DNA from: Streptomyces sp. CB02056
GTDB lineage: Bacteria; Actinomycetota; Actinomycetes; Streptomycetales; Streptomycetaceae
Length of the DNA: 64,000 bases
Direction: 5' to 3'
NCBI RefSeq assembly: GCF_001905545.1
Contig: NZ_LIPD01000002.1
Location: forward strand, 434,001 to 498,000
In this document: piece after piece, positions 1 through 64,000 of the stretch
How the letters are laid out: each line of letters opens with the position of its first letter
How positions within the stretch are numbered: the stretch's first letter is position 1
Made by a program: the position numbers and the translations under genes
The notes under the pieces: model-generated
Databases searched by the model: none
What the model was told of the DNA's origin: nothing
The model's input: only the letters and a program-made list of their open reading frames with translations

Positions 1-394
1 AACGGAAGTCCTCACGCGGCTCCGTATCCGGGGCACCGGATCCCCTTCGGCCTGTGTTCACTCCTGCGGGTGCGCGTGCGCTCATGCCGTTGCCGCCGCC
101 GGAGCCCGGCGCTTCCGACGCCGGGCCCCTGTGACGCGACAGCGCGGCGATGAACCGTACGTGACGAGGACGAAAAGGCATAGGTGCGATGCCTTCCTCC
201 GACCTACGCTCGGCCCGGAAGCACAACGCGGACAACACAGACCCCATACAACCCTCATCCGAGGGCGCCGCCCGACGGCAGCGCCCCGACCCCGACCCCG
301 GGTCCGCTTCGGCGTACCCGGTTTCCGGTTTCCGGACGGGTCGCCCTGCCCGTCGGCCGCGCGTCCTCGCCAGATCAATGACGAAGAGGTCATC
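1..394. other. 5' flank and leader of the malic enzyme gene, no gene seen
   Basis: No reading frame here has a credible start signal or a recognisable product; the frames that run through it are GC-rich shadows. A small perfect inverted repeat (ATCCGG 26-31, CCGGAT 36-41) and a TACGCT hexamer at 205-210 that could be a -10 element are the only structures noticed. It most likely holds the promoter and untranslated leader of the downstream malic enzyme gene. Confidence 0.5.
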
Positions 395-1591
395 GTGGCA
401 GCGGAGATCATTCACAGCAGCACCCAGGACACCGAGGATCCGGTCGACGCGGTCTTCGCGCTCCACCGCGGCGGGAAGATGGAGATCCGGGCGACCGTCC
501 CGGTGCGCGACGCGGACGACCTGTCCCTCGCCTACACCCCCGGTGTCGCCCGGGTCTGCACGGCCATCGCCGAGCAGCCGGAGCTGGTCAACGACTACAC
601 CTGGAAGTCCAACACCGTCGCGGTGGTCACCGACGGCACCGCGGTGCTGGGCCTCGGCGACATCGGCCCGCAGGCCTCGCTGCCCGTGATGGAGGGCAAG
701 GCCATCCTGTTCAAGCAGTTCGGCGGCGTGGACGCGGTGCCGATCGCGCTCGACTGCACCGGGGTCGACGAGATCGTCGAGACCGTGGTCCGGCTGGCCC
801 CCTCCTTCGGCGGCGTCAACCTGGAGGACATCTCCGCACCCCGCTGCTTCGAGATCGAGCGCCGGCTCCAGGAGGCCCTGGACATCCCGGTCTTCCACGA
901 CGACCAGCACGGCACCGCGATCGTCACCACCGCGGCCCTGTGGAACGCCGCCAAGGTGACGGGCCGTGAGATCGGCTCGCTGCGGGCCGTCATCTCCGGC
1001 GCCGGCGCGGCCGGCATCGCCATCGCCAAGATGCTGGTCGCGGCCGGCATCGGCGACGTGGCCGTCTGCGACCGCAAGGGCGTGGTGTACGAGGGCCGCG
1101 GCGACCTCACCGACGTCAAGGCCGAGATCGCCGGGCGGACCAACCGCACCGGCCTCAAGGGCTCGCTGGCCGACGCGATGGCCGGCGCCGACGTGTTCAT
1201 CGGCGTCTCCGGCGGCACCGTGCCGGAGGAGGTCGTGGCGACCATGGCCGAGGGCGCGTTCGTCTTCGCGATGGCCAACCCCAACCCGGAGATCCACCCG
1301 GAGGTCGCCCACAAGTACGCCGCCGTGGTCGCCACCGGCCGCAGCGACTTCCCGAACCAGATCAACAACGTGCTGGCCTTCCCGGGCATCTTCGCGGGCG
1401 CCCTCCAGGTCCGCGCCTCCCGGATCACCGAGGGCATGAAGCTGGCCGCCGCCAAGGCGCTGGCGGGCGTCGTGGCCGACGAGCTGACGCCGCAGAAGGT
1501 CATCCCCTCGCCGTTCGACGAGCGGGTCGCGCCGGCGGTCACCAAGGCCGTCGCCGAGGCCGCCCGGGCGGAGGGCGTCGCCCGGATCTGA
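395..1591 (+). CDS. Malic enzyme (malate dehydrogenase, oxaloacetate-decarboxylating)
   Basis: 398-residue cytosolic enzyme converting malate to pyruvate and CO2 with reduction of NAD(P)+, linking the TCA cycle to pyruvate and reductant supply. It is the short bacterial type: catalytic Tyr47 in LAYTPG, catalytic Lys102 in MEGKA, the metal-site motif FHDDQHGTA from residue 167, and a Rossmann loop GAGAAG at 202-207. The GTG at 395 is chosen because AGAGG lies at 385-389 and the conserved sequence begins there; a longer frame open from 131 has no family similarity in its extension. The cofactor cannot be told from sequence alone; the equivalent core-region enzyme in S. coelicolor is, from memory, NADP-dependent. 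The gene ends at a strong hairpin terminator. Confidence 0.93.
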
Positions 1592-1600
1592 CGAGGTGAT

Positions 1601-1636
1601 CGGGGGAGCGCGCCCGCCACGGCGGCCGCTCCCCCG
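1601..1636 (+). terminator. Hairpin terminator after malic enzyme gene
   Basis: Perfect 10-bp arms CGGGGGAGCG (1601-1610) and CGCTCCCCCG (1627-1636) begin 9 nt after the stop codon. There is no U-run, as is usual for actinobacterial hairpin terminators. Confidence 0.7.
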
Positions 1637-1727
1637 CGTCCCCCCGAGCGCCCGGAGGCGAGCGGGGGAGCAGCAGCCGGGACACGCGTCACACCTCCGC
1701 GTGGTTCCCGGCCCCGGCCGTCGCGGC

Positions 1728-1733
1728 TATCGT
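1728..1733 (+). promoter_or_regulatory. -10 element of a leaderless promoter (gene at 1741)
   Basis: TATCGT lies exactly 7 nt before the ATG at 1741 and there is no Shine-Dalgarno sequence between them, so transcription probably begins at or next to the start codon. Confidence 0.5.
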
Positions 1734-1740
1734 CCGGGGC

Positions 1741-2703
1741 ATGTTCGCTGCCTACGCCGCACGTACCGACGCCGCCGACCCGCTGAGCGGGCTGGAGCTG
1801 GGCGACCTCCCCGAGCCGCAGGCCCGCCCCGGGTGGAGCGTGGTCACCGTCCGGGCCGCCAGCCTCAACCACCACGACCTGTGGTCGCTGCGCGGGGTCG
1901 GCCTGCCCGCCGAGCGGCTGCCGATGATCCTCGGCTGCGACGCCGCCGGCGTCGACGAGCACGGCAACGAGGTGGTCCTGCACTCGGTGATCGGCCAGAG
2001 CGGCCACGGGGTCGGCCCGGACGAGCCGCGGTCCATCCTGACCGAGCGTTACCAGGGCACCTTCGCCCAGCGGGTCGCGGTGCCCACCTGGAACCTGCTG
2101 CCCAAGCCCGCCGGGCTGAGCTTCGAGCAGGCCGCCTGCCTGCCCACCGCCTGGCTGACGGCCTACCGGATGCTGTTCACCAACGCCGGGGTCAGGCCCG
2201 GGGACACCGTCCTGGTGCAGGGGGCGGGCGGCGGCGTGGCGACCGCGCTGATCGTCCTCGGCAAGGCGGCCGGCCTGCGGGTCTGGGTCACCGGTCGGGA
2301 CGAGGCCAAGCGGGCCCGGGCGGTGGAGCTCGGCGCCGACGCGGCCTTCGAGAGCGGCGCCCGGCTGCCCGAGCGGGTGGACGCGGTGCTGGAGACGGTC
2401 GGCGCCGCGACCTGGTCGCACTCGGTGAAGTCGCTGCGCCCGGGCGGCACCATCGTCATCTCGGGGGCCACCTCCGGCACCAACCCGAGCTCCGTCGAGC
2501 TGAACCGGATCTTCTTCCTGGAGCTCAGGGTGGTCGGCTCGACCATGGGCACCAAGGAGGAGCTGGCCGGGCTGCTCGCGTTCTGCGCCAACACCGGCGT
2601 CCGGCCGGTGATCGACTCGGTGCTGCCGCTGGCCGAGGCCCGGGACGGCTTCGCCCGGCTCGCCGAGGGCGACGTCTTCGGGAAGATCGTCCTCACTCCC
2701 TGA
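1741..2703 (+). CDS. Zinc-type alcohol dehydrogenase-like (MDR) oxidoreductase
   Basis: 320-residue medium-chain dehydrogenase/reductase of the quinone-oxidoreductase branch. Residues 1-110 form the GroES-like substrate domain with the conserved [12 protein letters not shown] stretch; residues 120-300 form the Rossmann fold, with the nucleotide loop QGAGGGVA in place of the usual GxGxxG and a following AxxLGAD segment. Catalytic-zinc ligands of classical alcohol dehydrogenases are not all evident, so NAD(P)H-dependent reduction of a quinone or enone is as likely as alcohol oxidation. It is transcribed alone, apparently from a leaderless promoter, and ends at a terminator shared with the convergent PadR gene. 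The natural substrate is unknown. Confidence 0.85.
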
Positions 2704-2758
2704 CGGCACCCCGCTCCTGACGGAGCCCCACTCCCTGGCGCCTGCCCGCGGGCGTGCG

Positions 2759-2796
2759 GCGGCCCGGTGCCTCCCGTGACGGGGGCACCGGGCCGC
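2759..2796. terminator. Bidirectional terminator between convergent genes
   Basis: GCGGCCCGGTGCC (2759-2771) pairs perfectly with GGCACCGGGCCGC (2784-2796), extended inside by CCC/GGG. It sits between the dehydrogenase gene and the end of the padR-like gene. Confidence 0.75.
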
Positions 2797-2812
2797 AGGA
2801 GCCGTTCCGGGC

Positions 2813-3847
2813 TCAGCCGAGCAGCCGCTTCAGCCGCTCGCCCGCGGCGCCCAGCACCGTACGGGCCTCGGCCAGCGTGTCCGCGTTCACCCCGCCGTCC
2901 CGGGCCGCGTCGCGGACCTGGTCGCGGAAGCGGTCGAGCAGCCGCTCCAGCTCGCGGGCCGGGTCCCCGGCCGGGTCGGTGGCGGCCCACGGCGGCAGGT
3001 CGGCCGGGGTGTCGGAGCCGTCCTTGTCCAGGTCGATCCTGGTCACGGTGACCCGCTCGGCGGGCTCGGCCGGAGGCTCCTCCGCGCCGTGGCCCCAGCG
3101 GGCCGCGTCGGCCAGGCCGGCCAGGCCCTTGGTCAGCTCGGACAGGCCCTCGGCCAGCCCGGTCGGCCAGTCGCCCTTCGCGGCGTGCTCGCGCACCTGC
3201 TGCTCGACCCGGCGCTTGATCCGCAGCGCCTCCTGCTGGGCCGCGGTGCGCGAGGCCTTGGCCTGCTCGCGCAGCCGTCGGGCCTCCGCCTCGGCGGCCT
3301 TCGCCTTGGCCTTGGCGGCCTTCTCCTGCTCCCGGGCGCGCTTGGCCTGCTCCTTGGCCTGCTGCTTGAACTGGGCGAACTCCTCCTTGGCGCGCTGCCA
3401 GGACTCGTTGTCGCCCCAGGGCCCGGCCCACGGGTCGCCGGGCTCGGTGCGCTCCGGCCCGGGCGCCTGCCGGGCGGCGTTCCACAGCTCCTCGCGCAGG
3501 TCCTTGGCGCTGTCCCGGACGTCCTCGCGGATCGCCCCGGCGAGCTGCGCCACGGAGTCCCGGATCTCCACCTCCAGCTCGTCCAACTCGACCTGCCGGG
3601 CTTCGAGTTCGGCGCGCCCGGCGTCGGTCAGCCGGTACACCTTGCGGCCGCCCTCGGTGCTGTGGGCGACCAGGCCCTCCTGCTCCAGCTTGGCCAGCCG
3701 CGGGTAGACCGTCCCGGCCGAGGGGGCGTACAGGCCCTGGAACCGCTCCTCCAGGAGCCGGATCACCTCGTAGCCGTGGCGCGGGGCCTCGTCCAGCAGC
3801 TTCAGCAGGTAGAGGCGGAGCCGGCCGTGGCCGAACACAGGGGTCAT
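2813..3847 (-). CDS. PadR-family transcriptional regulator with long coiled-coil C-terminus
   Basis: 344-residue regulator. Residues 1-95 are a PadR winged helix: [20 protein letters not shown] at 10-29, then the dimer/wing region with [17 protein letters not shown]. Residues 100-260 are unusually long for PadR and strongly charged, with an Ala/Lys/Glu-rich predicted coiled coil ([19 protein letters not shown] and neighbours), then an acidic C-terminus. The RBS AAGGAGG lies in the last codons of the upstream DUF4097 gene, and the two genes are 1 nt apart, so they form one operon. The palindromes at 4781-4818 are probable binding sites, implying autorepression. Confidence 0.88.
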
Positions 3848-3848
3848 C

Positions 3849-4757
3849 TCAGGCCTCCTTGGTGAGGTTCGGGGTGCCCGGGCCGGCCGGGAGCTCCTTG
3901 ACCACGACCGGGCCGTCCTCCTCCGCCTCGGGGCGGCGCAGCACGGTGACCGCGCCGGAGACGGTGGTGACGTGGAGGCTGCCGCGGCCCTCGCCGAGGC
4001 GGCCGGAGATCTTCTTGGCGCCCCAGGTGCTGCTCATCTGGAGCTCCTCGAAGGTGCTGGAGACGTCGCCGCTGGTGGAGCCGGCCTCGACGGTGGCGTC
4101 GGCCAGCGAGGGGATCCGGATCACGACGGCGCCGCTGACGGTGTTGACCTTGACGTCGGTCTCGCCGGCCACGTCGAGGTCCAGGGTGACGGCGCCGGTG
4201 ACGGTGTTGGCCTGGACCCGGTCGGCGGTGCCGGCGATCACGGTGAGCTGCCCGGAGACGGTGTTGACCTTGAGCCGGCCGCCGACCGCGTGGGCGTCCA
4301 CGTCACCGGTGACGGTGCCGGCCTCGATCTGGCCGGTCACCCCGGCGAGGGTGGTGTCGCCGTTGGCGCTCTGCACCGAGACGTGCCCGCTGACGCCGCT
4401 GACGGTGGTGTCGGCCGACACGGTGCCGACCTTGACCTCGACCTCGGTCGGGACGGTCACCGTCACGGCGGCGATCCGCTTGCGCTTGAAGGAGCCGAAG
4501 AGGTCCTTCACCGAGCCGACCGACTTGAGCCGGTCGCCGAACTCGCCCCAGCTGTGGATGTCCTTGTAGGTGACCGTCAGGACGCCGTCCACCAGGGTCA
4601 CGTGCAGGGGCTCGCCGGCCAGCTCGGTGACCTCCAGGCGGGTCGGGCCGTCGGCCGCCACCACGTTCACCGTGCCCTCGATGGTCCGCACGTGCAGCGC
4701 GCGCACCGGCTCGTCGAAGGTGATCCTCTCGGTGCCCTCGACCGTCCACTGGCTCAT
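3849..4757 (-). CDS. DUF4097 family beta-strand repeat protein
   Basis: 302-residue protein built of repeated short beta-strand units such as TVSGxVTV and TVTGxVxL between residues 95 and 270, expected to form a right-handed beta solenoid. DUF4097 proteins are common in Firmicutes and Actinobacteria and are often encoded next to PadR or anti-sigma-like regulators; the biochemical role is not established. There is no signal peptide, so it is probably cytosolic. ATG at 4757 is preferred because GGGAGG lies 8 nt upstream and the operator/promoter lies just beyond; the reading frame open to 4928 would run across that promoter. It is the first gene of the padR operon. Confidence 0.85.
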   Translation of the reverse strand: MSQWTVEGTERITFDEPVRALHVRTIEGTVNVVAADGPTRLEVTELAGEPLHVTLVDGVLTVTYKDIHSWGEFGDRLKSVGSVKDLFGSFKRKRIAAVTVTVPTEVEVKVGTVSADTTVSGVSGHVSVQSANGDTTLAGVTGQIEAGTVTGDVDAHAVGGRLKVNTVSGQLTVIAGTADRVQANTVTGAVTLDLDVAGETDVKVNTVSGAVVIRIPSLADATVEAGSTSGDVSSTFEELQMSSTWGAKKISGRLGEGRGSLHVTTVSGAVTVLRRPEAEEDGPVVVKELPAGPGTPNLTKEA

Positions 4758-4780
4758 GTCCGTCGCCTCCCGTTGTCGAT

Positions 4781-4794
4781 CGCGATGTATCGCG
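4781..4794. promoter_or_regulatory. Proximal PadR-type operator palindrome
   Basis: CGCGATGTATCGCG is a 14-bp palindrome with one mismatched pair, in the leader of the DUF4097-padR operon. Its centre is 26 bp from that of the second palindrome. Confidence 0.6.
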
Positions 4795-4807
4795 TTCTCT
4801 TCTAAAG

Positions 4808-4835
4808 ACGATATATCGCGTGCTGGCAGAGTCAA
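4808..4835 (-). promoter_or_regulatory. Promoter of DUF4097-padR operon overlapping the distal operator
   Basis: On the minus strand TTGACT (4830-4835) and TATCGT (4808-4813) are spaced 16 bp apart. The perfect palindrome CGATATATCG (4809-4818) covers the -10 element, so a PadR dimer bound there would block RNA polymerase. ATAT-centred palindromes of this kind are typical PadR sites. Confidence 0.65.
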
Positions 4836-4970
4836 GCGCCCCGACCCCCGAACCCGACCCCGATCCGTCCCCGACCCGTCCCCGAGTCCTCCCCTACGAG
4901 GCCCCCGGGGTTCCGCATCCCTCCGCACCCTTCAGCGCCCTTCCGCACCCTTCCGCGCCCGGACACGCGG

Positions 4971-5002
4971 GAGGCCCGGGAGGCGGTTGCCTCCCGGGCC
5001 TC
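4971..5002 (-). terminator. Terminator of the DUF6104 gene
   Basis: Perfect 14-bp stem GAGGCCCGGGAGGC / GCCTCCCGGGCCTC with a GGTT loop, starting 18 nt beyond the stop codon. Confidence 0.75.
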
Positions 5003-5020
5003 GCGGCGGCCGTCACCGGG

Positions 5021-5200
5021 TCACTCGTCGTCCTCGTCGTCGAGCCGCGCCAGCCAGGTGGCCAGCCGCTCGACCGGGACCTCGAAGTCCGGGTTGAGGT
5101 CGACGAAGGTGCGCAGCTGCTCGGCCAGCCACCCCAGGGTGACCTCCTCCTCGCCGCGCCGGTTCTCCAGCTCCTCGATGCCTCGGTCGGTGAAGTACAC
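5021..5200 (-). CDS. Small acidic DUF6104-type protein
   Basis: 59-residue protein beginning VYFTDRGIEELENRRGEEEV and ending in an acidic DDEDDE tail. It resembles the small proteins annotated DUF6104 in streptomycetes, for which no function is known. The GTG start at 5200 has GGAG about 8 nt upstream. It has no membrane segment and no cysteines, and looks like a single helical domain. It lies between the padR operon and kgd, transcribed in the same direction as both but bounded by its own hairpins. Confidence 0.75.
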   Translation of the reverse strand: MYFTDRGIEELENRRGEEEVTLGWLAEQLRTFVDLNPDFEVPVERLATWLARLDDEDDE

Positions 5201-5282
5201 GGTTCGCTCCGGTCCGGTGGGGATTGACCTGGTCAGGATAGTCCGGGCCGGTCGGCCGTCGTACCGGTGGTGGCCCGGCGAA

Positions 5283-5328
5283 CGCCCGCGGCCCCGCCCT
5301 CCCGGTGGGGAGGACGGGGCCGCGGGCG
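5283..5328 (-). terminator. Strong terminator downstream of kgd
   Basis: A 21-bp stem with one G-T wobble (arms 5283-5303 and 5308-5328) closes on a GGTG tetraloop, 25 nt after the kgd stop codon. Confidence 0.8.
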
Positions 5329-5352
5329 TGGAGAGCGTCGGGCTTCGGCTCG

Positions 5353-8300
5353 TCAGAGCGCGAAGACCTCCTCGACCAGTGCCTGCTGCTCGGCGGCGTG
5401 CCGCTTGGCCGAGCCGACCGCCGGGGACGAGGCGGCGGTACGGGCGACGCGGCGCAGACGGGCGTCGCCGCCGGTGCGGCCGATGACGACCTGGAGGTGG
5501 TCGACCAGGTTCATCGCGATGAACGGCCAGGCACCCTGGTTGGCCGGCTCCTCCTGCGCCCAGACGAACTGGACGTTGTCGCCGTAGCGGGCCAGCTCCT
5601 CCTGGAGCTCGGCCACCGGCAGCGGGTAGAGCCGTTCGACCCGGACGATCGCGGTGTCGGTGACGCCGCGCTCGGCGCGGGCCGCCGCCAGGTCGTAGTA
5701 GAACTTGCCGGCGGTGATGACCACCTTGCGGACCTGCGCCGGGTCGACGGTGGAGTCGCCGATGACCGGGCGGAACGAGCCGGACAGGAACTCCTCCGCC
5801 GCACTCGCCGCGGCCTTCAGACGCAGCATCGACTTCGGGGTGAAGACGACCAGCGGCTTGTGGTGCGGGTTGTGCGCCTGCCAGCGCAGCAGGTGGAAGT
5901 AGTTCGACGGCAGGGTCGGCATCGCGACCGTCATGTTGTCCTGCGCGCACATCTGCAGGAAACGCTCCGGACGGGCGGACGAGTGGTCCGGTCCCTGGCC
6001 CTCGTAGCCGTGCGGCAGCAGCAGGGTGACGCCGGAGTGCTGGCCCCACTTCTGCTCGGCGGAGGCGATGTACTCGTCCACCATGGTCTGCGCGCCGTTG
6101 ACGAAGTCGCCGAACTGCGCCTCCCACATGACCAGCGCGTTCGGGCGGGTCAGCGAGTAGCCGTACTCGAAGCCCATGGCCGCGTACTCCGACAGCAGGC
6201 TGTCGTAGACGGTGTAGCGGGCCTGGTCCTCGGTGAGGTACTGCAGCGGGGTGTAGTCCTCGCCGGTCTTGCGGTCGATCAGGACGGCGTGCCGCTGGCC
6301 GAAGGTGCCGCGGCGGCTGTCCTGGCCGGCCAGGCGGACCGGGTGGCCCTCCATCAGCAGCGAGCCGATGGCGAGGGTCTCGCCCATCGCCCAGTCGATG
6401 GTGTTGTCCTCGACCGAGGCGGCGCGGCGCTGCAGCTGCGGCAGCAGGCGCGGGTGGACGGTCAGCCAGTCCGGGTGGTTGACCTGCGAGGCGGCGATCC
6501 GCTTGACCATCTCCTGGGAGATGCCGGTCTGGATGCTGACCGGGAAGTCGGCCTGCGGCTTGCCGGCGGTGGCGTCGGCCGGCGCCTGGGCCGCGTCGCG
6601 GACCTCGGCGAAGACCTTCTCAAGCTGGCCCTGGAAGTCCTGGAGCGCCTGCTCCGCCTCTTCCATGGTGATGTCGCCGCGACCGATCAGGCCCTCGGTG
6701 TACAGCTTGCGCACCGAGCGCTTCTTGTCGATCAGGTCGTACATCAGCGGCTGGGTGAACGACGGGTTGTCGGCCTCGTTGTGACCGCGGCGGCGGTAGC
6801 AGATGAGGTCGATCACCACGTCCTTGTGGAACGCCTGGCGGAACTCGAAGGCGAGCCGCGCGACGCGGACCACGGCCTCCGGGTCGTCGCCGTTCACGTG
6901 GAAGATCGGGGCCTCGATCATGCGGGCCACGTCGGTGCAGTACATCGAGGAGCGCGAGGACGCCGGGGCGGCGGTGAAGCCGACCTGGTTGTTCACCACG
7001 ACGTGCACGGTGCCGCCGGTGCGGTAGCCGCGCAGCTGCGACATGTTCAGGGTCTCCGCGACGACGCCCTGGCCGGCGAAGGCCGCGTCGCCGTGGACCT
7101 GGATCGGCAGCACCGGGAAGGTGGTGCCGCCCTGGTCCAGGATGTCCTGCTTGGCGCGGGCGATGCCCTCGACGACCGGGTCGACCGTCTCCAGGTGGGA
7201 GGGGTTCGCGGCGAGCGAGACCTTGATGGTCTCGCCGTCCAGGCCGGTGAAGGTGCCCTCGGAGCCCAGGTGGTACTTGACGTCGCCGGAGCCGTGCATC
7301 GACTTCGGGTCGAGGTTGCCCTCGAACTCGCCGAAGATCTTGCCGTACGGCTTGCCGACGATGTTGGCCAGCACGTTCAGGCGGCCGCGGTGGGCCATGC
7401 CGATGACGGCCTCGTCGAGGCGGTGCTCGGCGGCGGAGTCGATGGTCGCGTCCAGCAGCGCGATCAGCGACTCACCGCCCTCCAGCGAGAAGCGCTTCTG
7501 GCCGACGTACTTGGTCTGCAGGAAGGTCTCGAAGGCCTCGGCCGAGTTCAGGCGGCGGAGGATCCGCAGCTGCTCCTCGCGCTCGGGCTTCGCGTACGGC
7601 TTCTCCAGGCGCTCCTGCAGCCACTTGCGCTGCTTCGGGTCCTGGATGTGCATGTACTCGATGCCGACGGTGCGGCAGTACGTGTTGCGCAGCAGGCCGA
7701 GGATGTCGCGGAGCTTCATCATCTTCTGGCCGCCGAAGCCGCCGACCGCGAACTCGCGCTCCAGGTCCCACAGGGTGAGGCCGTGGGTGGTGACGTCCAG
7801 GTCGGGGTGCTTGCGCTGCTTGTACTCCAGCGGGTCGGTGTCGGCCATGAGGTGGCCGCGGACCCGGTAGGAGTGGATCAGCTCCATGACGCGCGCGGTC
7901 TTGTTGACCTCGTCGTCGTGGGTGGTGGCGACGTCGGTGGCCCAGCGGACCGGCTCGTACGGGATCCGCAGCGACTCGAAGATCTCGTCGTAGAAGCCCT
8001 TTTCGCCGAGCAGCAGGCGGTGGATCTCGCGCAGGAACTCGCCGGACGCCGCGCCCTGGATGACGCGGTGGTCGTAGGTCGAGGTCAGCGTCATGATCTT
8101 GGAGACGCCCAGCCGGGACAGGGTCTCCGGGGCGGAGCCCTGGAACTCGGCCGGGTACTCCATGGCGCCGACGCCGACGATGGTGCCCTGGTTCTGCATC
8201 AGGCGCGGCACGGAGTGCACGGTGCCGATGCCGCCGGGGTTGGTCAGCGAGACCGTGACGCCGGTGAAGTCGTCCATGGTCAGCTTGTTGGCGCGGGCCC

Positions 8301-9126
8301 GGCGGACGATGTCCTCGTAGGCCTGCCAGAAGCCGAAGAAGTCGAGCGTCTCGGCCTTCTTGATGGCCGCGACGACCAGCTGGCGGTCGCCGTTCGGCTT
8401 GACCAGGTCGATGGCCAGGCCGAGGTTGACGTGCTCCGGCTTGACCAGGAAGGCCTTGCCGTTCTCCACCTTGTAGCTGTAGTTCATGCCCGGGGCGGCC
8501 TTGATGGCCTGGACCAGGGCGTAGCCGATCAGGTGGGTGAAGGAGACCTTGCCGCCGCGGGCGCGCTGCAGGTGGTTGTTGATGACGATGCGGTTGTCGA
8601 TCAACAGCTTCGCCGGCACGGCGCGGACCGAGGTCGCGGTCGGCACCTCCAGCGAGGCGTCCATGTTGGTGGCGACGGCCTTGGCCGGGCCGCGGAGCTG
8701 GATCAGCTCGGGGCCGGCGGCGGCAGCGGGCTCGGCCGGCGCCGGGGCGGCGGCCTTGGGGGCCGGGGGCGCGGCGGGCGCGGCGGCGAGCGGAGCCGGG
8801 GCGGCGGCCGGAGCCGGAGCCGGGGCGGCCGGCGCCGGAGCGGCCGGAGCCGGAGCGGCGGCGGGCGCGGCCGGAGCAGCGGCTGCGACGGCGGGCGCGG
8901 GGGCAGCGGCAGGGGTCGGCGCGGGGCCGGCCTGGGTCGCGGCCTGGGTCACTGGGGTCACCTCGGTACCGGGCTTGTAGTCGGCGAAAAAGTCCCACCA
9001 GGCTCGGTCGACCGAGTTCGGGTCCTGGAGGTACTGCTGGTAGATCTCGTCGACGAGCCACTCATTGGGGCCGAAGCCAGTGGAGCTTGCCGAGCTGTTG
9101 GGGGTTTCAGGGGACTGTGGCGACAC
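5353..9126 (-). CDS. kgd: Multifunctional 2-oxoglutarate decarboxylase/dehydrogenase (KGD, E1-E2 fusion)
   Basis: 1257-residue TCA-cycle enzyme that decarboxylates 2-oxoglutarate on thiamine diphosphate and passes the succinyl group to the lipoyl E2/E3 system. Order of domains: an N-terminal helical segment ([13 protein letters not shown], about 20-50); an Ala/Pro-rich linker (about 55-150); an acyltransferase (E2-like) domain with catalytic His353 in DHRVIQG; and the E1 domain from about 440 to the end, with [10 protein letters not shown] and the ThDP-binding GDAAFAGQG near residue 680. This E2-E1 fusion lacking a lipoyl domain is characteristic of actinobacteria, and the length matches the mycobacterial enzyme. 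GTG is the start. Activity is expected to be controlled by a GarA/OdhI-type FHA protein, which is not encoded here. Confidence 0.96.
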
Positions 9127-9359
9127 GGCGGCAACCGCCCTCTTCCGCTTCCTTTTGGGATGTTTGGACAGCGGGGATTAAGGCTACGCCCCTGACCAGT
9201 GATCGCGCAGTCCCCGGGGCCCAGGCGTCGCCCAGATCACAGTGCTGACCTGCACTTTGGCTGAAAAAGTGCGTTAGAAAGCCGTATCTGAGGGGAACCG
9301 ATCAGCGCCGAACAGGGGGCATACCGGGGCCAAAGCGGACAAAAACCCGGCCAAATCCT
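9127..9359. other. Intergenic region upstream of kgd
   Basis: Contains the kgd promoter region and a 7-bp inverted repeat (GCACTTT 9252-9258, AAAGTGC 9266-9272) that may act as terminator of the histidine kinase transcript. No small gene is evident. Confidence 0.35.
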
Positions 9360-10547
9360 CTAACGATCTTCGTAGACCGCTGTGTCGGATCTGTGACAAA
9401 TGTCCCGACCGTCGCTCTGACGCCGTGCGGGCAGCCGGACCTCGATCCGGCAGCCGCGCGGGGACTCGGCCACCGCGATCCGTCCGCCGTGCAGGTCCAC
9501 CGCCCAGCGGGCGATGGCCAGGCCCAGTCCGGTGCCGCCGTCCGAGCCCGGTCCGGCGGCGGTCGCGGTGCCGCTGCGGCTGAACCGCTCGAAGACCCGG
9601 GAGCGGTCGGCCGGCGGGATGCCGGGGCCCTCGTCCTCGACCTCCAGCAGCAGGCCGCCCTCCTCGCCCTCCGGCCTCGCCCGCACCGTCACGGTGCCGC
9701 CGGGCGGGGAGTGCTTGCAGGCGTTGTCGACCAGGTTGGCGACCACCTGGTGGAGCCGTTCCGGGTCCGCCACGCCGGTCAGGCCGGTCGGGCTGACCTC
9801 CAGGGCCAGCCGGACGTCCCCGCGCCGGGAGAAGGCGCCGCCGGCCGTCGCGCCGTCCACGGTGACCCCGCGCAGCACGCCGTCCAGGAACTCGCGCACC
9901 TCGAAGGGGCGGGCGTCCAGGGCGACCACGCCGTCGTCGATCTTGGAGAGGTCGAGCAGGTGGGTGACCAGGCGGCCGAGCCGTTCGGTCTGCTCCAGGG
10001 CCGCCCCCAGGGTGGCCGGATTGGGCTGGACGACGCCGTCCACCACGTTCTCCAGGACGGCGCGCAGCGCGGCGATCGGTGTGCGCAGTTCGTGCGAGAC
10101 GTTGGCGACCAGCTCGCGGCGGTGCCGGTCGGCGGCCTGGAGGTCGGCGGCCATGGCGTTGAAGGCGGCCGCCAGCTCGCCGATCTCGTCGCGCGAGTTC
10201 ACCTCGACCCGGCGGCTGTAGTCGCCGGAGGCCATCGCGCGGGCGGCGGCCGTCATCTCGCGCAGGGGGGCGGTCAGCCCGTGCGCGAGGAACTGCATGA
10301 AGAGCAGTGAGGCGATCATGGAGAAGACCATGATGATCCGGATCTGGGTCTCGGACCGGATCGCCACGACCACCATCCCGGTGGCCAGGCACACGGAGAC
10401 GATCACGAGCAGGGTGAGCTTGCCCTTGATCGAGCGGACCGGGTCGAGCGGCCGGATGTCGGCCCAGACCCGGCGGGCGGCACGGGCGGCCAGGTTCTGC
10501 GGCCGCATGTCGGCGGATTCCCCGTTGCGTTGCTGTGGAAAGGTCAT
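9360..10547 (-). CDS. Two-component sensor histidine kinase (HAMP, HisKA, HATPase)
   Basis: 395-residue membrane kinase. Two membrane spans lie at about 43-62 and 70-90 with only a few residues outside, so the signal is probably sensed in or near the membrane. A HAMP linker follows (about 90-140), then HisKA with phospho-acceptor His152 in NVSHELRTP, and a HATPase with N box NLVDNACKHSPPGG and G2 box GLGLAIARW. ATG at 10547 is supported by AAGGA 4-5 nt upstream. It is encoded 93 nt downstream of its response regulator, in the same orientation. The ligand is unknown. Confidence 0.92.
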   Translation of the reverse strand: MTFPQQRNGESADMRPQNLAARAARRVWADIRPLDPVRSIKGKLTLLVIVSVCLATGMVVVAIRSETQIRIIMVFSMIASLLFMQFLAHGLTAPLREMTAAARAMASGDYSRRVEVNSRDEIGELAAAFNAMAADLQAADRHRRELVANVSHELRTPIAALRAVLENVVDGVVQPNPATLGAALEQTERLGRLVTHLLDLSKIDDGVVALDARPFEVREFLDGVLRGVTVDGATAGGAFSRRGDVRLALEVSPTGLTGVADPERLHQVVANLVDNACKHSPPGGTVTVRARPEGEEGGLLLEVEDEGPGIPPADRSRVFERFSRSGTATAAGPGSDGGTGLGLAIARWAVDLHGGRIAVAESPRGCRIEVRLPARRQSDGRDICHRSDTAVYEDR

Positions 10548-10640
10548 CGGTTCCTTGTGGTCCCCGCGGTGTCGGCCCGCGTGGTGGCACGGCGTCGTCC
10601 GGGCTGCGGGCCCCCCGGTGGCCCGTCGCCCTGGGAGGCC

Positions 10641-11384
10641 CTAGGAGAGCGGGGCCTCCAGCGCGTATCCGACACCGTGGACGGTGCGGATCCAGCTGGC
10701 GCCGATCTTCCGGCGCAGCGCCTTGACGTGGCTGTCCACCGTGCGGGTGCCGGAGGCGTCGGTCCAGTCCCAGACCTCGGCCAGCAGCTGCTCGCGGGTG
10801 AGCACGGCGCGCGGCTGGGCGGCCAGGCAGGCGAGCAGGTCGAACTCGGTCGGCGTCAGGTGGACGTCGCCCGAGGCCAGCCGGACCCGGCGCTGCACGT
10901 GGTCGATCTCCAGCTCGCCGAACCGCAGGCTGCCCAGCGCGGGTGTGCGGGCGGCCTGCTGGGCGCGCTCGACGCGGCGCAGCAGGACGTTGACGCGGGC
11001 GGCCAGTTCGCGCATCGAGAACGGCTTGGTCATGTAGTCGTCCGCGCCGACGCCGAGGCCGACCAGCAGGTCCGTCTCGTCGTCGCGGGCGGTCAGCATC
11101 AGCACCGGCACCGGGCGCTGGGCCTGGATCCGGCGGCACACCTCCAGGCCGTCGAAGCCGGGCAGCATGATGTCGAGGACCACCAGGTCCGGCTGCCAGG
11201 TGTGGAAGCCGTCGACCGCGCCGGGGCCGTCGTGGGCCACGGCGACCTTGAAGCCCTCGGCGCCCAGCCGGGCGGCGATCGACTCGGCGATCGTGGGCTC
11301 GTCCTCCACCACCAGGACTCTGCGCTGGCTGCTCACAGTGCCGCCGGCGTTGTGGTTGTCCTGCTGAATCTCTGTCACGGTCAC
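10641..11384 (-). CDS. OmpR-family response regulator
   Basis: 247-residue DNA-binding regulator partnered with the adjacent histidine kinase. Receiver domain: acidic pocket VVEDEP, phospho-acceptor Asp71 in VVLDIMLPG, conserved Lys in MTKPF near residue 119. The winged-helix output domain ends in RTVHGVGYALEAP. Three in-frame GTG codons could start it (11384, 11378, 11336); the first is used because G-rich sequence precedes it, but the receiver begins only after the third, so a 231-residue product cannot be excluded. The reading frame continues upstream to 11801 without family similarity. Confidence 0.88.
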   Translation of the reverse strand: MTVTEIQQDNHNAGGTVSSQRRVLVVEDEPTIAESIAARLGAEGFKVAVAHDGPGAVDGFHTWQPDLVVLDIMLPGFDGLEVCRRIQAQRPVPVLMLTARDDETDLLVGLGVGADDYMTKPFSMRELAARVNVLLRRVERAQQAARTPALGSLRFGELEIDHVQRRVRLASGDVHLTPTEFDLLACLAAQPRAVLTREQLLAEVWDWTDASGTRTVDSHVKALRRKIGASWIRTVHGVGYALEAPLS

Positions 11385-11939
11385 GCCACCGCCCCCAGGG
11401 CTGCGGGCCGGCCACCTGTGGGGATGGCGGGGCTCCGCTCGTAGTCTTGTTCCGTCGTGGACTGTGCCGGGTCCGCCGTCCCGTCGCGCGATCGGGAGCC
11501 GAGGACGGATGGTCGGCCGCCCACTTCTCCCGCGCACTTCGCAGCGTACGGACAGCGGATGCTTCCCGGCAGGTGGACCGGACGTTTCCGGCCCGTGGGC
11601 CGGCTGTCGGGCCGCCCTCGGACCCACTGCACGAGTGGGCACGGGCCGATACCTTACCCGTCGAATTTTCTCTGCGTAACGGTACGTATGCAGTGCAGTT
11701 GACGCCAAGTCGCCGGTCAGAGGCCCTGGTGCCCCGTTTATGGGGAGAAGGTCTGGACCAATGTCGGGAATCCGGCGGTCCGCTACGGCGACGGTCTTCA
11801 CGGGCTTCTTTCAGGTGCCTCTCAGAACCTCGACGTACCGTGGCCACGTGAGCGCCCGGCCGGGCGGAATCCGCGGCGCGCGCCGGTACGTTGGGCATCC
11901 GGCGGGGAGCCGGTGGCTGCGGCGTGGAGCGGAGGCGGC
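11385..11939. other. 555-bp divergent intergenic region
   Basis: Lies between the response regulator and the rhomboid-like gene, so it must carry both promoters. TACGTT at 11887-11892 could be the -10 element for the rhomboid gene. AT-richer sequence around 11660-11710 probably holds the regulator's promoter, but no convincing -35/-10 pair was found. No gene is supported. Confidence 0.4.
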
Positions 11940-12707
11940 ATGGCGGGACTCGGGCGGGGTGCCGACGGGTACGGGAGTGCGGGGGCGCCGTACGGAATGC
12001 TCCGCCTCGGGCTGCGCACCGGCGTCCTGGAATGGCTGCTGGAACGGGTGCCGACGCCCCGGAGAACGCCCTTCACACTCGGGTACCTCGCCGTCGTGGG
12101 AGCCACCACGACCTTCGCCCGGCTCGCCGATCCGGAACTCGTCCAGCGTCTGCAGGAGGCCTCCAGTTCGGACGGCCACAACCTGCTCCAGCATCCTTTG
12201 CGCGCCCTTGTGCTGAGCGGGTTCTGGGTGGCCGGCGAGGTGTGGATGCCGTACCTGTGGGGATTCGCCCTCACCCTCGCCCCGCTGGAGCGCAGGGTCG
12301 GCCCGGCCCGGGCCGCGGCGGTGTTCGCGGCCGGGCATGTCGCGGCGACACTGCTCTCCCAGGGCGTGGTGATCACCGCGGTGGAGACCGGGCGGATGGC
12401 GCCCGAGGCGATGGACTACCTGGACATCGGGGTCAGCTACGGCGTGCTCGCCTGCCTGGGCGCGGTGGCCGGGCTGCTCTCCTGGCGCGGGCGGCTGCTC
12501 GCGCTGGGCGGCGCCGGGCTGATGATCGCCGAGCAGATCGCCACCGACAAGGACGTGATCACCGGGGTGGGGCACCCGGCCGCGGTGCTGACCGGGGTCG
12601 CGCTGTGGCGCTGGCTGCGCCGGGCCGAGCGGCGCCCGCCCCGGCCGCGCCCGGCCGCCGCGACGGCCGCGGGCGGTGCGCCCGCGCGGGTGCGTGCGGC
12701 GCGCTGA
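11940..12707 (+). CDS. Rhomboid-like integral membrane protein
   Basis: 255-residue multi-span membrane protein. Six or so hydrophobic segments lie between residues 30 and 225, with a basic, Arg/Pro-rich cytosolic tail. Candidate serine-protease dyad: Ser166 in GVSYG and His212 in GHPAAVLTG, in the relative order seen in rhomboid intramembrane proteases. The GxSx motif is atypical, so activity is uncertain. ATG at 11940 is preferred because GGAGG lies 4 nt upstream; an in-frame GTG at 11913 with GGGGAG is the alternative. It is transcribed towards lon, with a 204-bp gap. Confidence 0.72.
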   Translation: MAGLGRGADGYGSAGAPYGMLRLGLRTGVLEWLLERVPTPRRTPFTLGYLAVVGATTTFARLADPELVQRLQEASSSDGHNLLQHPLRALVLSGFWVAGEVWMPYLWGFALTLAPLERRVGPARAAAVFAAGHVAATLLSQGVVITAVETGRMAPEAMDYLDIGVSYGVLACLGAVAGLLSWRGRLLALGGAGLMIAEQIATDKDVITGVGHPAAVLTGVALWRWLRRAERRPPRPRPAAATAAGGAPARVRAAR

Positions 12708-12911
12708 CGCCGTCGCCGGTCGGACCTCCCCGGACTCGCGGGGCTCCCCGTCGGGACTTTTCGAGGCGTGTCCGGTGCTCTTTTGACGAAGTCGGGTGCC
12801 GCGCTTTCCCTGCCGATTCCTGTTCGCTCACGGCGAACAGGGGGCCGGGAACATCCGGCGCCCGTGAAGCCTTAGTCAGGTCGACTCAAGTTCACTGACT
12901 GGGGAGAGATC
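12708..12911. promoter_or_regulatory. lon promoter region
   Basis: 204-bp gap before lon containing the HAIR-like element described separately and the RBS GGGGAGA at 12901-12907. Confidence 0.5.
12870..12890. promoter_or_regulatory. HAIR-like HspR operator upstream of lon
   Basis: CCTTAGT-N7-ACTCAAG matches the HspR consensus CTTGAGT-N7-ACTCAAG with a perfect right half and 5 of 7 positions in the left half. lon is a known member of the Streptomyces HspR heat-shock regulon. The site ends 21 nt before the start codon. Confidence 0.75.
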
Positions 12912-15311
12912 ATGGCATCGACGTCCACACCGCTCACCCTGCCCGTGCTGCCGCTCGACGACGAGGTCGTCCTGCCGGGCATGGTCGTCCCGCTGGACCT
13001 GAAGGACACCGAGGTGCGCGCCGCCGTCGAGGCCGCCCGGGCCGCCGCCACCGGCGCCGGCAAGCCGCAGGTCCTGCTGGTCCCGCGGGTGGACGGCTCG
13101 TACGCGGCGGCCGGCACGCTGGCCACCGTGGAGCAGGTCGGCCGGCTGGCCGACGGGGAGCCGGCCGCGCTGGTGCGCGCCGTGCGCCGGGTCCGGATCG
13201 GGGTCGGCACCACCGGCCCCGGCGCCGCCCTCTGGGTGGAGACCACGCCGTTCACGGAGTCCTCGGTGGGCACCCCGGTGGCCGGCCGGGCCGCCGAGCT
13301 GGTCAAGGAGTACAAGGCGCTGTCCACCCAGTGGCTGCGCAGGCGCGGCGCCTGGCAGATCGTCGACCGGGTGGCGCAGATCGAGGGCGTCGGCGAGCTC
13401 GCCGACAACATCGGCTACGCGCCCTTCGCCACCGCCGAGCAGAAGCTCAAGGTGCTGCTGGAGGCCGACCAGGTCGCCCGCCTGGAGTACGCGCTCGCCC
13501 TGCTGCGCGACCACCTCGCCGAGGAGGAGGTCAACGACACCATCCGCAAGGACGTCGAGGAGGGCGTGGCCAAGCAGCAGAAGGAGTTCCTGCTCCGCCG
13601 CCAGCTGGAGGCCGTCCGCAAGGAGCTGGCCGAGCTGAACGGCGACCCGGCCGACGAGGAGGGCGACTACCGCGCCCGGGTCGAGGCCGCCGACCTGCCG
13701 GAGAAGGTCCGCGAGGCCGCGCTCAAGGAGGTCGACAAGCTGGAGCGCTCCTCCGACCAGTCGCCCGAGGGCTCCTGGATCCGCACCTGGCTGGACACCG
13801 TCCTGGAGCTGCCCTGGAACGAGCGCACCGAGGACGCGTACGACATCGCCGGCGCCCGCGCGGTGCTGGACGCCGACCACGCCGGCCTGGCCGACGTGAA
13901 GGAGCGGATCGTCGAGTACCTGGCCGTCCGCAAGCGCCGGGCCGACCAGGGCCTCGGGCTGATCGGCGGCCGCCGCGGGGGAGCGGTGCTGGCCCTGGTC
14001 GGGCCGCCCGGAACGGGAAAGACCTCGCTCGGAGAATCGGTGGCCCGCGCCATGGGCCGGAAGTTCGTCCGGGTCGCGCTCGGCGGCGTCCGGGACGAGG
14101 CGGAGATCCGCGGCCACCGGCGCACCTACGTCGGCGCGCTGCCCGGCCGGCTGGTGCGGGCGATCAAGGAGGCCGGCTCGATGAACCCGGTCGTCCTGCT
14201 CGACGAGATCGACAAGGTCGGCTCCGACTACCGGGGCGACCCGGCCGCCGCCCTGCTGGAGGTGCTGGACCCGGCGCAGAACCACACCTTCCGGGACCAC
14301 TACCTGGAGGTCGAGCTCGACCTCTCCGACGTTGTCTTCCTCGCCACCGCCAACGTGTTGGAGTCCATCCCCGGGCCGCTGCTCGACCGGATGGAGCTGG
14401 TCCGGCTGGACGGCTACACCGAGGACGAGAAGGTCGTCATCGCCCGCGACCACCTGCTCCCGCGCCAGCTGGAGAAGGCCGGTCTGGGCGGCGGGCAGGT
14501 CACCGTGGACGAGCCGGCGCTGCGCAGGCTCGCCGGGGAGTACACCCGGGAGGCGGGCGTCCGCACCCTGGAGCGCTCGATCGCCCGGGTGCTGCGCAAG
14601 ATCGCCGCGCAGGCCGAGCTGGGCGAGCGCGAGCTGCCCGCCACGGTCGGCGCCGAGGACCTGCGGGCCCTGATCGGCCGGCCGCACCACGTGCCGGAGT
14701 CCGCCCAGGAGCCGGCCGAGCGCCGTACCGCCGTCCCCGGCGTGGCCACCGGCCTCGCGGTGACCGGCGCCGGCGGCGACGTCCTCTACATCGAGGCCTC
14801 GCTGGCCGACGCCGAGACCGGCGGCACCGGGCTGACCCTCACCGGGCAGCTGGGCGACGTGATGAAGGAGTCCGCGCACATCGCGCTCTCCTACCTGCGC
14901 TCGCGCGGTGCCGAGCTGGAGCTGCCGGTCACCTCGCTGCGCGACCGCGGCGTGCACCTGCACATCCCGGCCGGGGCCATCCCCAAGGACGGGCCGAGCG
15001 CCGGCATCACCATGACCACGGCGCTGGCCTCGCTGCTCTCCGGGCGCAAGGTGCGCACCGACGTGGCGATGACCGGCGAGGTGTCGCTGACCGGGCGGGT
15101 GCTGCCGATCGGCGGGGTGAAGCAGAAGCTGCTCGCCGCCGACCGGGCCGGGGTCACCACGGTGATCATCCCCAGGCGCAACGAGGCCGACCTGGACGAC
15201 GTCCCGGCCGAGGTGCTGGAGCGGCTCACCGTCCACCCGGTGGCGGACGTCCGGGAGGTGCTGGAGCTGGCGCTGGAGCCGGCCGGGGCCGCGGTGCTGG
15301 TCGCCGCCTGA
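12912..15311 (+). CDS. lon: ATP-dependent Lon protease (endopeptidase La)
   Basis: 799-residue cytosolic AAA+ protease that degrades misfolded and regulatory proteins. The N-terminal LON substrate-binding domain spans about 1-200, followed by a coiled-coil linker. The AAA+ module has Walker A GPPGTGKTS (Lys370) and Walker B VVLLDEID. The C-terminal protease domain carries the Ser696 (KDGPSAG) - Lys737 (GGVKQK) dyad. Length and domain order are those of LonA. The start has a good Shine-Dalgarno and is confirmed by the position of the HAIR element. It appears monocistronic, with GtrA 170 bp downstream. Confidence 0.97.
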   Translation: MASTSTPLTLPVLPLDDEVVLPGMVVPLDLKDTEVRAAVEAARAAATGAGKPQVLLVPRVDGSYAAAGTLATVEQVGRLADGEPAALVRAVRRVRIGVGTTGPGAALWVETTPFTESSVGTPVAGRAAELVKEYKALSTQWLRRRGAWQIVDRVAQIEGVGELADNIGYAPFATAEQKLKVLLEADQVARLEYALALLRDHLAEEEVNDTIRKDVEEGVAKQQKEFLLRRQLEAVRKELAELNGDPADEEGDYRARVEAADLPEKVREAALKEVDKLERSSDQSPEGSWIRTWLDTVLELPWNERTEDAYDIAGARAVLDADHAGLADVKERIVEYLAVRKRRADQGLGLIGGRRGGAVLALVGPPGTGKTSLGESVARAMGRKFVRVALGGVRDEAEIRGHRRTYVGALPGRLVRAIKEAGSMNPVVLLDEIDKVGSDYRGDPAAALLEVLDPAQNHTFRDHYLEVELDLSDVVFLATANVLESIPGPLLDRMELVRLDGYTEDEKVVIARDHLLPRQLEKAGLGGGQVTVDEPALRRLAGEYTREAGVRTLERSIARVLRKIAAQAELGERELPATVGAEDLRALIGRPHHVPESAQEPAERRTAVPGVATGLAVTGAGGDVLYIEASLADAETGGTGLTLTGQLGDVMKESAHIALSYLRSRGAELELPVTSLRDRGVHLHIPAGAIPKDGPSAGITMTTALASLLSGRKVRTDVAMTGEVSLTGRVLPIGGVKQKLLAADRAGVTTVIIPRRNEADLDDVPAEVLERLTVHPVADVREVLELALEPAGAAVLVAA

Positions 15312-15469
15312 CCGGCTCGCCCCGGCCGCCGCTCCGACCGCCGCCCGGGCCGCCCGACCGCCGCCCGGGCCGCCCGAGCGGCGGTCCGGGCGGCCCGTCG
15401 GCGCTCCGCGGGGGCCGCGGCGGTCTGCGGGCCGCGGCGGTCTGCGGGGCCGACGGCACCCCCGCGTGC

Positions 15470-15475
15470 GAGACT
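15470..15475 (+). promoter_or_regulatory. Possible leaderless -10 element for GtrA gene
   Basis: GAGACT stands 6 nt before the ATG at 15482. The G-rich sequence next to the ATG is too close to serve as a normal RBS. Confidence 0.35.
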
Positions 15476-15481
15476 GCGGAG

Positions 15482-16057
15482 ATGCCGTCCCCCACGCAGC
15501 GGGCGCTGGCCCGGGTGCCCGCGCGGCTGCGCCCGTTCCTGGTGCGGCACCGCCGGCTGGTGAAGTTCCTGCTGGTCGGGAGCGGCTGCTTCGCGCTCAC
15601 CACGGTGATCGACTTCGAGCTCAAGTTCACCGTGCTGGAGCACAAGCCGGTGGTCGCGCTGACCGTCGCGACGGTGATCGGCACCGTCGTCTCGTACGTG
15701 CTGAACCGCCGCTGGGCCTTCCGGGCCCTGCGGGCCGACGGCCGTCGGCGCGAGGTGCTGGTGTTCGTCCTGGTCAGCGCGGTGGCGATCGCCGTCAACG
15801 ACGTCCCGCTGGCGGTCTCCCGGTACCTCCTGGACCTGCGCGAGCCGTACGTCGACCCGCTCCGGCAGGAGGTCGCGGACTTCCTCAGCGGGATGGTCGT
15901 CGGCACCTTCGTGGCGATGCTGTTCCGCTACTGGGCGATCCGGCGGTGGGTCTTCCCGCCCGCCGGGACGGCCCCGGCCGAGCCCGTCCCGGTGCCGACG
16001 ACGGTGCCCCCGGAACCCGGCTACGCTGCACCCGAGATGCCACGGGATGTGCCGTAA
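15482..16057 (+). CDS. GtrA-family membrane protein
   Basis: 191-residue protein with four predicted membrane spans (about 22-42, 50-70, 90-112, 128-150), the GtrA fold. The start FLLVGSGCFALTTVIDF and the conserved NRRWAFR after span 2 are typical, as is RYWAIRRWVF near the end. GtrA proteins are thought to help flip undecaprenyl-phosphate-linked sugars for cell-surface glycosylation. A Pro/Val-rich cytosolic tail of about 35 residues follows. No glycosyltransferase is adjacent, so the polysaccharide involved is unknown. It is followed closely (18 nt) by the ROK regulator. Confidence 0.85.
   Translation: MPSPTQRALARVPARLRPFLVRHRRLVKFLLVGSGCFALTTVIDFELKFTVLEHKPVVALTVATVIGTVVSYVLNRRWAFRALRADGRRREVLVFVLVSAVAIAVNDVPLAVSRYLLDLREPYVDPLRQEVADFLSGMVVGTFVAMLFRYWAIRRWVFPPAGTAPAEPVPVPTTVPPEPGYAAPEMPRDVP
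16022..16027 (+). promoter_or_regulatory. Possible -10 element for the ROK regulator gene
   Basis: TACGCT within the last codons of the GtrA gene, 48 nt before the GTG at 16076; it would give a short leader containing the RBS AAGGGG. Confidence 0.3.
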
Positions 16058-16075
16058 GGACGTAAAAGGGGCGAG

Positions 16076-17293
16076 GTGAGCCTTGTGCACGAGTCCGACC
16101 CCGCCCGGACCGGGCCCGCCAGCCAGCAGGGGATGCGCCGGGCCAACCTGGCCCTGGTGCTCGGGACGATCGCGAGCGGGCCGCGCTCGCGCGCCGAGGT
16201 GGCCGCCGGGACGGGGCTGACCAGGGCCGCCGTCTCCTCGCTGGCCGAACAGCTGATCGCCGCCGGCCTGGTGGTCGAGGAGGGCCCCGCCGCGCCCAGC
16301 GGCAAGGTCGGCCGCCCCGGCACCGCCCTCGGCCTCAACCCGGCCGGGCCCGGCGGCCTCGGCGCCGAGATCGGCGTGCGGCACCTGGGCGCCTGCGTGG
16401 TCGACCTGCGCGGGGAGGTCCGCGCCTGGCGGCGCCGGGAGGTCTCCAACCACGGCCGCGAGCCCGCCGCCGTGATGGCCGACCTCGCCCACCTGCTGCA
16501 CGAGGCCGTCGCCGAGTCGGGGCTGCGCCCGGCCGCCCTCACCCTGGCCGTGCCCGGGCTGGTCGGCGGCTCCGGCGGGATGCTCCAGCGGGCCGCCAAC
16601 CTGGGCTGGCAGGACGTCCCGCTGGCCGCCGCCCTGCGCCCCGCGCTGCGGACGGCCGGGGGCGGCCTGGCCGACCTGCCGATCGAGGCGGACAACGAGG
16701 CCAACCTCGGCGGACTGGCCGAGCGCTGGCTGGGCGAGGGCCCGGAGGACTTCCTGTACGTCTCCGCCGAGGCCGGGGTCGGCGCGGCGATCGTGGTCGG
16801 CGGCCGGCTGCTGCGCGGGGCGGGCGGCTTCGCCGGGGAGTTCGGCCACGTGCCGGTGCACCCCGACGGGCCCCGCTGCGCCTGCGGGGCGCACGGCTGC
16901 CTGGAGCAGTACGCGGGCGAGGCGGCGGTGCTGCGGGCGGCCGGCCTGACCGGGGCCCGCGGCGACTGGGTGGCCCTGCTCGCCGACCGCGCCGGGGCCG
17001 GGGACGCGGCCGCCCGCGCGGCGCTGGCCGGGGCCGGTACGGCGCTCGGCACCGCGGCCGCCGGCGCGGTCAACCTGCTGGACCCGGCCGAGGTGGTGCT
17101 GGGCGGCGGCTACGCCCGGCTGGCGCCCTGGCTGCTGCCCGCGATGCGGGCCGAGCTGGCCGCCCGGGTGACGGTGCGGCCCTGGTCGGAGGAGCGGCTG
17201 ACGGTCTCCCGGCTGGGCCGCCGGGGCCCGCTGCTGGGCGCGGCGGTGCGGGTCGTCCGGGCCGTCGTGGCCGACCCGGGCCCGGTCGGGTAG
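16076..17293 (+). CDS. ROK-family transcriptional regulator
   Basis: 405-residue sugar-responsive repressor of the NagC/XylR type. The N-terminal winged helix (about 18-80) contains SRAEVAAGTGLTRAAVSSL. The ROK domain follows, with the zinc motif CACGAHGCLE (Cys268, Cys270, Cys275) and the HxxxH-like GEFGHVPVH. The ATP-binding DxGxT motif of ROK kinases is replaced by EIGVRHLG, so it is a regulator and not a glucokinase. The GTG start has AAGGGG about 5 nt upstream. No sugar operon adjoins it, so its targets lie elsewhere. Confidence 0.88.
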   Translation: MSLVHESDPARTGPASQQGMRRANLALVLGTIASGPRSRAEVAAGTGLTRAAVSSLAEQLIAAGLVVEEGPAAPSGKVGRPGTALGLNPAGPGGLGAEIGVRHLGACVVDLRGEVRAWRRREVSNHGREPAAVMADLAHLLHEAVAESGLRPAALTLAVPGLVGGSGGMLQRAANLGWQDVPLAAALRPALRTAGGGLADLPIEADNEANLGGLAERWLGEGPEDFLYVSAEAGVGAAIVVGGRLLRGAGGFAGEFGHVPVHPDGPRCACGAHGCLEQYAGEAAVLRAAGLTGARGDWVALLADRAGAGDAAARAALAGAGTALGTAAAGAVNLLDPAEVVLGGGYARLAPWLLPAMRAELAARVTVRPWSEERLTVSRLGRRGPLLGAAVRVVRAVVADPGPVG

Positions 17294-17317
17294 CGGCGGG
17301 GCCCGGCGGCAACGCGG

Positions 17318-17350
17318 CCGAGCCCCCGGCCGTGGCGGCCGGGGGCTCGG
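17318..17350. terminator. Bidirectional terminator between convergent genes
   Basis: Perfect 15-bp stem CCGAGCCCCCGGCCG / CGGCCGGGGGCTCGG with a TGG loop, 24 nt from each flanking stop codon. Confidence 0.8.
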
Positions 17351-17374
17351 TGACGAGCGGGAGGAGTGCGGGGC

Positions 17375-18415
17375 TCAGCTCTCGGTGGCGGCCAGTTCGC
17401 GGCCGCCGGAGCGCGGGCCGCGCAGCACGGCCAGCAGGGCGACGCCGATGCCGATCAGTGCCCAGACCACCATGACCAGGATCGGCAGCCCCAGGTTGGT
17501 GGAGCCGAAGTAGGCGACCGACTTGGTGGCGGTGGTACCGGCGCCGTTGGGGATCCAGGAGCCGATCGCCCGCCAGAACGGCGGCGTCATCGGCGCCGGG
17601 TAGACCCCACCCGCGCTCGGGTTGCCGAGCACCACGAAGATCAGCACCGCGACGCCGATCCCGAGGATGTCGAACAGGCACTGCAGCGCCATGGTGAACG
17701 CGCCGACCGTGAACACCACCAGGGCGCCGATGGCGCTCAGTCCGAGGACCGAGCCCGGCAGGGCGTCCAGCACCGGCCCGGCGATCACCGTGCCGAGGAC
17801 GCCGGCGCCGACCGAGTACACCGCGAGGACGCCGAGGCGGATCAGCAGGCGGTGGGTGTTGGCCGGCTTGGAGCCCGCGCTGATGCCCAGGATCGAGGCG
17901 ACCAGGTAGCCGCCGACGCACCAGCCGATCACCAGGTAGAAGGCGGAGAGGCCGTTGGTGTCGCCCTTGGCGAGCGGCACCACGTCGTGGACCTTGACCG
18001 TACGGCCCTGGGACTGGTCGATCGCGGTGGTGATGGACTCGGCGGCCTTGGCGGCGGAGGTGCCGCGGGCGCTGCCGACCAGCAGGGTGTCCTGGGTGGA
18101 GGTCGGGTCCACGACCAGCGCGGCGTAGAGCTTCTGGTCCTTGATCAGCTGGGTCGCCGTCTCGGCGTCCGGCGCGGTGCTGGCGCGGACGGCGTCGTTC
18201 GGCACCGACTCCAGCGCGCCGACCAGCTTGGGGGCGACCTGCGGCGGGGCGACCACCGCGATGGAGAGGTTCTGCGGGGCGGGCTTGTGCAGTGCCCCGA
18301 TGTAGGAGGTGATGAAGCCGAGCTGGAGCAGCAGCACGCCGATCACGAGCAGTGCCGCGCGCGGGGTGACCGCGCTCTTCAGTTCGGCGATGAAACCCTG
18401 CCCCGGGGCTGCCAT
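17375..18415 (-). CDS. ABC-2/YhgE-like membrane protein (DUF3533-like)
   Basis: 346-residue membrane protein. One N-terminal span (about 22-42) is followed by an extracytoplasmic domain of about 130 residues containing the two-step pattern seen in YhgE/Pip and ABC-2 permeases. Five or six further spans run from about 185 to 335. No ATPase is encoded nearby. Such proteins are often controlled by MarR or TetR regulators and are linked to drug efflux or phage-receptor-like functions, but no substrate is known. ATG at 18415 is chosen because AGGAG lies 6 nt upstream. It is divergent from a MarR gene, with a 19-bp palindrome between them. Confidence 0.8.
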   Translation of the reverse strand: MAAPGQGFIAELKSAVTPRAALLVIGVLLLQLGFITSYIGALHKPAPQNLSIAVVAPPQVAPKLVGALESVPNDAVRASTAPDAETATQLIKDQKLYAALVVDPTSTQDTLLVGSARGTSAAKAAESITTAIDQSQGRTVKVHDVVPLAKGDTNGLSAFYLVIGWCVGGYLVASILGISAGSKPANTHRLLIRLGVLAVYSVGAGVLGTVIAGPVLDALPGSVLGLSAIGALVVFTVGAFTMALQCLFDILGIGVAVLIFVVLGNPSAGGVYPAPMTPPFWRAIGSWIPNGAGTTATKSVAYFGSTNLGLPILVMVVWALIGIGVALLAVLRGPRSGGRELAATES

Positions 18416-18461
18416 CCACATCTCCTCGTGTAATGGGGAAAAACGGTACTTCCAGAACCGA

Positions 18462-18480
18462 TACTTCATACCATGAAGTA
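18462..18480. promoter_or_regulatory. MarR-type operator between divergent genes
   Basis: TACTTCATACCATGAAGTA: perfect 8-bp half-sites separated by 3 bp, 47 bp upstream of the membrane protein gene and 62 bp upstream of the MarR gene. Placement suits simultaneous repression of both. Confidence 0.75.
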
Positions 18481-18529
18481 GTTGGCTTGTCGCACCGGCC
18501 GCGCCGGGCCGCCGCCGGCGTCGCTGCGC

Positions 18530-18535
18530 GATACT
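18530..18535 (+). promoter_or_regulatory. -10 element of a leaderless promoter (MarR gene)
   Basis: GATACT lies 6 nt before the GTG at 18542, with no Shine-Dalgarno sequence. Confidence 0.5.
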
Positions 18536-18541
18536 GGCGCG

Positions 18542-18991
18542 GTGAGTGACGAGGAATCCCTGGTGGCGGTGGAGCGCGAGGTCGCGCTGATGTTCCGACG
18601 GGGCCGGGCCAGAGTGGCGGAACTCTCACGGCGGGTGCACCCCGGGCTGGAGGGGATGGCGTACAGCCTGCTCGGCTACATCGAGCAGGCCGGGCCGGTG
18701 CGGGTGACCGACGTCGGCGCGCACTTCTCGGTCGGCAAGGCGACGGTGAGCCGGCAGGTCCGGACGCTGGAGGAGCTGGGCCTGGTGGCCCGGGAGACGG
18801 ACCCGCTGGACCGCCGGGCCGCGCTGGTCTCGCTCACCGAGGACGGGCGGCGGCGCTACCTGGCCGCGCAGGGCGTCCGGATGCGGCGGGTGCGCGAGGT
18901 GATGGGCGGCTGGTCGCCGGAGGACGTGACCCGTTTCGCGGAGCTGCTGCACCGCTTCAACGACGTGCTGGGGGAGTCGGCGGCCGACTGA
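18542..18991 (+). CDS. MarR-family transcriptional regulator
   Basis: 149-residue winged-helix regulator. The central helix-turn-helix and wing read VTDVGAHFSVGKATVSRQVR followed by DPLDRRAALVSLTEDG, the MarR signature with the wing Asp-Arg-Arg. The frame is open further upstream (to 18482), but the leaderless -10 element and the start of similarity point to GTG 18542. It is divergent from the YhgE-like gene and precedes a DHA2 efflux pump by 153 bp; it probably represses one or both and responds to a small lipophilic ligand. Confidence 0.88.
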   Translation: MSDEESLVAVEREVALMFRRGRARVAELSRRVHPGLEGMAYSLLGYIEQAGPVRVTDVGAHFSVGKATVSRQVRTLEELGLVARETDPLDRRAALVSLTEDGRRRYLAAQGVRMRRVREVMGGWSPEDVTRFAELLHRFNDVLGESAAD

Positions 18992-19045
18992 CCGGGCGGT
19001 CCCCGGCGGTGCGACAGGGCCCGTAGCTGCGGGTTTTACTTGCCC

Positions 19046-19098
19046 TTGAAGAAAGTTGCCTTATTCAACCATCTCGTTTTATGGTTGCTTACGGCAAC
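19046..19098 (+). promoter_or_regulatory. Nested palindrome overlapping the efflux-pump promoter
   Basis: GTTGCC (19055-19060) and GGCAAC (19093-19098) enclose CAACCAT (19066-19072) and ATGGTTG (19081-19087). TTGCCT (19056-19061) and TATGGT (19080-19085), 18 bp apart, could form the promoter, so the inner palindrome covers the -10 element. The region is notably AT-rich for this genome. Confidence 0.5.
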
Positions 19099-19144
19099 GA
19101 AATTTCATGATCCGCGCATCCCGCCCGCCCGCCGAAGGACCCAG

Positions 19145-20698
19145 ATGACCGTGACCACCGAGGCCGCGAGCGGAACCGCCGCCGCGGCCGACAGTCCCCA
19201 GATGACGCACCGGCAGGTGATGGAGGCGCTCTCCGGCCTGCTGCTCGGCCTGTTCGTGGCCGTGCTCTCCTCGACCGTCGTCTCCAACGCCCTGCCGCAC
19301 ATCCTGGCCGACCTGCACGGCGGCCAGTCCGCGTACACCTGGGTGATCACCGCGGCCCTGCTCACCCTTACCGCCTCCACCCCGATCTGGGGCAAGCTCT
19401 CCGACCTCGTCAGCAAGAAGCTGCTGCTCCAGATCGCCCTGCTGATCTACATCGGCACCTCGGCGCTGGCCGGCCTCTCGCAGAACACCGGCGAGCTGAT
19501 CGCCTGCCGCGCGCTCCAGGGCGTCGGCGCCGGCGGTGTCGTGGCGCTCGGCCAGATCTGCCTGGCCGCGATGGTCCCGCCGCGCGAGCGCGGCCGGTAC
19601 AGCGGCTACTTCGGCGCGGTCTTCGCGCTCGCCACCATCGGCGGGCCGCTGATCGGCGGCGTCATCGTGGACACCTCCTGGCTGGGCTGGCGCTGGTGCT
19701 TCTACGTCGGCATCCCGTTCGCGCTGGTCGCGATCCTGGTGGTGCAGCGCACCCTCAAGCTGCCGCTGGTCAAGCGCAAGGCGAAGATCGACTACCTGGG
19801 CGCGCTGGTCATCACCGCCTCGGTCAGCCTGCTGATGATCTGGATCACCCTGGCCGGCAAGAACTACGCCTGGCTGTCCTGGCAGACCGCGGCCATGGTC
19901 GGCGGCGGCCTGGTGCTGGGCGCCCTGGCCGTCGTGATCGAGCGCCGCGCCGCCGAGCCGATCATCCCGCCGAGCCTCTTCAAGTACCGCACCGTCACCC
20001 TGGCCGCCATCGCCAGCGTGCTGGTCGGCGTCGGGATGTACGGCGCGACCACCTTCCTCAGCCAGTACTTCCAGCTGGCCCGCGCCAAGTCCCCGACCAT
20101 GGCCGGCCTGATGACCCTGCCGATGATCCTCGGCCTGGCGGTCTCCTCCGCGGTGGCCGGCCGGCTGATCACCAAGTACGGCAAGTGGAAGGCCTACCTG
20201 GTCTCCGGCACCGCGCTGCTCGCCATCGGCTTCGGCCTGCTGGGCACCGCCCGGGCCGACACGAACTACGCGCTGCTCTCCCTCTACATGGCGATCACCG
20301 GCGTCGGCCTCGGCCTGACCAGCCAGAACCTGGTGCTCGCGGTGCAGAACACGGTGCCCCGGCACGAGCTCGGCGCGGCCAGCTCGGTGGTCACCTTCTT
20401 CCGCACCATGGGCGGCGCGATGGGCGTCTCCGCGCTCGGCGCGCTGATGACCAACAAGGTCGGCCACTACCTGGCCGAGAACCTGGCCGCGGCGCACGTC
20501 CCGGCCTCGCCCGCGGCGACCGGCGGCGGCATCCCGGACCTGGCCAAGCTGCCGGCCCCGATCGTGCCGCTGGTGACGGACGCCTTCGGCCACGGCGTCG
20601 GCACCGTCTTCCTGTGGGCCGCCCCGTTCGCGGCGCTGGCCTTCGTCACCGTCCTCTTCATCCGGGAGACCGTGCTGAGGACCACCCAGGAGGGCTGA
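19145..20698 (+). CDS. DHA2-family (14-TM) MFS drug efflux transporter
   Basis: 517-residue proton-coupled exporter of the DHA2 family. Span 1 carries LSSTVVSNALPHI (motif D1-like). Motif A appears as GKLSDLVSKK, and motif C-like GGPLIGGVIVD in span 5. About 14 spans are predicted, with the large C-terminal periplasmic loop near 440-465. ATG at 19145 has AAGGA 5 nt upstream; the upstream extension of the frame crosses the promoter palindrome. Context (MarR regulator, operator-like palindrome) suggests inducible multidrug export, but the substrate cannot be read from sequence. Confidence 0.9.
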   Translation: MTVTTEAASGTAAAADSPQMTHRQVMEALSGLLLGLFVAVLSSTVVSNALPHILADLHGGQSAYTWVITAALLTLTASTPIWGKLSDLVSKKLLLQIALLIYIGTSALAGLSQNTGELIACRALQGVGAGGVVALGQICLAAMVPPRERGRYSGYFGAVFALATIGGPLIGGVIVDTSWLGWRWCFYVGIPFALVAILVVQRTLKLPLVKRKAKIDYLGALVITASVSLLMIWITLAGKNYAWLSWQTAAMVGGGLVLGALAVVIERRAAEPIIPPSLFKYRTVTLAAIASVLVGVGMYGATTFLSQYFQLARAKSPTMAGLMTLPMILGLAVSSAVAGRLITKYGKWKAYLVSGTALLAIGFGLLGTARADTNYALLSLYMAITGVGLGLTSQNLVLAVQNTVPRHELGAASSVVTFFRTMGGAMGVSALGALMTNKVGHYLAENLAAAHVPASPAATGGGIPDLAKLPAPIVPLVTDAFGHGVGTVFLWAAPFAALAFVTVLFIRETVLRTTQEG

Positions 20699-20733
20699 CC
20701 GGCCGGCGGGACCGACCGCGGGCAGGGATGCGC

Positions 20734-20773
20734 GAACGGGCCGGGGAGTGTGGAGACACTCCCCGGCCCGTTC
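20734..20773. terminator. Bidirectional terminator between convergent genes
   Basis: An 18-bp perfect stem (20734-20751 with 20756-20773) closes on a GGAG loop, between the efflux pump and the small membrane protein. Confidence 0.85.
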
Positions 20774-20794
20774 CGTTGTGCGTGGCGCGTGTGG

Positions 20795-21049
20795 CTAGTG
20801 GCCGGCGATCAGGGACAGCCCGTAGAGGACGACCCCGCCGCACAGGGCGAAGCAGACGTACGCGCCGGCCAGGGCCAGCCGCCCGCCGCCCGCGGCTCCG
20901 GCGGTGCCCTCGCCCGTACCGGCGGCGCTCACCGCGGCCTCGCGGCGGGACAGCGCCAGGATGCCGAGCGCGAAGACGGCGACCACGGCGACGGTGATGC
21001 CGAAGCTGAGACCGGCGGTCTGGGCCAGGGCGTTCCACTTGATGTGCAT
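20795..21049 (-). CDS. Small two-TM membrane protein downstream of pit
   Basis: 84-residue protein with hydrophobic spans at about 13-33 and 58-80 joined by a Gly/Ala-rich basic loop. The start has GAGGAG about 8 nt upstream. It lies 26 nt after the Pit phosphate transporter gene and before a shared terminator, so the two are probably co-transcribed. I do not recognise a named family; an accessory subunit or regulator of Pit is a guess from context. Confidence 0.65.
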   Translation of the reverse strand: MHIKWNALAQTAGLSFGITVAVVAVFALGILALSRREAAVSAAGTGEGTAGAAGGGRLALAGAYVCFALCGGVVLYGLSLIAGH

Positions 21050-21075
21050 GGTGAGTGCTCCTCAGCCGGTGGCGC

Positions 21076-22254
21076 TCAGGCCGCGACGGTGGTCGAGGCG
21101 GGGGTGGGGGTGTTCGCGGTACCGGCCGGTGCGACCTCGACCGGGGTGACGTCGACGTCGTTGACGTTGTCCGCGCCGACCGGCTGGCGGCGGGAGATCA
21201 CCCACATCGCGGCCGCGCCGGCCACCAGCACGGCACCGACCAGGGCGACGCCCCAGCTGCCCTGCTCGGCCAGCAGGGCGGCGCCGCCGGAGACCACCGC
21301 GGCGGCCGGCAGGGTCAGGCCCCAGGTGTAGACCATGCGGCGGACCAGGCTCCAGCGCAGCTCGCCCTTCGGGCCGCCGAGGCCGGCGCCCATGATGCCG
21401 CCGGAGCAGACCTGGGTGGTGGAGAGGCCGAAGCCCATGTGCGAGGAGGTCAGGATGACGGTCGCGGCGGCCGACTCGGAGGCGAAGCCCTGCGGCGGGC
21501 GGATGTCCGCCAGGCCCTTGCCCATCGAGCGGATGATCCGCCAGCCGCCCATGTAGGTGCCGAGCGCGATCGCCGCGCCGGCGGAGACGATCACCCAGGT
21601 GGGGGGCAGCGCGCCGTGCGGCAGGGCGCCGACCGAGACCAGGGTCAGGGTGATGATGCCCATCGTCTTCTGGGCGTCGTTGGTGCCGTGCGCGAGCGAG
21701 ATCAGCGAGGAGGAGAAGACCTGGCCGGTCTTGAAGCCCTTCTCGGTGGTCGCGGTGTTGCCCTTGCGGGTGATCGCGTAGGCCAGCTTGGTGGCGCCCC
21801 AGGAGGCCAGTCCGGCGACGAAGGGGGACGCGACGGCCGGGATGAGGATCTTGGTGACCACGGTGTCGAAGTTGACGCCGCTCGTGCCGACGCCGACGAT
21901 CGTGGCGCCGATCAGGCCGCCGTACAGGGCGTGCGAGGAGCTGGACGGCAGGCCGCGCAGCCAGGTCAGCAGGTTCCAGAGGATCGCGCCGGCCAGGGCG
22001 GCGAAGATGATCTCGGGATGGACGCCGGCCTTCTCGTTGACGATGCCGCCGGAGATGGTGGTGGCGACCTTCACGGACAGGAACGCGCCCGCGAAGTTGA
22101 GCAGGGCCGCGATGGTGACCGCGACCTTCGGACGAAGGGCCCCGGTCGCGATCGCGGTGGCGGCCGCGTTGGCGGTGTCGTGGAACCCGTTGGTGAAGTC
22201 GAAGGCGAGCGCCGTGATGATCACAACGGCTACCAGGAACGAGATGTGTTCCAT
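21076..22254 (-). CDS. pit: Pit-family inorganic phosphate transporter
   Basis: 392-residue low-affinity phosphate/cation symporter of the PiT family. The duplicated signature appears as FTNGFHDTANAAATA near the N-terminus and as LAHGTNDAQKTMGII in the second half; about 10 membrane spans are predicted. ATG at 22254 is preferred over the TTG two codons upstream. No clear RBS is present. A PHO box and a TACGGT -10 element lie upstream, implying PhoP control. The small membrane protein at 20795 follows in the same transcript. Confidence 0.93.
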   Translation of the reverse strand: MEHISFLVAVVIITALAFDFTNGFHDTANAAATAIATGALRPKVAVTIAALLNFAGAFLSVKVATTISGGIVNEKAGVHPEIIFAALAGAILWNLLTWLRGLPSSSSHALYGGLIGATIVGVGTSGVNFDTVVTKILIPAVASPFVAGLASWGATKLAYAITRKGNTATTEKGFKTGQVFSSSLISLAHGTNDAQKTMGIITLTLVSVGALPHGALPPTWVIVSAGAAIALGTYMGGWRIIRSMGKGLADIRPPQGFASESAAATVILTSSHMGFGLSTTQVCSGGIMGAGLGGPKGELRWSLVRRMVYTWGLTLPAAAVVSGGAALLAEQGSWGVALVGAVLVAGAAAMWVISRRQPVGADNVNDVDVTPVEVAPAGTANTPTPASTTVAA

Positions 22255-22590
22255 ACCCAAACAATCGTCGTAGTTGTCGCACGGACGTTGGTGACGTCGC
22301 GACCGTAGGTCTGCTTGGTAAACGGAAGGTGAACTGGGTCGGGAATCGTGGTTCCAATGGTTGACTCGCAGTGACCACTGGGTTTCGTCGGAGTGACATA
22401 CGGCGCGCTGAGCAGGACATTAGCGAAGAACGCGCCGGTTCGACCCGGTTTGCTGAGAGCTGTCTCACAGGTCAATCGAGAATTAACCTCCCAGTCCGCA
22501 TGCGCCCTGTTTCCGGTGAGTAACCCGTGGGAGGATCTGCGGGATCCGGGAAGCCGGGACAGGGGCAGTGCGCGGCGGGGAGGACCAGCC
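22255..22590. other. Divergent intergenic region between pit and the NlpC/P60 gene
   Basis: Holds the PHO box and pit promoter on the left. The right half (22340-22590) should contain the NlpC/P60 gene promoter; no riboswitch-like consensus (for example of the ydaO class often found before such hydrolases) was recognised. Confidence 0.4.
22302..22334 (-). promoter_or_regulatory. PHO box and -10 element of pit
   Basis: On the minus strand GTTCACC (22328-22334) and GTTTACC (22317-22323) are direct repeats in an 11-nt register, the PhoP-binding pattern of streptomycetes. They are followed 9 nt later by TACGGT (22302-22307), a good -10 element. The repeats occupy the -35 region, as in PhoP-activated promoters. 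Confidence 0.7.
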
Positions 22591-24132
22591 ATGGGCGGGG
22601 CGGGACAGAGAGCGGAGACGGCACGCGTACGGCCCTGGGTACGGGCGGCACTGCGCTGCGGAGCCGTCCTCGCGGCCGCGGCGCTCGCGCTGCCGGTCGG
22701 CGCGGCGGCCGCCTGGGCCGCACCCGACCCGGGGGCCGGGCAGGTCGTCGCCGGCGCGGACCCGCTCGCCGACGCCAAGGCCACCCTCGGCCCGCTGCTC
22801 GACCGGCTGCACGCGCTGTACCAGAGCGCCGAGGCCGCCACCGAGCAGTACAACGGCGCCGTCGCCAAGGCGGCGGAGCAGCAGACCTCGCTCACCGACC
22901 TCCAGGGCCGGCAGGACCGCCAGCAGAAGCAGGTCGACGCCGGCACCGACATCGCCTCCCAGCTCGCCGCCGCGCAGTACCGCAACGGGTCCGCCTCGGC
23001 CTACGCCGAGCTGCTGCTCTCCAAGGACCCGTACGAGGCGGTCGTCATCGCCGAGCTGCTCGCCTCGGCCAGCCGCTCGCAGTCGGAGTTCCTGGACAAG
23101 CTGAAGAGCGACCGGGACGCGCTGGACGGGCTGAAGAAGCAGACCGAGGAGGCGCTGAAGACCTCCCAGGCGCTGGTCGCCCAGCAGGACGCGGCCAAGG
23201 CCAAGGCCGCCTCCGACCTGGCCGCCGTCGAGCAGACGGTCGCCACCCTGACCGGCGCCCAGCGGGCCGAGCTGGAGCAGCTGGAGAAGGCCAAGGCGGA
23301 CGAGGCGCAGCTCGCGTTCCTCGCCTCCGGGGCGCTCGGCAAGGGCGAGCGCACGCCCTCCCAGCAGGGTCGCGGGGCGATCGCCTTCGCGCTGGCGCAG
23401 GTGGGCAAGCCGTACCTGTGGGGCGGCACCGGCCCGGACGCCTACGACTGCTCGGGCCTCACCTCGCAGGCCTGGCTGCACGCCGGCCGGCCGATCCCGC
23501 GCACCAGCCAGGAGCAGTGGGCGCAGCTGCCGCACGTGGCGCTCAACCAGCTGCGGCCCGGCGACCTGGTGGTGTACTTCCAGGACGCCTCGCACATCGG
23601 GATGTACATCGGTGGCGGGCTGATCGTGCAGGCGCCGCGGCCCGGGGCGTTCATCAAGATCTCGCCGATCGGCTCGATGCCGATCCTCGGCGCCGTCCGG
23701 CCGGACCCGACCGGTGCGGCGGACGAGGCCGGCGGCGCCTGGAAGGTGCCCGACCTCCCGGCGAACTGGGACTCCGTGACGCCGATCGCGCCGAGCCCGG
23801 CCAACCAGGTGCCGGCCCCGCCGGCCACGGGCGGCACGGTGACGCCGCCGGCCGTGCCGGGCACGCCGACCGACCCGGGCACGCCGAGCACGCCGGGCGG
23901 GACCGGTACGCCGACCGACCCGGGGACGCCGACCGGTGGCACGCCGACCACGACCCCGACCACGACCCCGACCGGGACGCCGACCGGGCCGGGCACCCCG
24001 AGCGGGACCGGCACGCCCACCCCGACCGGGACGGGCACCCCGACGGGGAGCCCGAGCGGCACCGGCTCGGCGACCGCCACGGCCGCGGGCAGTGCGACGG
24101 CGACGCTGCCGCTGGGCACCCCGACGCACTGA
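22591..24132 (+). CDS. Secreted NlpC/P60 peptidoglycan hydrolase
   Basis: 513-residue exported cell-wall endopeptidase that should cleave peptide stems of peptidoglycan. Residues 1-48 form a signal peptide with a twin-Arg-poor basic start and a cleavage region near AWAAPD. A coiled coil spans about 65-255. The NlpC/P60 domain spans about 265-390, with catalytic Cys287 in YDCSGL and His335 in DASHIGMY. A Pro/Thr/Gly-rich tail of about 110 residues (repeats such as TPTDPGTP) follows, probably a wall-spanning segment. RBS GGGGAGGA lies 7 nt before the ATG. The architecture matches RipA-like hydrolases. Confidence 0.92.
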   Translation: MGGAGQRAETARVRPWVRAALRCGAVLAAAALALPVGAAAAWAAPDPGAGQVVAGADPLADAKATLGPLLDRLHALYQSAEAATEQYNGAVAKAAEQQTSLTDLQGRQDRQQKQVDAGTDIASQLAAAQYRNGSASAYAELLLSKDPYEAVVIAELLASASRSQSEFLDKLKSDRDALDGLKKQTEEALKTSQALVAQQDAAKAKAASDLAAVEQTVATLTGAQRAELEQLEKAKADEAQLAFLASGALGKGERTPSQQGRGAIAFALAQVGKPYLWGGTGPDAYDCSGLTSQAWLHAGRPIPRTSQEQWAQLPHVALNQLRPGDLVVYFQDASHIGMYIGGGLIVQAPRPGAFIKISPIGSMPILGAVRPDPTGAADEAGGAWKVPDLPANWDSVTPIAPSPANQVPAPPATGGTVTPPAVPGTPTDPGTPSTPGGTGTPTDPGTPTGGTPTTTPTTTPTGTPTGPGTPSGTGTPTPTGTGTPTGSPSGTGSATATAAGSATATLPLGTPTH

Positions 24133-24153
24133 CGCGTCGATCAGGCCATGAGG

Positions 24154-24187
24154 AGGCCGCCCCACGTCACCGGACGTGGGGCGGCCT
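24154..24187. terminator. Bidirectional terminator between convergent genes
   Basis: Perfect 14-bp stem AGGCCGCCCCACGT / ACGTGGGGCGGCCT with a 6-nt loop, between the NlpC/P60 gene and the FdhF/YdeP gene. Confidence 0.85.
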
Positions 24188-24202
24188 TCGCGGTGCTCGG
24201 GG

Positions 24203-26482
24203 TTACGCGCCGCTGTCGGGGGCGAAGCGGATCACGACCGCCTTGGAGGTCGGGGTGTTGCTGATGTCGGCGGTGGAGTCCAGCGGCACCAGCACGTTGG
24301 TCTCGGGGTAGTAGGCCGCCGCGCCGCCGCGGGCGACGGGGTAGTGGACGACCCGGAAGTGCGGGGCGCGGCGCTCCACCCCGTCGCTCCACTCGCCGAC
24401 CAGGTCGACGTACCCGCCGTCGGTCAGCCCCAGCTCCTCGGCGTCCGCGGGGTTGACCAGGACCACCCGGCGGCCGCCCTTGATGCCGCGGTAGCGGTCG
24501 TCGAGGCCGTAGATCGTGGTGTTGTACTGGTCGTGCGAGCGCAGGGTCTGGAGCAGCAGCCGGCCCGGCGGGACCTCGGGGGCGGTCAGCGGGTTGACGG
24601 AGAAGTTGGCCTTCCCGGTCGCGGTCGGGAAGGTGCGGGTGTCCCGGGGGCCGTGCGGCAGGGTGAAGCCGCCGGGGCGGCGGACCTTCTCGTTGAAGTC
24701 CTCGAAGCCCGGGACGACGCGGGCGATCCGGTCCCGCAGGGTGTCGTAGTCGGTGGCGAAGTCCTCCCACGGCACGGTGTCCCGCGGCCCGAGCACGGTG
24801 CGGGCCAGCCGGCAGACGATCGCGGTCTCGGAGAGCAGGCCGGGGGCCGGCGGGCGCAGGCCGCCGCGCGAGGCGTGCACCTGGCCCATCGAGTCCTCGA
24901 CGCTGACGAACTGGGCGCCGCGTGCGCTGACGTCCCGGTCGGTGCGGCCGAGGGTGGGCAGGATCAGGGCGCGGGCGCCGGTGACCACGTGCGAGCGGTT
25001 GAGCTTGGTGGAGACGTGGACGGTCAGCCGGCAGTTGCGCATCGCGGCCTCGGTGACCTCGGTGTCCGGGGTGGCCGCGACGAAGTTGCCGCCCATCGCG
25101 AAGAAGACCCCGATCCGGCCGTCGCGCATGGCGCGGATGGTGTCCACCGAGTCGAGGCCGTGCTCGCGCGGCGGCTCGAAGCCGAACTCCCGGCCCAGGG
25201 CGTCCAGGAAGGCGTCGCCGGGGCGCTCGAAGATGCCCATCGTCCGGTCGCCCTGGACGTTGCTGTGCCCGCGCACCGGGCAGACCCCGGCGCCGGGGCG
25301 GCCGACGTTGCCGCGCAGCAGCAGGAAGTTGACCACCTCGCGGATGGTCGGCACGGCGTGCTTGTGCTGGGTGAGGCCCATCGCCCAGCAGACGATGATC
25401 TTCTCGGACTTCAGCACCAGCCGGCCGAGCTCCTCGATCTGCTCCCAGGGCAGGCCGGTCGCGGCGAGCACCTCGGCGCGGTCGGTCCGCCGCGCCTGGG
25501 CCTCGAACTCCTCGAAGCCGTAGCAGTGTTCGGCGACGAAGTCGCGGTCGACGCCGTCCTGCTCCAGGACGATCCGGTTCAGCGCGCGGAACAGCGCGAG
25601 GTCCCCGCCGAGGCGGATCTGCAGGAAGAGGTCGGTCAGCTTGGTGCCGTGGCCGACCAGGCCGCGCGCGTGCTGCGGGTTCTTGAACCGCTCCAGGCCG
25701 GCCTCCGGCAGCGGGTTGACGCTGACGATCGTGGCGCCCGCCCGCTTGGCGCGCTCCAGCGCGGAGAGCATCCGGGGGTGGTTGGTGCCCGGGTTCTGGC
25801 CGGCCACGATGATCAGGTCGGCCTGGTAGAGGTCCTTCAGGCTGACGCTGCCCTTGCCGACGCCGAGCGTCTCGGTGAGCGCCGAGCCGGAGGACTCGTG
25901 GCACATGTTGGAGCAGTCCGGCAGGTTGTTGGTGCCGAGCCGGCGGGCGAACAGCTGGTACGCGAAGGCGGCCTCGTTGCTGGTCCGGCCGGAGGTGTAG
26001 AAGGCGGCGCCGTCCGGGGTGTCCAGGGCCTTCAGCTCCTCGGCGACGAGCGCGAAGGCGTCGTCCCAGGAGACCGGCGTGTAGTGGGTGGCGCCCTCGT
26101 CCAGCAGCATCGGCTGGGTGAGCCGGCCCTGCTGGCCCAGCCAGTAGCCGGAGCGCTCGGCCAGGTCGGCGACCGGGTGGGCGGCGAAGAACTCGGCGCG
26201 GACGCGGCGCTCGGTGGCCTCCTCGGCGACGGCCTTGGCGCCGTTCTCGCAGAACTCGGCGGTGTGCGGCTTGTCCGGCTCCGGCCAGGCGCAGCCGGGG
26301 CAGTCGAAGCCGTCCTGCTGGTTGACCTTGAGCAGGGTGGCCAGGGTGCGGCGGGCGCCCATCTGCTCGGCGGCCATCCGCAGGCTGTGGCCGACGGCGG
26401 GCAGCCCGGCGGCGGCGTGCTGGGGCGCGGACACCTCGGGGGCGTCCTGCGCCGGGTCGCTCTGCGGGGCCTGCTTGGCCAT
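24203..26482 (-). CDS. FdhF/YdeP-family molybdopterin oxidoreductase
   Basis: 759-residue molybdenum-bis-MGD enzyme of the YdeP branch of formate dehydrogenase-like proteins. Near the N-terminus Cys61-x-x-Cys64 (CPGCAW) and a later FCENG replace the four-Cys [4Fe-4S] pattern of classical FdhF. The molybdopterin domains include SGRTSNEAAF, NMCHESSGSAL and GQNPGTNHPRM, and a C-terminal dinucleotide-binding barrel follows (HDQYNTTIYG). There is no TGA selenocysteine codon. It lacks a Tat signal, so it is cytosolic. YdeP homologues are linked to acid resistance, but the substrate is unproven. The reading frame continues upstream across the divergent gene; ATG 26482 with GAGGAGA 7 nt away is the start. 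Confidence 0.9.
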   Translation of the reverse strand: MAKQAPQSDPAQDAPEVSAPQHAAAGLPAVGHSLRMAAEQMGARRTLATLLKVNQQDGFDCPGCAWPEPDKPHTAEFCENGAKAVAEEATERRVRAEFFAAHPVADLAERSGYWLGQQGRLTQPMLLDEGATHYTPVSWDDAFALVAEELKALDTPDGAAFYTSGRTSNEAAFAYQLFARRLGTNNLPDCSNMCHESSGSALTETLGVGKGSVSLKDLYQADLIIVAGQNPGTNHPRMLSALERAKRAGATIVSVNPLPEAGLERFKNPQHARGLVGHGTKLTDLFLQIRLGGDLALFRALNRIVLEQDGVDRDFVAEHCYGFEEFEAQARRTDRAEVLAATGLPWEQIEELGRLVLKSEKIIVCWAMGLTQHKHAVPTIREVVNFLLLRGNVGRPGAGVCPVRGHSNVQGDRTMGIFERPGDAFLDALGREFGFEPPREHGLDSVDTIRAMRDGRIGVFFAMGGNFVAATPDTEVTEAAMRNCRLTVHVSTKLNRSHVVTGARALILPTLGRTDRDVSARGAQFVSVEDSMGQVHASRGGLRPPAPGLLSETAIVCRLARTVLGPRDTVPWEDFATDYDTLRDRIARVVPGFEDFNEKVRRPGGFTLPHGPRDTRTFPTATGKANFSVNPLTAPEVPPGRLLLQTLRSHDQYNTTIYGLDDRYRGIKGGRRVVLVNPADAEELGLTDGGYVDLVGEWSDGVERRAPHFRVVHYPVARGGAAAYYPETNVLVPLDSTADISNTPTSKAVVIRFAPDSGA

Positions 26483-26624
26483 GGCCGCTCTCCTCGGGCT
26501 CTGCTGGTGCGTACCGCCGCCTTCGTGCGGGGGTTCGATTCCATCCTTCCACCTGGCCGGGGGCCGGGGGAGGGGGCGGGCGGGGAGGGGCGACGGCGGG
26601 GCGAAGGGCGGCGGCCGGCGTCGG

Positions 26625-26630
26625 TAGAGT
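26625..26630 (+). promoter_or_regulatory. -10 element of kinase gene at 26660
   Basis: TAGAGT, 29 nt before the GTG start; transcription would begin near 26637 and leave a leader containing GGGAGGGGAG. Confidence 0.4.
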
Positions 26631-26659
26631 CTGGGCGTCATGGCGGGAGGGGAGCGCGC

Positions 26660-28519
26660 GTGCGAGTCGGGGACGTCCTGGACGGCCGGTACGAGCTGGT
26701 GGAGAAGCTCGGGCAGGGCGGGTTCGGGGTGGTGTGGCGGGCCGAGGACACCCGGATGGGGCGGCCGGTGGCGGTCAAGGTCATCGGGCACCACGGCGGT
26801 GACCGGGCGAAGGCCGCGCTGCGGTTCGTCCGGGAGGCCGGCGCGGCCGGCAACCTCTCGCACCCGCACATCGTCACGGTGCACGACCTCGGGCAGTGCG
26901 AGCTCGGCGGCGAGGAGGTCACCTACCTGGTGATGGAGCTGCTCACCGGCCGCACCCTCACCGAGGTGCTGGAGGCGGGGGTGCCCGAGCCCGGGCTCAG
27001 CCTGCGCTGGGGGCGGCAGATCAGCGGCGCGCTGGCGGCCGCGCACGACGCGGGCATGGTGCACCGGGACATCAAGCCGGACAACGTGATGATCACCGAC
27101 GCCGGGCACCTGAAGGTGCTGGACTTCGGCATCGCCCAGCTGGACACCGGCGCGGGCGGGCTGACCACCACCGGGACGATCGTCGGCAGCCCGGCGTACA
27201 TGGCGCCCGAGCGGTGGACCGGCGGCCGGGTGGACGGGCGGGCCGACCTGTACGCGCTGGGCTGCGTCCTGGTCGAACTCTTCACCGGGGCACGGCCGTT
27301 CGGCGGGGACTCGACGCCGGTGCTGATGTACCAGCACCTCAACGAGGTGCCCGCGCCGCTGGACCCGGCGCAGTTCGGGCTGCCGCCGCAGGTGGCCGGG
27401 CTGGTCGCGGAGCTGCTGGCGAAGGACCCGGCGGACCGGCCGGCCGACGCCCGTACGGTCGAGCGGCGGCTCGCCGAGCTGGCCGGGTGGGCGGGCGGCC
27501 GGGCGGGTGCGCCGGCGCCGGTGCCGACGGTGGTGGAGCGCCCGGCGCCGGTGGTGCCGCCTCCGCCGAGCGCCCCGCCGGTCGTCCCCGCGCCCGCCGT
27601 TTCCCCGCCCGCCGTGCCGCCCGCCGTTCCCGCGCCCGCTGTTCCCGCTCCCGCCGCGCCGCCCGCCGTCCCGTCGGTGCTGCCGCCGCTGACCACGCCG
27701 CCGGTGACGGCCGCGCCGCCCTCCGAGGCCGTACGGGCCGGGCTGCGCGAGCGCCGGTCGGCCGCCTACCGGGCGGCGACGGCCGGCGAGTCGGCGATGC
27801 TCCTGCAGACCGTCGCCCAGGAGTGCGTGACCGTGCTCGGCGCGAGCGACCGGGACACCCTGTGCACCTGGCGGGACTTCGCCTGGTACCTCAGCCGGAC
27901 CGGGGACCTGAACGGCGCGATCCGGCTGCTGACCGCCCTGGTGGGCGACATGCGCTCGGCGCTCGGCCCGCTCGACCCGGACACCCTCGGCGCCCGCTAC
28001 CACCTGGTCTGGTGCGTCGGCGAGAGCGGTGCGCCGATCACCACGATCCGGCTGATGCACGAGCTGCTGCCCGACCTGCACGCCGCCTGGGGCCCGTACG
28101 ACCCCCGGGTCCTGAAGGCCCGGCACGACCTCGCGCTGCACCAGGCCAACCGGGGCGACCCGCAGGGCGCGGTGATCCAGCTGCACGGGCTGCTGCCGGA
28201 CCTCGTCCGGGTGCTGGGCGAGCAGCACCCGAGCACCGTGCAGGCCTGGCAGGACCTGGCCGGGTACCAGCGGCAGCTGGCCGAGGCCGGCCGCAAGGGG
28301 CCGGGGCCGCGCCGCCGGACGCCGCGGATGAGCCCGATGGAGGCGCTGGTGCTGGTGCGGCGGCTGCGGGTGTGGGACTTCGCCACCGACGAGCAGGCCC
28401 GGGTCTGCATGGACGCGCTGGACCGGGGGATCGGCCTGAAGGGCGTCGCGGACGTGGTGTTCGACGCGCCGGACCACGTCTCGGACGAGGACCTGGTGGA
28501 GGAGATCTTCGGAGCCTGA
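26660..28519 (+). CDS. Ser/Thr protein kinase with TPR-like region and immunity-like C-terminus
   Basis: 619-residue soluble kinase. Kinase domain about 7-275: P-loop GQGGFGVVW, Lys40, HRDIKPDN with Asp137, DFG with Asp155, and APERW. A Pro/Ala/Val-rich linker runs about 285-360. TPR-like repeats of about 43 residues (about 375-535) share a pattern of LG, DPDTL and a helical HDLA-type segment. The last 60 residues resemble colicin-immunity/e9imm proteins (see findings). No membrane span is present, unlike PASTA kinases. GTG at 26660 has a strong RBS; the ATG at 26640 is in another frame. It is divergent from the FdhF/YdeP gene. Confidence 0.87.
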   Translation: MRVGDVLDGRYELVEKLGQGGFGVVWRAEDTRMGRPVAVKVIGHHGGDRAKAALRFVREAGAAGNLSHPHIVTVHDLGQCELGGEEVTYLVMELLTGRTLTEVLEAGVPEPGLSLRWGRQISGALAAAHDAGMVHRDIKPDNVMITDAGHLKVLDFGIAQLDTGAGGLTTTGTIVGSPAYMAPERWTGGRVDGRADLYALGCVLVELFTGARPFGGDSTPVLMYQHLNEVPAPLDPAQFGLPPQVAGLVAELLAKDPADRPADARTVERRLAELAGWAGGRAGAPAPVPTVVERPAPVVPPPPSAPPVVPAPAVSPPAVPPAVPAPAVPAPAAPPAVPSVLPPLTTPPVTAAPPSEAVRAGLRERRSAAYRAATAGESAMLLQTVAQECVTVLGASDRDTLCTWRDFAWYLSRTGDLNGAIRLLTALVGDMRSALGPLDPDTLGARYHLVWCVGESGAPITTIRLMHELLPDLHAAWGPYDPRVLKARHDLALHQANRGDPQGAVIQLHGLLPDLVRVLGEQHPSTVQAWQDLAGYQRQLAEAGRKGPGPRRRTPRMSPMEALVLVRRLRVWDFATDEQARVCMDALDRGIGLKGVADVVFDAPDHVSDEDLVEEIFGA

Positions 28520-28579
28520 GCGCCGCCGCCACGGCGCCCAGGCCACGCCGGTGCCGCGGTGCTCAGGCCGATACCGCCG

Positions 28580-30520
28580 TCACCGTGCGCACGCCGCCAG
28601 CGCCGGGGCGGCCGCCGGGAGCGCGGCCAGGGCCCGGAGCAGGGCGCGGGCGGCGGCGTCGTTCTGCCGGAAGCCGGGGGCGTCGGTGCGGGGGCGGGCG
28701 AAGGCGGCGGCCGCGCGCAGGCTGGTGTGCGGGCCGAGGGCGGTGCGGCGCGGGTGCGGGGCGCCGCCGAGGGCCGGGTCCAGCAGCCGGCTGTCGGCGG
28801 CGGCGATGGTGACCAGGCCGGAGCGGTGGGTGTAGTCCGGGTCGGTGACCACCTCCTCGACGATCCGTCCGGTGCGGTGCAGTTCGCCGAGCACCGGGTC
28901 CAGGGTGCGGGCCAGCGCGTGCTTGGGCAGGTACGCCTCGACCAGGGCCGTCGCGGTGACGTGGTGGCCGGGCACGGTGGCGCCGGAGGCCCGCCAGGTG
29001 CCGCTCGCCTCGTCCCGTTCGATCCGTACGTCCGCGCCGAGGAAGCGCACCACCCCGGCCTCGGAGAGGGCGAGCAGCTGGCGCAGCCGGAACCCGGGCG
29101 GGCCGGAGGCGAGGAAGCTGAAGTAGCCGAAGAACCACTCGTCCACCTCCTCGGCGAGGGAGCGGGCGGTGAGCCGGCCGCTGGCGACGACCCGGGGGAG
29201 CCGGCCGAACAGCGAGAGCAGGGCGAGGAAGGCGCCGAGGTCGGCGCTGTGCGCGGGGTCGGCGCGGCGGTCGGCGTCGGCGGTGACGTACCCGCGCAGG
29301 TGTGCCTGGAGCTCCTCGTCGGTGCCGAGTTCGAGCCCGGCCAGCGGGTGGTCGAGCCGTTCGAAGTCGATCCGGTCGGCCGGGTCGGGGACGGCCTCGG
29401 CGACCAGGGCGGCGAGTTCGGGGGAGTACCAGGCGTGCCGGTCGTAGCGGGCGAGGAACTCCGGCCAGGGCAGGGCGGTGCGCCCGGGGTGGGCGTGGAA
29501 CAGCTCGTGGTAGTGCCCGAAGGCGATCTCCTTGGCCATCAACGGCCAGAAGTCGCGCCGCAGTTCGAGCTGTCCGCCGGTGGCGAGCACGGCGTCCACG
29601 GCGGCCTCGTCGAAGTACCGGGGGAGCGGGGCGGGCGGCCCCTGGAGCCGGTAGCCGGTCTTGGAGTGGTACGGGACGCCGCGCCGGGAGCCGAGGTGGA
29701 GCACCGGCTCGCGGCCGGAGGGGAGGTAGCGCAGCGCGGGCCCGTCCCCGGTGGGCTCGAAGCGGCCGCCGCGGCCCTCGGTGAGCAGGGCGACCAGGTC
29801 CACCGAGGCGAGGCCGAGGCCGCGCAGCACCACGTGTTCGCCGGGGGCGAGGGCGGCCAGGTCGTCGGCCGCGTCGGCGGAGTAGGCGGGCGGGAGGTGG
29901 AAGCGGCCGTGCCGGGCGGCGAACCGGGCGTCGGCGGCGTAGCGCGGGTGCGGGACGGAGTCGAGGTGGCCGAGGGTGAGCACGACGTGGTCGGCGGCGA
30001 GGGTCCGGTCGCCGAGGCGGACGGTCTGCGGGCCGTCGGCCGGGCCCTCGATCCGGTGGACGGTGTCGCGGTGGACGGTGACCGTGACGTGCGCCGGCAG
30101 TTCGGCGACGGTGCGGCGGAACACCCAGTCCAGGTAGGCGCTCTGGGCCCGGCGGGTGGGGAAGTCGGTGGGGGCGAGGGTGCGCAGCTCGGCCCGGACG
30201 GCCGGGTCGGCGACCTCCCGGTAGGGCGCGAACTCCTCCTGCCGGGGCGCCCATTCGGCGAGCGAGGGGCCGGGGCGGACCGGTCCGTCGAGGGTGGAGC
30301 GCTCGTCGGTGAACATGGTGACGTCCTCGGCCATCGAGTTCATCCGCAGCAGCGGGGACTGGTCGTGGCGCCAGATCCGGCCCGCGCCCGGCGGGTACGG
30401 GTCGACCAGGTGGATCGCCAACGGCCGCTCGGCGGGCAGGAGTTCGGCGGCGTTGGCGGCGATCCGCTCCAGCAGCCCGGTGCCGCGCGGGCCGGCGCCG
30501 ACGATGACGAGCTCCGTCAT
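28580..30520 (-). CDS. FAD/NAD(P)-binding protein (flavin oxygenase-like)
   Basis: 646-residue cytosolic flavoprotein of the FAD-NAD(P)-binding family (PF13454-like). The FAD-binding motif VGAGPRGTG is at residues 6-14. A second dinucleotide region includes LTLGHLDSVP and GLGLASVDLVALLTEG. The family resembles N-hydroxylating monooxygenases, but no member close to this one is characterised to my knowledge. It overlaps the upstream permease gene by 4 nt (ATGA), so the two are translationally coupled. This ties the enzyme to uptake of an amino-acid-like solute, possibly as a second oxygenase acting on the imported compound. Confidence 0.78.
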   Translation of the reverse strand: MTELVIVGAGPRGTGLLERIAANAAELLPAERPLAIHLVDPYPPGAGRIWRHDQSPLLRMNSMAEDVTMFTDERSTLDGPVRPGPSLAEWAPRQEEFAPYREVADPAVRAELRTLAPTDFPTRRAQSAYLDWVFRRTVAELPAHVTVTVHRDTVHRIEGPADGPQTVRLGDRTLAADHVVLTLGHLDSVPHPRYAADARFAARHGRFHLPPAYSADAADDLAALAPGEHVVLRGLGLASVDLVALLTEGRGGRFEPTGDGPALRYLPSGREPVLHLGSRRGVPYHSKTGYRLQGPPAPLPRYFDEAAVDAVLATGGQLELRRDFWPLMAKEIAFGHYHELFHAHPGRTALPWPEFLARYDRHAWYSPELAALVAEAVPDPADRIDFERLDHPLAGLELGTDEELQAHLRGYVTADADRRADPAHSADLGAFLALLSLFGRLPRVVASGRLTARSLAEEVDEWFFGYFSFLASGPPGFRLRQLLALSEAGVVRFLGADVRIERDEASGTWRASGATVPGHHVTATALVEAYLPKHALARTLDPVLGELHRTGRIVEEVVTDPDYTHRSGLVTIAAADSRLLDPALGGAPHPRRTALGPHTSLRAAAAFARPRTDAPGFRQNDAAARALLRALAALPAAAPALAACAR

Positions 30521-31470
30521 GCCCGCACCACCTTGACGAGGGCCGCGCGGGCCTGCTGCAGCGGGGTGGGCGGCAGGCCGTCGCGGGTGGCGCCCCGGGC
30601 GAAGCGGCGCTCCACGTAGTACTGCCCGATGGACAGCAGGGTGGTGACCACCAGGTACCAGATGGTGGCGACCATCAGCATCGGGATGACCTGGTACGAC
30701 TGGAGGTAGACCAGCTGCACCGAGTAGAGCAGGTCGGAGACGGCCAGCACGCTGACGATGCTGGTGCCCTTGAGCGCGCCGATCAGCATGTTCCCGGCGG
30801 TCGGCACGATCGCCCGCATCGCCTGCGGCACCACGATCCGGCGCAGCACCCGCCACCGGCCGAGCCCGAGCGCGGCCGCCGCCTCCAGCTGGCCGCGGTC
30901 GACGGAGAGGATGCCGCCGCGGATCACCTCGGCGGCGTACGCGGTCTCCAGCAGGGTGAGGCCGATGACGGCGGTGAGGGTGGGGCCCATCAGGTTGACG
31001 GTCTTGACCGTGACGAACTCGGGGCCGAACGGGATGCCCAGGCCGAGGGTCGGGTAGAGCGCGCCGATGTTGAAGAAGAACAGCAGCTGCACCAGTGGCG
31101 GGGTGGAGCGGAACACCCAGATGTAGCCCCAACTGAGCGTGCGCAGGACGGGGTTGTCGGACAGTCGCATGGTGGCGAGGACGGTGCCGAGCACGAAGCC
31201 GAGGGCGAGGGTGGCGGCGGTCAGCCAGAGGGTCAGGGCGAGGCCGTCGAGCACGGAGCGGGCGGTGAACCAGTCGGCGACCACGCTCCACTGGAAGGCC
31301 TTGTTGCGGACCACCGAGTTGACCGCCATCGCGGCCAGCAGCAGGGCGACGGCGGCCGCGGCCCACTGGCCGGGCTTGCGGCGGGCGACGATCCGGGCCT
31401 CGGGGGCGGGCGGCGTTCCGGGGCGGTCGAGGAGGGCGGGGGCGGGCAGGACGTCCTGCGGGGTGGCCAT
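30517..31470 (-). CDS. Polar amino-acid ABC transporter permease (His/Glu/Gln/Cys family)
   Basis: 317-residue inner-membrane permease. Five or six spans run between about 40 and 290, and the cytosolic EAA loop reads EAAAALGLGRWRVLRRIVVPQ near 210. The N-terminal TM shows TLWLTAATLALGFVLGTVLA and the following MRLSDNPVLRTLSWGYIWVFRSTPP, the HisM/GlnP signature. RBS AGGAG lies 8 nt upstream. No ATPase or binding protein is in this operon, so it probably uses the ATPase at 35770. It is clearly homologous to the permease at 34760 and lies divergent from that operon. Confidence 0.9.
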   Translation of the reverse strand: MATPQDVLPAPALLDRPGTPPAPEARIVARRKPGQWAAAAVALLLAAMAVNSVVRNKAFQWSVVADWFTARSVLDGLALTLWLTAATLALGFVLGTVLATMRLSDNPVLRTLSWGYIWVFRSTPPLVQLLFFFNIGALYPTLGLGIPFGPEFVTVKTVNLMGPTLTAVIGLTLLETAYAAEVIRGGILSVDRGQLEAAAALGLGRWRVLRRIVVPQAMRAIVPTAGNMLIGALKGTSIVSVLAVSDLLYSVQLVYLQSYQVIPMLMVATIWYLVVTTLLSIGQYYVERRFARGATRDGLPPTPLQQARAALVKVVRA

Positions 31471-31584
31471 GGCGGCGGCTCCTGGGCGGAGTGCGGGCGG
31501 GGAGAGGTACGGCGGTGGTCACGTACGGGGGCGGCGGCCCGTGTCCCTCAACACGGCCGGCGCGTGGCACTGCACTCCGCGTCG

Positions 31585-31615
31585 ATCGTACGCACGCGCG
31601 ATCGACGGCTGTCAA
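31585..31615 (-). promoter_or_regulatory. Promoter of the permease/FAD-protein operon
   Basis: Minus-strand TTGACA (31610-31615, perfect -35) and TACGAT (31585-31590) with a 19-bp spacer. The leader to the ATG at 31470 is about 108 nt. Confidence 0.5.
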
Positions 31616-31699
31616 GGGTGGTCGGGGGTGCCGGACGGCTTCGTCGAAGCGCGTCGAAAAACCGACAGGAGATCGCAACAGTGCGGCAATGATGGATGG

Positions 31700-31728
31700 T
31701 TGACGTACCGATCGGCCGACTGTTCAAC
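31700..31728 (+). promoter_or_regulatory. Promoter of leader peptide and monooxygenase operon
   Basis: TTGACG (31700-31705) and TTCAAC (31723-31728), 17 bp apart. Transcription would start about 7 nt later, at or next to the leader-peptide ATG at 31737, so the leader would be leaderless. Confidence 0.4.
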
Positions 31729-31736
31729 TTGGGGCC

Positions 31737-31814
31737 ATGTACGCCGAGCAGCCCCTGGTCACCCGCGACCACATCGACTTCGGTCGGGTGTGGTCCGCGG
31801 CGTGTCGCGGCTGA
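31737..31814 (+). CDS. Putative cysteine-responsive leader peptide
   Basis: 25-codon frame ATG...TGA whose product contains VTRDHIDFGRVWSAAC followed by Arg-Gly and stop. Leader peptides ahead of actinobacterial sulfur-assimilation and sulfonate genes share a basic-His-hydrophobic-Asp-Leu/Phe, Arg-Val, Ser-x-x-Cys pattern ending in one or more Cys close to the stop; this peptide fits. It lies 296 bp before a SsuD-like monooxygenase gene and has no separate RBS, consistent with leaderless translation. Ribosome pausing at the Cys codon (31803-31805) when charged tRNA-Cys is scarce would affect transcription or translation downstream. It was found by eye, and expression is unproven. Confidence 0.68.
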   Translation: MYAEQPLVTRDHIDFGRVWSAACRG

Positions 31815-32109
31815 CCCGGCAGCGGGCCGCCCGTCCGGCCTGATCCCCCGGCGGGGAGAGCCCTCCCTCGGACCGCCCCGTCGCGGCCGGATCCGTCGTC
31901 GACGACCGGCGACGCGTCAGGCCCCCGCTGCCGCCGATGACCCCGCACTGCGCTCCGGCCCTCCCGCGCTCCGGCCCTCCCGTCGTCCGGTACCTCCGCT
32001 CCCGCACCCCTCCCACCGTCACCCGCTCGACGGCCGCCCCGCCGCGGCCGCCTCCGGTGCCGCCCACCCGCGGTCCACCGGACCTCCACCCACCCCGAAA
32101 GGTTCCGCC
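31815..32109. promoter_or_regulatory. Putative attenuator leader before the monooxygenase gene
   Basis: 295 nt with no further gene. GGCAGCGGG (31818-31826), just beyond the leader stop codon, is perfectly complementary to CCCGCTGCC (31924-31932), and several shorter GC hairpins lie between. This could be the switch controlled by the leader ribosome, but in such GC-rich DNA pairing alone is weak evidence. Confidence 0.35.
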
Positions 32110-33264
32110 ATGCCCGTCGAATTCCTCGGCATCGCCGCCACCGGCGACGGTTCGGAGACCACCGCCCGCACCACCGCAGCCTTCGACCGCGACTACACCC
32201 TGCGGCTGGCCCGGGCGCACGAGGACCACGGCTGGGACCGGGTGCTCTTCGCGTACGGGGCCGGCGCCCCCGAGCCGGCGGCCGCGGCGGCCTTCCTCGC
32301 CTCGCACCTGGACCGCCTCCAGATCCTGCTGGCGCACCGGCCCAACGTCTCCTACCCGACCTTCGCGGCCAAGACCTTCGCGACGCTCGACCGGATCAGC
32401 GACGGCCGGCTGACCGTCCACTTCATCACCGGCGGCAACGACCACGAGCAGCAGCGCGAGGGCGACTTCCTGACCAAGGACCAGCGCTACGAGCGCACCC
32501 GCGAGTACATCGGCATCGTCAAGAAGGCCTGGACCAGCCGGGAGCCCTTCGACCACGAGGGACCGCACTACCGCTTCAACGACTTCGTCTCCGACGTCTT
32601 CCCCGTGCAGCAGCCGCGCCCCGGGGTCTCCTTCGGCGGCTCCTCGGACGCGGCCTACGCGGCCGGCGGCGCCGAGGCGGACGTCTACTGCCTGTGGGGC
32701 GAGCCGCTGGCCCGCACCGCCGAGCAGATCGAGCGGGTGCGGGAGGCGGCCCGGGCCGCCGGGCGCACCGACGTGCCGCGGATCCAGGTGGCGTTCCGGC
32801 CGATCATCGCGCCGACCGAGGCGCTGGCCTGGGAGAAGGCGCACCGGACGGTGGCCGCGATCCGGGCCCGCCGGGGCGCCGACCGGCCGGAGGGCGTCCC
32901 CGAGGCCGTGACGCCCGAGAACACCGGCTCCCGGCGGCTGATCGAGATCGCCGAGGCCGGCGAGCGCTACGACCGGGCGCTGTGGACCCCGACCGCCGCG
33001 GCGACCGGCGGGGCGGGCAACTCCAACGCGCTGGTCGGCACCCCGGAGACGGTCGCCCAGGCGCTGCTCGACTACTACGACCTCGGTGTGGACATCCTCT
33101 CCGCGCGCGGCTACCACCTGCTGGACGACGCGATCGACTTCGGCCGGTACGTCATCCCGATCGTCCGCGAGGAGGTCGCCAAGCGGGACGCCGCCAAGGC
33201 CGGGGCCGCCCGGGCCGAGCGGGCCGAGCGCGACCGCCACCAGCTGATCGCGGCGCAGGCGTGA
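32110..33264 (+). CDS. LLM-class FMN-dependent monooxygenase, SsuD-like
   Basis: 384-residue flavin-dependent monooxygenase of the bacterial-luciferase TIM-barrel superfamily. It follows alkanesulfonate monooxygenase SsuD along its length: early GDG, LRFLVALRP-like segment here as LQILLAHRPNVSYPT, ATLDRISDGR, HFITGGND, the RYERTREYIGIV helix, QQPRPGVSFGGSSDAA, WGEPLARTAEQI and the C-terminal LVGTPETVAQ. It would use FMNH2 and O2 to cleave a C-S bond or oxidise a sulfur substrate; reductant must come from a separate flavin reductase. The weak RBS AAAGG is 8 nt upstream. First structural gene of the operon; it overlaps the GNAT gene by GTGA. Confidence 0.9.
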   Translation: MPVEFLGIAATGDGSETTARTTAAFDRDYTLRLARAHEDHGWDRVLFAYGAGAPEPAAAAAFLASHLDRLQILLAHRPNVSYPTFAAKTFATLDRISDGRLTVHFITGGNDHEQQREGDFLTKDQRYERTREYIGIVKKAWTSREPFDHEGPHYRFNDFVSDVFPVQQPRPGVSFGGSSDAAYAAGGAEADVYCLWGEPLARTAEQIERVREAARAAGRTDVPRIQVAFRPIIAPTEALAWEKAHRTVAAIRARRGADRPEGVPEAVTPENTGSRRLIEIAEAGERYDRALWTPTAAATGGAGNSNALVGTPETVAQALLDYYDLGVDILSARGYHLLDDAIDFGRYVIPIVREEVAKRDAAKAGAARAERAERDRHQLIAAQA

Positions 33265-33779
33265 GCGCGGCCGGCGGGTGGGAGTTCCGCAAGGCGTCCG
33301 TCGACGACCCCCTGGTCGAACCGCTGCTGCGCGAGCTCACCCACGAGTACGTCACCCGGTACGGCCCCGAGGCGCACCAGGAGATGACCCGCTACCCGGG
33401 CGAGGCCTTCGCCGAGCCGCACGGCGTGCTGCTGCTCCTGCTGGAGGACGGCGAACCGGTGGCCGGCGGCGCGTACAAGCGCTACGACGAGCGCACCGCC
33501 GAGGTGAAGCGGATGTGGACGCACTCCGCGCACCGCCGCCGGGGCCTGGCCCGCCGGGTGCTGGCCGAGCTGGAGCGGACGGCCGTCGCGGCCGGCTACA
33601 GCCGGTTCTACCTCACCACCGGGCCGCGCCAGCCCGAGGCCAGGAACCTCTACCTGGCGGCCGGCTACACCCCGCTGTTCGACGTCTCGGCCGATCCGCT
33701 GACCATCGGCCCGCTCCCCTTCGAGAAGCGGCTGCCGGTCCTCGGACCGCAGTCGTCCGTTCTGGCCCACACTCCCTGA
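33261..33779 (+). CDS. GNAT-family N-acetyltransferase
   Basis: 172-residue acetyl-CoA-dependent acetyltransferase. The acetyl-CoA loop is HRRRGLARRVL near residue 95, preceded by the strand EVKRMWTHSA; the C-terminal motif B includes EARNLYLAAGYTPL. Its start overlaps the monooxygenase stop, so the pair is translationally coupled. In B. subtilis a GNAT enzyme (SnaA/YtmI) N-acetylates S-substituted cysteines before a flavin monooxygenase cleaves them; the same partnership is inferred here from gene order only. Alternatively it could detoxify an amine or amino acid analogue. Confidence 0.83.
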   Translation: MSAAGGWEFRKASVDDPLVEPLLRELTHEYVTRYGPEAHQEMTRYPGEAFAEPHGVLLLLLEDGEPVAGGAYKRYDERTAEVKRMWTHSAHRRRGLARRVLAELERTAVAAGYSRFYLTTGPRQPEARNLYLAAGYTPLFDVSADPLTIGPLPFEKRLPVLGPQSSVLAHTP

Positions 33780-33789
33780 AAGGCCCCCC

Positions 33790-34731
33790 GTGAGAACCAG
33801 CACCGTCCGCCGCCTGCTCGCGACCGCCGCCCTGCTGCCGGTCCTGGCCCTGGCCGCCTGCGGCTCGGACCCGAAGATCGCGGGCGCGGCGGCGGGCGGT
33901 CCGTCCGCCGCCGCCACCGAGGACCTCGTCTCCGGCCTCAGGACCTCGCAGGCCGCCGCCGCGCTGCTGCCCGAGGACGTCCGCGCCGCCGGCACGATCA
34001 GGTTCGGCTCGTCCTTCGGCACGCCGCCCAGCGCCTTCTACACCGACCAGGCCGACCGGAGGCCCGCCGGGATCGACGTGGACTTCACCGACGCGGTGGC
34101 CAGGCTGCTCGGCCTGACCGTGCAGCGCGAGCAGGCCGCCTTCGAGACCATCCTGCCCGCCCTGGACAGCGGGAAGTACGACGTCGGCACCGGCAACTTC
34201 GGGGTCACCGCGGCCCGGCTGAAGACCATCGACTTCGTCACCTACATCGACGACGGCCAGGGCTTCGCGGTGAAGAAGGACAACACCGCGATCCAGCCGG
34301 TCACCGACCTGGTCCAGCTGTGCGGACTGACCATCGGCACCGGCGCCGGCACCACCTTCGAGACCACCCTCAACAGCCGGAAGAGCGTCTGCACCGACGC
34401 CGGGAAGAAGCCGTACGAGGTCAAGGCGTTCAGCGAGAGCGGCGCCCTGCTGACCAGCCTCCAGCAGGGCCGGGTGGACATCGAGATGTCCACCATCAAC
34501 GGCCTGCGCCACCAGGTCGCGCAGGAGGCCTCGGGGACCCGCTTCCTCAACGAGTTCCACCGCCTCGACGTCGGCTTCGCCCTGAAGAAGGGCTCGAAGC
34601 TCGCCCCGGCCCTCCAGGCGGCGGTCAACCAGCTGATCAAGGACGGGACGTACGAGCGGATCCTGCGCAAGTGGGGGGTCGCCGAGTCGGCGATCAAGGA
34701 GTCGCAGATCAGCCCGCCCGAGCACGCCTGA
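33790..34731 (+). CDS. ABC transporter solute-binding lipoprotein (family 3) A
   Basis: 313-residue exported lipoprotein, with lipobox LALAAC and lipidated Cys24. It has the bacterial family 3 amino-acid-binding fold, recognised by GTIRFGSSFGTPPSAFY, DFTDAVARLLGL, ILPALDSGKYDVGTGNFGVT and the terminal YERILRKWGV. It would capture a polar amino-acid-like solute, outside the membrane, for the permease encoded next. The GTG start is 10 nt after the GNAT stop, in one operon. It is homologous to, but clearly different from, the binding protein at 36610, which suggests two related ligands. Confidence 0.9.
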   Translation: MRTSTVRRLLATAALLPVLALAACGSDPKIAGAAAGGPSAAATEDLVSGLRTSQAAAALLPEDVRAAGTIRFGSSFGTPPSAFYTDQADRRPAGIDVDFTDAVARLLGLTVQREQAAFETILPALDSGKYDVGTGNFGVTAARLKTIDFVTYIDDGQGFAVKKDNTAIQPVTDLVQLCGLTIGTGAGTTFETTLNSRKSVCTDAGKKPYEVKAFSESGALLTSLQQGRVDIEMSTINGLRHQVAQEASGTRFLNEFHRLDVGFALKKGSKLAPALQAAVNQLIKDGTYERILRKWGVAESAIKESQISPPEHA

Positions 34732-34759
34732 GCGCCGGCCCGAGCGAAGGAGACCCCCG

Positions 34760-35773
34760 ATGACCACCGCCACCACCGCCACCACCGGGACCAGCGCGGC
34801 CCCGCCCAGCCGGCCGGCCCCGGCCGCCGCCCTCGACCTCGACCGGCTGGCCGGCCTGCGCACCGTCCCCGCCCGGCACCCCTGGCGCTGGGCCGCCGGG
34901 ATCGCCGCGCTGGTCGTGCTCGCCCAGTTCGCCCACGGCCTGGCCACCAACCCCGGCTGGGACTGGGCCACCTTCCGGCTCTACTTCACCGCCGACACCA
35001 TCCTCCGGGCGATCGGACGGACCCTCGAACTCACCGCCTACGGCACGGTGCTGGGCTTCCTGCTGGGCACCGTGGTGGCCGCGATGCGGCTGTCCCGCAG
35101 CGCGATCCTGCGCTCCATCGCCTGGGCCTACGTGTGGGTGTTCCGCTCGATCCCGCTGATCGTCCAGCTGGTGTTCTGGTTCAACCTCTCCTACCTGTAC
35201 AAGCGGTTCGGGATCGGCATCCCGTTCGGCCCGACCTTCGGCGAGGTCGAGACGGTCGGGGTGCTCAGCGCGCTCGGCGCGGCGGTGCTCGGCCTCGGGC
35301 TGCACCAGGCCGCGTTCGCCGCCGAGATCATCCGCGGCGGCATCATCGCGGTGGACGCCGGCCAGCGCGAGGCCGCCGCCGCGCTCGGCATCCCGCGCTG
35401 GCGGCAGGGCCGGCGGATCGTGCTGCCGCAGGCCATGCGCGGCATCCTGCCGGCCGCCGCCAACGAGGTGATCTCGCTGCTCAAGGGCACCTCGGTGGTC
35501 TACGTGATGGCCATCGGCGAGCTCTTCTACCAGGCCCAGGTGGTCTACGGCCGCACCGGCCGGGTGGTGCCGCTGCTGATGGTCGCCACCGTCTGGTACG
35601 TGCTGCTGACCACCGTGCTCTCGGTCGGCCAGTACTACGTCGAGCGCCACTTCGCCCGCGGCGCCCAGCGCACCCCGCCGCCCACCCCGTGGCAGCGCGT
35701 CCGGGCCCTCGCCCGGAGCCTGCCGGACCGCACCCGGCCCGCCGCCGCCCGTACCCCCGGAGGACAGTCGTGA
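34760..35773 (+). CDS. Polar amino-acid ABC transporter permease
   Basis: 337-residue membrane permease of the HisM/GlnP family. Spans begin near residue 50, and [20 protein letters not shown] and [20 protein letters not shown] precede the EAA loop [20 protein letters not shown]. It parallels the permease at 30517 along its length. ATG at 34760 has GAAGGAGA upstream. Its stop overlaps the GTG of the ATPase gene by 4 nt (GTGA), giving tight coupling of permease and ATPase. Confidence 0.92.
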
Positions 35774-36564
35774 CCACCCTGACGAAGCCCGAGCCGAGCC
35801 CGGCCGCCCCGATGGTGCAGGTCCGCGGCCTGCACAAGAGCTTCGGCCGGCTGGAGGTGCTGCGCGGGGTCGACCTGGACGTCCCGGCCGGCTCGGTGAC
35901 CGTGGTGCTCGGCCCGTCCGGCTCCGGCAAGTCCACCCTGCTGCGCGCGATCAACCACCTGGAGAAGCTGGACCGCGGCCACGTCGCCATCGACGGCGAG
36001 CTGATCGGCTACCGCCGCTCCGGCGACCGGCTGTACGAGCTCAAGGAGCGCGAGGTGCTGCGCCAGCGCACCGGCATCGGCTTCGTGTTCCAGAACTTCA
36101 ACCTGTTCCCGCACCTCACCGTGCTGGAGAACCTGGTCGAGGCGCCGGTCTCCGCGCTGCGCCGCCCCAGGGCCGAGGCCAGGGCGACGGCGCTGGCGCT
36201 GCTGGAGCGGGTCGGGCTGGCCGACAAGGCCGCCGCCTACCCCCGGCAGCTGTCCGGCGGGCAGCAGCAGCGGGTGGCGATCGCCCGGGCGCTGGCGCTG
36301 GAGCCGAAGGTGCTGCTGTTCGACGAGCCGACCTCGGCGCTCGACCCGGAGCTGGTCGGCGAGGTGCTGGACGTCATCAAGGACCTGGCCCGCAGCGGCA
36401 CCACGATGATCGTGGTCACCCACGAGATCGGCTTCGCCCGCGAGGTCGCCGACACCGTGGTCTTCATGGACGGCGGCGTGGTGGTCGAGCAGGGCCCGCC
36501 CGCCGAGGTCCTGGACCGGCCGCGGCACGAGCGCACCCGGGCCTTCCTGGCCAAGGTCCTCTGA
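35770..36564 (+). CDS. Polar amino-acid ABC transporter ATP-binding protein
   Basis: 264-residue ATPase of the GlnQ/HisP/TcyN type that energises import. Walker [10 protein letters not shown] (about 47-55), Q-loop [16 protein letters not shown] signature LSGGQQQR, Walker [14 protein letters not shown] and H-loop VVTHEIGFA are all intact. It is the only ABC ATPase in the window, while two permeases and two binding proteins of the matching family are present, so it probably serves both or forms a heterodimeric-permease transporter as TcyLMN does. Confidence 0.94.
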
Positions 36565-36609
36565 CCTTCCCCTTTCCCCAACCCCCCTTCACCGAGCAGG
36601 AGTTCCGCC

Positions 36610-37590
36610 ATGTCCCTACCCCGTCGCGCCCTCGTGACCGCCGCCGCGCTCACCGCAGCCCTCGTCCTGGCCGGCTGCGGCAGCGGCGCCACGGGCGCGG
36701 CGGGGGAGCTCGCCCCGGCCAAGGGCAGCACCGCGCCGGACGGCACGGTGGTGAACCTGTCGCCGAACCAGGAACGGGTCACCACGCCCAAGGTCGACGC
36801 GATCGCCGCGCTGGTCCCGGAGGAGATCAGACGGAAGGGGACGCTGAGCGTCGTCGACTCCATCGGCTCCACCCCGCCGCTGGACTTCTACGCCAACGAC
36901 GACAAGACGATCATCGGCGTCGAACCGGACCTCGCCCTCCTGATCGGCAACGTGCTCGGCCTCAAGGTCGAGTTCAACCCGGTCTCCTGGGAGAACATCT
37001 TCGTCGGCCTGGACAGCGGCAAGTACGACGTCGGCCTGTCCAACATCACCGTCACCGAGGCGCGCAAGGAGAAGTACGACTTCGCCACCTACCGGCTGGA
37101 CGTCCTGGGCTTCGAGGCGAAGAAGGGCGGCGGCCTCAAGGTCACCGGCCCCAAGGACCTCGCGGGCAAGACGGTCGGCGTCGCCACCGGCACCAACCAG
37201 GAGAAGCTGCTGGTCTCCTGGAGCGAGGAGAACGTCAGGAACGGCCTCAAGCCGATCGACATCAAGTACTTCCAGGGCACCGAGTACTACCTGGCGCTCT
37301 CCTCCGGCCGGATCGAGGTCTACACCGGCCCCAACCCCAGCCTGGCCTTCCACGCCGTGCAGACCGGCGAGACCGAGGTCGTCGGCACCTACTCGGGCGG
37401 CGGCGCGGACGTCCTCGGCAAGATCGCGGCGACCACCCGGAAGGACAACGGCCTGGTCAAGGCGTTGAACGGGGCGATCGACGAGGTGATCAGGAACGGC
37501 ACGTACGGGCAGGTGCTCAAGCGCTGGGGCCTGGACGACGAGGCCGTGAAGAGCTCCGAGATCAACCCGCCCGGGCTGCCCAAGCCGTAG
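36610..37590 (+). CDS. ABC transporter solute-binding lipoprotein (family 3) B
   Basis: 326-residue lipoprotein, lipobox LAGC with Cys23, otherwise the family 3 binding fold: KGTLSVVDSIGSTPPLDFY, EPDLALLIGNVLGLKVEF, FVGLDSGKYDVGLSNITVTE and GTYGQVLKRWGLDD. Last gene of the operon, 45 nt after the ATPase. It shares the pattern GLDSGKYDVG with protein A but differs in much of the ligand-facing sequence. A family 3 pair with one ATPase is the layout of B. subtilis tcyJ/tcyK. The ligand is not determinable from sequence. Confidence 0.9.
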   Translation: MSLPRRALVTAAALTAALVLAGCGSGATGAAGELAPAKGSTAPDGTVVNLSPNQERVTTPKVDAIAALVPEEIRRKGTLSVVDSIGSTPPLDFYANDDKTIIGVEPDLALLIGNVLGLKVEFNPVSWENIFVGLDSGKYDVGLSNITVTEARKEKYDFATYRLDVLGFEAKKGGGLKVTGPKDLAGKTVGVATGTNQEKLLVSWSEENVRNGLKPIDIKYFQGTEYYLALSSGRIEVYTGPNPSLAFHAVQTGETEVVGTYSGGGADVLGKIAATTRKDNGLVKALNGAIDEVIRNGTYGQVLKRWGLDDEAVKSSEINPPGLPKP

Positions 37591-37633
37591 GGCCTGTCCT
37601 CGAACTCGCGTCTGCGGGGCGGCGACAGGCCCT
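37589..37633 (+). terminator. Probable terminator of the transporter operon
   Basis: AGGGCCTGTC (37589-37598) pairs with GACAGGCCCT (37624-37633) across a 25-nt loop; the left arm starts at the stop codon. Confidence 0.55.
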
Positions 37634-37684
37634 GGCCGTGGGAAGTGGGCCCGGCTCGTTCACCCGTTCGTCCCCGCCCGCCGC

Positions 37685-37690
37685 TATGGT
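37685..37690 (+). promoter_or_regulatory. Possible -10 element of kinase gene at 37751
   Basis: TATGGT, about 60 nt upstream of the ATG; no clear -35 element is seen. Confidence 0.25.
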
Positions 37691-37750
37691 GACCCCTCCG
37701 ACCCCTCCGGCGGCGAACGCCGAGCGGGCGCGGTCGGGTTGGGGGAGGGA

Positions 37751-38962
37751 ATGGAGAAGGGCGAGGTGCTCGGCGGCCGCTTCCGGCTGGAGCAGGAGCT
37801 GGGCCGGGGCGGCTTCGGCGTGGTCTGGCGGGCGACCGACACGACCATCGACCGGCCGGTCGCGGTCAAGGTGCTGCTCGCCGAGCACGCCACCGACCGG
37901 GAGGCGGTCAGCCGGTTCGTCCGCGAGGCCCGGACGGCCGGCGGCCTCAACAACCCGCACATCGTCACCGTGTACGACTACGGGTGGACGGAGTCCGGCT
38001 CCGGGAAGATCCCGTACCTGGTGATGGAGCTGGTCCGCGGCCGGGCGCTGTCCGAGGTGCTCAAGGACGGCCGGCCGGACCACAAGCAGGGGCTGCGCTG
38101 GATGCGGCACGTGTGCAAGGCGCTGGACGCCGCGCACCGCTCGGGGATCGTCCACCGGGACATCAAGCCCGAGAACGTGATGATCGTGGAGGACGGGGAG
38201 CGGGCCAAGGTCCTGGACTTCGGCATCGCCCGACTGGTCACCCAGACCGTCCGGCTCACCTCCACCGGCAACGTGGTCGGCACCGTCCCGTACCTGGCGC
38301 CCGAGTGCTGGTCCGGCGGCCCGGTGGACGGCCGGGCCGACCTCTACGCGCTCGGCATCATGCTGTACGAGGTCTGCACCGGCACCCGCCCGTTCCGCGC
38401 CGCCTCGGCCGCCGAGTACATGTACAAGCACCTGGAGGAGGTCCCGCCCCGGGTGCGCGGCAAGGACCCGGCCCTGGCCGGGCTGGTCGCCGAGCTGCTC
38501 GCCAAGCGGCCCGGACAGCGGCCGGCCGGCGCCGCCGAGGTGCTGGAGCGGCTGCGCGCCATCCGGCCCGGGATGCTGCGCCCGGACGACCCCAGCCCGG
38601 AGCAGCTGCGCCGGCGGGCCGACCGGGCCTGGCGGCACGGGGAGGCCGGCGAGGCCGCGGAGGCGGTGGAGATCCTCACCGCGCTCGTCCCCGACTTCGC
38701 CCGGATCTGCGGTCCGGAGGACCCGCGCACCCTGCGCACCTGCCACGACCTGGCCCTCTGGCTGGCCCGGGACGGCAGCCCGGGCGCGGCCGCCGCCCTG
38801 CTGGACGAGCTGGCCCAGGTGCCCGGTGCCACCCCGGAGGCCCGGGCGGACGCCCGGCGCGACCTCGCGCACTGGCAGCGGGAGGCCGCCCGGCTCGGCC
38901 CGGGCCGGCCGCGGGCCGTCGCCCTGGCGGCGCTGCTCGGCGGCGGCGCGCAGGACGGCTGA
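37751..38962 (+). CDS. Ser/Thr protein kinase with short TPR-like C-terminus
   Basis: 403-residue soluble kinase, collinear with the kinase at 26660: Lys40 and HRD Asp137 have identical residue numbers, and DFG Asp156 differs by one. The P-loop is GRGGFGVVW and the activation segment carries TSTGNVVGTVPYLAPECW. About 110 residues after the kinase domain form one or two TPR-like helical pairs (GPEDPRTLRTCHDLALWLA). No membrane span, PASTA or sensor domain is present. ATG 37751 has GGGGGAGG close upstream; a TTG four codons earlier is possible. It lies between the transporter operon and the FAH gene, in its own unit. The substrate is unknown. Confidence 0.86.
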   Translation: MEKGEVLGGRFRLEQELGRGGFGVVWRATDTTIDRPVAVKVLLAEHATDREAVSRFVREARTAGGLNNPHIVTVYDYGWTESGSGKIPYLVMELVRGRALSEVLKDGRPDHKQGLRWMRHVCKALDAAHRSGIVHRDIKPENVMIVEDGERAKVLDFGIARLVTQTVRLTSTGNVVGTVPYLAPECWSGGPVDGRADLYALGIMLYEVCTGTRPFRAASAAEYMYKHLEEVPPRVRGKDPALAGLVAELLAKRPGQRPAGAAEVLERLRAIRPGMLRPDDPSPEQLRRRADRAWRHGEAGEAAEAVEILTALVPDFARICGPEDPRTLRTCHDLALWLARDGSPGAAAALLDELAQVPGATPEARADARRDLAHWQREAARLGPGRPRAVALAALLGGGAQDG

Positions 38963-39166
38963 GCCGCCGCCGCGCGGCCGGCCCGGCGGGTGTCAACCGT
39001 GCGGGCCGCCGAGCCGGGGCGGCGGCCGGAGCGCCAACCGGGAGGATTTCGCCCATCGGGACGGTCTGGCCCGCCGCCCCGGCGCGTTGGTATACCTCGT
39101 TGCCGGACTCGGGAGCGGCCTCCGGGCCGCCCCGGTGAGCTGCGACGAAAGGCTGGTGACGGATCG
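38963..39166. other. Intergenic region before the FAH-family gene
   Basis: Contains the perfect palindrome GGTATACC (39089-39096) about 70 nt before the start, which may be a -10 element or a GntR-type operator. No gene is seen. Confidence 0.35.
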
Positions 39167-40018
39167 ATGAAGCTCCTGCGCGTCGGACCCGCGGGCGCCG
39201 AGCGCCCGGTCGTCCTGGGTGAGGACGGCACCGCGTACGACCTCTCGGGGCGGACCCGCGACCTCGACGGGGCCTTCCTGGCCGGGCTGGACCCGGCCGC
39301 ACTGGCCCGGGACGCGGCCGCCGGCGTCCTGCCGGTGCTGGACCTCGACGGCCTGCGGGTGGGCGCACCGGTGCCCCGGCCGGGCAAGGTGGTCGGCATC
39401 GGGCTCAACTACCGCGACCACGCGGCCGAGGCCGGGGCCGCGATCCCGGCCGAGCCGGTCATCTTCCTCAAGCCGGGCTCCACCGTGGTCGGCCCGTACG
39501 ACGAGGTGCTGGTGCCGCGCGGCGGCGAGAAGACCGACTACGAGGCCGAGCTGGCCGTCGTGATCGGCCGCACCGCCCGCTACCTGGACTCGCACGCCGA
39601 GGCGGCCGGGGTGATCGCCGGGTACACGATCGCCAACGACGTCACCGAGCGGGCCTTCCAGTTCGAGCGCGGCGGCCAGTGGGACAAGGGCAAGTCGGCG
39701 GAGACCTTCACCCCGCTCGGGCCCTGGCTGGTCACCCCCGACGAGGTGGCCGACCCGCAGGCGCTGACCCTGCGGCTGTGGGTCAACGGCGAGCAGCGGC
39801 AGCACGGCAGTACCGCGGAGATGGTCTTCCCGGTGCTCGAACTGGTCCGCTACGCGAGCCGGTTCATGGTGCTGGAGCCCGGCGACGTGGTCATCACCGG
39901 CACCCCGGCGGGGGTCACCCTGGGCCGCCCCGGCACGCCGTACCTCGCCCCGGGCGACGTGGTCGAGATCGAGGTCGACGGGCTCGGCCGCCAGCGCCAG
40001 GTGCTCGGCAAGGCGTAA
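39167..40018 (+). CDS. Fumarylacetoacetate hydrolase (FAH)-family protein
   Basis: 283-residue metal-dependent enzyme of the FAH/HpaG superfamily, which hydrolyses or decarboxylates 1,3-dicarbonyl acids in aromatic and related catabolism. An N-terminal cap (about 1-65) precedes the core with VVGIGLNYRDHAAE, FLKPGSTVVGP, the acidic metal ligands in DYEAELAVVIG and the IANDVTERAFQ region, and VITGTPAGVTLG near the end. No catabolic partner genes adjoin it, so ureidoglycolate lyase-like, 2-hydroxyhepta-2,4-diene-dioate isomerase-like and acylpyruvase activities are all possible. ATG at 39167 lacks a strong RBS; the frame upstream is non-homologous. Confidence 0.87.
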   Translation: MKLLRVGPAGAERPVVLGEDGTAYDLSGRTRDLDGAFLAGLDPAALARDAAAGVLPVLDLDGLRVGAPVPRPGKVVGIGLNYRDHAAEAGAAIPAEPVIFLKPGSTVVGPYDEVLVPRGGEKTDYEAELAVVIGRTARYLDSHAEAAGVIAGYTIANDVTERAFQFERGGQWDKGKSAETFTPLGPWLVTPDEVADPQALTLRLWVNGEQRQHGSTAEMVFPVLELVRYASRFMVLEPGDVVITGTPAGVTLGRPGTPYLAPGDVVEIEVDGLGRQRQVLGKA

Positions 40019-40030
40019 CGGCGCGGGCCG

Positions 40031-40055
40031 CCCGACCCTTGGCACGGGGGTCGGG
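40031..40055. terminator. Hairpin between convergent FAH and TetR genes
   Basis: CCCGACCC (40031-40038) pairs with GGGTCGGG (40048-40055), with more GC-rich complementarity outside. Confidence 0.5.
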
Positions 40056-40091
40056 AGGGGCACCGGGACCGCTCGGGTGCGGCCGCGCCGC

Positions 40092-40826
40092 CTAGGAGCC
40101 GCCGCCCAGCACCGCCCGCAGCCGCTCCGCCCGCTCCGGCCGCGGCCCCTCCAGCGCCAGCACCCCCGCCAGCACCTCGGCCGTCTGCGGGTCGTGCAGC
40201 GCCGTCGCCGCCGCCATCGCCGTGAACTGGTCCACCAGCCAGTCGCGCAGCTCCGCCACCGGCAGCGCGCGCCCCTCGTCCAGCCAGCTCAGCGACGCGC
40301 CCTCGACCACCGCGATCCAGGAGCGCACCAGCAGCGTCAGCCGCGGCCCGGCCTCCCGCACGCCCAGGTGGCGCAGCGTCCGGCGCAGCGCCTCCCGCCG
40401 GACGTCGTCCACGATCGCCGAGGTGCGGGCCGTCTCCACCACCGAACCGCCGCGCAGCAGCGCCGAGTAGCCCGCGTCGTGCTCGGCCACGAAGGCGAAG
40501 TAGCCGTCCAGCACCGCCGACAGCTGCTCGGACGGCGTCCCGCTCAGCCGCAGCGCGAAGCGGCTGCTCAGCTCGTCCGCCGCGGTGCGCAGCGCGGCCT
40601 CGTACAACTGCTGCTTGCCGCCCGCGAAGTAGCGGTACACCAGCGGGCGGGAGGCCCCGGCGGCCTCGGCGACGTCGTCCAGGCCCACCTCCTCGGGCGG
40701 CCGGGAGGCGAACAGCTCCAGGGCGACCGCGATCAGCTGCTCGCGCCGCTGCTGGACCGGCAGCCGCCGGTAGCCGGTGCGGCGCGGGCGCGGCTCGGGT
40801 GCGGCCGGGGCGGGGCTGGCTTCCAT
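40092..40826 (-). CDS. TetR-family transcriptional regulator
   Basis: 244-residue one-component repressor. The N-terminal helix-turn-helix (about 20-68) contains the typical LDDVAEAAGASRPLVYRYF. The rest is an all-helical ligand domain with no recognisable class signature. ATG at 40826 is preferred because a TACGCT -10 element lies 8 nt upstream, implying a leaderless transcript; the frame is open to 40931 without similarity. It is divergent from the DUF885 gene with 119 bp between starts, so that gene is the likely target. Confidence 0.87.
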   Translation of the reverse strand: MEASPAPAAPEPRPRRTGYRRLPVQQRREQLIAVALELFASRPPEEVGLDDVAEAAGASRPLVYRYFAGGKQQLYEAALRTAADELSSRFALRLSGTPSEQLSAVLDGYFAFVAEHDAGYSALLRGGSVVETARTSAIVDDVRREALRRTLRHLGVREAGPRLTLLVRSWIAVVEGASLSWLDEGRALPVAELRDWLVDQFTAMAAATALHDPQTAEVLAGVLALEGPRPERAERLRAVLGGGS

Positions 40827-40834
40827 GGCGGCCA

Positions 40835-40840
40835 AGCGTA
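40835..40840 (-). promoter_or_regulatory. -10 element of leaderless TetR promoter
   Basis: Minus-strand TACGCT ends 8 nt before the ATG at 40826, without a Shine-Dalgarno sequence. Confidence 0.45.
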
Positions 40841-40945
40841 ATGGGCGCCGGACGGATCGGATCCGGTCGCGCCGAACGGATTTTCGCAGGCGAACCCGGC
40901 TCGCAAAGGGGTTGCAAAGCTGCCGCGCCACGAAATGATGTCCGA

Positions 40946-42670
40946 ATGCGTGAAGAACTGATCACCGCCGACGGCGCCACCCCTCGCCGCATCGCCGACG
41001 ACCACGTCCGCGAACTGGCCGAGCTCGACCCGCTGACCGCGGTGTACCTCGGTCTCAACCTTGACGACGACCGGCTTCCCGACCTCTCCCCGGCCGGTCC
41101 CGAGGCCGTCGCCGACCTCGCCCGCCGCACCCTGGCGAAGCTCGACGAGGCCGAGCGGGCCGGTGCCGCCGACGACGAGGCGGAGCGCCGCTGCGCCCGG
41201 CTGCTGCGCGAGCGGCTGACCGCCGAACTCGCCGTCCACGAGGCGGGGGAGAACTTCCGCTCGCTGCGCAACCTGGGCTCCCCGGTGCACGACGTGCGGG
41301 AGTCCTTCACCCTGATGGGCACCGACACCGAGGCCGAGTGGCAGGTGATCGGCCGCCGGATGGCGCGGCTCCCGGAGGCGTTCGCGCAGTACCGGCGCAC
41401 GTTGACGGAGGGCGTCGAGCGCGGCCTGCTGTCCGGCCCGCGCCAGGTGGCCACGGTGCTCGGGCAGTTCGCCGAGTGGCTGGGCGAGGACGCGCCCGCC
41501 GCCGAGCGGGTGCCCGGCGCCTGGTTCGGCACCTTCGTCCAGGGCGCGCCGGAGGGCCTGCACCCCGAGCTGTCGAAGAACGCGGTGGCCGCCGCCGAGG
41601 CGCTGGCGGAGCTGCGGGACTGGCTGCGCGACGTGTACGGCCCGGCCGCGGCCGGCGCCCCGGACACCGCGGGCCGGGAGCGCTACGTCCGCTGGGTGCG
41701 CTACTGGACCGGTGCCGACCTGGACCTGGACGAGGCCTACGCCTGGGCCTGGAGCGAGTTCCACGACCTGCTGGCGCAGATGGAGACCGAGGCCGAGAAG
41801 GTCCTGCCGGGCGCGGGTCCGCTCGCGGCGATGCGCTGGCTGGAGTCGGACGGCCCGGCGATCGAGGGTGCCGAGGCCGCCCGGGAGTACCTCCAGGGCC
41901 TGATGGACCAGGCCGTCCGGGACCTCCAGGGCACCCACTTCGACCTGGCCGAGCCGGTCACCCGGGTCGAGTCGAGGATCGCCCCGGCGGGCAGCGCCGC
42001 CGCGCCGTACTACACCGCGCCCTCGCTGGACTTCAGCCGTCCCGGGCGGACCTGGCTGCCGCTGGTCGGCCGGGACCGCTTCCCGGTCTGGGACCTGGTC
42101 TCCACCTGGTACCACGAGGGCGTCCCGGGCCACCACCTCCAGCTCGCGCAGTGGAACTACGTCGCCGACCGGCTCTCCACCTACCAGGTGAGCCTCGGCG
42201 GGGTCAGCGCCAACCTGGAGGGCTGGGCGCTGTACGCCGAGCGCCTGATGGACGAGCTCGGCTACCTCACCGACCCGGGCCACCGCCTGGGCTACCTCAA
42301 CGCGCAGATGATGCGCGCGCTGCGGGTCATCGTCGACATCGGCATGCACGTGGGCCTGGACTTCCCGGCGGACTCCCCGTACCGGCCGGGCGAGCCGGTC
42401 GCCCCGGAGCACGCCCGGGAGTTCTTCGGCCTGTACTGCGGCCTGTCGGCCGACTTCCTGGACAGCGAACTGGTCCGCTACCTGGGCCTGCCCGGCCAGG
42501 CGATCGGCTACAAGCTGGGCGAGCGCGCCTGGCTGCGCGGCCGGGCGGCGGCGAAGGCGGCGCACGAGGCGCGCGGCGAGGAGTTCGACCTCAAGGCCTG
42601 GCACATGGCGGCGCTCTCGCAGGGCTCGCTGGGGCTGGACGACCTGGTCGAGGAGCTCTCGGCGCTCTGA
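40946..42670 (+). CDS. DUF885 family protein (putative metallopeptidase)
   Basis: 574-residue alpha-helical protein. The hallmark motif HEGVPGHH at 390-397 (within TWYHEGVPGHHLQ) resembles a gluzincin-type metal site, and a later Glu in NLEGWALYAERLMDELG would complete it. DUF885 proteins are widely annotated as putative peptidases or lipoproteins; this one has no signal peptide, so it is cytosolic. ATG at 40946 starts the conserved sequence; AATGAT lies 6 nt upstream and there is no RBS, which suggests a leaderless transcript. It is transcribed divergently from the TetR gene and ends at a classic terminator. Confidence 0.82.
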   Translation: MREELITADGATPRRIADDHVRELAELDPLTAVYLGLNLDDDRLPDLSPAGPEAVADLARRTLAKLDEAERAGAADDEAERRCARLLRERLTAELAVHEAGENFRSLRNLGSPVHDVRESFTLMGTDTEAEWQVIGRRMARLPEAFAQYRRTLTEGVERGLLSGPRQVATVLGQFAEWLGEDAPAAERVPGAWFGTFVQGAPEGLHPELSKNAVAAAEALAELRDWLRDVYGPAAAGAPDTAGRERYVRWVRYWTGADLDLDEAYAWAWSEFHDLLAQMETEAEKVLPGAGPLAAMRWLESDGPAIEGAEAAREYLQGLMDQAVRDLQGTHFDLAEPVTRVESRIAPAGSAAAPYYTAPSLDFSRPGRTWLPLVGRDRFPVWDLVSTWYHEGVPGHHLQLAQWNYVADRLSTYQVSLGGVSANLEGWALYAERLMDELGYLTDPGHRLGYLNAQMMRALRVIVDIGMHVGLDFPADSPYRPGEPVAPEHAREFFGLYCGLSADFLDSELVRYLGLPGQAIGYKLGERAWLRGRAAAKAAHEARGEEFDLKAWHMAALSQGSLGLDDLVEELSAL

Positions 42671-42693
42671 GCCACCACGCGGCGCGAGCCGTG

Positions 42694-42739
42694 GAACCAG
42701 GCCCCCGGGACTCGGTCCGCAGTCCCGGGGGCCTGGTTC
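42694..42739 (+). terminator. Intrinsic terminator with U-run after DUF885 gene
   Basis: A perfect 19-bp stem (42694-42712 with 42721-42739) with an 8-nt loop is followed by TTTT, the clearest intrinsic terminator in the window. Confidence 0.92.
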
Positions 42740-42852
42740 TTTTGTCCCGAAGGTCTGATTTGGTGAGGTTTTTCCTTGCCATCCGTCCGGAGCGGGGTTT
42801 GGCTGGAAGGCGACTGCGTGACCTCTCCGCCCCACTCCGGAAGGCTCGACCA

Positions 42853-44466
42853 GTGACTGCGAGAACCGTCGCCGGTCATGAGGACGCGGACCGCCGCCGC
42901 TGGTGGGCGCTGGCCGTCATCGCCACCGCCCAGCTCATGATCGTGCTCGACATCACCATCGTGAACATCGCACTGCCGTCCGCCCAACGGGACCTGGGCA
43001 TCTCGGACGCCGACCGGCAGTGGGTGATCACCGCCTACACGCTGGCCTTCGGCGGCCTGCTGCTGCTCGGCGGCCGGCTGGGCGACCTCTTCGGCCGCAA
43101 GCGCGTCTTCACCGTCGGCCTGCTGGGCTTCGCCCTCGCCTCCGCCCTCGGCGGCGCGGCGGTCGGCCCCGCCATGCTCTTCGGCGCCCGCGCCCTCCAG
43201 GGCGCGTTCGGCGCCCTGCTCGCCCCCTCCGCGCTGGGGCTGCTCTCCACCACCTTCTCCGATCCGCGGGAGCGCAGTACGGCCTTCGGCATCTTCGGCG
43301 CGATCGCCGGCGGCGGCTCCGCGATCGGCTTCATCGCCGGCGGCCTGCTGACCGAGTACCTGGACTGGCGCTGGTGCCTGTTCGTCAACGTGCCGATCGC
43401 CGCCGTCACCGCCTTCGCGGCCTTCAACGTGCTGAAGCGCGACCACGTCGGGAAGGGCCGCCGGCTGCGGCTGGACCTGCCCGGGGCGCTGCTCGGCTGC
43501 GGCGGCCTGCTGGCGATCGTCTACGGCACCTCCGAGGCCGTGACCAGGGGCTGGGGCGACGGCCTGGTGATCGGCCCGCTGGTCCTGGGCGTGGCGCTGC
43601 TCGCGGCGTTCGTCCTGGTGGAGCGGCGCACCGCGCACCCGCTGCTGCCGCTGCACATCGTCGCCGACCGCAACCGGGGCGGCGGCGCGCTCTCGGTGGG
43701 CCTGGCGATGGTCGGCATGTTCGGCCTCTTCCTGTTCCTGACCTACTACCTCCAGGCCATCAAGCACTTCTCGCCGATCGTGTCCGGCCTGTCCTTCCTG
43801 CCCATGACGGTCGCCATCGTGCTGAGTTCGACGGGCTTCGCGGCCCGGATGATGACCAGGGTGCCGTCCCGGAACCTGATCGGCCCCGGCCTGCTGCTCG
43901 CCGCGGGCGGCATGGCCTGGCTGACCCAGATGCGGGTGGACAGCCCGTGGGCCGGCATGGTGCTGCCCGCCGAGCTGCTGATCGGCTTCGGCATGGGCCT
44001 GGTGTTCATGCCGGCCATGAGCCTGGCCACCCTCGGGGTCGCCCCGAACGAGGCCGGCGCGGCCTCGGCCACCATCAACTCGGCGCAGCAGGTGGGCGGT
44101 TCGGTCGGCACCGCGCTGCTGAACACGGTCGCCGCGAGTGCCACCGCGAGCTTCCTGGCCACCCGGATCGCCGCCGACCCGGCGGTGCGCGCCCAGGGCG
44201 CGGTGCACGGCTACGTGGTCGCGACCTGGGTGGCGATGGGCGTGCTGCTGGCGGCCGCGCTGGTCGCGGTGCTGATGATCGACCACCGGCCGACCCCGGT
44301 CGCGGCCACCGCCGTCGAGGGCGGGGCGGCATCGGCGTCCGCCGTACGGGCGGTGGACGGGCGGCCGAGCCCGCGGGCCGTGGCCCGGGCCGACGTCCGG
44401 GCGAACGTCGAGACCGGGGCCGAGGTCCGGGCCGAGGCGGGTCCGGAGCGGCCACCCGCCGATTGA
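42853..44466 (+). CDS. DHA2-family (14-TM) MFS transporter
   Basis: 537-residue drug:proton antiporter. Span 1 has LMIVLDITIVNIALPSAQRDLG, the DHA2 motif D1 region (shown in part: VLDITIVNIALP). Motif A is GGRLGDLFGRKR and motif C lies in span 5 (GGGSAIGFIAGG). About 14 spans end near residue 480, followed by a 55-residue Ala/Arg/Glu-rich cytosolic tail that is unusual for the family. GTG at 42853 has GGAAGG about 9 nt upstream. It shows similarity in layout to the pump at 19145 but is only distantly related. No regulator adjoins it. Confidence 0.9.
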   Translation: MTARTVAGHEDADRRRWWALAVIATAQLMIVLDITIVNIALPSAQRDLGISDADRQWVITAYTLAFGGLLLLGGRLGDLFGRKRVFTVGLLGFALASALGGAAVGPAMLFGARALQGAFGALLAPSALGLLSTTFSDPRERSTAFGIFGAIAGGGSAIGFIAGGLLTEYLDWRWCLFVNVPIAAVTAFAAFNVLKRDHVGKGRRLRLDLPGALLGCGGLLAIVYGTSEAVTRGWGDGLVIGPLVLGVALLAAFVLVERRTAHPLLPLHIVADRNRGGGALSVGLAMVGMFGLFLFLTYYLQAIKHFSPIVSGLSFLPMTVAIVLSSTGFAARMMTRVPSRNLIGPGLLLAAGGMAWLTQMRVDSPWAGMVLPAELLIGFGMGLVFMPAMSLATLGVAPNEAGAASATINSAQQVGGSVGTALLNTVAASATASFLATRIAADPAVRAQGAVHGYVVATWVAMGVLLAAALVAVLMIDHRPTPVAATAVEGGAASASAVRAVDGRPSPRAVARADVRANVETGAEVRAEAGPERPPAD

Positions 44467-44474
44467 AATTTGCA

Positions 44475-44488
44475 GCAAGTCCTTGCAG
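44475..44488. promoter_or_regulatory. Candidate sugar-responsive operator before the PfkB gene
   Basis: GCAAG-TC-CTTGC is a palindrome, flanked by further TTGCAG repeats (from 44470). CTTGCAG/GCAAG repeats are typical of LacI-family control sites before Streptomyces sugar genes. Confidence 0.45.
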
Positions 44489-44550
44489 TCAACCTCCGGC
44501 GCCTGCTTGACTCCTGGCCACCACCGTCCAGGAAGCAAGGAGGCGCCGCC

Positions 44551-45483
44551 GTGCCGTCCGAGACCGTTTCGCCCGAGGCCGCGCCGCCCGAGTTCGACCT
44601 GCTCGTCGTCGGCGGCAGCGGCGTGGACACCATCGTCCGGGTCGAGCGGCTGGAACTCCCGCCCGGCGACTCGCGGTTCGTCGAGCCGGTGCGGGACTAC
44701 GTCGGCCACACCGGCAACGGCGTCGCCCTCGGCGCCCACCACCTCGGCCTGCGCACCGCGTTCATCGACTTCCTCGGCGACGACCCCCAGGGCGACCTGG
44801 TCCGCGCCCACTACGCGCGCCACGGACTGCACTTCGCGCACCTGGTGAGCCCGTACGGCACCCCGCGCGGGGTCAACCTGGTGGACCCGGAGGGCCGCCG
44901 GTTCTCCTTCTTCGACGGCCGCCACCCCGCCGACCTGCGGCTGCCGCGCGACTTCTGTCTGCCGTACGCCGAGCGCAGCCGGCACGTCCACCTGTCCATC
45001 ACCGGCGTCAACCGGGACATGTACGGCGACCTGCACCGCCTCGGCCGCACCACCTCCACCGACCTGCATGACTGGGACGGCGCCGACCCGCACCACCGCG
45101 ACTACGCGCTCGGCTCCGACCTGGTCTTCCTCTCGGTGGCCGGCTGCCGCGGCCGGCACGAGGAGGTGATGCGCGCGATCCTCGCCGAGGGGCGCGCGCG
45201 GGTGGTCGTCGCCACCGCCGGCGCCGAGGGCTGCCACCTGCTCACCCGGGACGACCCGGCGCCGCGCCGGCTGCCGGCCGTCGACCCGGGCCGTCCGGTG
45301 GTGGACACCAACGGCGCCGGGGACGCCTTCGTGTCCGGCTTCCTGTACGCCTGGTTCCAGGGCCGCCCGCCGCTGGACTGCGCCCGGGCCGGTACGGTGG
45401 CCGGGGCCTTCGCCTGCACCGCCGCCGGGACGCACACCGCTTTCGTCGGAGCCGCAGAACTGGACGCGGTGCTGACGCGCTGA
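44551..45483 (+). CDS. PfkB-family carbohydrate kinase
   Basis: 310-residue ATP-dependent sugar or nucleoside kinase of the ribokinase family. The N-terminal GGSGVDTIVRV and glycine-rich GHTGNGVALGAHHLG bind substrate; the C-terminal signature DTNGAGDAF carries the catalytic base Asp258. GTG at 44551 has AAGGAGG 7 nt upstream. No transporter or isomerase is adjacent, so the sugar (ribose, fructose-type or adenosine) is unknown. It follows the efflux pump by 84 bp but has its own operator-like repeats. Confidence 0.88.
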   Translation: MPSETVSPEAAPPEFDLLVVGGSGVDTIVRVERLELPPGDSRFVEPVRDYVGHTGNGVALGAHHLGLRTAFIDFLGDDPQGDLVRAHYARHGLHFAHLVSPYGTPRGVNLVDPEGRRFSFFDGRHPADLRLPRDFCLPYAERSRHVHLSITGVNRDMYGDLHRLGRTTSTDLHDWDGADPHHRDYALGSDLVFLSVAGCRGRHEEVMRAILAEGRARVVVATAGAEGCHLLTRDDPAPRRLPAVDPGRPVVDTNGAGDAFVSGFLYAWFQGRPPLDCARAGTVAGAFACTAAGTHTAFVGAAELDAVLTR

Positions 45484-45591
45484 CGGTATTTCTCATCGAG
45501 CTCCAAGGAGCCGGTCACGCCCTTTCCAGGCTGAGGCGCCATAGTCGTTCACCGAACGACGCCACCGACCGCCCCGGCAGGAGAGACAGGC

Positions 45592-46569
45592 ATGGGCAAG
45601 CACCGCCGCGAGGGTTCGCGCCGCCGCAGACTCCTGGCCCCGTCCCTGTTCACCGCGCTGTCCGCGGTGGCGGTCGCCGCGGTGCTGACCGGGACGCACG
45701 GGCTGGACCTGTCCGACACGACGGCTGCCGGGAAGGCGGCCCGCAGCACCCGTGCCGCCGTGCCCGTCCCGGCCGCCGACCCGGCGGCGGTCGCCCCGCC
45801 CGCCCCGGTCGCGGCCCCCACGCCCTCCGCGGCGCCGACCGCCGACCCGACGGCCACCGCGACGGCCACCCCCGCCGCCGCGCCGGCCGCCCCGACCACC
45901 ACCGCCGCCGACGTCGCGCTCGGCACCACCGCCCCGGCGCCGGCCGGCGACCGTGAGACCGGGACGGTCGGCGCGCTGTTCAGCGGCACGCCGACGGCCG
46001 GCGACCACTTCTGCACCGCCAGCGTGCTGCACAGCGCCACCGGCAACCTGCTGCTGACCGCCGCGCACTGTCTCAGCAGCACCGACGGCGTCACCTTCGC
46101 CCCCGGCTACCGCGACGGCTCCGCCCCGTACGGCACCTGGCGGGTGACCGCGATCCACACCACCGCCGGCTGGTCCCAGAAGGGCGACGAGGACGAGGAC
46201 TTCGCGATCCTGGAGACCGCCCCCAGCAACGGCCGCAACGTCGAGGACGTGGTCGGCGGCAACCGGCTGGGCACCGACGAGCCGTTCGGCGCCACCGTCC
46301 GCCTCTACGGCTACCCCGCCGACGCCGAGGCGCCCGTCCTGTGCACCAACACCACCGGGCAGCAGAGCGCCTACCAGCGGGTCGTCCACTGCCCGGCCTA
46401 CCCGGGCGGCACCAGCGGCGGCCCGTGGATCAACACCGCCACCGGCGACGTGATCGGCGCGATCGGCGGCTACCAGCAGGGCGGCGACACCGACGACATC
46501 TCGTACAGCGCCCTCTTCGACCACACCATCGCGGACCTGTACACCCAGGCCGAGGCGGCCGCCTCCTGA
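45592..46569 (+). CDS. Secreted trypsin-like serine peptidase
   Basis: 325-residue exported protease. The basic N-terminus and a hydrophobic segment (about 18-38) form a signal peptide or anchor. An Ala/Pro/Thr-rich linker spans about 50-110, then a chymotrypsin-fold domain with catalytic His159 (TAAHC), Asp203 (EDFAIL) and Ser275 (GGTSGGPW). The Cys in TAAHC and a later Cys pair should form disulfides. RBS AGGAGAG lies upstream of the ATG. It is transcribed alone and ends near the tRNA terminator. The substrate is unknown. Confidence 0.9.
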   Translation: MGKHRREGSRRRRLLAPSLFTALSAVAVAAVLTGTHGLDLSDTTAAGKAARSTRAAVPVPAADPAAVAPPAPVAAPTPSAAPTADPTATATATPAAAPAAPTTTAADVALGTTAPAPAGDRETGTVGALFSGTPTAGDHFCTASVLHSATGNLLLTAAHCLSSTDGVTFAPGYRDGSAPYGTWRVTAIHTTAGWSQKGDEDEDFAILETAPSNGRNVEDVVGGNRLGTDEPFGATVRLYGYPADAEAPVLCTNTTGQQSAYQRVVHCPAYPGGTSGGPWINTATGDVIGAIGGYQQGGDTDDISYSALFDHTIADLYTQAEAAAS

Positions 46570-46633
46570 GACACCGGGTCCGGACCCGGCCCCCACCCGG
46601 GCCCGGACCCGGTCGCGCGTCCGCATACGACAA

Positions 46634-46672
46634 AGGCCCAGATCCGTGGATCAACTCCACTGATCTGGGCCT
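46634..46672. terminator. Terminator of tRNA-Arg, probably bidirectional
   Basis: AGGCCCAGATC (46634-46644) pairs with GATCTGGGCCT (46662-46672), and inside it GTGGA/TCCAC extends the stem with one mismatch and a TCAAC loop. On the tRNA strand it is followed by TTTG. Confidence 0.8.
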
Positions 46673-46692
46673 GACTTGCACTTCCTGCGAAG

Positions 46693-46764
46693 TGCCCCCG
46701 GTAGGATTCGAACCTACGCACCCGCCTCCGGAGGGCGGTGCTCTATCCCCTGAGCTACGGGGGC
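46693..46764 (-). tRNA. tRNA-Arg (anticodon CCG)
   Basis: Read on the minus strand: acceptor GCCCCCG/CGGGGGC, D-arm GCTC...GAGC, anticodon stem CCGCC/GGCGG with loop CTCCGGA giving anticodon CCG, T-arm GTAGG-TTCGAAT-CCTAC, discriminator A. CCA is not encoded. It decodes CGG. It lies alone and convergent with the protease gene. Confidence 0.96.
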
Positions 46765-46953
46765 CTGTTGGCCTGTCGGTCGCTCGCGCTTCCGACGTGA
46801 GAACAGTACCAGGCTCCGGCGGTGGTCCGTGCACGGGTTTCCCCGAAGATCGTCCGGGCCGCGGATCGGGCGGCGGATCGACCCGGGGATCGGGCCGTGT
46901 GCCGGGTGGGGGCGGAAGTGCCCAAAGGCCGGACGGGGCGGCGGGGCCGCCGA

Positions 46954-46959
46954 TACCCT
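46954..46959 (+). promoter_or_regulatory. -10 element of leaderless promoter (gene at 46967)
   Basis: TACCCT ends 7 nt before the GTG at 46967, without an RBS. Confidence 0.45.
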
Positions 46960-46966
46960 CGGTGAG

Positions 46967-47431
46967 GTGTCGGGAGTGTCCGGGCGGGTCCTCGTGGTGG
47001 ACGACAGCGAGGTGATCCGCCAGCTGATCAGGGTCAACCTGGAGCTCGAGGGCTTCGAGGTGGTGACCGCCGCCGACGGCGCCGAGTGCCTGGAGGTCGT
47101 CCGCCGGGTGCGGCCCGACGTGGTGACGCTGGACGTGGTGATGCCGAGGCTGGACGGCCTGCGGACGGCGGCCCGGCTGCGCGCGACCCCGGACACCAGC
47201 CGGCTGCCGATCGCGATCGTGAGCGCCTGCACCCCGGCGGACCTCGACCTGGGGGAGACGGTCGGGGTGGACGGCTACCTCGGCAAGCCCTTCGACCCGG
47301 CCGACCTGGTGGCCCTGGTCCGGCGCCTGATGGGGCTCGCGGAACAGTCCGCCGGTCCGTCCGGCGGGCGCCGCGCCGGCCCGTCCGACGCAGTTCGCCC
47401 TGAGCGAACAGAGCGGACGGATCGCGGCTGA
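46967..47431 (+). CDS. Single-domain response regulator (CheY-like receiver)
   Basis: 154-residue protein consisting of one receiver domain (about 5-125): acidic pair VVDDSE, phospho-acceptor Asp in TLDVVMP, and Lys in GYLGKPF. There is no output domain; a basic, Gly/Arg-rich tail follows. GTG at 46967 is chosen for its leaderless -10 element; another GTG three codons later is possible. No kinase is adjacent, so it is an orphan. Its place directly before argS is, from memory, conserved in streptomycetes. Confidence 0.82.
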   Translation: MSGVSGRVLVVDDSEVIRQLIRVNLELEGFEVVTAADGAECLEVVRRVRPDVVTLDVVMPRLDGLRTAARLRATPDTSRLPIAIVSACTPADLDLGETVGVDGYLGKPFDPADLVALVRRLMGLAEQSAGPSGGRRAGPSDAVRPERTERTDRG

Positions 47432-47501
47432 GACCCGGTAACCACGGCGCACCGGCGTCTCAACCGGTAAACCGGGTGGCGGGCGGGTACCCCGTCTCGC
47501 C

Positions 47502-47507
47502 TACGCT
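47502..47507 (+). promoter_or_regulatory. -10 element of leaderless argS promoter
   Basis: TACGCT ends 7 nt before the GTG start of argS, with no Shine-Dalgarno sequence between. Confidence 0.55.
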
Positions 47508-47514
47508 TGGCGTC

Positions 47515-49176
47515 GTGACCCCCGCAGACCTTTCCCAGGCAATCCAGGCCGCAGTGAGCTCCGCCGTCGAGGCGGGCGAGCTGGCCGTCGCCGTGCCCGA
47601 GCACGTGACGGTCGAACGGCCCAAGAACAGGGACCACGGCGACTACGCGACCAACGTGGCCCTCCAGCTCGCCAAGGCGGCCGGCAAGCCGCCGCGAGCC
47701 GTTGCCGAGCTGCTGGCCGACCGCCTGCGAGGGATCACCGGCGTCGCCAAGGTCGACATCGCCGGTCCGGGCTTCCTGAACATCACCCTGGACACCGCCA
47801 CCGCCGGCGCGCTGGCGCGCACCGTCGTCGAGGCGGGCGAGGCCTACGGCCGCAACGAGGCCCTCAAGGGCCTGAGGATCAACCTGGAGTTCGTCTCCGC
47901 CAACCCGACCGGCCCGATCCACATCGGCGGCGTCCGCTGGGCCGCCGTCGGCGACTCGATGGCGCGCGTGCTGCGGGCCTCCGGCGCCGACGTCACCACC
48001 GAGTACTACCTCAACGACGCGGGCGTGCAGATCGGCAAGTTCGCCGCCTCGCTGCAGGCCGCCGCGAACGGCCGCCCGGCGCCCGAGGACGGCTACGTCG
48101 GCGAGTACATCGTCGACATCGCCAAGGCGCTCACCGACGCGATCCCCGGCGTGCTCGACCTCTCCGAGGAGGAGCAGCTCCAGGTCTTCCGCACCGAGGG
48201 CCTCAAGCTCATGGTCGCCGAGATCAAGCGCTCGATGGACGAGTTCGGCACCCACTTCGACGTGTGGTTCTCGGAGAAGACGCTGCACGACTCCGGCGCG
48301 GTCGAGAAGGCCATCGACCGGCTGCGCGAGCAGGGCCACGTCTTCGAGCAGGACGACGCGGTCTTCCTGCGCACCACCGACTTCGGCGACGACAAGGACC
48401 GCGTCCTGGTCAAGGCCGACGGCGACAAGACCTACTTCGCCGCCGACGCCGCGTACTACCTGTCCAAGCGGGACCGCGGCGCCGAGGTCGCGCTCTACAT
48501 GCTGGGCGCCGACCACCACGGCTATGTCAACCGCCTCAAGGCCATCGCGGCCTGCGCGGGCGACGACATGGACCACAACATCGAGGTGAAGATCGGCCAG
48601 TTCGTGAAGATGCTTCGCGACGGCGAAGAGGTCCGCATGTCGAAGCGGGCCGGCAACATCATCACGATCGACGACGTGATCGAGTGGATCGGCGTGGACG
48701 CCGCCCGCTACACCCTGGCGCGCTCCTCCACGGACTCGACGATCACGCTGGACATCAACCTGCTGACCAGCCAGACCAACGAGAACCCGGTCTTCTACGT
48801 CCAGTACGCGCACACCCGGATGTGCGGCGTGGCCCGCAAGGCCGCCGAGCTGGGCGTGGACAAGGGCACGGTCGAGCAGTTCAAGCCCGAGCTGCTCGCC
48901 ACCGAGTGGGAGTCCGACGTGCTCGGCCACCTCGCGGAGTTCCCGCGGGTGCTGGCCACGGCCGGCGAGCTGCGCGAGCCGCACCGGGTCGCGCGCTACC
49001 TGGAGGACCTCGCGGGCAAGTACCACCGCCTGTACGAGAACTGCATGTTCCTGCCCAAGGGCGACGAGGAGCTCTCCGACACGCACCGCGCCCGCCTCTG
49101 GCTGGTCGAGGCGACGCGCACCGTGCTCGCCAACGGACTCACGCTCCTGGGCGTGACGGCGCCCGAGCGGATGTAG
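47515..49176 (+). CDS. argS: Arginyl-tRNA synthetase
   Basis: 553-residue class I synthetase that charges tRNA-Arg. N-terminal additional domain (about 1-100), catalytic core with the HIGH variant HIGG (His136) in [10 protein letters not shown], and the KMSKS-type loop RMSKRAGN (Met375-Lys377). The C-terminal DALR helical domain contains VQYAHTRM. ArgRS binds tRNA before activating Arg, and HIGG plus RMSK are typical of the actinobacterial form. The start is GTG on an apparently leaderless transcript. A long hairpin separates it from lysA. Confidence 0.96.
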
Positions 49177-49195
49177 GCACCACCCCCAAGCGCAC

Positions 49196-49241
49196 GGCGG
49201 GGGCGGCTGACGGTCAACGTGGACCGTCGCCGCCCCTCGCC
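49196..49241 (+). terminator. Interrupted hairpin between argS and lysA
   Basis: GGCG, GGGGCGG and GACGGTC (49196-49215) pair with GACCGTC, CCGCCCC and CGCC (49222-49241), with small bulges and an AACGTG-type loop. No U-run; it may terminate argS or attenuate lysA. Confidence 0.6.
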
Positions 49242-49265
49242 ATAGGTCTCGAAGGATCTCCGAAG

Positions 49266-50657
49266 ATGAGTCGCTCCGCACACCCGGCAGGCCCCCGTCA
49301 CGGCGACGTCCTGCCCGAGGGCCACTACCAGGCCCCGCCAGCCGACCTGAACGCGCTCGACCCCAAGGTCTGGTCGCGCACCGTCGCCCGGAACGCCGAG
49401 GGCGTGGCGACCGTCGGCGGCATCGACGTCAAGCGGCTGGCCGCCGAGTTCGGCACCCCCGCCTACGTGCTGGACGAGGAGGACTTCCGGTCCCGGGCGC
49501 GCGCCTGGCGCGACGCCTTCGGCACCGGCGCGGACGTCTACTACGCCGGGAAGGCGTTCCTCTCCAAGGCCGTCGTGCGCTGGCTGCACGAGGAGGGCCT
49601 CAACCTCGACGTGTGCAGCCCGGGCGAGCTGGCGGTCGCCCTGGCCGCCGGGATGCCGCCGGAGCGGATCGCGCTGCACGGCAACAACAAGTCGGCGGAC
49701 GAGCTCGAGCACGCGGTGAAGACCGGCGTCGGGCACATCGTGGTCGACTCCTACGAGGAGATCGGGCGCCTGGCCGCGATCGCCGCCCGCCAGGGCGTGC
49801 GCCAGCAGGTGCTGATCCGGATCACCGTCGGCGTTGAGGCGCACACCCACGAGTTCATCGCCACCGCGCACGAGGACCAGAAGTTCGGGCTGTCCCTCAC
49901 CGGGGGAGCGGCCGCCGAGGCGGTGCGCCGGGTGCTCGGCCACGACAGCCTGGAGCTGCGCGGCATCCACTCGCACATCGGCTCGCAGATCTTCGACATG
50001 GCGGGCTTCGAGGTGGCCGCCCGCCGGGTGGTCGGCCTGCTGGCCGGGATCCGTGACGAGCACGGCGTCCAGCTGCCCGAGATCGACCTCGGCGGCGGCC
50101 TCGGCATCGCGTACACCAGCGAGGACGACCCGCGCGAGCCGGCCGAGATCGCGGCCGCGCTGGCTGACATCGTCCGCCGCGAGTGCGCCGCCGCGAACCT
50201 GGACGCCCCCCGGCTGAGCGTGGAGCCGGGCCGGGCGATCGTCGGCCCGACGGCGTTCACGCTGTACGAGGTCGGCACCGTCAAGCCGCTGGAGGGCCTG
50301 CGCACCTACGTCAGCGTGGACGGCGGGATGTCCGACAACATCCGCACCGCGCTGTACGACGCCGAGTACTCGGTGGCCCTGGTGTCGCGCACCAGCGACG
50401 CGGAGCCGATGCTGGTGCGGGTGGTCGGCAAGCACTGCGAGTCCGGCGACATCGTCGTCCGGGACGCCTTCCTGCCGGCCGACCTGGCCCCGGGCGACCT
50501 GATCGCGGTGCCCGCCACCGGCGCCTACTGCCGGTCGATGGCGAGCAATTACAACCACGCCCTCAAGCCCCCCGTGCTCGCCGTCAGGGACGGTGCGGCG
50601 CGGGTGATCGTCCGGCGCGAGACGGAGGAGGATCTCCTGCGTCTGGATATCGGATGA
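49266..50657 (+). CDS. lysA: Diaminopimelate decarboxylase
   Basis: 463-residue PLP enzyme making L-lysine from meso-diaminopimelate, the last step of lysine synthesis. It has the alanine-racemase-fold barrel with PLP Lys96 in [14 protein letters not shown], the phosphate-binding [16 protein letters not shown], and the catalytic Cys in CESGD near the C-terminus. An N-terminal extension of about 45 residues is present in actinobacterial LysA. It opens the aspartate-family cluster lysA-hom-thrC-thrB. ATG 49266 has AAGGA 11 nt upstream, a rather long spacing. Confidence 0.95.
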
Positions 50658-50798
50658 CGAAATCCTCGTCTCAGATCATGGAACGACCGTAGATCCGTAC
50701 GGAAAGTCCCGGAGACTGGTAGAGACCGAAGTTCCCGGCGGTCCAGGAAAACCCGCCGGAAATTACCGAAGCAGAAGAATGCAGAGCGGAGTCGGATG

Positions 50799-52088
50799 AT
50801 GCGTACGCGCCCGCTGAAGGTGGCGTTGCTGGGTTGTGGTGTGGTGGGCTCCGAGGTGGCGCGCATCATGACGACGACGGCCGACGACCTCGCCGCTCGC
50901 ATCGGCGCTCCGGTCGAGTTGGCCGGGATCGCGGTCCGCCGGGCCGGGCGGACCCGCCCGGGCGTCCCCGAGCACCTGATCACCACCGACGCCGAGGCCC
51001 TGGTCAACCGGGGCGACATCGACGTGGTGGTCGAGGTGGTGGGCGGCATCGAGCCCTCCAAATCGCTGATCCTGTCCGCCTTCCGGCAGGGCGCCTCGGT
51101 GGTCAGCGCCAACAAGGCGCTGCTCGCCAAGGACGGCACCGAGCTGCACGCCGCGGCCGCCGAGGCCGGGGTGGACCTGTACTACGAGGCCGCGGTGGCG
51201 GGCGCGATCCCGCTGCTGCGCCCGCTGCGCGAGTCCCTCGCGGGGGACAAGGTCAACCGGGTGCTGGGGATCGTCAACGGCACCACCAACTTCATCCTCG
51301 ACAAGATGGACACCACCGGCGCCGGCTACTCGGAGGCGCTGGAGGAGGCCACCGCGCTGGGCTACGCCGAGGCCGACCCGACGGCCGACGTGGAGGGCTT
51401 CGACGCCGCCGCCAAGGCCGCGATCCTGGCCGGCATCGCCTTCCACACCAAGGTCACCGCGGCGGACGTCTACCGCGAGGGCATCACCGAGGTGACGGCG
51501 GCCGACATCGCCTCCGCCAAGGAGATGGGCTGCGTGGTCAAGCTGCTCGCGATCTGCGAGCGGGCCGCGGACGGCGAGTCCGTCACCGCGCGCGTCCACC
51601 CGGCGATGATCCCGCTGTCGCACCCGCTGGCCTCCGTCCGCGAGGCGTACAACGCGGTGTTCGTCGAGGCCGAGGCGGCCGGCCGGCTGATGTTCTACGG
51701 CCCGGGCGCGGGCGGCTCGCCGACCGCCTCCGCGGTGCTCGGCGACCTGGTCGCGGTCTGCCGCAACAAGCTCGCCGGCGCCACCGGCCCCGGTGACTCG
51801 GTGTACACGCGGCTGCCGGCCAAGCCGATGGACGAGGTGGTCACCCGCTACCACGTCAGCCTGGACGTGGACGACCGCGCGGGCGTGCTCGCCCAGGTGG
51901 CATCCGTCTTCGCCGAGCACGGCGTCTCCATCGACACCGTGCGCCAGCAGGGCCGCGACGGCGACGCCTCGCTCGTCGTGGTCACCCACCGTGCCACCGA
52001 CGCCGCGCTGTCGGCGACGGTCGACAAGCTCCGCGCGCTGGACAGCGTGCGGGACGTGGCCAGCATCATGCGGGTCGAAGGGGAATAA
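50799..52088 (+). CDS. hom: Homoserine dehydrogenase
   Basis: 429-residue NAD(P)H-dependent enzyme converting aspartate semialdehyde to homoserine, the branch point for Thr and Met. The Rossmann loop is GCGVVGSEV; the catalytic domain includes [18 protein letters not shown] and [11 protein letters not shown]-terminal ACT domain (about 350-429, [15 protein letters not shown]) is the probable Thr feedback site. Two ATG codons, at 50796 and 50799, are possible; GGAG spacing favours the second. thrC follows 10 nt downstream, so they are one operon. Confidence 0.95.
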
Positions 52089-52098
52089 GGAACCAGCC

Positions 52099-53199
52099 AT
52101 GAACGCCGTTGCCGAGAACGTCGTCCGAGGCGCGCACACCCACCAGTGGCGCGGCCTGATCGAGGAGTACCGGGACCGCCTGCCGGTCACCGCGGCCACC
52201 CCGGTGGTCACCCTGTTGGAGGGCGGCACGCCCCTGGTCCCCGCCCAGGTGCTCTCCGAGCGCACGGGCTGCGAGGTCTACCTCAAGGTCGAGGGCGCCA
52301 ACCCGACCGGCTCCTTCAAGGACCGCGGGATGACGATGGCCATCTCCAAGGCCAAGGAGGAGGGCGCGCAGGCGGTCATCTGCGCCTCCACCGGCAACAC
52401 CTCGGCCTCCGCCGCCGCGTACGCGGTGCGGGCCGGGATGGTCTCCGCGGTGCTCGTCCCGCAGGGCAAGATCGCCCTCGGCAAGATGGGCCAGGCGCTG
52501 GTCCACGGCGCCAGGATCCTCCAGGTCGACGGGAACTTCGACGACTGCCTCACCCTTGCGCGTGAACTGTCCGAGAAGTACCCGGTGGCGCTGGTCAACT
52601 CGGTCAACCCGGTGCGGATCGAGGGCCAGAAGACCGCGGCCTTCGAGATCGTCGACATGCTCGGCGACGCCCCGGACATCCACGTCCTGCCGGTCGGCAA
52701 CGCGGGCAACATCACCGCGTACTGGAAGGGCTACCGCGAGTACGCGGCCGACGGCCTCGCCACCCGCACCCCGCGGATGTGGGGCTTCCAGGCCTCCGGC
52801 TCGGCCCCGATCGTGGACGGCGCGCCGGTGCTCAAGCCGCAGACCATCGCCACCGCGATCCGGATCGGCAACCCGGCCTCCTGGGACTTCGCGCTCGCCG
52901 CGCGGGACGAGTCCGGCGGCCTCATCGACAAGGTGACGGACCGTCAGATCCTGTCCGCCTACCGGCTGTTGGCCTCGCAGGAGGGCGTCTTCGTGGAGCC
53001 CGCCTCGGCCGCCTCGGTGGCCGGTCTACTGGCCAAGGCGGAGGCCGGCCTGGTCGACCCGGGCCAGCGGATCGTCTGCACCGTGACCGGCAACGGCCTG
53101 AAGGACCCGGACTGGGCGGTGGCCGGCGCGCCGCAGCCGCAGATCGTCCCGATCGACCCGGAGGCGGCCGCCCGCAGCCTCGGACTGCTCGACCGGTAA
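52099..53199 (+). CDS. thrC: Threonine synthase
   Basis: 366-residue PLP enzyme converting O-phosphohomoserine to threonine. PLP Lys74 is in TGSFKDRGM; the PLP-phosphate loop is GNAGNITAY. The short length and lack of an N-terminal insertion place it in the class shared with Bacillus and actinobacteria. RBS AAGG is 8 nt upstream; the gene is coupled to hom. A perfect UUCG-loop terminator follows directly, so thrB is not simply read through. Confidence 0.95.
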
Positions 53200-53563
53200 A
53201 GGGTCCTGACGCCCCGACGGGCCGACCCTTTCGAGGGTCGGCCCGTCGGAGTTCCCCCCTGACACTTTTGTGTCAATTGGGTTCCGCATTGCGATCCTTT
53301 TCCACCCCTCCCGTCGACGGGGAGGGGTGAGCATTTCCGGCCAGAACGGCAACACACCAGATCGAAGGCCCACGGGGTGTACCGCTCGGGAACCTCTCTT
53401 CGATACTCTGGCTTCGGCCGTGTGGCACATGCCCCGGGCCCGGCGGGTCCGGGCCGCGCCGACACCGCGACCGCCCGCCCCCCGGAGGGGCCGCGGTCCG
53501 TTCCCACCCTCGCACCGACGACGCGCTCCGCGCCGCCCGATTTACCCCAGGAGAGTCCACCGT
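53200..53563. other. 364-bp thrC-thrB intergenic region
   Basis: After the thrC terminator come a small hairpin GACAC/GTGTC (53261-53274) and a 10-bp stem CACCCCTCCC / GGGAGGGGTG (53303-53312, 53320-53329) around GTCGAC. A GATACT element near 53402 may be a thrB promoter. No leader peptide rich in Thr codons was recognised. Confidence 0.45.
53214..53249 (+). terminator. UUCG-loop terminator of the hom-thrC operon
   Basis: Perfect 16-bp stem CCGACGGGCCGACCCT / AGGGTCGGCCCGTCGG closed by TTCG, starting 15 nt after the thrC stop codon. Confidence 0.88.
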
Positions 53564-54502
53564 ATGGCCGGTCCCGCGTTCCGTGCCGCCGCCGTCCGGG
53601 TCAGGGTTCCCGCGACCAGCGCCAACCTCGGCCCGGGCTTCGACGCCTTCGGGCTCGCGCTGGGTCTGTACGACGACGTGGTCGTCCGGGTCGCCGACTC
53701 CGGCCTCTCCGTCGACATCGCCGGTGAGGGCGCCGAGACGCTGCCGCGCGACGAGCGCCACCTGCTGGTCCGCTCGATGCGCGCCGCCTTCGACCGGCTC
53801 GGCGGCCAGCCCCGCGGCCTCGAAGTGGTCTGCGCCAACCGGATACCGCACGGCCGCGGCCTCGGCTCCTCCTCGGCCGCCATCTGCGCCGGCATCGTGG
53901 CCGCCCGCGCGGTGACCATCGGCGGCCGGTCCGCGCTGGACGACGACGCGCTGCTGGCCCTCGCCTCCGAGCTGGAGGGCCACCCCGACAACGTCGCGGC
54001 CTGCCTGCGCGGCAACTTCACCATCGCCTGGACCGACGAGGAGTCGGCCAAGGCGGTCGTGCTGGAGCCGTCCGAGCAGGTCGTCCCGGTGGTGTTCGTG
54101 CCGGCCGGCGAGGTGCTCACCGAGACCGCGCGCGGACTGCTGCCGAAGACCGTCCCGCTGGCCGACGCGGCCGTCAACGCGGGCCGTTCCGCACTGCTGG
54201 TGGAGGCGCTGACCAGGCGCCCCGAACTGCTCCTCGCCGCCACCGAGGACCGGCTGCACCAGGACTACCGCGCCTCCGCCATGCCGGACAGCGCCGCGCT
54301 GGTCGGCGCCCTGCGCGCCGAGGGCTTCCCGGCGGTCGTCTCCGGCGCCGGTCCGACCGTCCTGGCCCTCACCGACGAGGCGGGCGCCGACAAGGTGCTC
54401 TCCTTCGCCGGACACCACGGCCACGGCGGCGACCCGGCGTTCGCCGCGCACCGGCTGGACGTCGACCGCACCGGGGCCGTCGTGCTCCCGCTGGACGTCT
54501 GA
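53564..54502 (+). CDS. thrB: Homoserine kinase
   Basis: 312-residue GHMP-family kinase making O-phosphohomoserine for ThrC. The substrate end is PATSANLGPGFDAFG, and the ATP-binding loop GLGSSSAA is at 99-106; the third GHMP motif is VSGAGPTVLAL. ATG at 53564 has AGGAG about 10 nt upstream. It is separated from thrC by a strong terminator and lies directly before rho, the usual order in actinobacteria. Confidence 0.95.
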   Translation: MAGPAFRAAAVRVRVPATSANLGPGFDAFGLALGLYDDVVVRVADSGLSVDIAGEGAETLPRDERHLLVRSMRAAFDRLGGQPRGLEVVCANRIPHGRGLGSSSAAICAGIVAARAVTIGGRSALDDDALLALASELEGHPDNVAACLRGNFTIAWTDEESAKAVVLEPSEQVVPVVFVPAGEVLTETARGLLPKTVPLADAAVNAGRSALLVEALTRRPELLLAATEDRLHQDYRASAMPDSAALVGALRAEGFPAVVSGAGPTVLALTDEAGADKVLSFAGHHGHGGDPAFAAHRLDVDRTGAVVLPLDV

Positions 54503-55104
54503 GCAGCCCGAACGGGCCGCTCGGGACCCGGCGCCGGCACCCTGCCGAGCCGGGTCCGACGGACACGATTGGCAAGCGCAAGGCTGGGGAATGTCTGAGG
54601 GGGTCGGTAGTGTTAACCTCATTGCTGCACCAGGTGCCCTCCGGGGCTAGGTGCGCCGCGTCCCGATCCCAGCGCTCCACGGCAGTGGAGTCCCGGCGAT
54701 GCACGGGGCGACGATTCTCCGGGAGCCCACCGCAGCGCGTACGCAGCCTGCCTGCGCGACATGCGGCCGCATCCCGAAGCCGTGACGGCACCTGACTCCC
54801 ACCCGCAGCCTCCCACCTGAGGCCAGGACGGGCGGAGCACGGGCCACCGTCACGCGACGGGGGCCCGGGATTCGCAGGAAGCGTGGGGGTTACGCCCTCA
54901 GGGGAGGTCGACACACGACCGGCCCACGCGCCACTCAGCACCACCGTGCTTCACGCACCGCACCTCGCACGTAACCCTCTCTCGACAGGCTCCCGCCATT
55001 CGAGGGATCACCGCCTCGGACCGACGCAGTCGAGCGTTGGTCAGGACAGCACAACCGGTCGCCGAGCCAGACAGGCCGACGTCCGCTCCAGGGAAGGACC
55101 CTTA
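54503..55104. other. 602-bp region: long rho leader
   Basis: Holds the sigma-R-like promoter at 54589-54614 and about 485 nt of probable 5' untranslated RNA. It includes a perfect small hairpin CTCCAC-GGCA-GTGGAG near 54680 and several C-rich, G-poor stretches that could bind Rho. The reading frame of rho is open back to 54883, but that extension shows no conserved sequence. No separate gene is seen. Confidence 0.45.
54589..54614 (+). promoter_or_regulatory. Sigma-R consensus promoter before rho
   Basis: GGAAT (54589-54593), 18 nt, then GTT (54612-54614): exact match to the Streptomyces sigma-R consensus GGAAT-N18-GTT. TAGTGT (54608-54613) could alternatively be a housekeeping -10 element. 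Confidence 0.5.
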
Positions 55105-57207
<2,103 letters not shown>

Positions 57208-57229
57208 CCGTAGCCGGTCGGCTGTCGAA

Positions 57230-57271
57230 GCACGGAACCCCGGATCGCGCGAGCGGTCCGGGGTTCCGTGC
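57230..57271 (+). terminator. Terminator of rho
   Basis: Perfect 15-bp stem GCACGGAACCCCGGA / TCCGGGGTTCCGTGC with a 12-nt loop, 22 nt after the rho stop codon. Confidence 0.82.
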
Positions 57272-57334
57272 GTCCTGGCCGCTTTGTTCCAGAGTCGGGA
57301 CACCTTGGGGGCGTTTGGATCATGTTGTCCGATT

Positions 57335-57340
57335 TACTCT
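57335..57340 (+). promoter_or_regulatory. -10 element of leaderless promoter (LCP gene)
   Basis: TACTCT ends 7 nt before the ATG at 57348, without an RBS. Confidence 0.5.
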
Positions 57341-57347
57341 GGACCGT

Positions 57348-58460
57348 ATGGCCGAGCACAAGAGGGTCCTGAGTCGCCGCCGCAGAATCCTGCGGACGGC
57401 CGCCTGCGCGTTCGCCGCGCTCGTCGTCCTCGGCGCCGGCGCGGGCCTCTTCGCCTACTTCAGGCTCAACGGGAACATCACCAGCGTCGACATCGACGCC
57501 CGGCTCGGCGACGCCCGGCCGCCGGCCGCCACCGACGGCTCCTTCAACATCCTGGTGCTCGGCTCCGATTCGCGGTCCGGCGACAACGGCTCGGTCGCCG
57601 GCGGGGACACCGGCGGCACCGCCCGCTCGGACACCGCGATGGTGGTGCACGTCAACCAGGCCCACTCCGGCGCCCAGATCGTCTCGATCCCGCGCGACAC
57701 CCTGGTCGCCCGCCCCGACTGCGTCGACGCGAACGGCAAGCCGGTGCCCGGCGCCAAGCGCGCGATGTACAACAGCGCCTTCGAGAGCGGCGGCGCGGCC
57801 TGCGCGGTCAAGACCACCGAGCAGCTCACCGGGCTGCGGATGGACCACTACCTGCAGGTCGACTTCGCCGGCTTCGCCCGGGTCGTGGACGCGATAGGCG
57901 GGGCCACCGTGACCACCACGGTGGCCATCCACGACAAGGACAGCGGGCTCGACCTGCCGCCCGGCGAGCACCACCTGGACGGACAGCAGGCGCTGGCCTT
58001 CGTGCGCACCCGGCACGGCGTCGGCGACGGCAGCGACCTCGGCCGGATCGAGCTCCAGAAGCAGATGGTGAAGTCGCTGCTGCAGCAGGTCGGGGGGAGC
58101 GGGATGCTCACCAACCCGGTCAAGCTGTGGTCGGTCGGCGACACGGTGACCAGGAGCATCACCACCGACTCCGCGCTCGGCTCGGTGAACTCGCTGGTGG
58201 GGCTCGCCCAGGAGCTCAAGGGGATAGGCCCGGACCAGTTGAGCATGGTCACCCTGCCGGTGGAGACGGCCCCCAGCGACCCGAACCGGGTGGTCCCGCT
58301 GCAGCCGCAGGCGGGGCAGGTCTGGGCGGCGCTCAAGGCCGACCAGCCGTTCCCCTCCGCGATCGTCTCCGAACAGCCGGAGAACCCCGCCCAGGCGGCC
58401 CCCACGGCCCCCGCGCCGGCCGCGGGGAAGCCGTCCGCGAAGGCCACCGCCACCCGCTGA
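57348..58460 (+). CDS. LytR-CpsA-Psr (LCP) family phosphotransferase
   Basis: 370-residue membrane-anchored enzyme that attaches wall glycopolymers (teichoic, teichuronic or arabinogalactan-type chains) to peptidoglycan. Basic cytosolic start, one span at about 20-40, then the extracytoplasmic LCP domain: LGSDSR, the Asp/Arg cluster RSDTAMVVH and SIPRDTLV, DHYLQVDFAGFARVVDAIGG and FVRTRHGVGDGSDLGR (shown in segments) carrying the polyprenyl-phosphate-binding Arg residues. A Pro/Ala-rich tail follows. It is cotranscribed with nothing obvious; its place between rho and rpmE is conserved in streptomycetes. Confidence 0.92.
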   Translation: MAEHKRVLSRRRRILRTAACAFAALVVLGAGAGLFAYFRLNGNITSVDIDARLGDARPPAATDGSFNILVLGSDSRSGDNGSVAGGDTGGTARSDTAMVVHVNQAHSGAQIVSIPRDTLVARPDCVDANGKPVPGAKRAMYNSAFESGGAACAVKTTEQLTGLRMDHYLQVDFAGFARVVDAIGGATVTTTVAIHDKDSGLDLPPGEHHLDGQQALAFVRTRHGVGDGSDLGRIELQKQMVKSLLQQVGGSGMLTNPVKLWSVGDTVTRSITTDSALGSVNSLVGLAQELKGIGPDQLSMVTLPVETAPSDPNRVVPLQPQAGQVWAALKADQPFPSAIVSEQPENPAQAAPTAPAPAAGKPSAKATATR

Positions 58461-58469
58461 GGGGGGTCC

Positions 58470-58495
58470 GGAATATCCCGGAACGCGACCCGGTT
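58470..58495 (+). promoter_or_regulatory. Sigma-R promoter of rpmE
   Basis: GGAAT (58470-58474), 18 nt, GTT (58493-58495): exact match to GGAAT-N18-GTT. The rpmE gene is a known sigma-R (disulfide stress) target in S. coelicolor. Confidence 0.8.
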
Positions 58496-58598
58496 TGGGA
58501 AGATGCGGCCGGTCCTGGCAGACTGGTCCGTCGGTCCCGGTTCACGTGCGGCGCCCCAGCCGCCGACCCGGTACCCTCCCGAAACCTAGGAGAACCCC

Positions 58599-58820
58599 TT
58601 GAAGCCCAACGTTCACCCCGAGTACGTGGTCACGCGCGTGACCTGCACCTGCGGCGCCGAGTTCACCACCCGCTCGACCGAGACCAGTGGCGAGATCCGC
58701 GCCGAGGTCTGCTCGCAGTGCCACCCGTTCTACACCGGCAAGCAGAAGATCCTCGACACCGGTGGCCGCGTGGCCCGCTTCGAGGCCCGCTTCGGCAAGC
58801 AGCACAGCGCGAAGGCCTAG
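58599..58820 (+). CDS. rpmE: 50S ribosomal protein bL31 (zinc-binding form)
   Basis: 73-residue ribosomal protein of the large subunit, located at the subunit bridge. Cys16, Cys18, Cys38 and Cys41 form the zinc site of the C+ type, so this is not the zinc-independent paralogue. The core HPFYTGKQKILDTGGRVARF is conserved (HPFYTGKQ and DTGGRV). The start is TTG, with AGGAG 6 nt upstream; no ATG or GTG fits the family's N-terminus. It is preceded by a sigma-R promoter, linking zinc-thiol ribosomal protein supply to disulfide stress. Confidence 0.95.
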   Translation: MKPNVHPEYVVTRVTCTCGAEFTTRSTETSGEIRAEVCSQCHPFYTGKQKILDTGGRVARFEARFGKQHSAKA

Positions 58821-58829
58821 CGCTCCCTC

Positions 58830-58885
58830 GGCGCCGGTTCCCGGTGCCCCCGTACTCGTTGTCGGGGGCGCTGGGGGCCGGCGCC
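58830..58885 (+). terminator. Nested hairpins between rpmE and prfA
   Basis: GGCGCCGG (58830-58837) pairs with CCGGCGCC (58878-58885), and inside it GCCCCCG (58846-58852) with CGGGGGC (58863-58869). Probable rpmE terminator or partial attenuator before prfA. Confidence 0.6.
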
Positions 58886-58952
58886 GTTCGCGTCCCCCCG
58901 CGAATTCCCCACCCCCCACACGTTTCCGAGTCACCGGGAAGAAGGCCACCCC

Positions 58953-60032
58953 ATGTTCGAGGCAGTCGAAGAGCTCCTCGTCGAGCACGCCGACCTCGAG
59001 ACGAGGCTGGCCGACCCGTCCGTCCACGCCGACCAGGCCAACGCCCGCAAGCTGGCCAAGCGGTACGCCGAGCTGACCCCGATCACCCGGGTCTACCGGC
59101 AGTGGCGGCAGGCCGGCGAGGACATCGAGGCCGCGCGCGAACTCGCCGCGGAGGACCCGGAGTTCATCGCCGAGGCGAAGGCCTCCGAGGCCCGCAGGGA
59201 CGAGCTCACCGAGGAGCTGCGGCTGCTGCTGGTGCCGCGCGACCCGAGTGACGACAAGGACGTCATCCTGGAGATCAAGGCGGGCGAGGGCGGCGAGGAG
59301 TCCGCACTGTTCGCCGGCGACCTGCTCCGGATGTACCTGCGCTACGCGGAGCGGATCGGCTGGAAGACCGAGATCATCGACTCCAACGAGTCCGACCTCG
59401 GCGGCTACAAGGACGTCTCGGTGGCCGTGAAGACCAAGGGCAACGCCGAGCCCGGCCAGGGCGTCTGGGCCCGGCTGAAGTACGAGGGCGGCGTGCACCG
59501 CGTGCAGCGCGTCCCCGCCACCGAGTCCCAGGGCCGCATCCACACCTCCGCGGCGGGCGTGCTGGTCACCCCCGAGGCGGAGGAGGTCGAGGTCGAGATC
59601 GTCGCCAACGACCTGCGGATCGACGTCTACCGCTCCTCCGGCCCCGGCGGCCAGTCGGTCAACACCACCGACTCCGCGGTCCGGATCACCCACCTGCCGA
59701 CCGGTATCGTGGCGTCCTGCCAGAACGAGAAGAGCCAGCTCCAGAACAAGGAGCAGGCGATGCGCATCCTGCGTTCGCGGCTGCTGGCCGCCGCGCAGGA
59801 GGAGGCCGAGCGGGAGGCCTCGGACGCGCGCCGCAGCCAGGTCCGTACGGTCGACCGCTCCGAGCGGATCCGCACGTACAACTACCCCGAGAACCGCATC
59901 TCGGACCACCGCACCGGATTCAAGGCGTACAACCTGGACCAGGTCCTGGACGGCGAACTGAACGCGGTGATCCAGTCCTGCGTCGACAAGGACGCGGAGG
60001 CCAAGCTCGCCGCCGCGGCCCAAGAGAACTGA
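58953..60032 (+). CDS. prfA: Peptide chain release factor 1
   Basis: 359-residue class I release factor for UAA and UAG stop codons. The stop-codon-reading tripeptide PAT is at 188-190, in the RF1 sequence [14 protein letters not shown], and the peptidyl-hydrolysis motif GGQ is at 232-234. Gln234 is the target of the methyltransferase encoded next. ATG 58953 is preceded by GGGAAGAAGG. The prfA-prmC pair is conserved across bacteria. Confidence 0.97.
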
Positions 60033-60095
60033 GACCGGCGCGCCCCAGCCCGCGCTTCGCCCGAAGCCGGAGCGCAGAAACAAGAGGTCGTACGG

Positions 60096-60962
60096 ATGAA
60101 CCTGCTGCTCGCCGAGGTGGCCCAGGCCACCCAGCGGTTGGCCGCGGCCGGCGTGCCGTCGCCGCGCTTCGACGCGGAGGAGCTCGCCGCCTACGTCCAC
60201 CGCGTCAAGCGCAGCCAGCTGCACACGGTGAAGGACGCCGACTTCGACGCCCGCTACTGGGAGGCGGTCTCCCGCCGCGAGGCGCGCGAGCCGCTCCAGC
60301 ACATCACCGGGCGGGCGTTCTTCCGCTACCTCGAACTGGAGGTCGGCCCCGGGGTGTTCGTGCCCCGGCCGGAGACCGAGACGGTCGTCGAGTGGGCGAT
60401 AGACGCGGTGCGCGACATGGACGTGGCCGAGCCGCTGGTGGTGGACCTGTGCTCCGGCTCCGGCGCGATCGCCCTCGCCCTGGCTCAGGAACTGCCGCGC
60501 TCCACCGTGCACGCCTTCGAACTGGACGAGGGGGCGCTGGAGTACACCCGGCGCAACATCGAGGCCAGCCCGGACCGCGCCCGGGTCACCCTGCACGCCG
60601 GTGACGCCACCAAGGCCTTCGAGGACGACCGCTCCTGGGACGGCCGCTTCGACCTGGTCATCTCCAACCCGCCGTACATCCCGCTCACCGAGTGGGAGTA
60701 CGTCGCGCCGGAGGCCCGCGACCACGACCCGCAGATGTCCCTGTTCTCCGGCGAGGACGGCCTGGACACCATCCGCGGCATCGAGCGGGTCGCGGCCCGA
60801 CTGCTGCGCCCGGGCGGCGCGGTGGTGATCGAGCACGCCGACCAGCAGGGCGGCCAGGTGCCGTGGATCTTCAACGAGGAACACGGCTGGACGGACACCG
60901 CCGACCACCGCGACCTGAACAACCGGCCCCGCTTCACGACCGCCCGGAGGGTCGGGTCGTGA
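60096..60962 (+). CDS. prmC: Release factor glutamine N5-methyltransferase
   Basis: 288-residue SAM-dependent enzyme that methylates the Gln of the GGQ motif in release factors. The N-terminal helical domain ends near 75; FVPRPETE and the SAM loop VVDLCSGSGAIALAL follow, and the catalytic NPPY is at 191-194 (SNPPYIPL). The last nine codons lie in the first copy of a 42-bp tandem repeat, so the C-terminal TTARRVGS is repeat-encoded. The stop codon overlaps a GTG that opens a small repeat-encoded frame. Confidence 0.95.
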   Translation: MNLLLAEVAQATQRLAAAGVPSPRFDAEELAAYVHRVKRSQLHTVKDADFDARYWEAVSRREAREPLQHITGRAFFRYLELEVGPGVFVPRPETETVVEWAIDAVRDMDVAEPLVVDLCSGSGAIALALAQELPRSTVHAFELDEGALEYTRRNIEASPDRARVTLHAGDATKAFEDDRSWDGRFDLVISNPPYIPLTEWEYVAPEARDHDPQMSLFSGEDGLDTIRGIERVAARLLRPGGAVVIEHADQQGGQVPWIFNEEHGWTDTADHRDLNNRPRFTTARRVGS

Positions 60963-61046
60963 ACAGTCGGGCACAGGACGACCGCCCGGAGGGTCGGGTC
61001 GTGAACAGTCGGGCACAGGACGACCGCCCGGAGGGTCGGGTCGTGA
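60937..61046 (+). repeat. 42-bp tandem repeat, 2.6 copies, across the prmC 3' end
   Basis: Units begin at 60937, 60979 and 61021, each opening with CGACCGCCCGGAGGGTCGGG. Copies one and two appear identical; the third matches for 26 nt to 61046. The period is a multiple of 3, so the frames are preserved. Each unit includes the hairpin-forming CGACC...GGTCG. Confidence 0.95.
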
Positions 61047-61087
61047 CCACCGAGCACCGTACGACGGCGCGCAAGGCTGCGCTGTAA
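60959..61087 (+). CDS. Small repeat-encoded open reading frame after prmC (doubtful)
   Basis: A 42-codon frame begins with a GTG overlapping the prmC TGA (GTGA) and ends 33 nt before tsaC. Its peptide is two 14-residue units containing VNSRAQDDRPEGRV, then VTTEHRTTARKAAL. It would be translated only by coupling to prmC, since no RBS is present. It resembles no family known to me. The repeat may simply be neutral expansion, so this is recorded with low confidence. Confidence 0.25.
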   Translation: MNSRAQDDRPEGRVVNSRAQDDRPEGRVVTTEHRTTARKAAL

Positions 61088-61120
61088 CGCCATGAGCCAC
61101 TCCGGAAGGGGACCGCACCG

Positions 61121-61768
61121 ATGAGCCGCCGTTACGACTGTGCCGATGCCGGGGACCGCGCCACCGGTCTGCGCGAGGCCGCCTCGGCCATCCGCCGCGG
61201 CGAACTCGTCGTGCTGCCCACCGACACCCTGTACGGGGTCGGTGCGGACGCCTTCTCCCCGGAGGCGGTCGGCGAGCTGATGGCCGCCCGCGGCCGCGGC
61301 CGCAACACGCCCTCGCCGGTGCTGGTCGGTTCGCCGACCACCCTGCACGGCCTGGTCACCGACTTCTCCGAGCAGGCCTGGGAGCTGGTCGACGCCTTCT
61401 GGCCGGGCGGGCTCACCCTGGTCGCCCGGCACCAGCCCTCACTGCGCTGGGACCTCGGCGACACCCGCGGCACCGTCGCGGTCCGGATGCCACTGCACCC
61501 GGTCGCCATCGAGCTGCTGAACAGCACCGGCCCGCTGGCCGTCTCCAGTGCCAACCGGATCGGCGGGGTCTCCCCGCTGACCTGTGACGAGGCACAGGCC
61601 CAGCTCGGCGACGCGGTCTCGGTCTACCTGGACGGCGGGGCGGCCGAGGACTCCGCCACCTCGTCGATCGTGGACGTCACCGGCAAGGTCCCGGTCCTGC
61701 TGCGGGCCGGTGCGATCAGCGTCGAGCAGCTGAGGGAGGTCGTCCCCGACCTGGAGGCCGGCAGTTGA
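61121..61768 (+). CDS. tsaC: L-threonylcarbamoyladenylate synthase
   Basis: 215-residue Sua5/YrdC/TsaC enzyme that makes threonylcarbamoyl-AMP from Thr, bicarbonate and ATP, for t6A37 modification of ANN-decoding tRNAs. YrdC-fold motifs: PTDTLYGVGADAF, PSPVLVG replacing the usual KxR-rich loop with KPRNKP-like elements reduced, FWPGGLTLV, VAVRMPLHP and AVSSANRIGG, and SSIVDVTG. It lacks the C-terminal Sua5 domain, so it is the short TsaC type. RBS GGAAGGGG is 8 nt upstream. Its stop overlaps the next gene. Confidence 0.93.
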   Translation: MSRRYDCADAGDRATGLREAASAIRRGELVVLPTDTLYGVGADAFSPEAVGELMAARGRGRNTPSPVLVGSPTTLHGLVTDFSEQAWELVDAFWPGGLTLVARHQPSLRWDLGDTRGTVAVRMPLHPVAIELLNSTGPLAVSSANRIGGVSPLTCDEAQAQLGDAVSVYLDGGAAEDSATSSIVDVTGKVPVLLRAGAISVEQLREVVPDLEAGS

Positions 61769-62442
61769 CGCCCACCGCCTCGCTGCACGCCGGGCCGGGC
61801 ATAGCGCCGTACCTGAGCGTGGGCCCCAGGCCGCTGGACCACTTCCGGATCCTGTTCGTCTGCACGGGGAACATCTGCCGCTCGCCGATCGCCGAGCGGC
61901 TGACCCGGCGTGAGCTGGACACCCGGCTGAGCCCCCGGGTGGCCGGCCGGATCCTGGTGGAGAGCGCCGGCACCTGGGGCCACGAGGGCGCGCCGATGGA
62001 GGACCACGCCGCGACCGTGCTCGACGAGTACGGCGCCGACAGCGGCGGCTTCACCGGCCGCGAGCTGCTGGACGAGCACGTGGTCGAGGCCGACCTGGTG
62101 CTCACCGCGACGCTGGACCACCGCGCCCAGGTGATCTCGATGGGCCACGAGGCGGGGCTGCGCACCTTCACGCTGAAGGAGTTCACCCGCCTGGTGCGGA
62201 CGATAGACCCGGGCACCCTGCCGGACCCGAGGCGCGGCGCCGATGTCACCGAGCGGGCCCGCGCGCTGGTCCGGGCCGCCGCCGCGCTGCGCGGCTGGCT
62301 GCTGGCCGCCACGCCGGAGTCGGACGAGGTGGACGACCCGTACGGGGCGCCGATCGGCATGTTCCGCAACTGCGGCGAGGAGATATTCCACGCGGTCGAC
62401 CCGGTGGTCACCGCGCTGACCGGCGTCCCCGCGCCGCGCTGA
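61765..62442 (+). CDS. Low-molecular-weight protein-tyrosine-phosphatase-like protein
   Basis: 225-residue protein with the LMW-PTP active-site loop CTGNICRS (Cys33-Arg39) in FVCTGNICRSPIAERL. The usual C-terminal DP motif is replaced by TIDPGTLPDPRRGADV near residue 150, with a plausible general-acid Asp. The C-terminal extension of about 50 residues is unusual. The TTG start overlaps the tsaC stop (TTGA) and has GGAGG 7 nt upstream in tsaC, so it is translationally coupled. It probably dephosphorylates protein tyrosines or wall-synthesis components; arsenate reductase activity is a less likely alternative. Confidence 0.88.
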   Translation: MTPTASLHAGPGIAPYLSVGPRPLDHFRILFVCTGNICRSPIAERLTRRELDTRLSPRVAGRILVESAGTWGHEGAPMEDHAATVLDEYGADSGGFTGRELLDEHVVEADLVLTATLDHRAQVISMGHEAGLRTFTLKEFTRLVRTIDPGTLPDPRRGADVTERARALVRAAAALRGWLLAATPESDEVDDPYGAPIGMFRNCGEEIFHAVDPVVTALTGVPAPR

Positions 62443-62517
62443 CGGGCCGGGCCCGGGCAGGGCGCCGCACGGGGCCGTTCGGCCGCGGCCCGGCGGGCCG
62501 GGTGGCGGGAGCGGTCC

Positions 62518-62523
62518 TACGCT
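62518..62523 (+). promoter_or_regulatory. -10 element for the SHMT-like gene
   Basis: TACGCT, 38 nt before the ATG at 62561; the short leader carries the RBS GGGAG. Confidence 0.4.
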
Positions 62524-62560
62524 GGGTGACACAGTCCCCGCAGCGCCCGGGAGCCCCGCC

Positions 62561-63841
62561 ATGACCGTCACCGATGCCGCGTCCGGCCCGACCGCCACGA
62601 CCGGGCGCCCCTGGGCGTCCGAGGCGCTGCACCGGGCCGATCCGCAGCTGGCCGACCTGCTGGCCGCGGAGGCCGAGCGGCGCGCCGAGACGATCCAGCT
62701 GCTGGCGGGGGAGAACCTGACCACCCCCGCCGTCCTGGCGGCGCTCACCGGCCCGCTGATCGACAAGTACGCCGAGGGCTACCCGGGCCGACGGCACCAC
62801 ACCGGCTGCGCGCTGGCGGACGCCGCCGAGCTGTTGGCGATCGACCGGGCCCGCGAGCTGTTCGCCGCCCCGCACGCCAACGTCCAGCCGCGGTCGGCGA
62901 CTTCGGCGATGCTGGCGGCGTACGCGGCGCTGCTGCGGCCCGGCGACGGGGTGCTGGCGATGTCGCTGGAGCACGGCGGCCACCTCAGCTGCGGCTCGCG
63001 CGCCAACTTCTCCGGGCGCTGGTTCGACTTCACCGGCTACGGCGTGCGCGAGTCCGACGGGCTGATCGACCTCGACCAGGTCCGCGACCTGGCCCGGCAG
63101 CACCGCCCCAAGGCCATCGTGGCGGGCTCGATCTCGCACCCCCGGCACCCGGACTGGGCGGCGTTCCGCGAGATCGCCGACGAGGTGGACGCCTACCTGA
63201 TCGCCTCCGCCGCGCAGACCACCGGGCTGATCGCGGCCGGGGTGGCGCCCTCCCCGGTGCCGTACGCGGACGTCACGGTGGCGGCCACCCACAAGCTGCT
63301 GCGCGGCCCGCGCGGCGGGCTGCTGCTGTGCACCGCGGAGCTGGCCGAGCGGATCGACCGGGCGGTGTTCCCGTTCAGCCAGGGCGGCGCGGCGATGAAC
63401 GAGGTGGCCGGCAAGGCGGTGGCCCTCGCGGAGGCCTCGAAGCCCGCGTACCGGGCGTACGCGGAGCGGACGGTGTCCGGGGCGCGGGCGCTCGCCGCGG
63501 GGCTCGCAGAGGCCGGAACGCGCCCCCTGACGGGCGGTACCGACACCCATCTGGTGACCGCCGACGTGAGCCCGCTCGGCGTGACCGGCGCGGAGGCCGA
63601 GCGGCGCTGCGCGGCGGCCGGGCTGCTGCTCGGCAAGTGCGCGCTGCCGTACGACCCGGCGCCGGCCGCCGAGACCTCCGGCATCCGGCTGGGCACGGGC
63701 ACGGTCACCAGCCAGGGGATGGGGGAGCCGGAGCTGGCGGAGATCGCCGGGCTGATCGCGCGGGTGCTCGCCGGGGACGCGGTCGTCCCGGCCGCGGCGC
63801 GGGTCCGGGAGCTGGCGGCGGCCTTCGCCGACCGGGCCTGA
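62561..63841 (+). CDS. Serine hydroxymethyltransferase homologue with altered active site
   Basis: 426-residue fold-type I PLP protein homologous to SHMT throughout. Retained: PLP Lys245 in ATHKLLRGPRGG, EGYPGRR, GGHL, and SGIRLGT with the substrate-carboxylate Arg. Changed against canonical SHMT: the Ser of ASEN is Gly50 (AGEN), the Tyr-Tyr of RYYGG is His79-His80, the PLP-pyridine Asp of DMAH is Ser216 and the ring-stacking His is Gln219 (ASAAQTTGL). Loss of the Asp should cripple ordinary SHMT chemistry. It occupies the glyA3-like place before the atp operon in streptomycetes. It may be a specialised transferase or a non-catalytic paralogue. Confidence 0.85.
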   Translation: MTVTDAASGPTATTGRPWASEALHRADPQLADLLAAEAERRAETIQLLAGENLTTPAVLAALTGPLIDKYAEGYPGRRHHTGCALADAAELLAIDRARELFAAPHANVQPRSATSAMLAAYAALLRPGDGVLAMSLEHGGHLSCGSRANFSGRWFDFTGYGVRESDGLIDLDQVRDLARQHRPKAIVAGSISHPRHPDWAAFREIADEVDAYLIASAAQTTGLIAAGVAPSPVPYADVTVAATHKLLRGPRGGLLLCTAELAERIDRAVFPFSQGGAAMNEVAGKAVALAEASKPAYRAYAERTVSGARALAAGLAEAGTRPLTGGTDTHLVTADVSPLGVTGAEAERRCAAAGLLLGKCALPYDPAPAAETSGIRLGTGTVTSQGMGEPELAEIAGLIARVLAGDAVVPAAARVRELAAAFADRA

Positions 63842-63918
63842 CGGCGGCCTTCCGCGGGTATCCGGATCTCCTACCCGGGAGGGCGAACCGCGATGCACGG
63901 TCCGGGCGTCCGACTCAA

Positions 63919-63924
63919 TAAGGT
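63919..63924 (+). promoter_or_regulatory. Possible leaderless -10 element at window end
   Basis: TAAGGT ends 7 nt before the GTG at 63932, the same geometry as argS and the LCP gene. Confidence 0.35.
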
Positions 63925-63931
63925 GTGTGCC

Positions 63932-64000
63932 GTGGCGACGCACCTCGAACCCCGGGAAGGCAGGGGAGTACCTTCGGTACTTCCCCGTTCGACAGTGATG
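63932..64000 (+). CDS. Start of a possible gene cut by the window edge
   Basis: An open frame from GTG 63932 runs to the end without a stop (23 codons, beginning VATHLEPREGRGVPSV). A leaderless-type -10 element precedes it. A hairpin GTACC-TTC-GGTAC (63968-63980) lies within. In streptomycetes the next gene is a MraY/WecA-type transferase; the closing GTGATG could equally be the start of that gene, making this stretch its leader. Confidence 0.25.
   Translation, partial: MATHLEPREGRGVPSVLPRSTVM

Follow-up and report, generated by a model that had tools for sequence, protein, structure and literature searches.

A candidate organosulfur import and salvage cluster in Streptomyces behind a cysteine-ending leader ORF

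Introduction

What does a cluster of importer and flavoenzyme genes arranged as two divergent operons do for Streptomyces sp. CB02056, and which substrate would it bring into the cell? The cluster lies in a 64,000-nucleotide stretch of contig NZ_LIPD01000002.1 (the window; positions below are those of the window). The first-pass annotation, made from the letters alone, likened the locus to the ytmI (snaA-tcyJKLMN-cmoO-cmoJ) operon of Bacillus subtilis, which excerpts of two papers describe as a system for the salvage of S-alkylcysteines (PMC10863075, PMC12757645). A literature search with most subscription papers outside its reach found no description of the cluster; two broad protein searches (best 120 of 3868 and best 120 of 3702 matches listed) gave, among the matches listed, only close homologues with uninformative names. 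On the basis of sequence comparisons, we propose that the cluster may serve the cysteine-starvation-induced import of amino-masked S-substituted cysteines (e.g., mercapturates), with the sulfur freed by FAD- and FMNH2-dependent monooxygenases; this proposal is tentative, that is, plausible but short of probable.

Results

Profile searches (Pfam and NCBIfam) bore out all eight genes at the positions first assigned to them, and overlapping stop and start codons at the LLM-GNAT, PERM1-ATPase and PERM2-FAD junctions agree with the two divergent operons that the first-pass annotation had described. The minus strand encodes an FAD/NADPH monooxygenase of the amino-acid N-hydroxylase type in which the site for the aspartate side chain is lost (28580..30520; PF13454, 146 bits) and PERM2, a PAAT-type permease (30517..31470). 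The plus strand encodes LLM, an FMNH2-dependent luciferase-like monooxygenase that resembles SsuD and MsuD (32110..33264; PF00296), a GNAT acetyltransferase whose GTG start overlaps the LLM stop (33261..33779), the SBP_bac_3 lipoprotein SBP1 (33790..34731), the PAAT-type permease PERM1 (34760..35773), a TcyN-like ABC ATPase (35770..36564) whose GTG start at 35770 was placed from its overlap with the PERM1 stop, and a second SBP_bac_3 lipoprotein, SBP2 (36610..37590).

For comparison, we used the best 80 of 196 loci that contain the FAD gene; in 72 of them the sequence extends 7.9 kb or more on the side of the monooxygenase, and the other eight, with flanks too short, were left out of the gene counts. 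With presence scored at identity thresholds of 45–60%, the complete set of eight genes occurs in 33 of the 72 full-flank loci; this co-occurrence, which the first-pass annotation had suggested as a check, argues that the grouping is not due to chance. Individually, in the same 72 (drawn from the best 80 of 196), PERM1 is present in 61, the ATPase in 60, PERM2 in 59, SBP1 in 56, SBP2 and GNAT in 47 each, and the window-type LLM in 45 (missing from 27). In 59, an LLM of some type lies no more than 8 kb from the FAD gene, and in 13 there is none at this distance; a YtnJ-like LLM is near the FAD gene in 15, with another elsewhere in the host genome (L084), and a CmoJ-like pair of LLMs is present in some relatives of the cluster.

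An indication of the physiological context is a short ORF that is absent from the first-pass annotation. Ahead of the SsuD-like LLM, the plus strand encodes a leader of 25 residues, MYAEQPLVTRDHIDFGRVWSAACRG, with Cys near its C-terminus (31737..31814). The core of its family is HID[LF]xRV, to which the window copy adds the Cys near the end. In 70/72 full-flank loci and in six of the eight short-flank loci, an HIDF-type leader lies no farther than 2.2 kb from the FAD gene. In 75 of these 76 loci, Cys occurs within the last six leader residues (of the 76, one Cys in 35, two in 40 and none in 1); the leader ends in one or two Cys, not in a run. The HIDF leader was found in none of nine loci of genes with the aspartate-N-hydroxylase motif and in none of 13 loci of other homologues; the class search yielded seven window-type FAD loci, among which L157 and L158 have no leader that matches the pattern and L156 has only a YID variant.

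In a class-wide search, the leader pattern matched 63 times, in 33 of 118 genomes, as compared with a single match for the reversed pattern. We fetched 30 of the loci; 23 are short leaders, and the other seven (L097-L099, L102, L103, L112 and L116) were rejected as accidental hits, either within long frames or themselves long frames. Fourteen of the 23 short leaders precede genes for sulfite/nitrite reductase (8), PAPS reductase (1), a Cys/Met PLP enzyme (1), LLM (3) or FMN reductase (1); seven have no assignable gene downstream. Because the leader family precedes sulfur genes of other actinobacteria and an HIDF copy is near the FAD gene in nearly every locus, the assignment to sulfur is strong: we consider it very probable that the cluster is under sulfur or cysteine control, and the link to sulfur that had been suggested earlier is borne out by a leader that ends in Cys and whose family precedes sulfur-assimilation genes.

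The same evidence bears on a function in metal acquisition. IucD and IucB provide an N-hydroxylase/acetyltransferase route to a hydroxamate, and in L157 and L158 the GNAT gene adjoins the FAD gene in the same orientation, so an N-hydroxylase-type enzyme and a GNAT could make a hydroxamate metallophore that is handled by the ABC transporter. We regard this as very improbable: the leader family marks sulfur genes, no synthetase is found among the eight genes, and the importer is of the polar amino-acid type.

How might the leader act? A conserved promoter-like sequence, TTGACG ... TTCAACT (31700..31729, plus strand), precedes it; the TTGACG box begins 37 nt upstream of the leader ATG, and TTGAC is located at about the same distance in 76/76 loci with HIDF leaders. 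This spacing suggests that the predicted transcript is leaderless. A consensus scan found no sigma-70 consensus promoter at the leader, a search of the leader region found no intrinsic terminator, and the predicted RNA fold of the leader is not unusual (z of -1.0 relative to shuffles, with 18 of 100 shuffles at least as good); no NCBIfam model matches the leader, and Rfam has nothing there. The untranslated stretch that follows (31815..32109, plus strand) is C-rich and G-poor (C 0.53 and G 0.28, judged against random windows, not against untranslated regions) and is a candidate Rho-loading region.

The transport genes support what was proposed at the outset, an importer for polar amino acids that works with two binding proteins. 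The best NCBIfam match of the ATPase is the cystine ATPase TcyN (311 bits, below the cut-off of 406), and both permeases resemble cystine permeases. In the binding proteins, the Arg that contacts the carboxylate is present in 61/61 SBP1 and 48/48 SBP2 rows; the Asp that is characteristic of polar amino-acid binding proteins, which we take to contact the alpha-ammonium group, is present in 0/61 and 0/48 (it is replaced in the window within MSTING in SBP1 and GPNP in SBP2). This Asp is kept in all seven other SBP_bac_3 proteins of the host genome and in the cystine-binding TcyJ of E. coli. Because both binding proteins lack the residue that would hold a free amino group, one may doubt that the ligand is a plain amino acid; the missing Asp is no proof of a masked amino group, and we judge an amino-masked ligand to be about evenly balanced against other ligands. 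Of the cysteine-derived or sulfonated amino acid that the first-pass annotation had the locus import, the sulfur link and the amino-acid type of the importer stand, and the free amino acid has become doubtful. The corresponding pathway, in which free S-substituted cysteines or cystine are imported and processed as by the ytmI operon with an SsuD-like LLM in place of CmoJ, would account for the TcyN-like ATPase, the cystine-permease-like proteins, the GNAT and the CmoJ-like LLM pairs in relatives; we consider it distinctly unlikely, given binding proteins that have dispensed with the Asp that TcyJ keeps and an LLM that falls under the SsuD cut-off and has no match to YtnJ (see below).

The FAD protein had been left unplaced, as a protein with no Bacillus counterpart; it is indeed extra relative to the ytmI operon, and it can now be placed beside the amino-acid N-hydroxylases. 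Its only match in the PDB is 8cp2, an L-aspartate N-hydroxylase (333 bits), and 256 of 585 residues are identical to those of the aspartate N-hydroxylase from Streptomyces sp. V2. The flavin/NADPH site is preserved: the catalytic flavin-site residues Trp51 and Asn62, along with Arg13 and Arg577, which contact the carboxylate, are retained by the window protein and by 82–86 of 87 window-type rows of an alignment from which proteins of fewer than 450 residues had been removed. The side-chain residues Arg266, Arg276, Arg409, Arg412, Asn413 and Arg416 are all replaced or absent in the window protein (all 87 window-type rows have Lys at Arg266, nothing at Arg409 and Phe/Tyr at Arg412); all six are kept in 9/9 motif-bearing homologues. 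A tree of 35 rows (of 107 in the alignment) splits the window-type from the motif-bearing sequences at 100/100. By its sequence, then, the FAD protein belongs to a separate clade beside the L-aspartate N-hydroxylases, with a changed substrate site. A structure predicted from 17 close homologues (mean pLDDT 49.4, pTM 0.35) was not used.

Which atom would this enzyme oxygenate? Its characterised relatives hydroxylate nitrogen, not sulfur, in the excerpts of PMC10404684 that describe them. The homology to the V2 enzyme and the retained flavin- and carboxylate-site residues are what would be expected if the FAD enzyme, by N-hydroxylation, converts an imported sulfur amino acid whose side chain carries no charge into an oxime or nitro acid, from which sulfur is lost by elimination or by LLM; this would still be sulfur salvage. 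N-acetylation of the substrate would block N-hydroxylation, and the GNAT gene adjoins the FAD gene in L157 and L158; the binding proteins without the ammonium Asp also argue against this alternative, which we hold to be somewhat unlikely. S-oxygenation by the FAD enzyme is a possibility that we entertain with less than moderate confidence.

LLM is, by profile and PDB matches, SsuD/MsuD-like and not CmoJ-like. Its best PDB matches are MsuD (167 bits) and SsuD (149 bits), with SfnG matching as well; YtnJ gave no match to the window LLM in the PDB search at an E of 0.001. The cut-offs of the family models are not reached (SsuD, TIGR03565, 205 bits vs 518; SfnG, 145 vs 383; TIGR03860, 78 vs 280). 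Cleavage of a C-S bond by LLM is probable. These matches, together with an FMN reductase nearby in 7/72 full-flank loci, raise desulfonation of a sulfonate or sulfone, with LLM acting as SsuD, MsuD or SfnG on an imported acid that lacks a free amino group, once the FAD enzyme has prepared it. We find this quite improbable: the importer belongs with the amino-acid transporters rather than with SsuABC, the model cut-offs are missed, and the GNAT and the CmoJ-like partners point toward cysteine adducts.

Pfam and NCBIfam searches found no deacetylase, CmoI or RibR among the eight genes. Elsewhere, the host genome encodes two M20 amidohydrolases over the cut-off, a mycothiol S-conjugate amidase (494 bits; cut-off 277) and FMN reductases.

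Discussion

In the proposed import of amino-masked S-substituted cysteines, scarcity of charged tRNA-Cys would stall a ribosome on the Cys codon close to the leader's end; the stalled ribosome would keep Rho off the C-rich stretch, and the operon would be read through. An N-acetyl-S-substituted cysteine, for example a mercapturate exported after mycothiol conjugation, would then be imported, and the GNAT would acetylate any substrate whose amino group is still free on entry. Oxygenation of the thioether sulfur, the task of CmoO in Bacillus, would fall to the FAD enzyme, LLM would then cut the C-S bond with FMNH2, and FMN reductase and deacetylase would be supplied from elsewhere in the genome. 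The GNAT is hard to explain if mercapturates are the imported substrate. It is rather unlikely, in our estimate, that mercapturate sulfur from mycothiol detoxification is recovered via binding proteins blind to the amino group, an N-hydroxylase retargeted to S-oxygenation and a leader that measures cysteine. If this were true, the cluster would provide a new route of C-S cleavage and close the loop of mycothiol sulfur; with mercapturates as substrate, the waste of mycothiol detoxification would be recycled by soil actinomycetes. The cluster itself connects an N-hydroxylase-type flavoenzyme with sulfur acquisition, suggests a testable role for the thousands of proteins that are annotated as no more than 'FAD/NAD(P)-binding', and provides, in the cysteine-ending HIDFGRVWS leader, a sequence marker for finding uncharacterised actinobacterial sulfur genes.

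Among known systems, SsuD/MsuD and the dimethylsulfone monooxygenase SfnG are the closest solved relatives of LLM; the cluster differs from the SsuD and SfnG systems in scores below their cut-offs and in an importer of a different type. With the L-aspartate N-hydroxylases FzmM, CreE and 8cp2, as excerpts of PMC10404684 present them, the FAD protein shares whole-length homology, Arg13, Trp51, Asn62 and Arg577, but it lacks the six-residue Arg/Asn cluster, forms its own clade and is encoded with an importer and LLM.

The analogy to the B. subtilis ytmI operon holds in architecture for the GNAT, the importer (two binding proteins, two permeases and one ATPase) and flavin monooxygenase(s). It fails for LLM, which is SsuD/MsuD-like in place of the CmoJ type, and for the deacetylase, CmoI and RibR, which the cluster lacks; it is doubtful for the binding proteins, without the Asp of the E. 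coli TcyJ reference. The cluster adds the FAD enzyme of N-hydroxylase type and the cysteine-ending leader; some relatives, with an LLM whose best solved relatives include YtnJ, match the ytmI layout more closely than the cluster in the window does.

The leader itself resembles the leaderless, cysteine-responsive polycysteine sORFs of mycobacteria (Canestrari 2020, as cited in excerpts of PMC13236596 and PMC9094748) and the cys leader peptides (as excerpted from PMC1262725): like these, it is a short ORF with Cys near its end before sulfur genes, its distance from the promoter-like boxes points to a leaderless start, and it has no intrinsic terminator. It differs from them in that it has one or two Cys where they have a run, in its conserved HIDFGRVWS core and in its place ahead of what is probably an organosulfur uptake operon.

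Gene cluster and its conservation

The first-pass annotation placed eight genes in two divergent operons, and all were found. An FAD/NAD(P)-binding protein of the amino-acid N-hydroxylase type (FAD protein; 28580–30520) and a permease form one operon on the minus strand (28580–31470); a luciferase-like FMNH2-dependent monooxygenase (LLM; 32110–33264), a GNAT acetyltransferase, the binding lipoprotein SBP1, a permease, an ATPase and the binding lipoprotein SBP2 form the divergent operon on the plus strand (32110–37590). The genome has 9.54 Mb in 34 contigs; the closest proteins come from Kitasatospora (best 120 of 3868 and best 120 of 3702 matches).

From 196 loci with the FAD gene we took the 80 best, and counted genes in those 72 whose flank on the LLM side reaches 7.9 kb or more (full-flank loci). 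The anticipated co-occurrence holds in 33 of the 72, where all eight genes are together; the arrangement is conserved yet not fixed, that is, SBP2 and GNAT are each missing from 25/72 and the window-type LLM (similar to the window's own) from 27/72. Of the same 72 loci, 59 have at least one LLM, whatever its type, no more than 8 kb from the FAD gene (window-type in 45, YtnJ-like in 15, both in some); the remaining 13 have none at that distance. Five close relatives (L003, L007, L024–L026) have the leader described below, the transporter and the FAD gene, with no window-type LLM between the leader and the next gene. When the family was searched more widely, 45 of 121 Streptomycetaceae genomes (among the matches listed) had an LLM of nearly full length with at least 75% identity; in a sample of the class, any FAD homologue occurs in 23/148 genomes and a window-type FAD protein, as assigned by alignment, in 6/148 (seven proteins including our own). 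In L158, a locus from a different family, GNAT adjoins the FAD gene, opposite a permease, ATPase, SBP2 and LLM pair; the order in L157 is similar, with one LLM matched. From these two loci and the LLM counts, the recurring set is therefore the FAD protein with a polar amino-acid importer, usually accompanied by GNAT and an LLM.

The adjoining genes for a molybdopterin oxidoreductase (24203–26548, minus), a fumarylacetoacetate-hydrolase-type protein (39164–40018, plus) and a TetR regulator (40095–40865, minus) gave no hint of a connection to the cluster. Mutually similar Ser/Thr kinase-type genes (about 26700–28518 and 37739–38962, both plus; the latter with a Pkinase match) lie on both flanks, and both are retained in several Kitasatospora loci. 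An L31-Actinobacteria ribosomal protein leader (RF03158) is located at 58531–58575 (plus).

A leader peptide family associated with sulfur genes

Between the operons is a 25-residue leader ORF (31737–31814), absent from the first-pass annotation, that encodes MYAEQPLVTRDHIDFGRVWSAACRG, with an HIDF core and a Cys near its end. Seventy of the 72 full-flank loci among the best 80 of 196 have an HIDF-type leader no more than 2.2 kb from the FAD gene (the exceptions are L057 and L079), as do 6/8 short-flank loci; the leader persists where the LLM is lost along with most transporter genes, and Pseudonocardiaceae loci (L065, L068) also carry it. Of 76 leaders, 35 have a single Cys among the last six residues, 40 have two and one has none. 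Conservation is 0.93, 0.94 and 0.86 at codon positions 1, 2 and 3, and 0.56 in the furthest-upstream bases.

TTGAC occurs at a near-constant distance from the leader in 76/76 loci; the window's copy begins 37 nt 5' of the ATG, a spacing that suggests a leaderless transcript. A sigma-70 scan at the window leader found no promoter. Over the final 180 nt of the stretch after the leader, 47/50 loci have a C/G ratio above 1.5, as do 7% of the random 180-mers from the same loci that served as control in place of other untranslated regions; no intrinsic terminator was found after the leader in the window. Because of this C-richness and the missing terminator, the stretch would suit Rho, as excerpts of PMC1262725 propose for mycobacterial cys leaders.

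The degenerate pattern HID[LF]xRV gave 63 matches in 33/118 class genomes, and the reversed pattern gave one. Seven of the 30 pattern loci fetched were chance matches lying in long frames; the other 23 were short leaders. Downstream of these 23 are sulfite/nitrite reductase (eight; two by Pfam, six by blastp), LLM (three), SBP_bac_5 (two), and PAPS reductase, a Cys/Met PLP enzyme and FMN reductase (one each); for seven the downstream gene has no assignment. Judged by these sequence neighbors, the leader marks sulfur genes. A second copy in our own genome (HIDFGRVWS; locus L084, contig C5 near 118243) precedes two LLM genes, the second of which matches YtnJ (276 bits), which we take to be CmoJ; a third, looser copy, MTVLVRRRHIDFGRIHSTGCPVIV (L088, C30 near 380652), precedes a carbonic-anhydrase-type gene. 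In a sample of FAD homologues, a leader lies within about 1.5 kb of 3/6 window-type genes, 0/9 genes with the aspartate-N-hydroxylase motif and 0/13 others; in wider flanks, L156 has the variant YIDFGRVWS, and L157 and L158 show none by the pattern.

Predicted specificities

The sole PDB match of the FAD protein is 8cp2, L-aspartate N-hydroxylase from Streptomyces sp. V2 (333 bits; 256/585 residues identical). Excerpts of PMC10404684 describe a substrate held in the entry chamber by Arg13, Arg276, Asn413, Arg416 and Arg577, its side-chain carboxylate occupying the site of a sulfate, with bound sulfates contacted by Arg266, Arg409, Arg412, Asn413 and Arg416. All 87 window-type rows have Lys for Arg266, nothing at Arg409 and Phe or Tyr for Arg412; Gly replaces Asn413 in 82/87, and Arg never occurs at position 416. 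Arg13 is retained in 82/87 and Trp51, Asn62 and Arg577 in 86/87. The six cluster residues (266, 276, 409, 412, 413 and 416) are retained in 9/9 aspartate-motif homologues, and a tree built from 35 selected rows splits the two groups with 100/100 support. Thus, the FAD protein shares the oxygenating core of L-aspartate N-hydroxylase but lacks its anion pocket, so its substrate probably has a different, uncharged side chain; from the context, we infer that it may oxygenate sulfur, not nitrogen.

In polar amino-acid binding proteins, an Arg binds the carboxylate and an Asp the ammonium group. The Arg is retained in SBP1 (61/61) and SBP2 (48/48); the Asp is absent from both (0/61 and 0/48), with MSTING and GPNP or GPHP instead. 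This combination points to a carboxylate ligand with a masked or absent amino group. The Asp is also missing from the binding proteins of cluster relatives L157, L158, L160 and L161, whereas E. coli TcyJ has it; it is present in 7/7 other SBP_bac_3 proteins of our own genome, and AncQR-like relatives retain both residues. The best NCBIfam match of SBP1 (33790–34731) and SBP2 (36610–37590) is the M. smegmatis kinase StpK7 (139 and 108 bits; cut-off 900), in its extracellular binding-protein-like part.

Mercapturates, with a carboxylate, an S-substituent and a masked amino group, seem to match the apparent demands of the binding proteins and are a candidate substrate. In excerpts of PMC4267739 and PMC5518657, Mca cleaves mycothiol S-conjugates in actinomycetes and mercapturic acids are released to the medium; genes for Mca (494 bits; cut-off 277), M20 amidohydrolases and FMN reductases are present in our own genome. 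Against mercapturates counts the GNAT, which would be needed for unacetylated substrates only.

Comparison with the Bacillus pathway

The earlier reading, sulfur amino-acid uptake and salvage resembling the B. subtilis ytmI operon, gains from the leader family and loses on two counts: YtnJ is missing among the PDB matches of the window LLM at E 0.001, which are led by MsuD (167 bits) and SsuD (149 bits), and the binding proteins lack the ammonium Asp. The regulatory link to sulfur is strong, and we predict an organosulfur salvage system of a new variety, with two unexpected features, a retargeted N-hydroxylase and Asp-less binding proteins. According to PMC10863075, B. subtilis degrades S-alkylcysteines by N-acetylation, S-oxidation by CmoO and cleavage by CmoJ; for 2SC, excerpts of PMC12757645 give acetylation, then cleavage, then deacetylation. 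In the window, GNAT would take the acetylation role, the FAD enzyme the S-oxidation role that CmoO has in B. subtilis, and the LLM the cleavage role of CmoJ.
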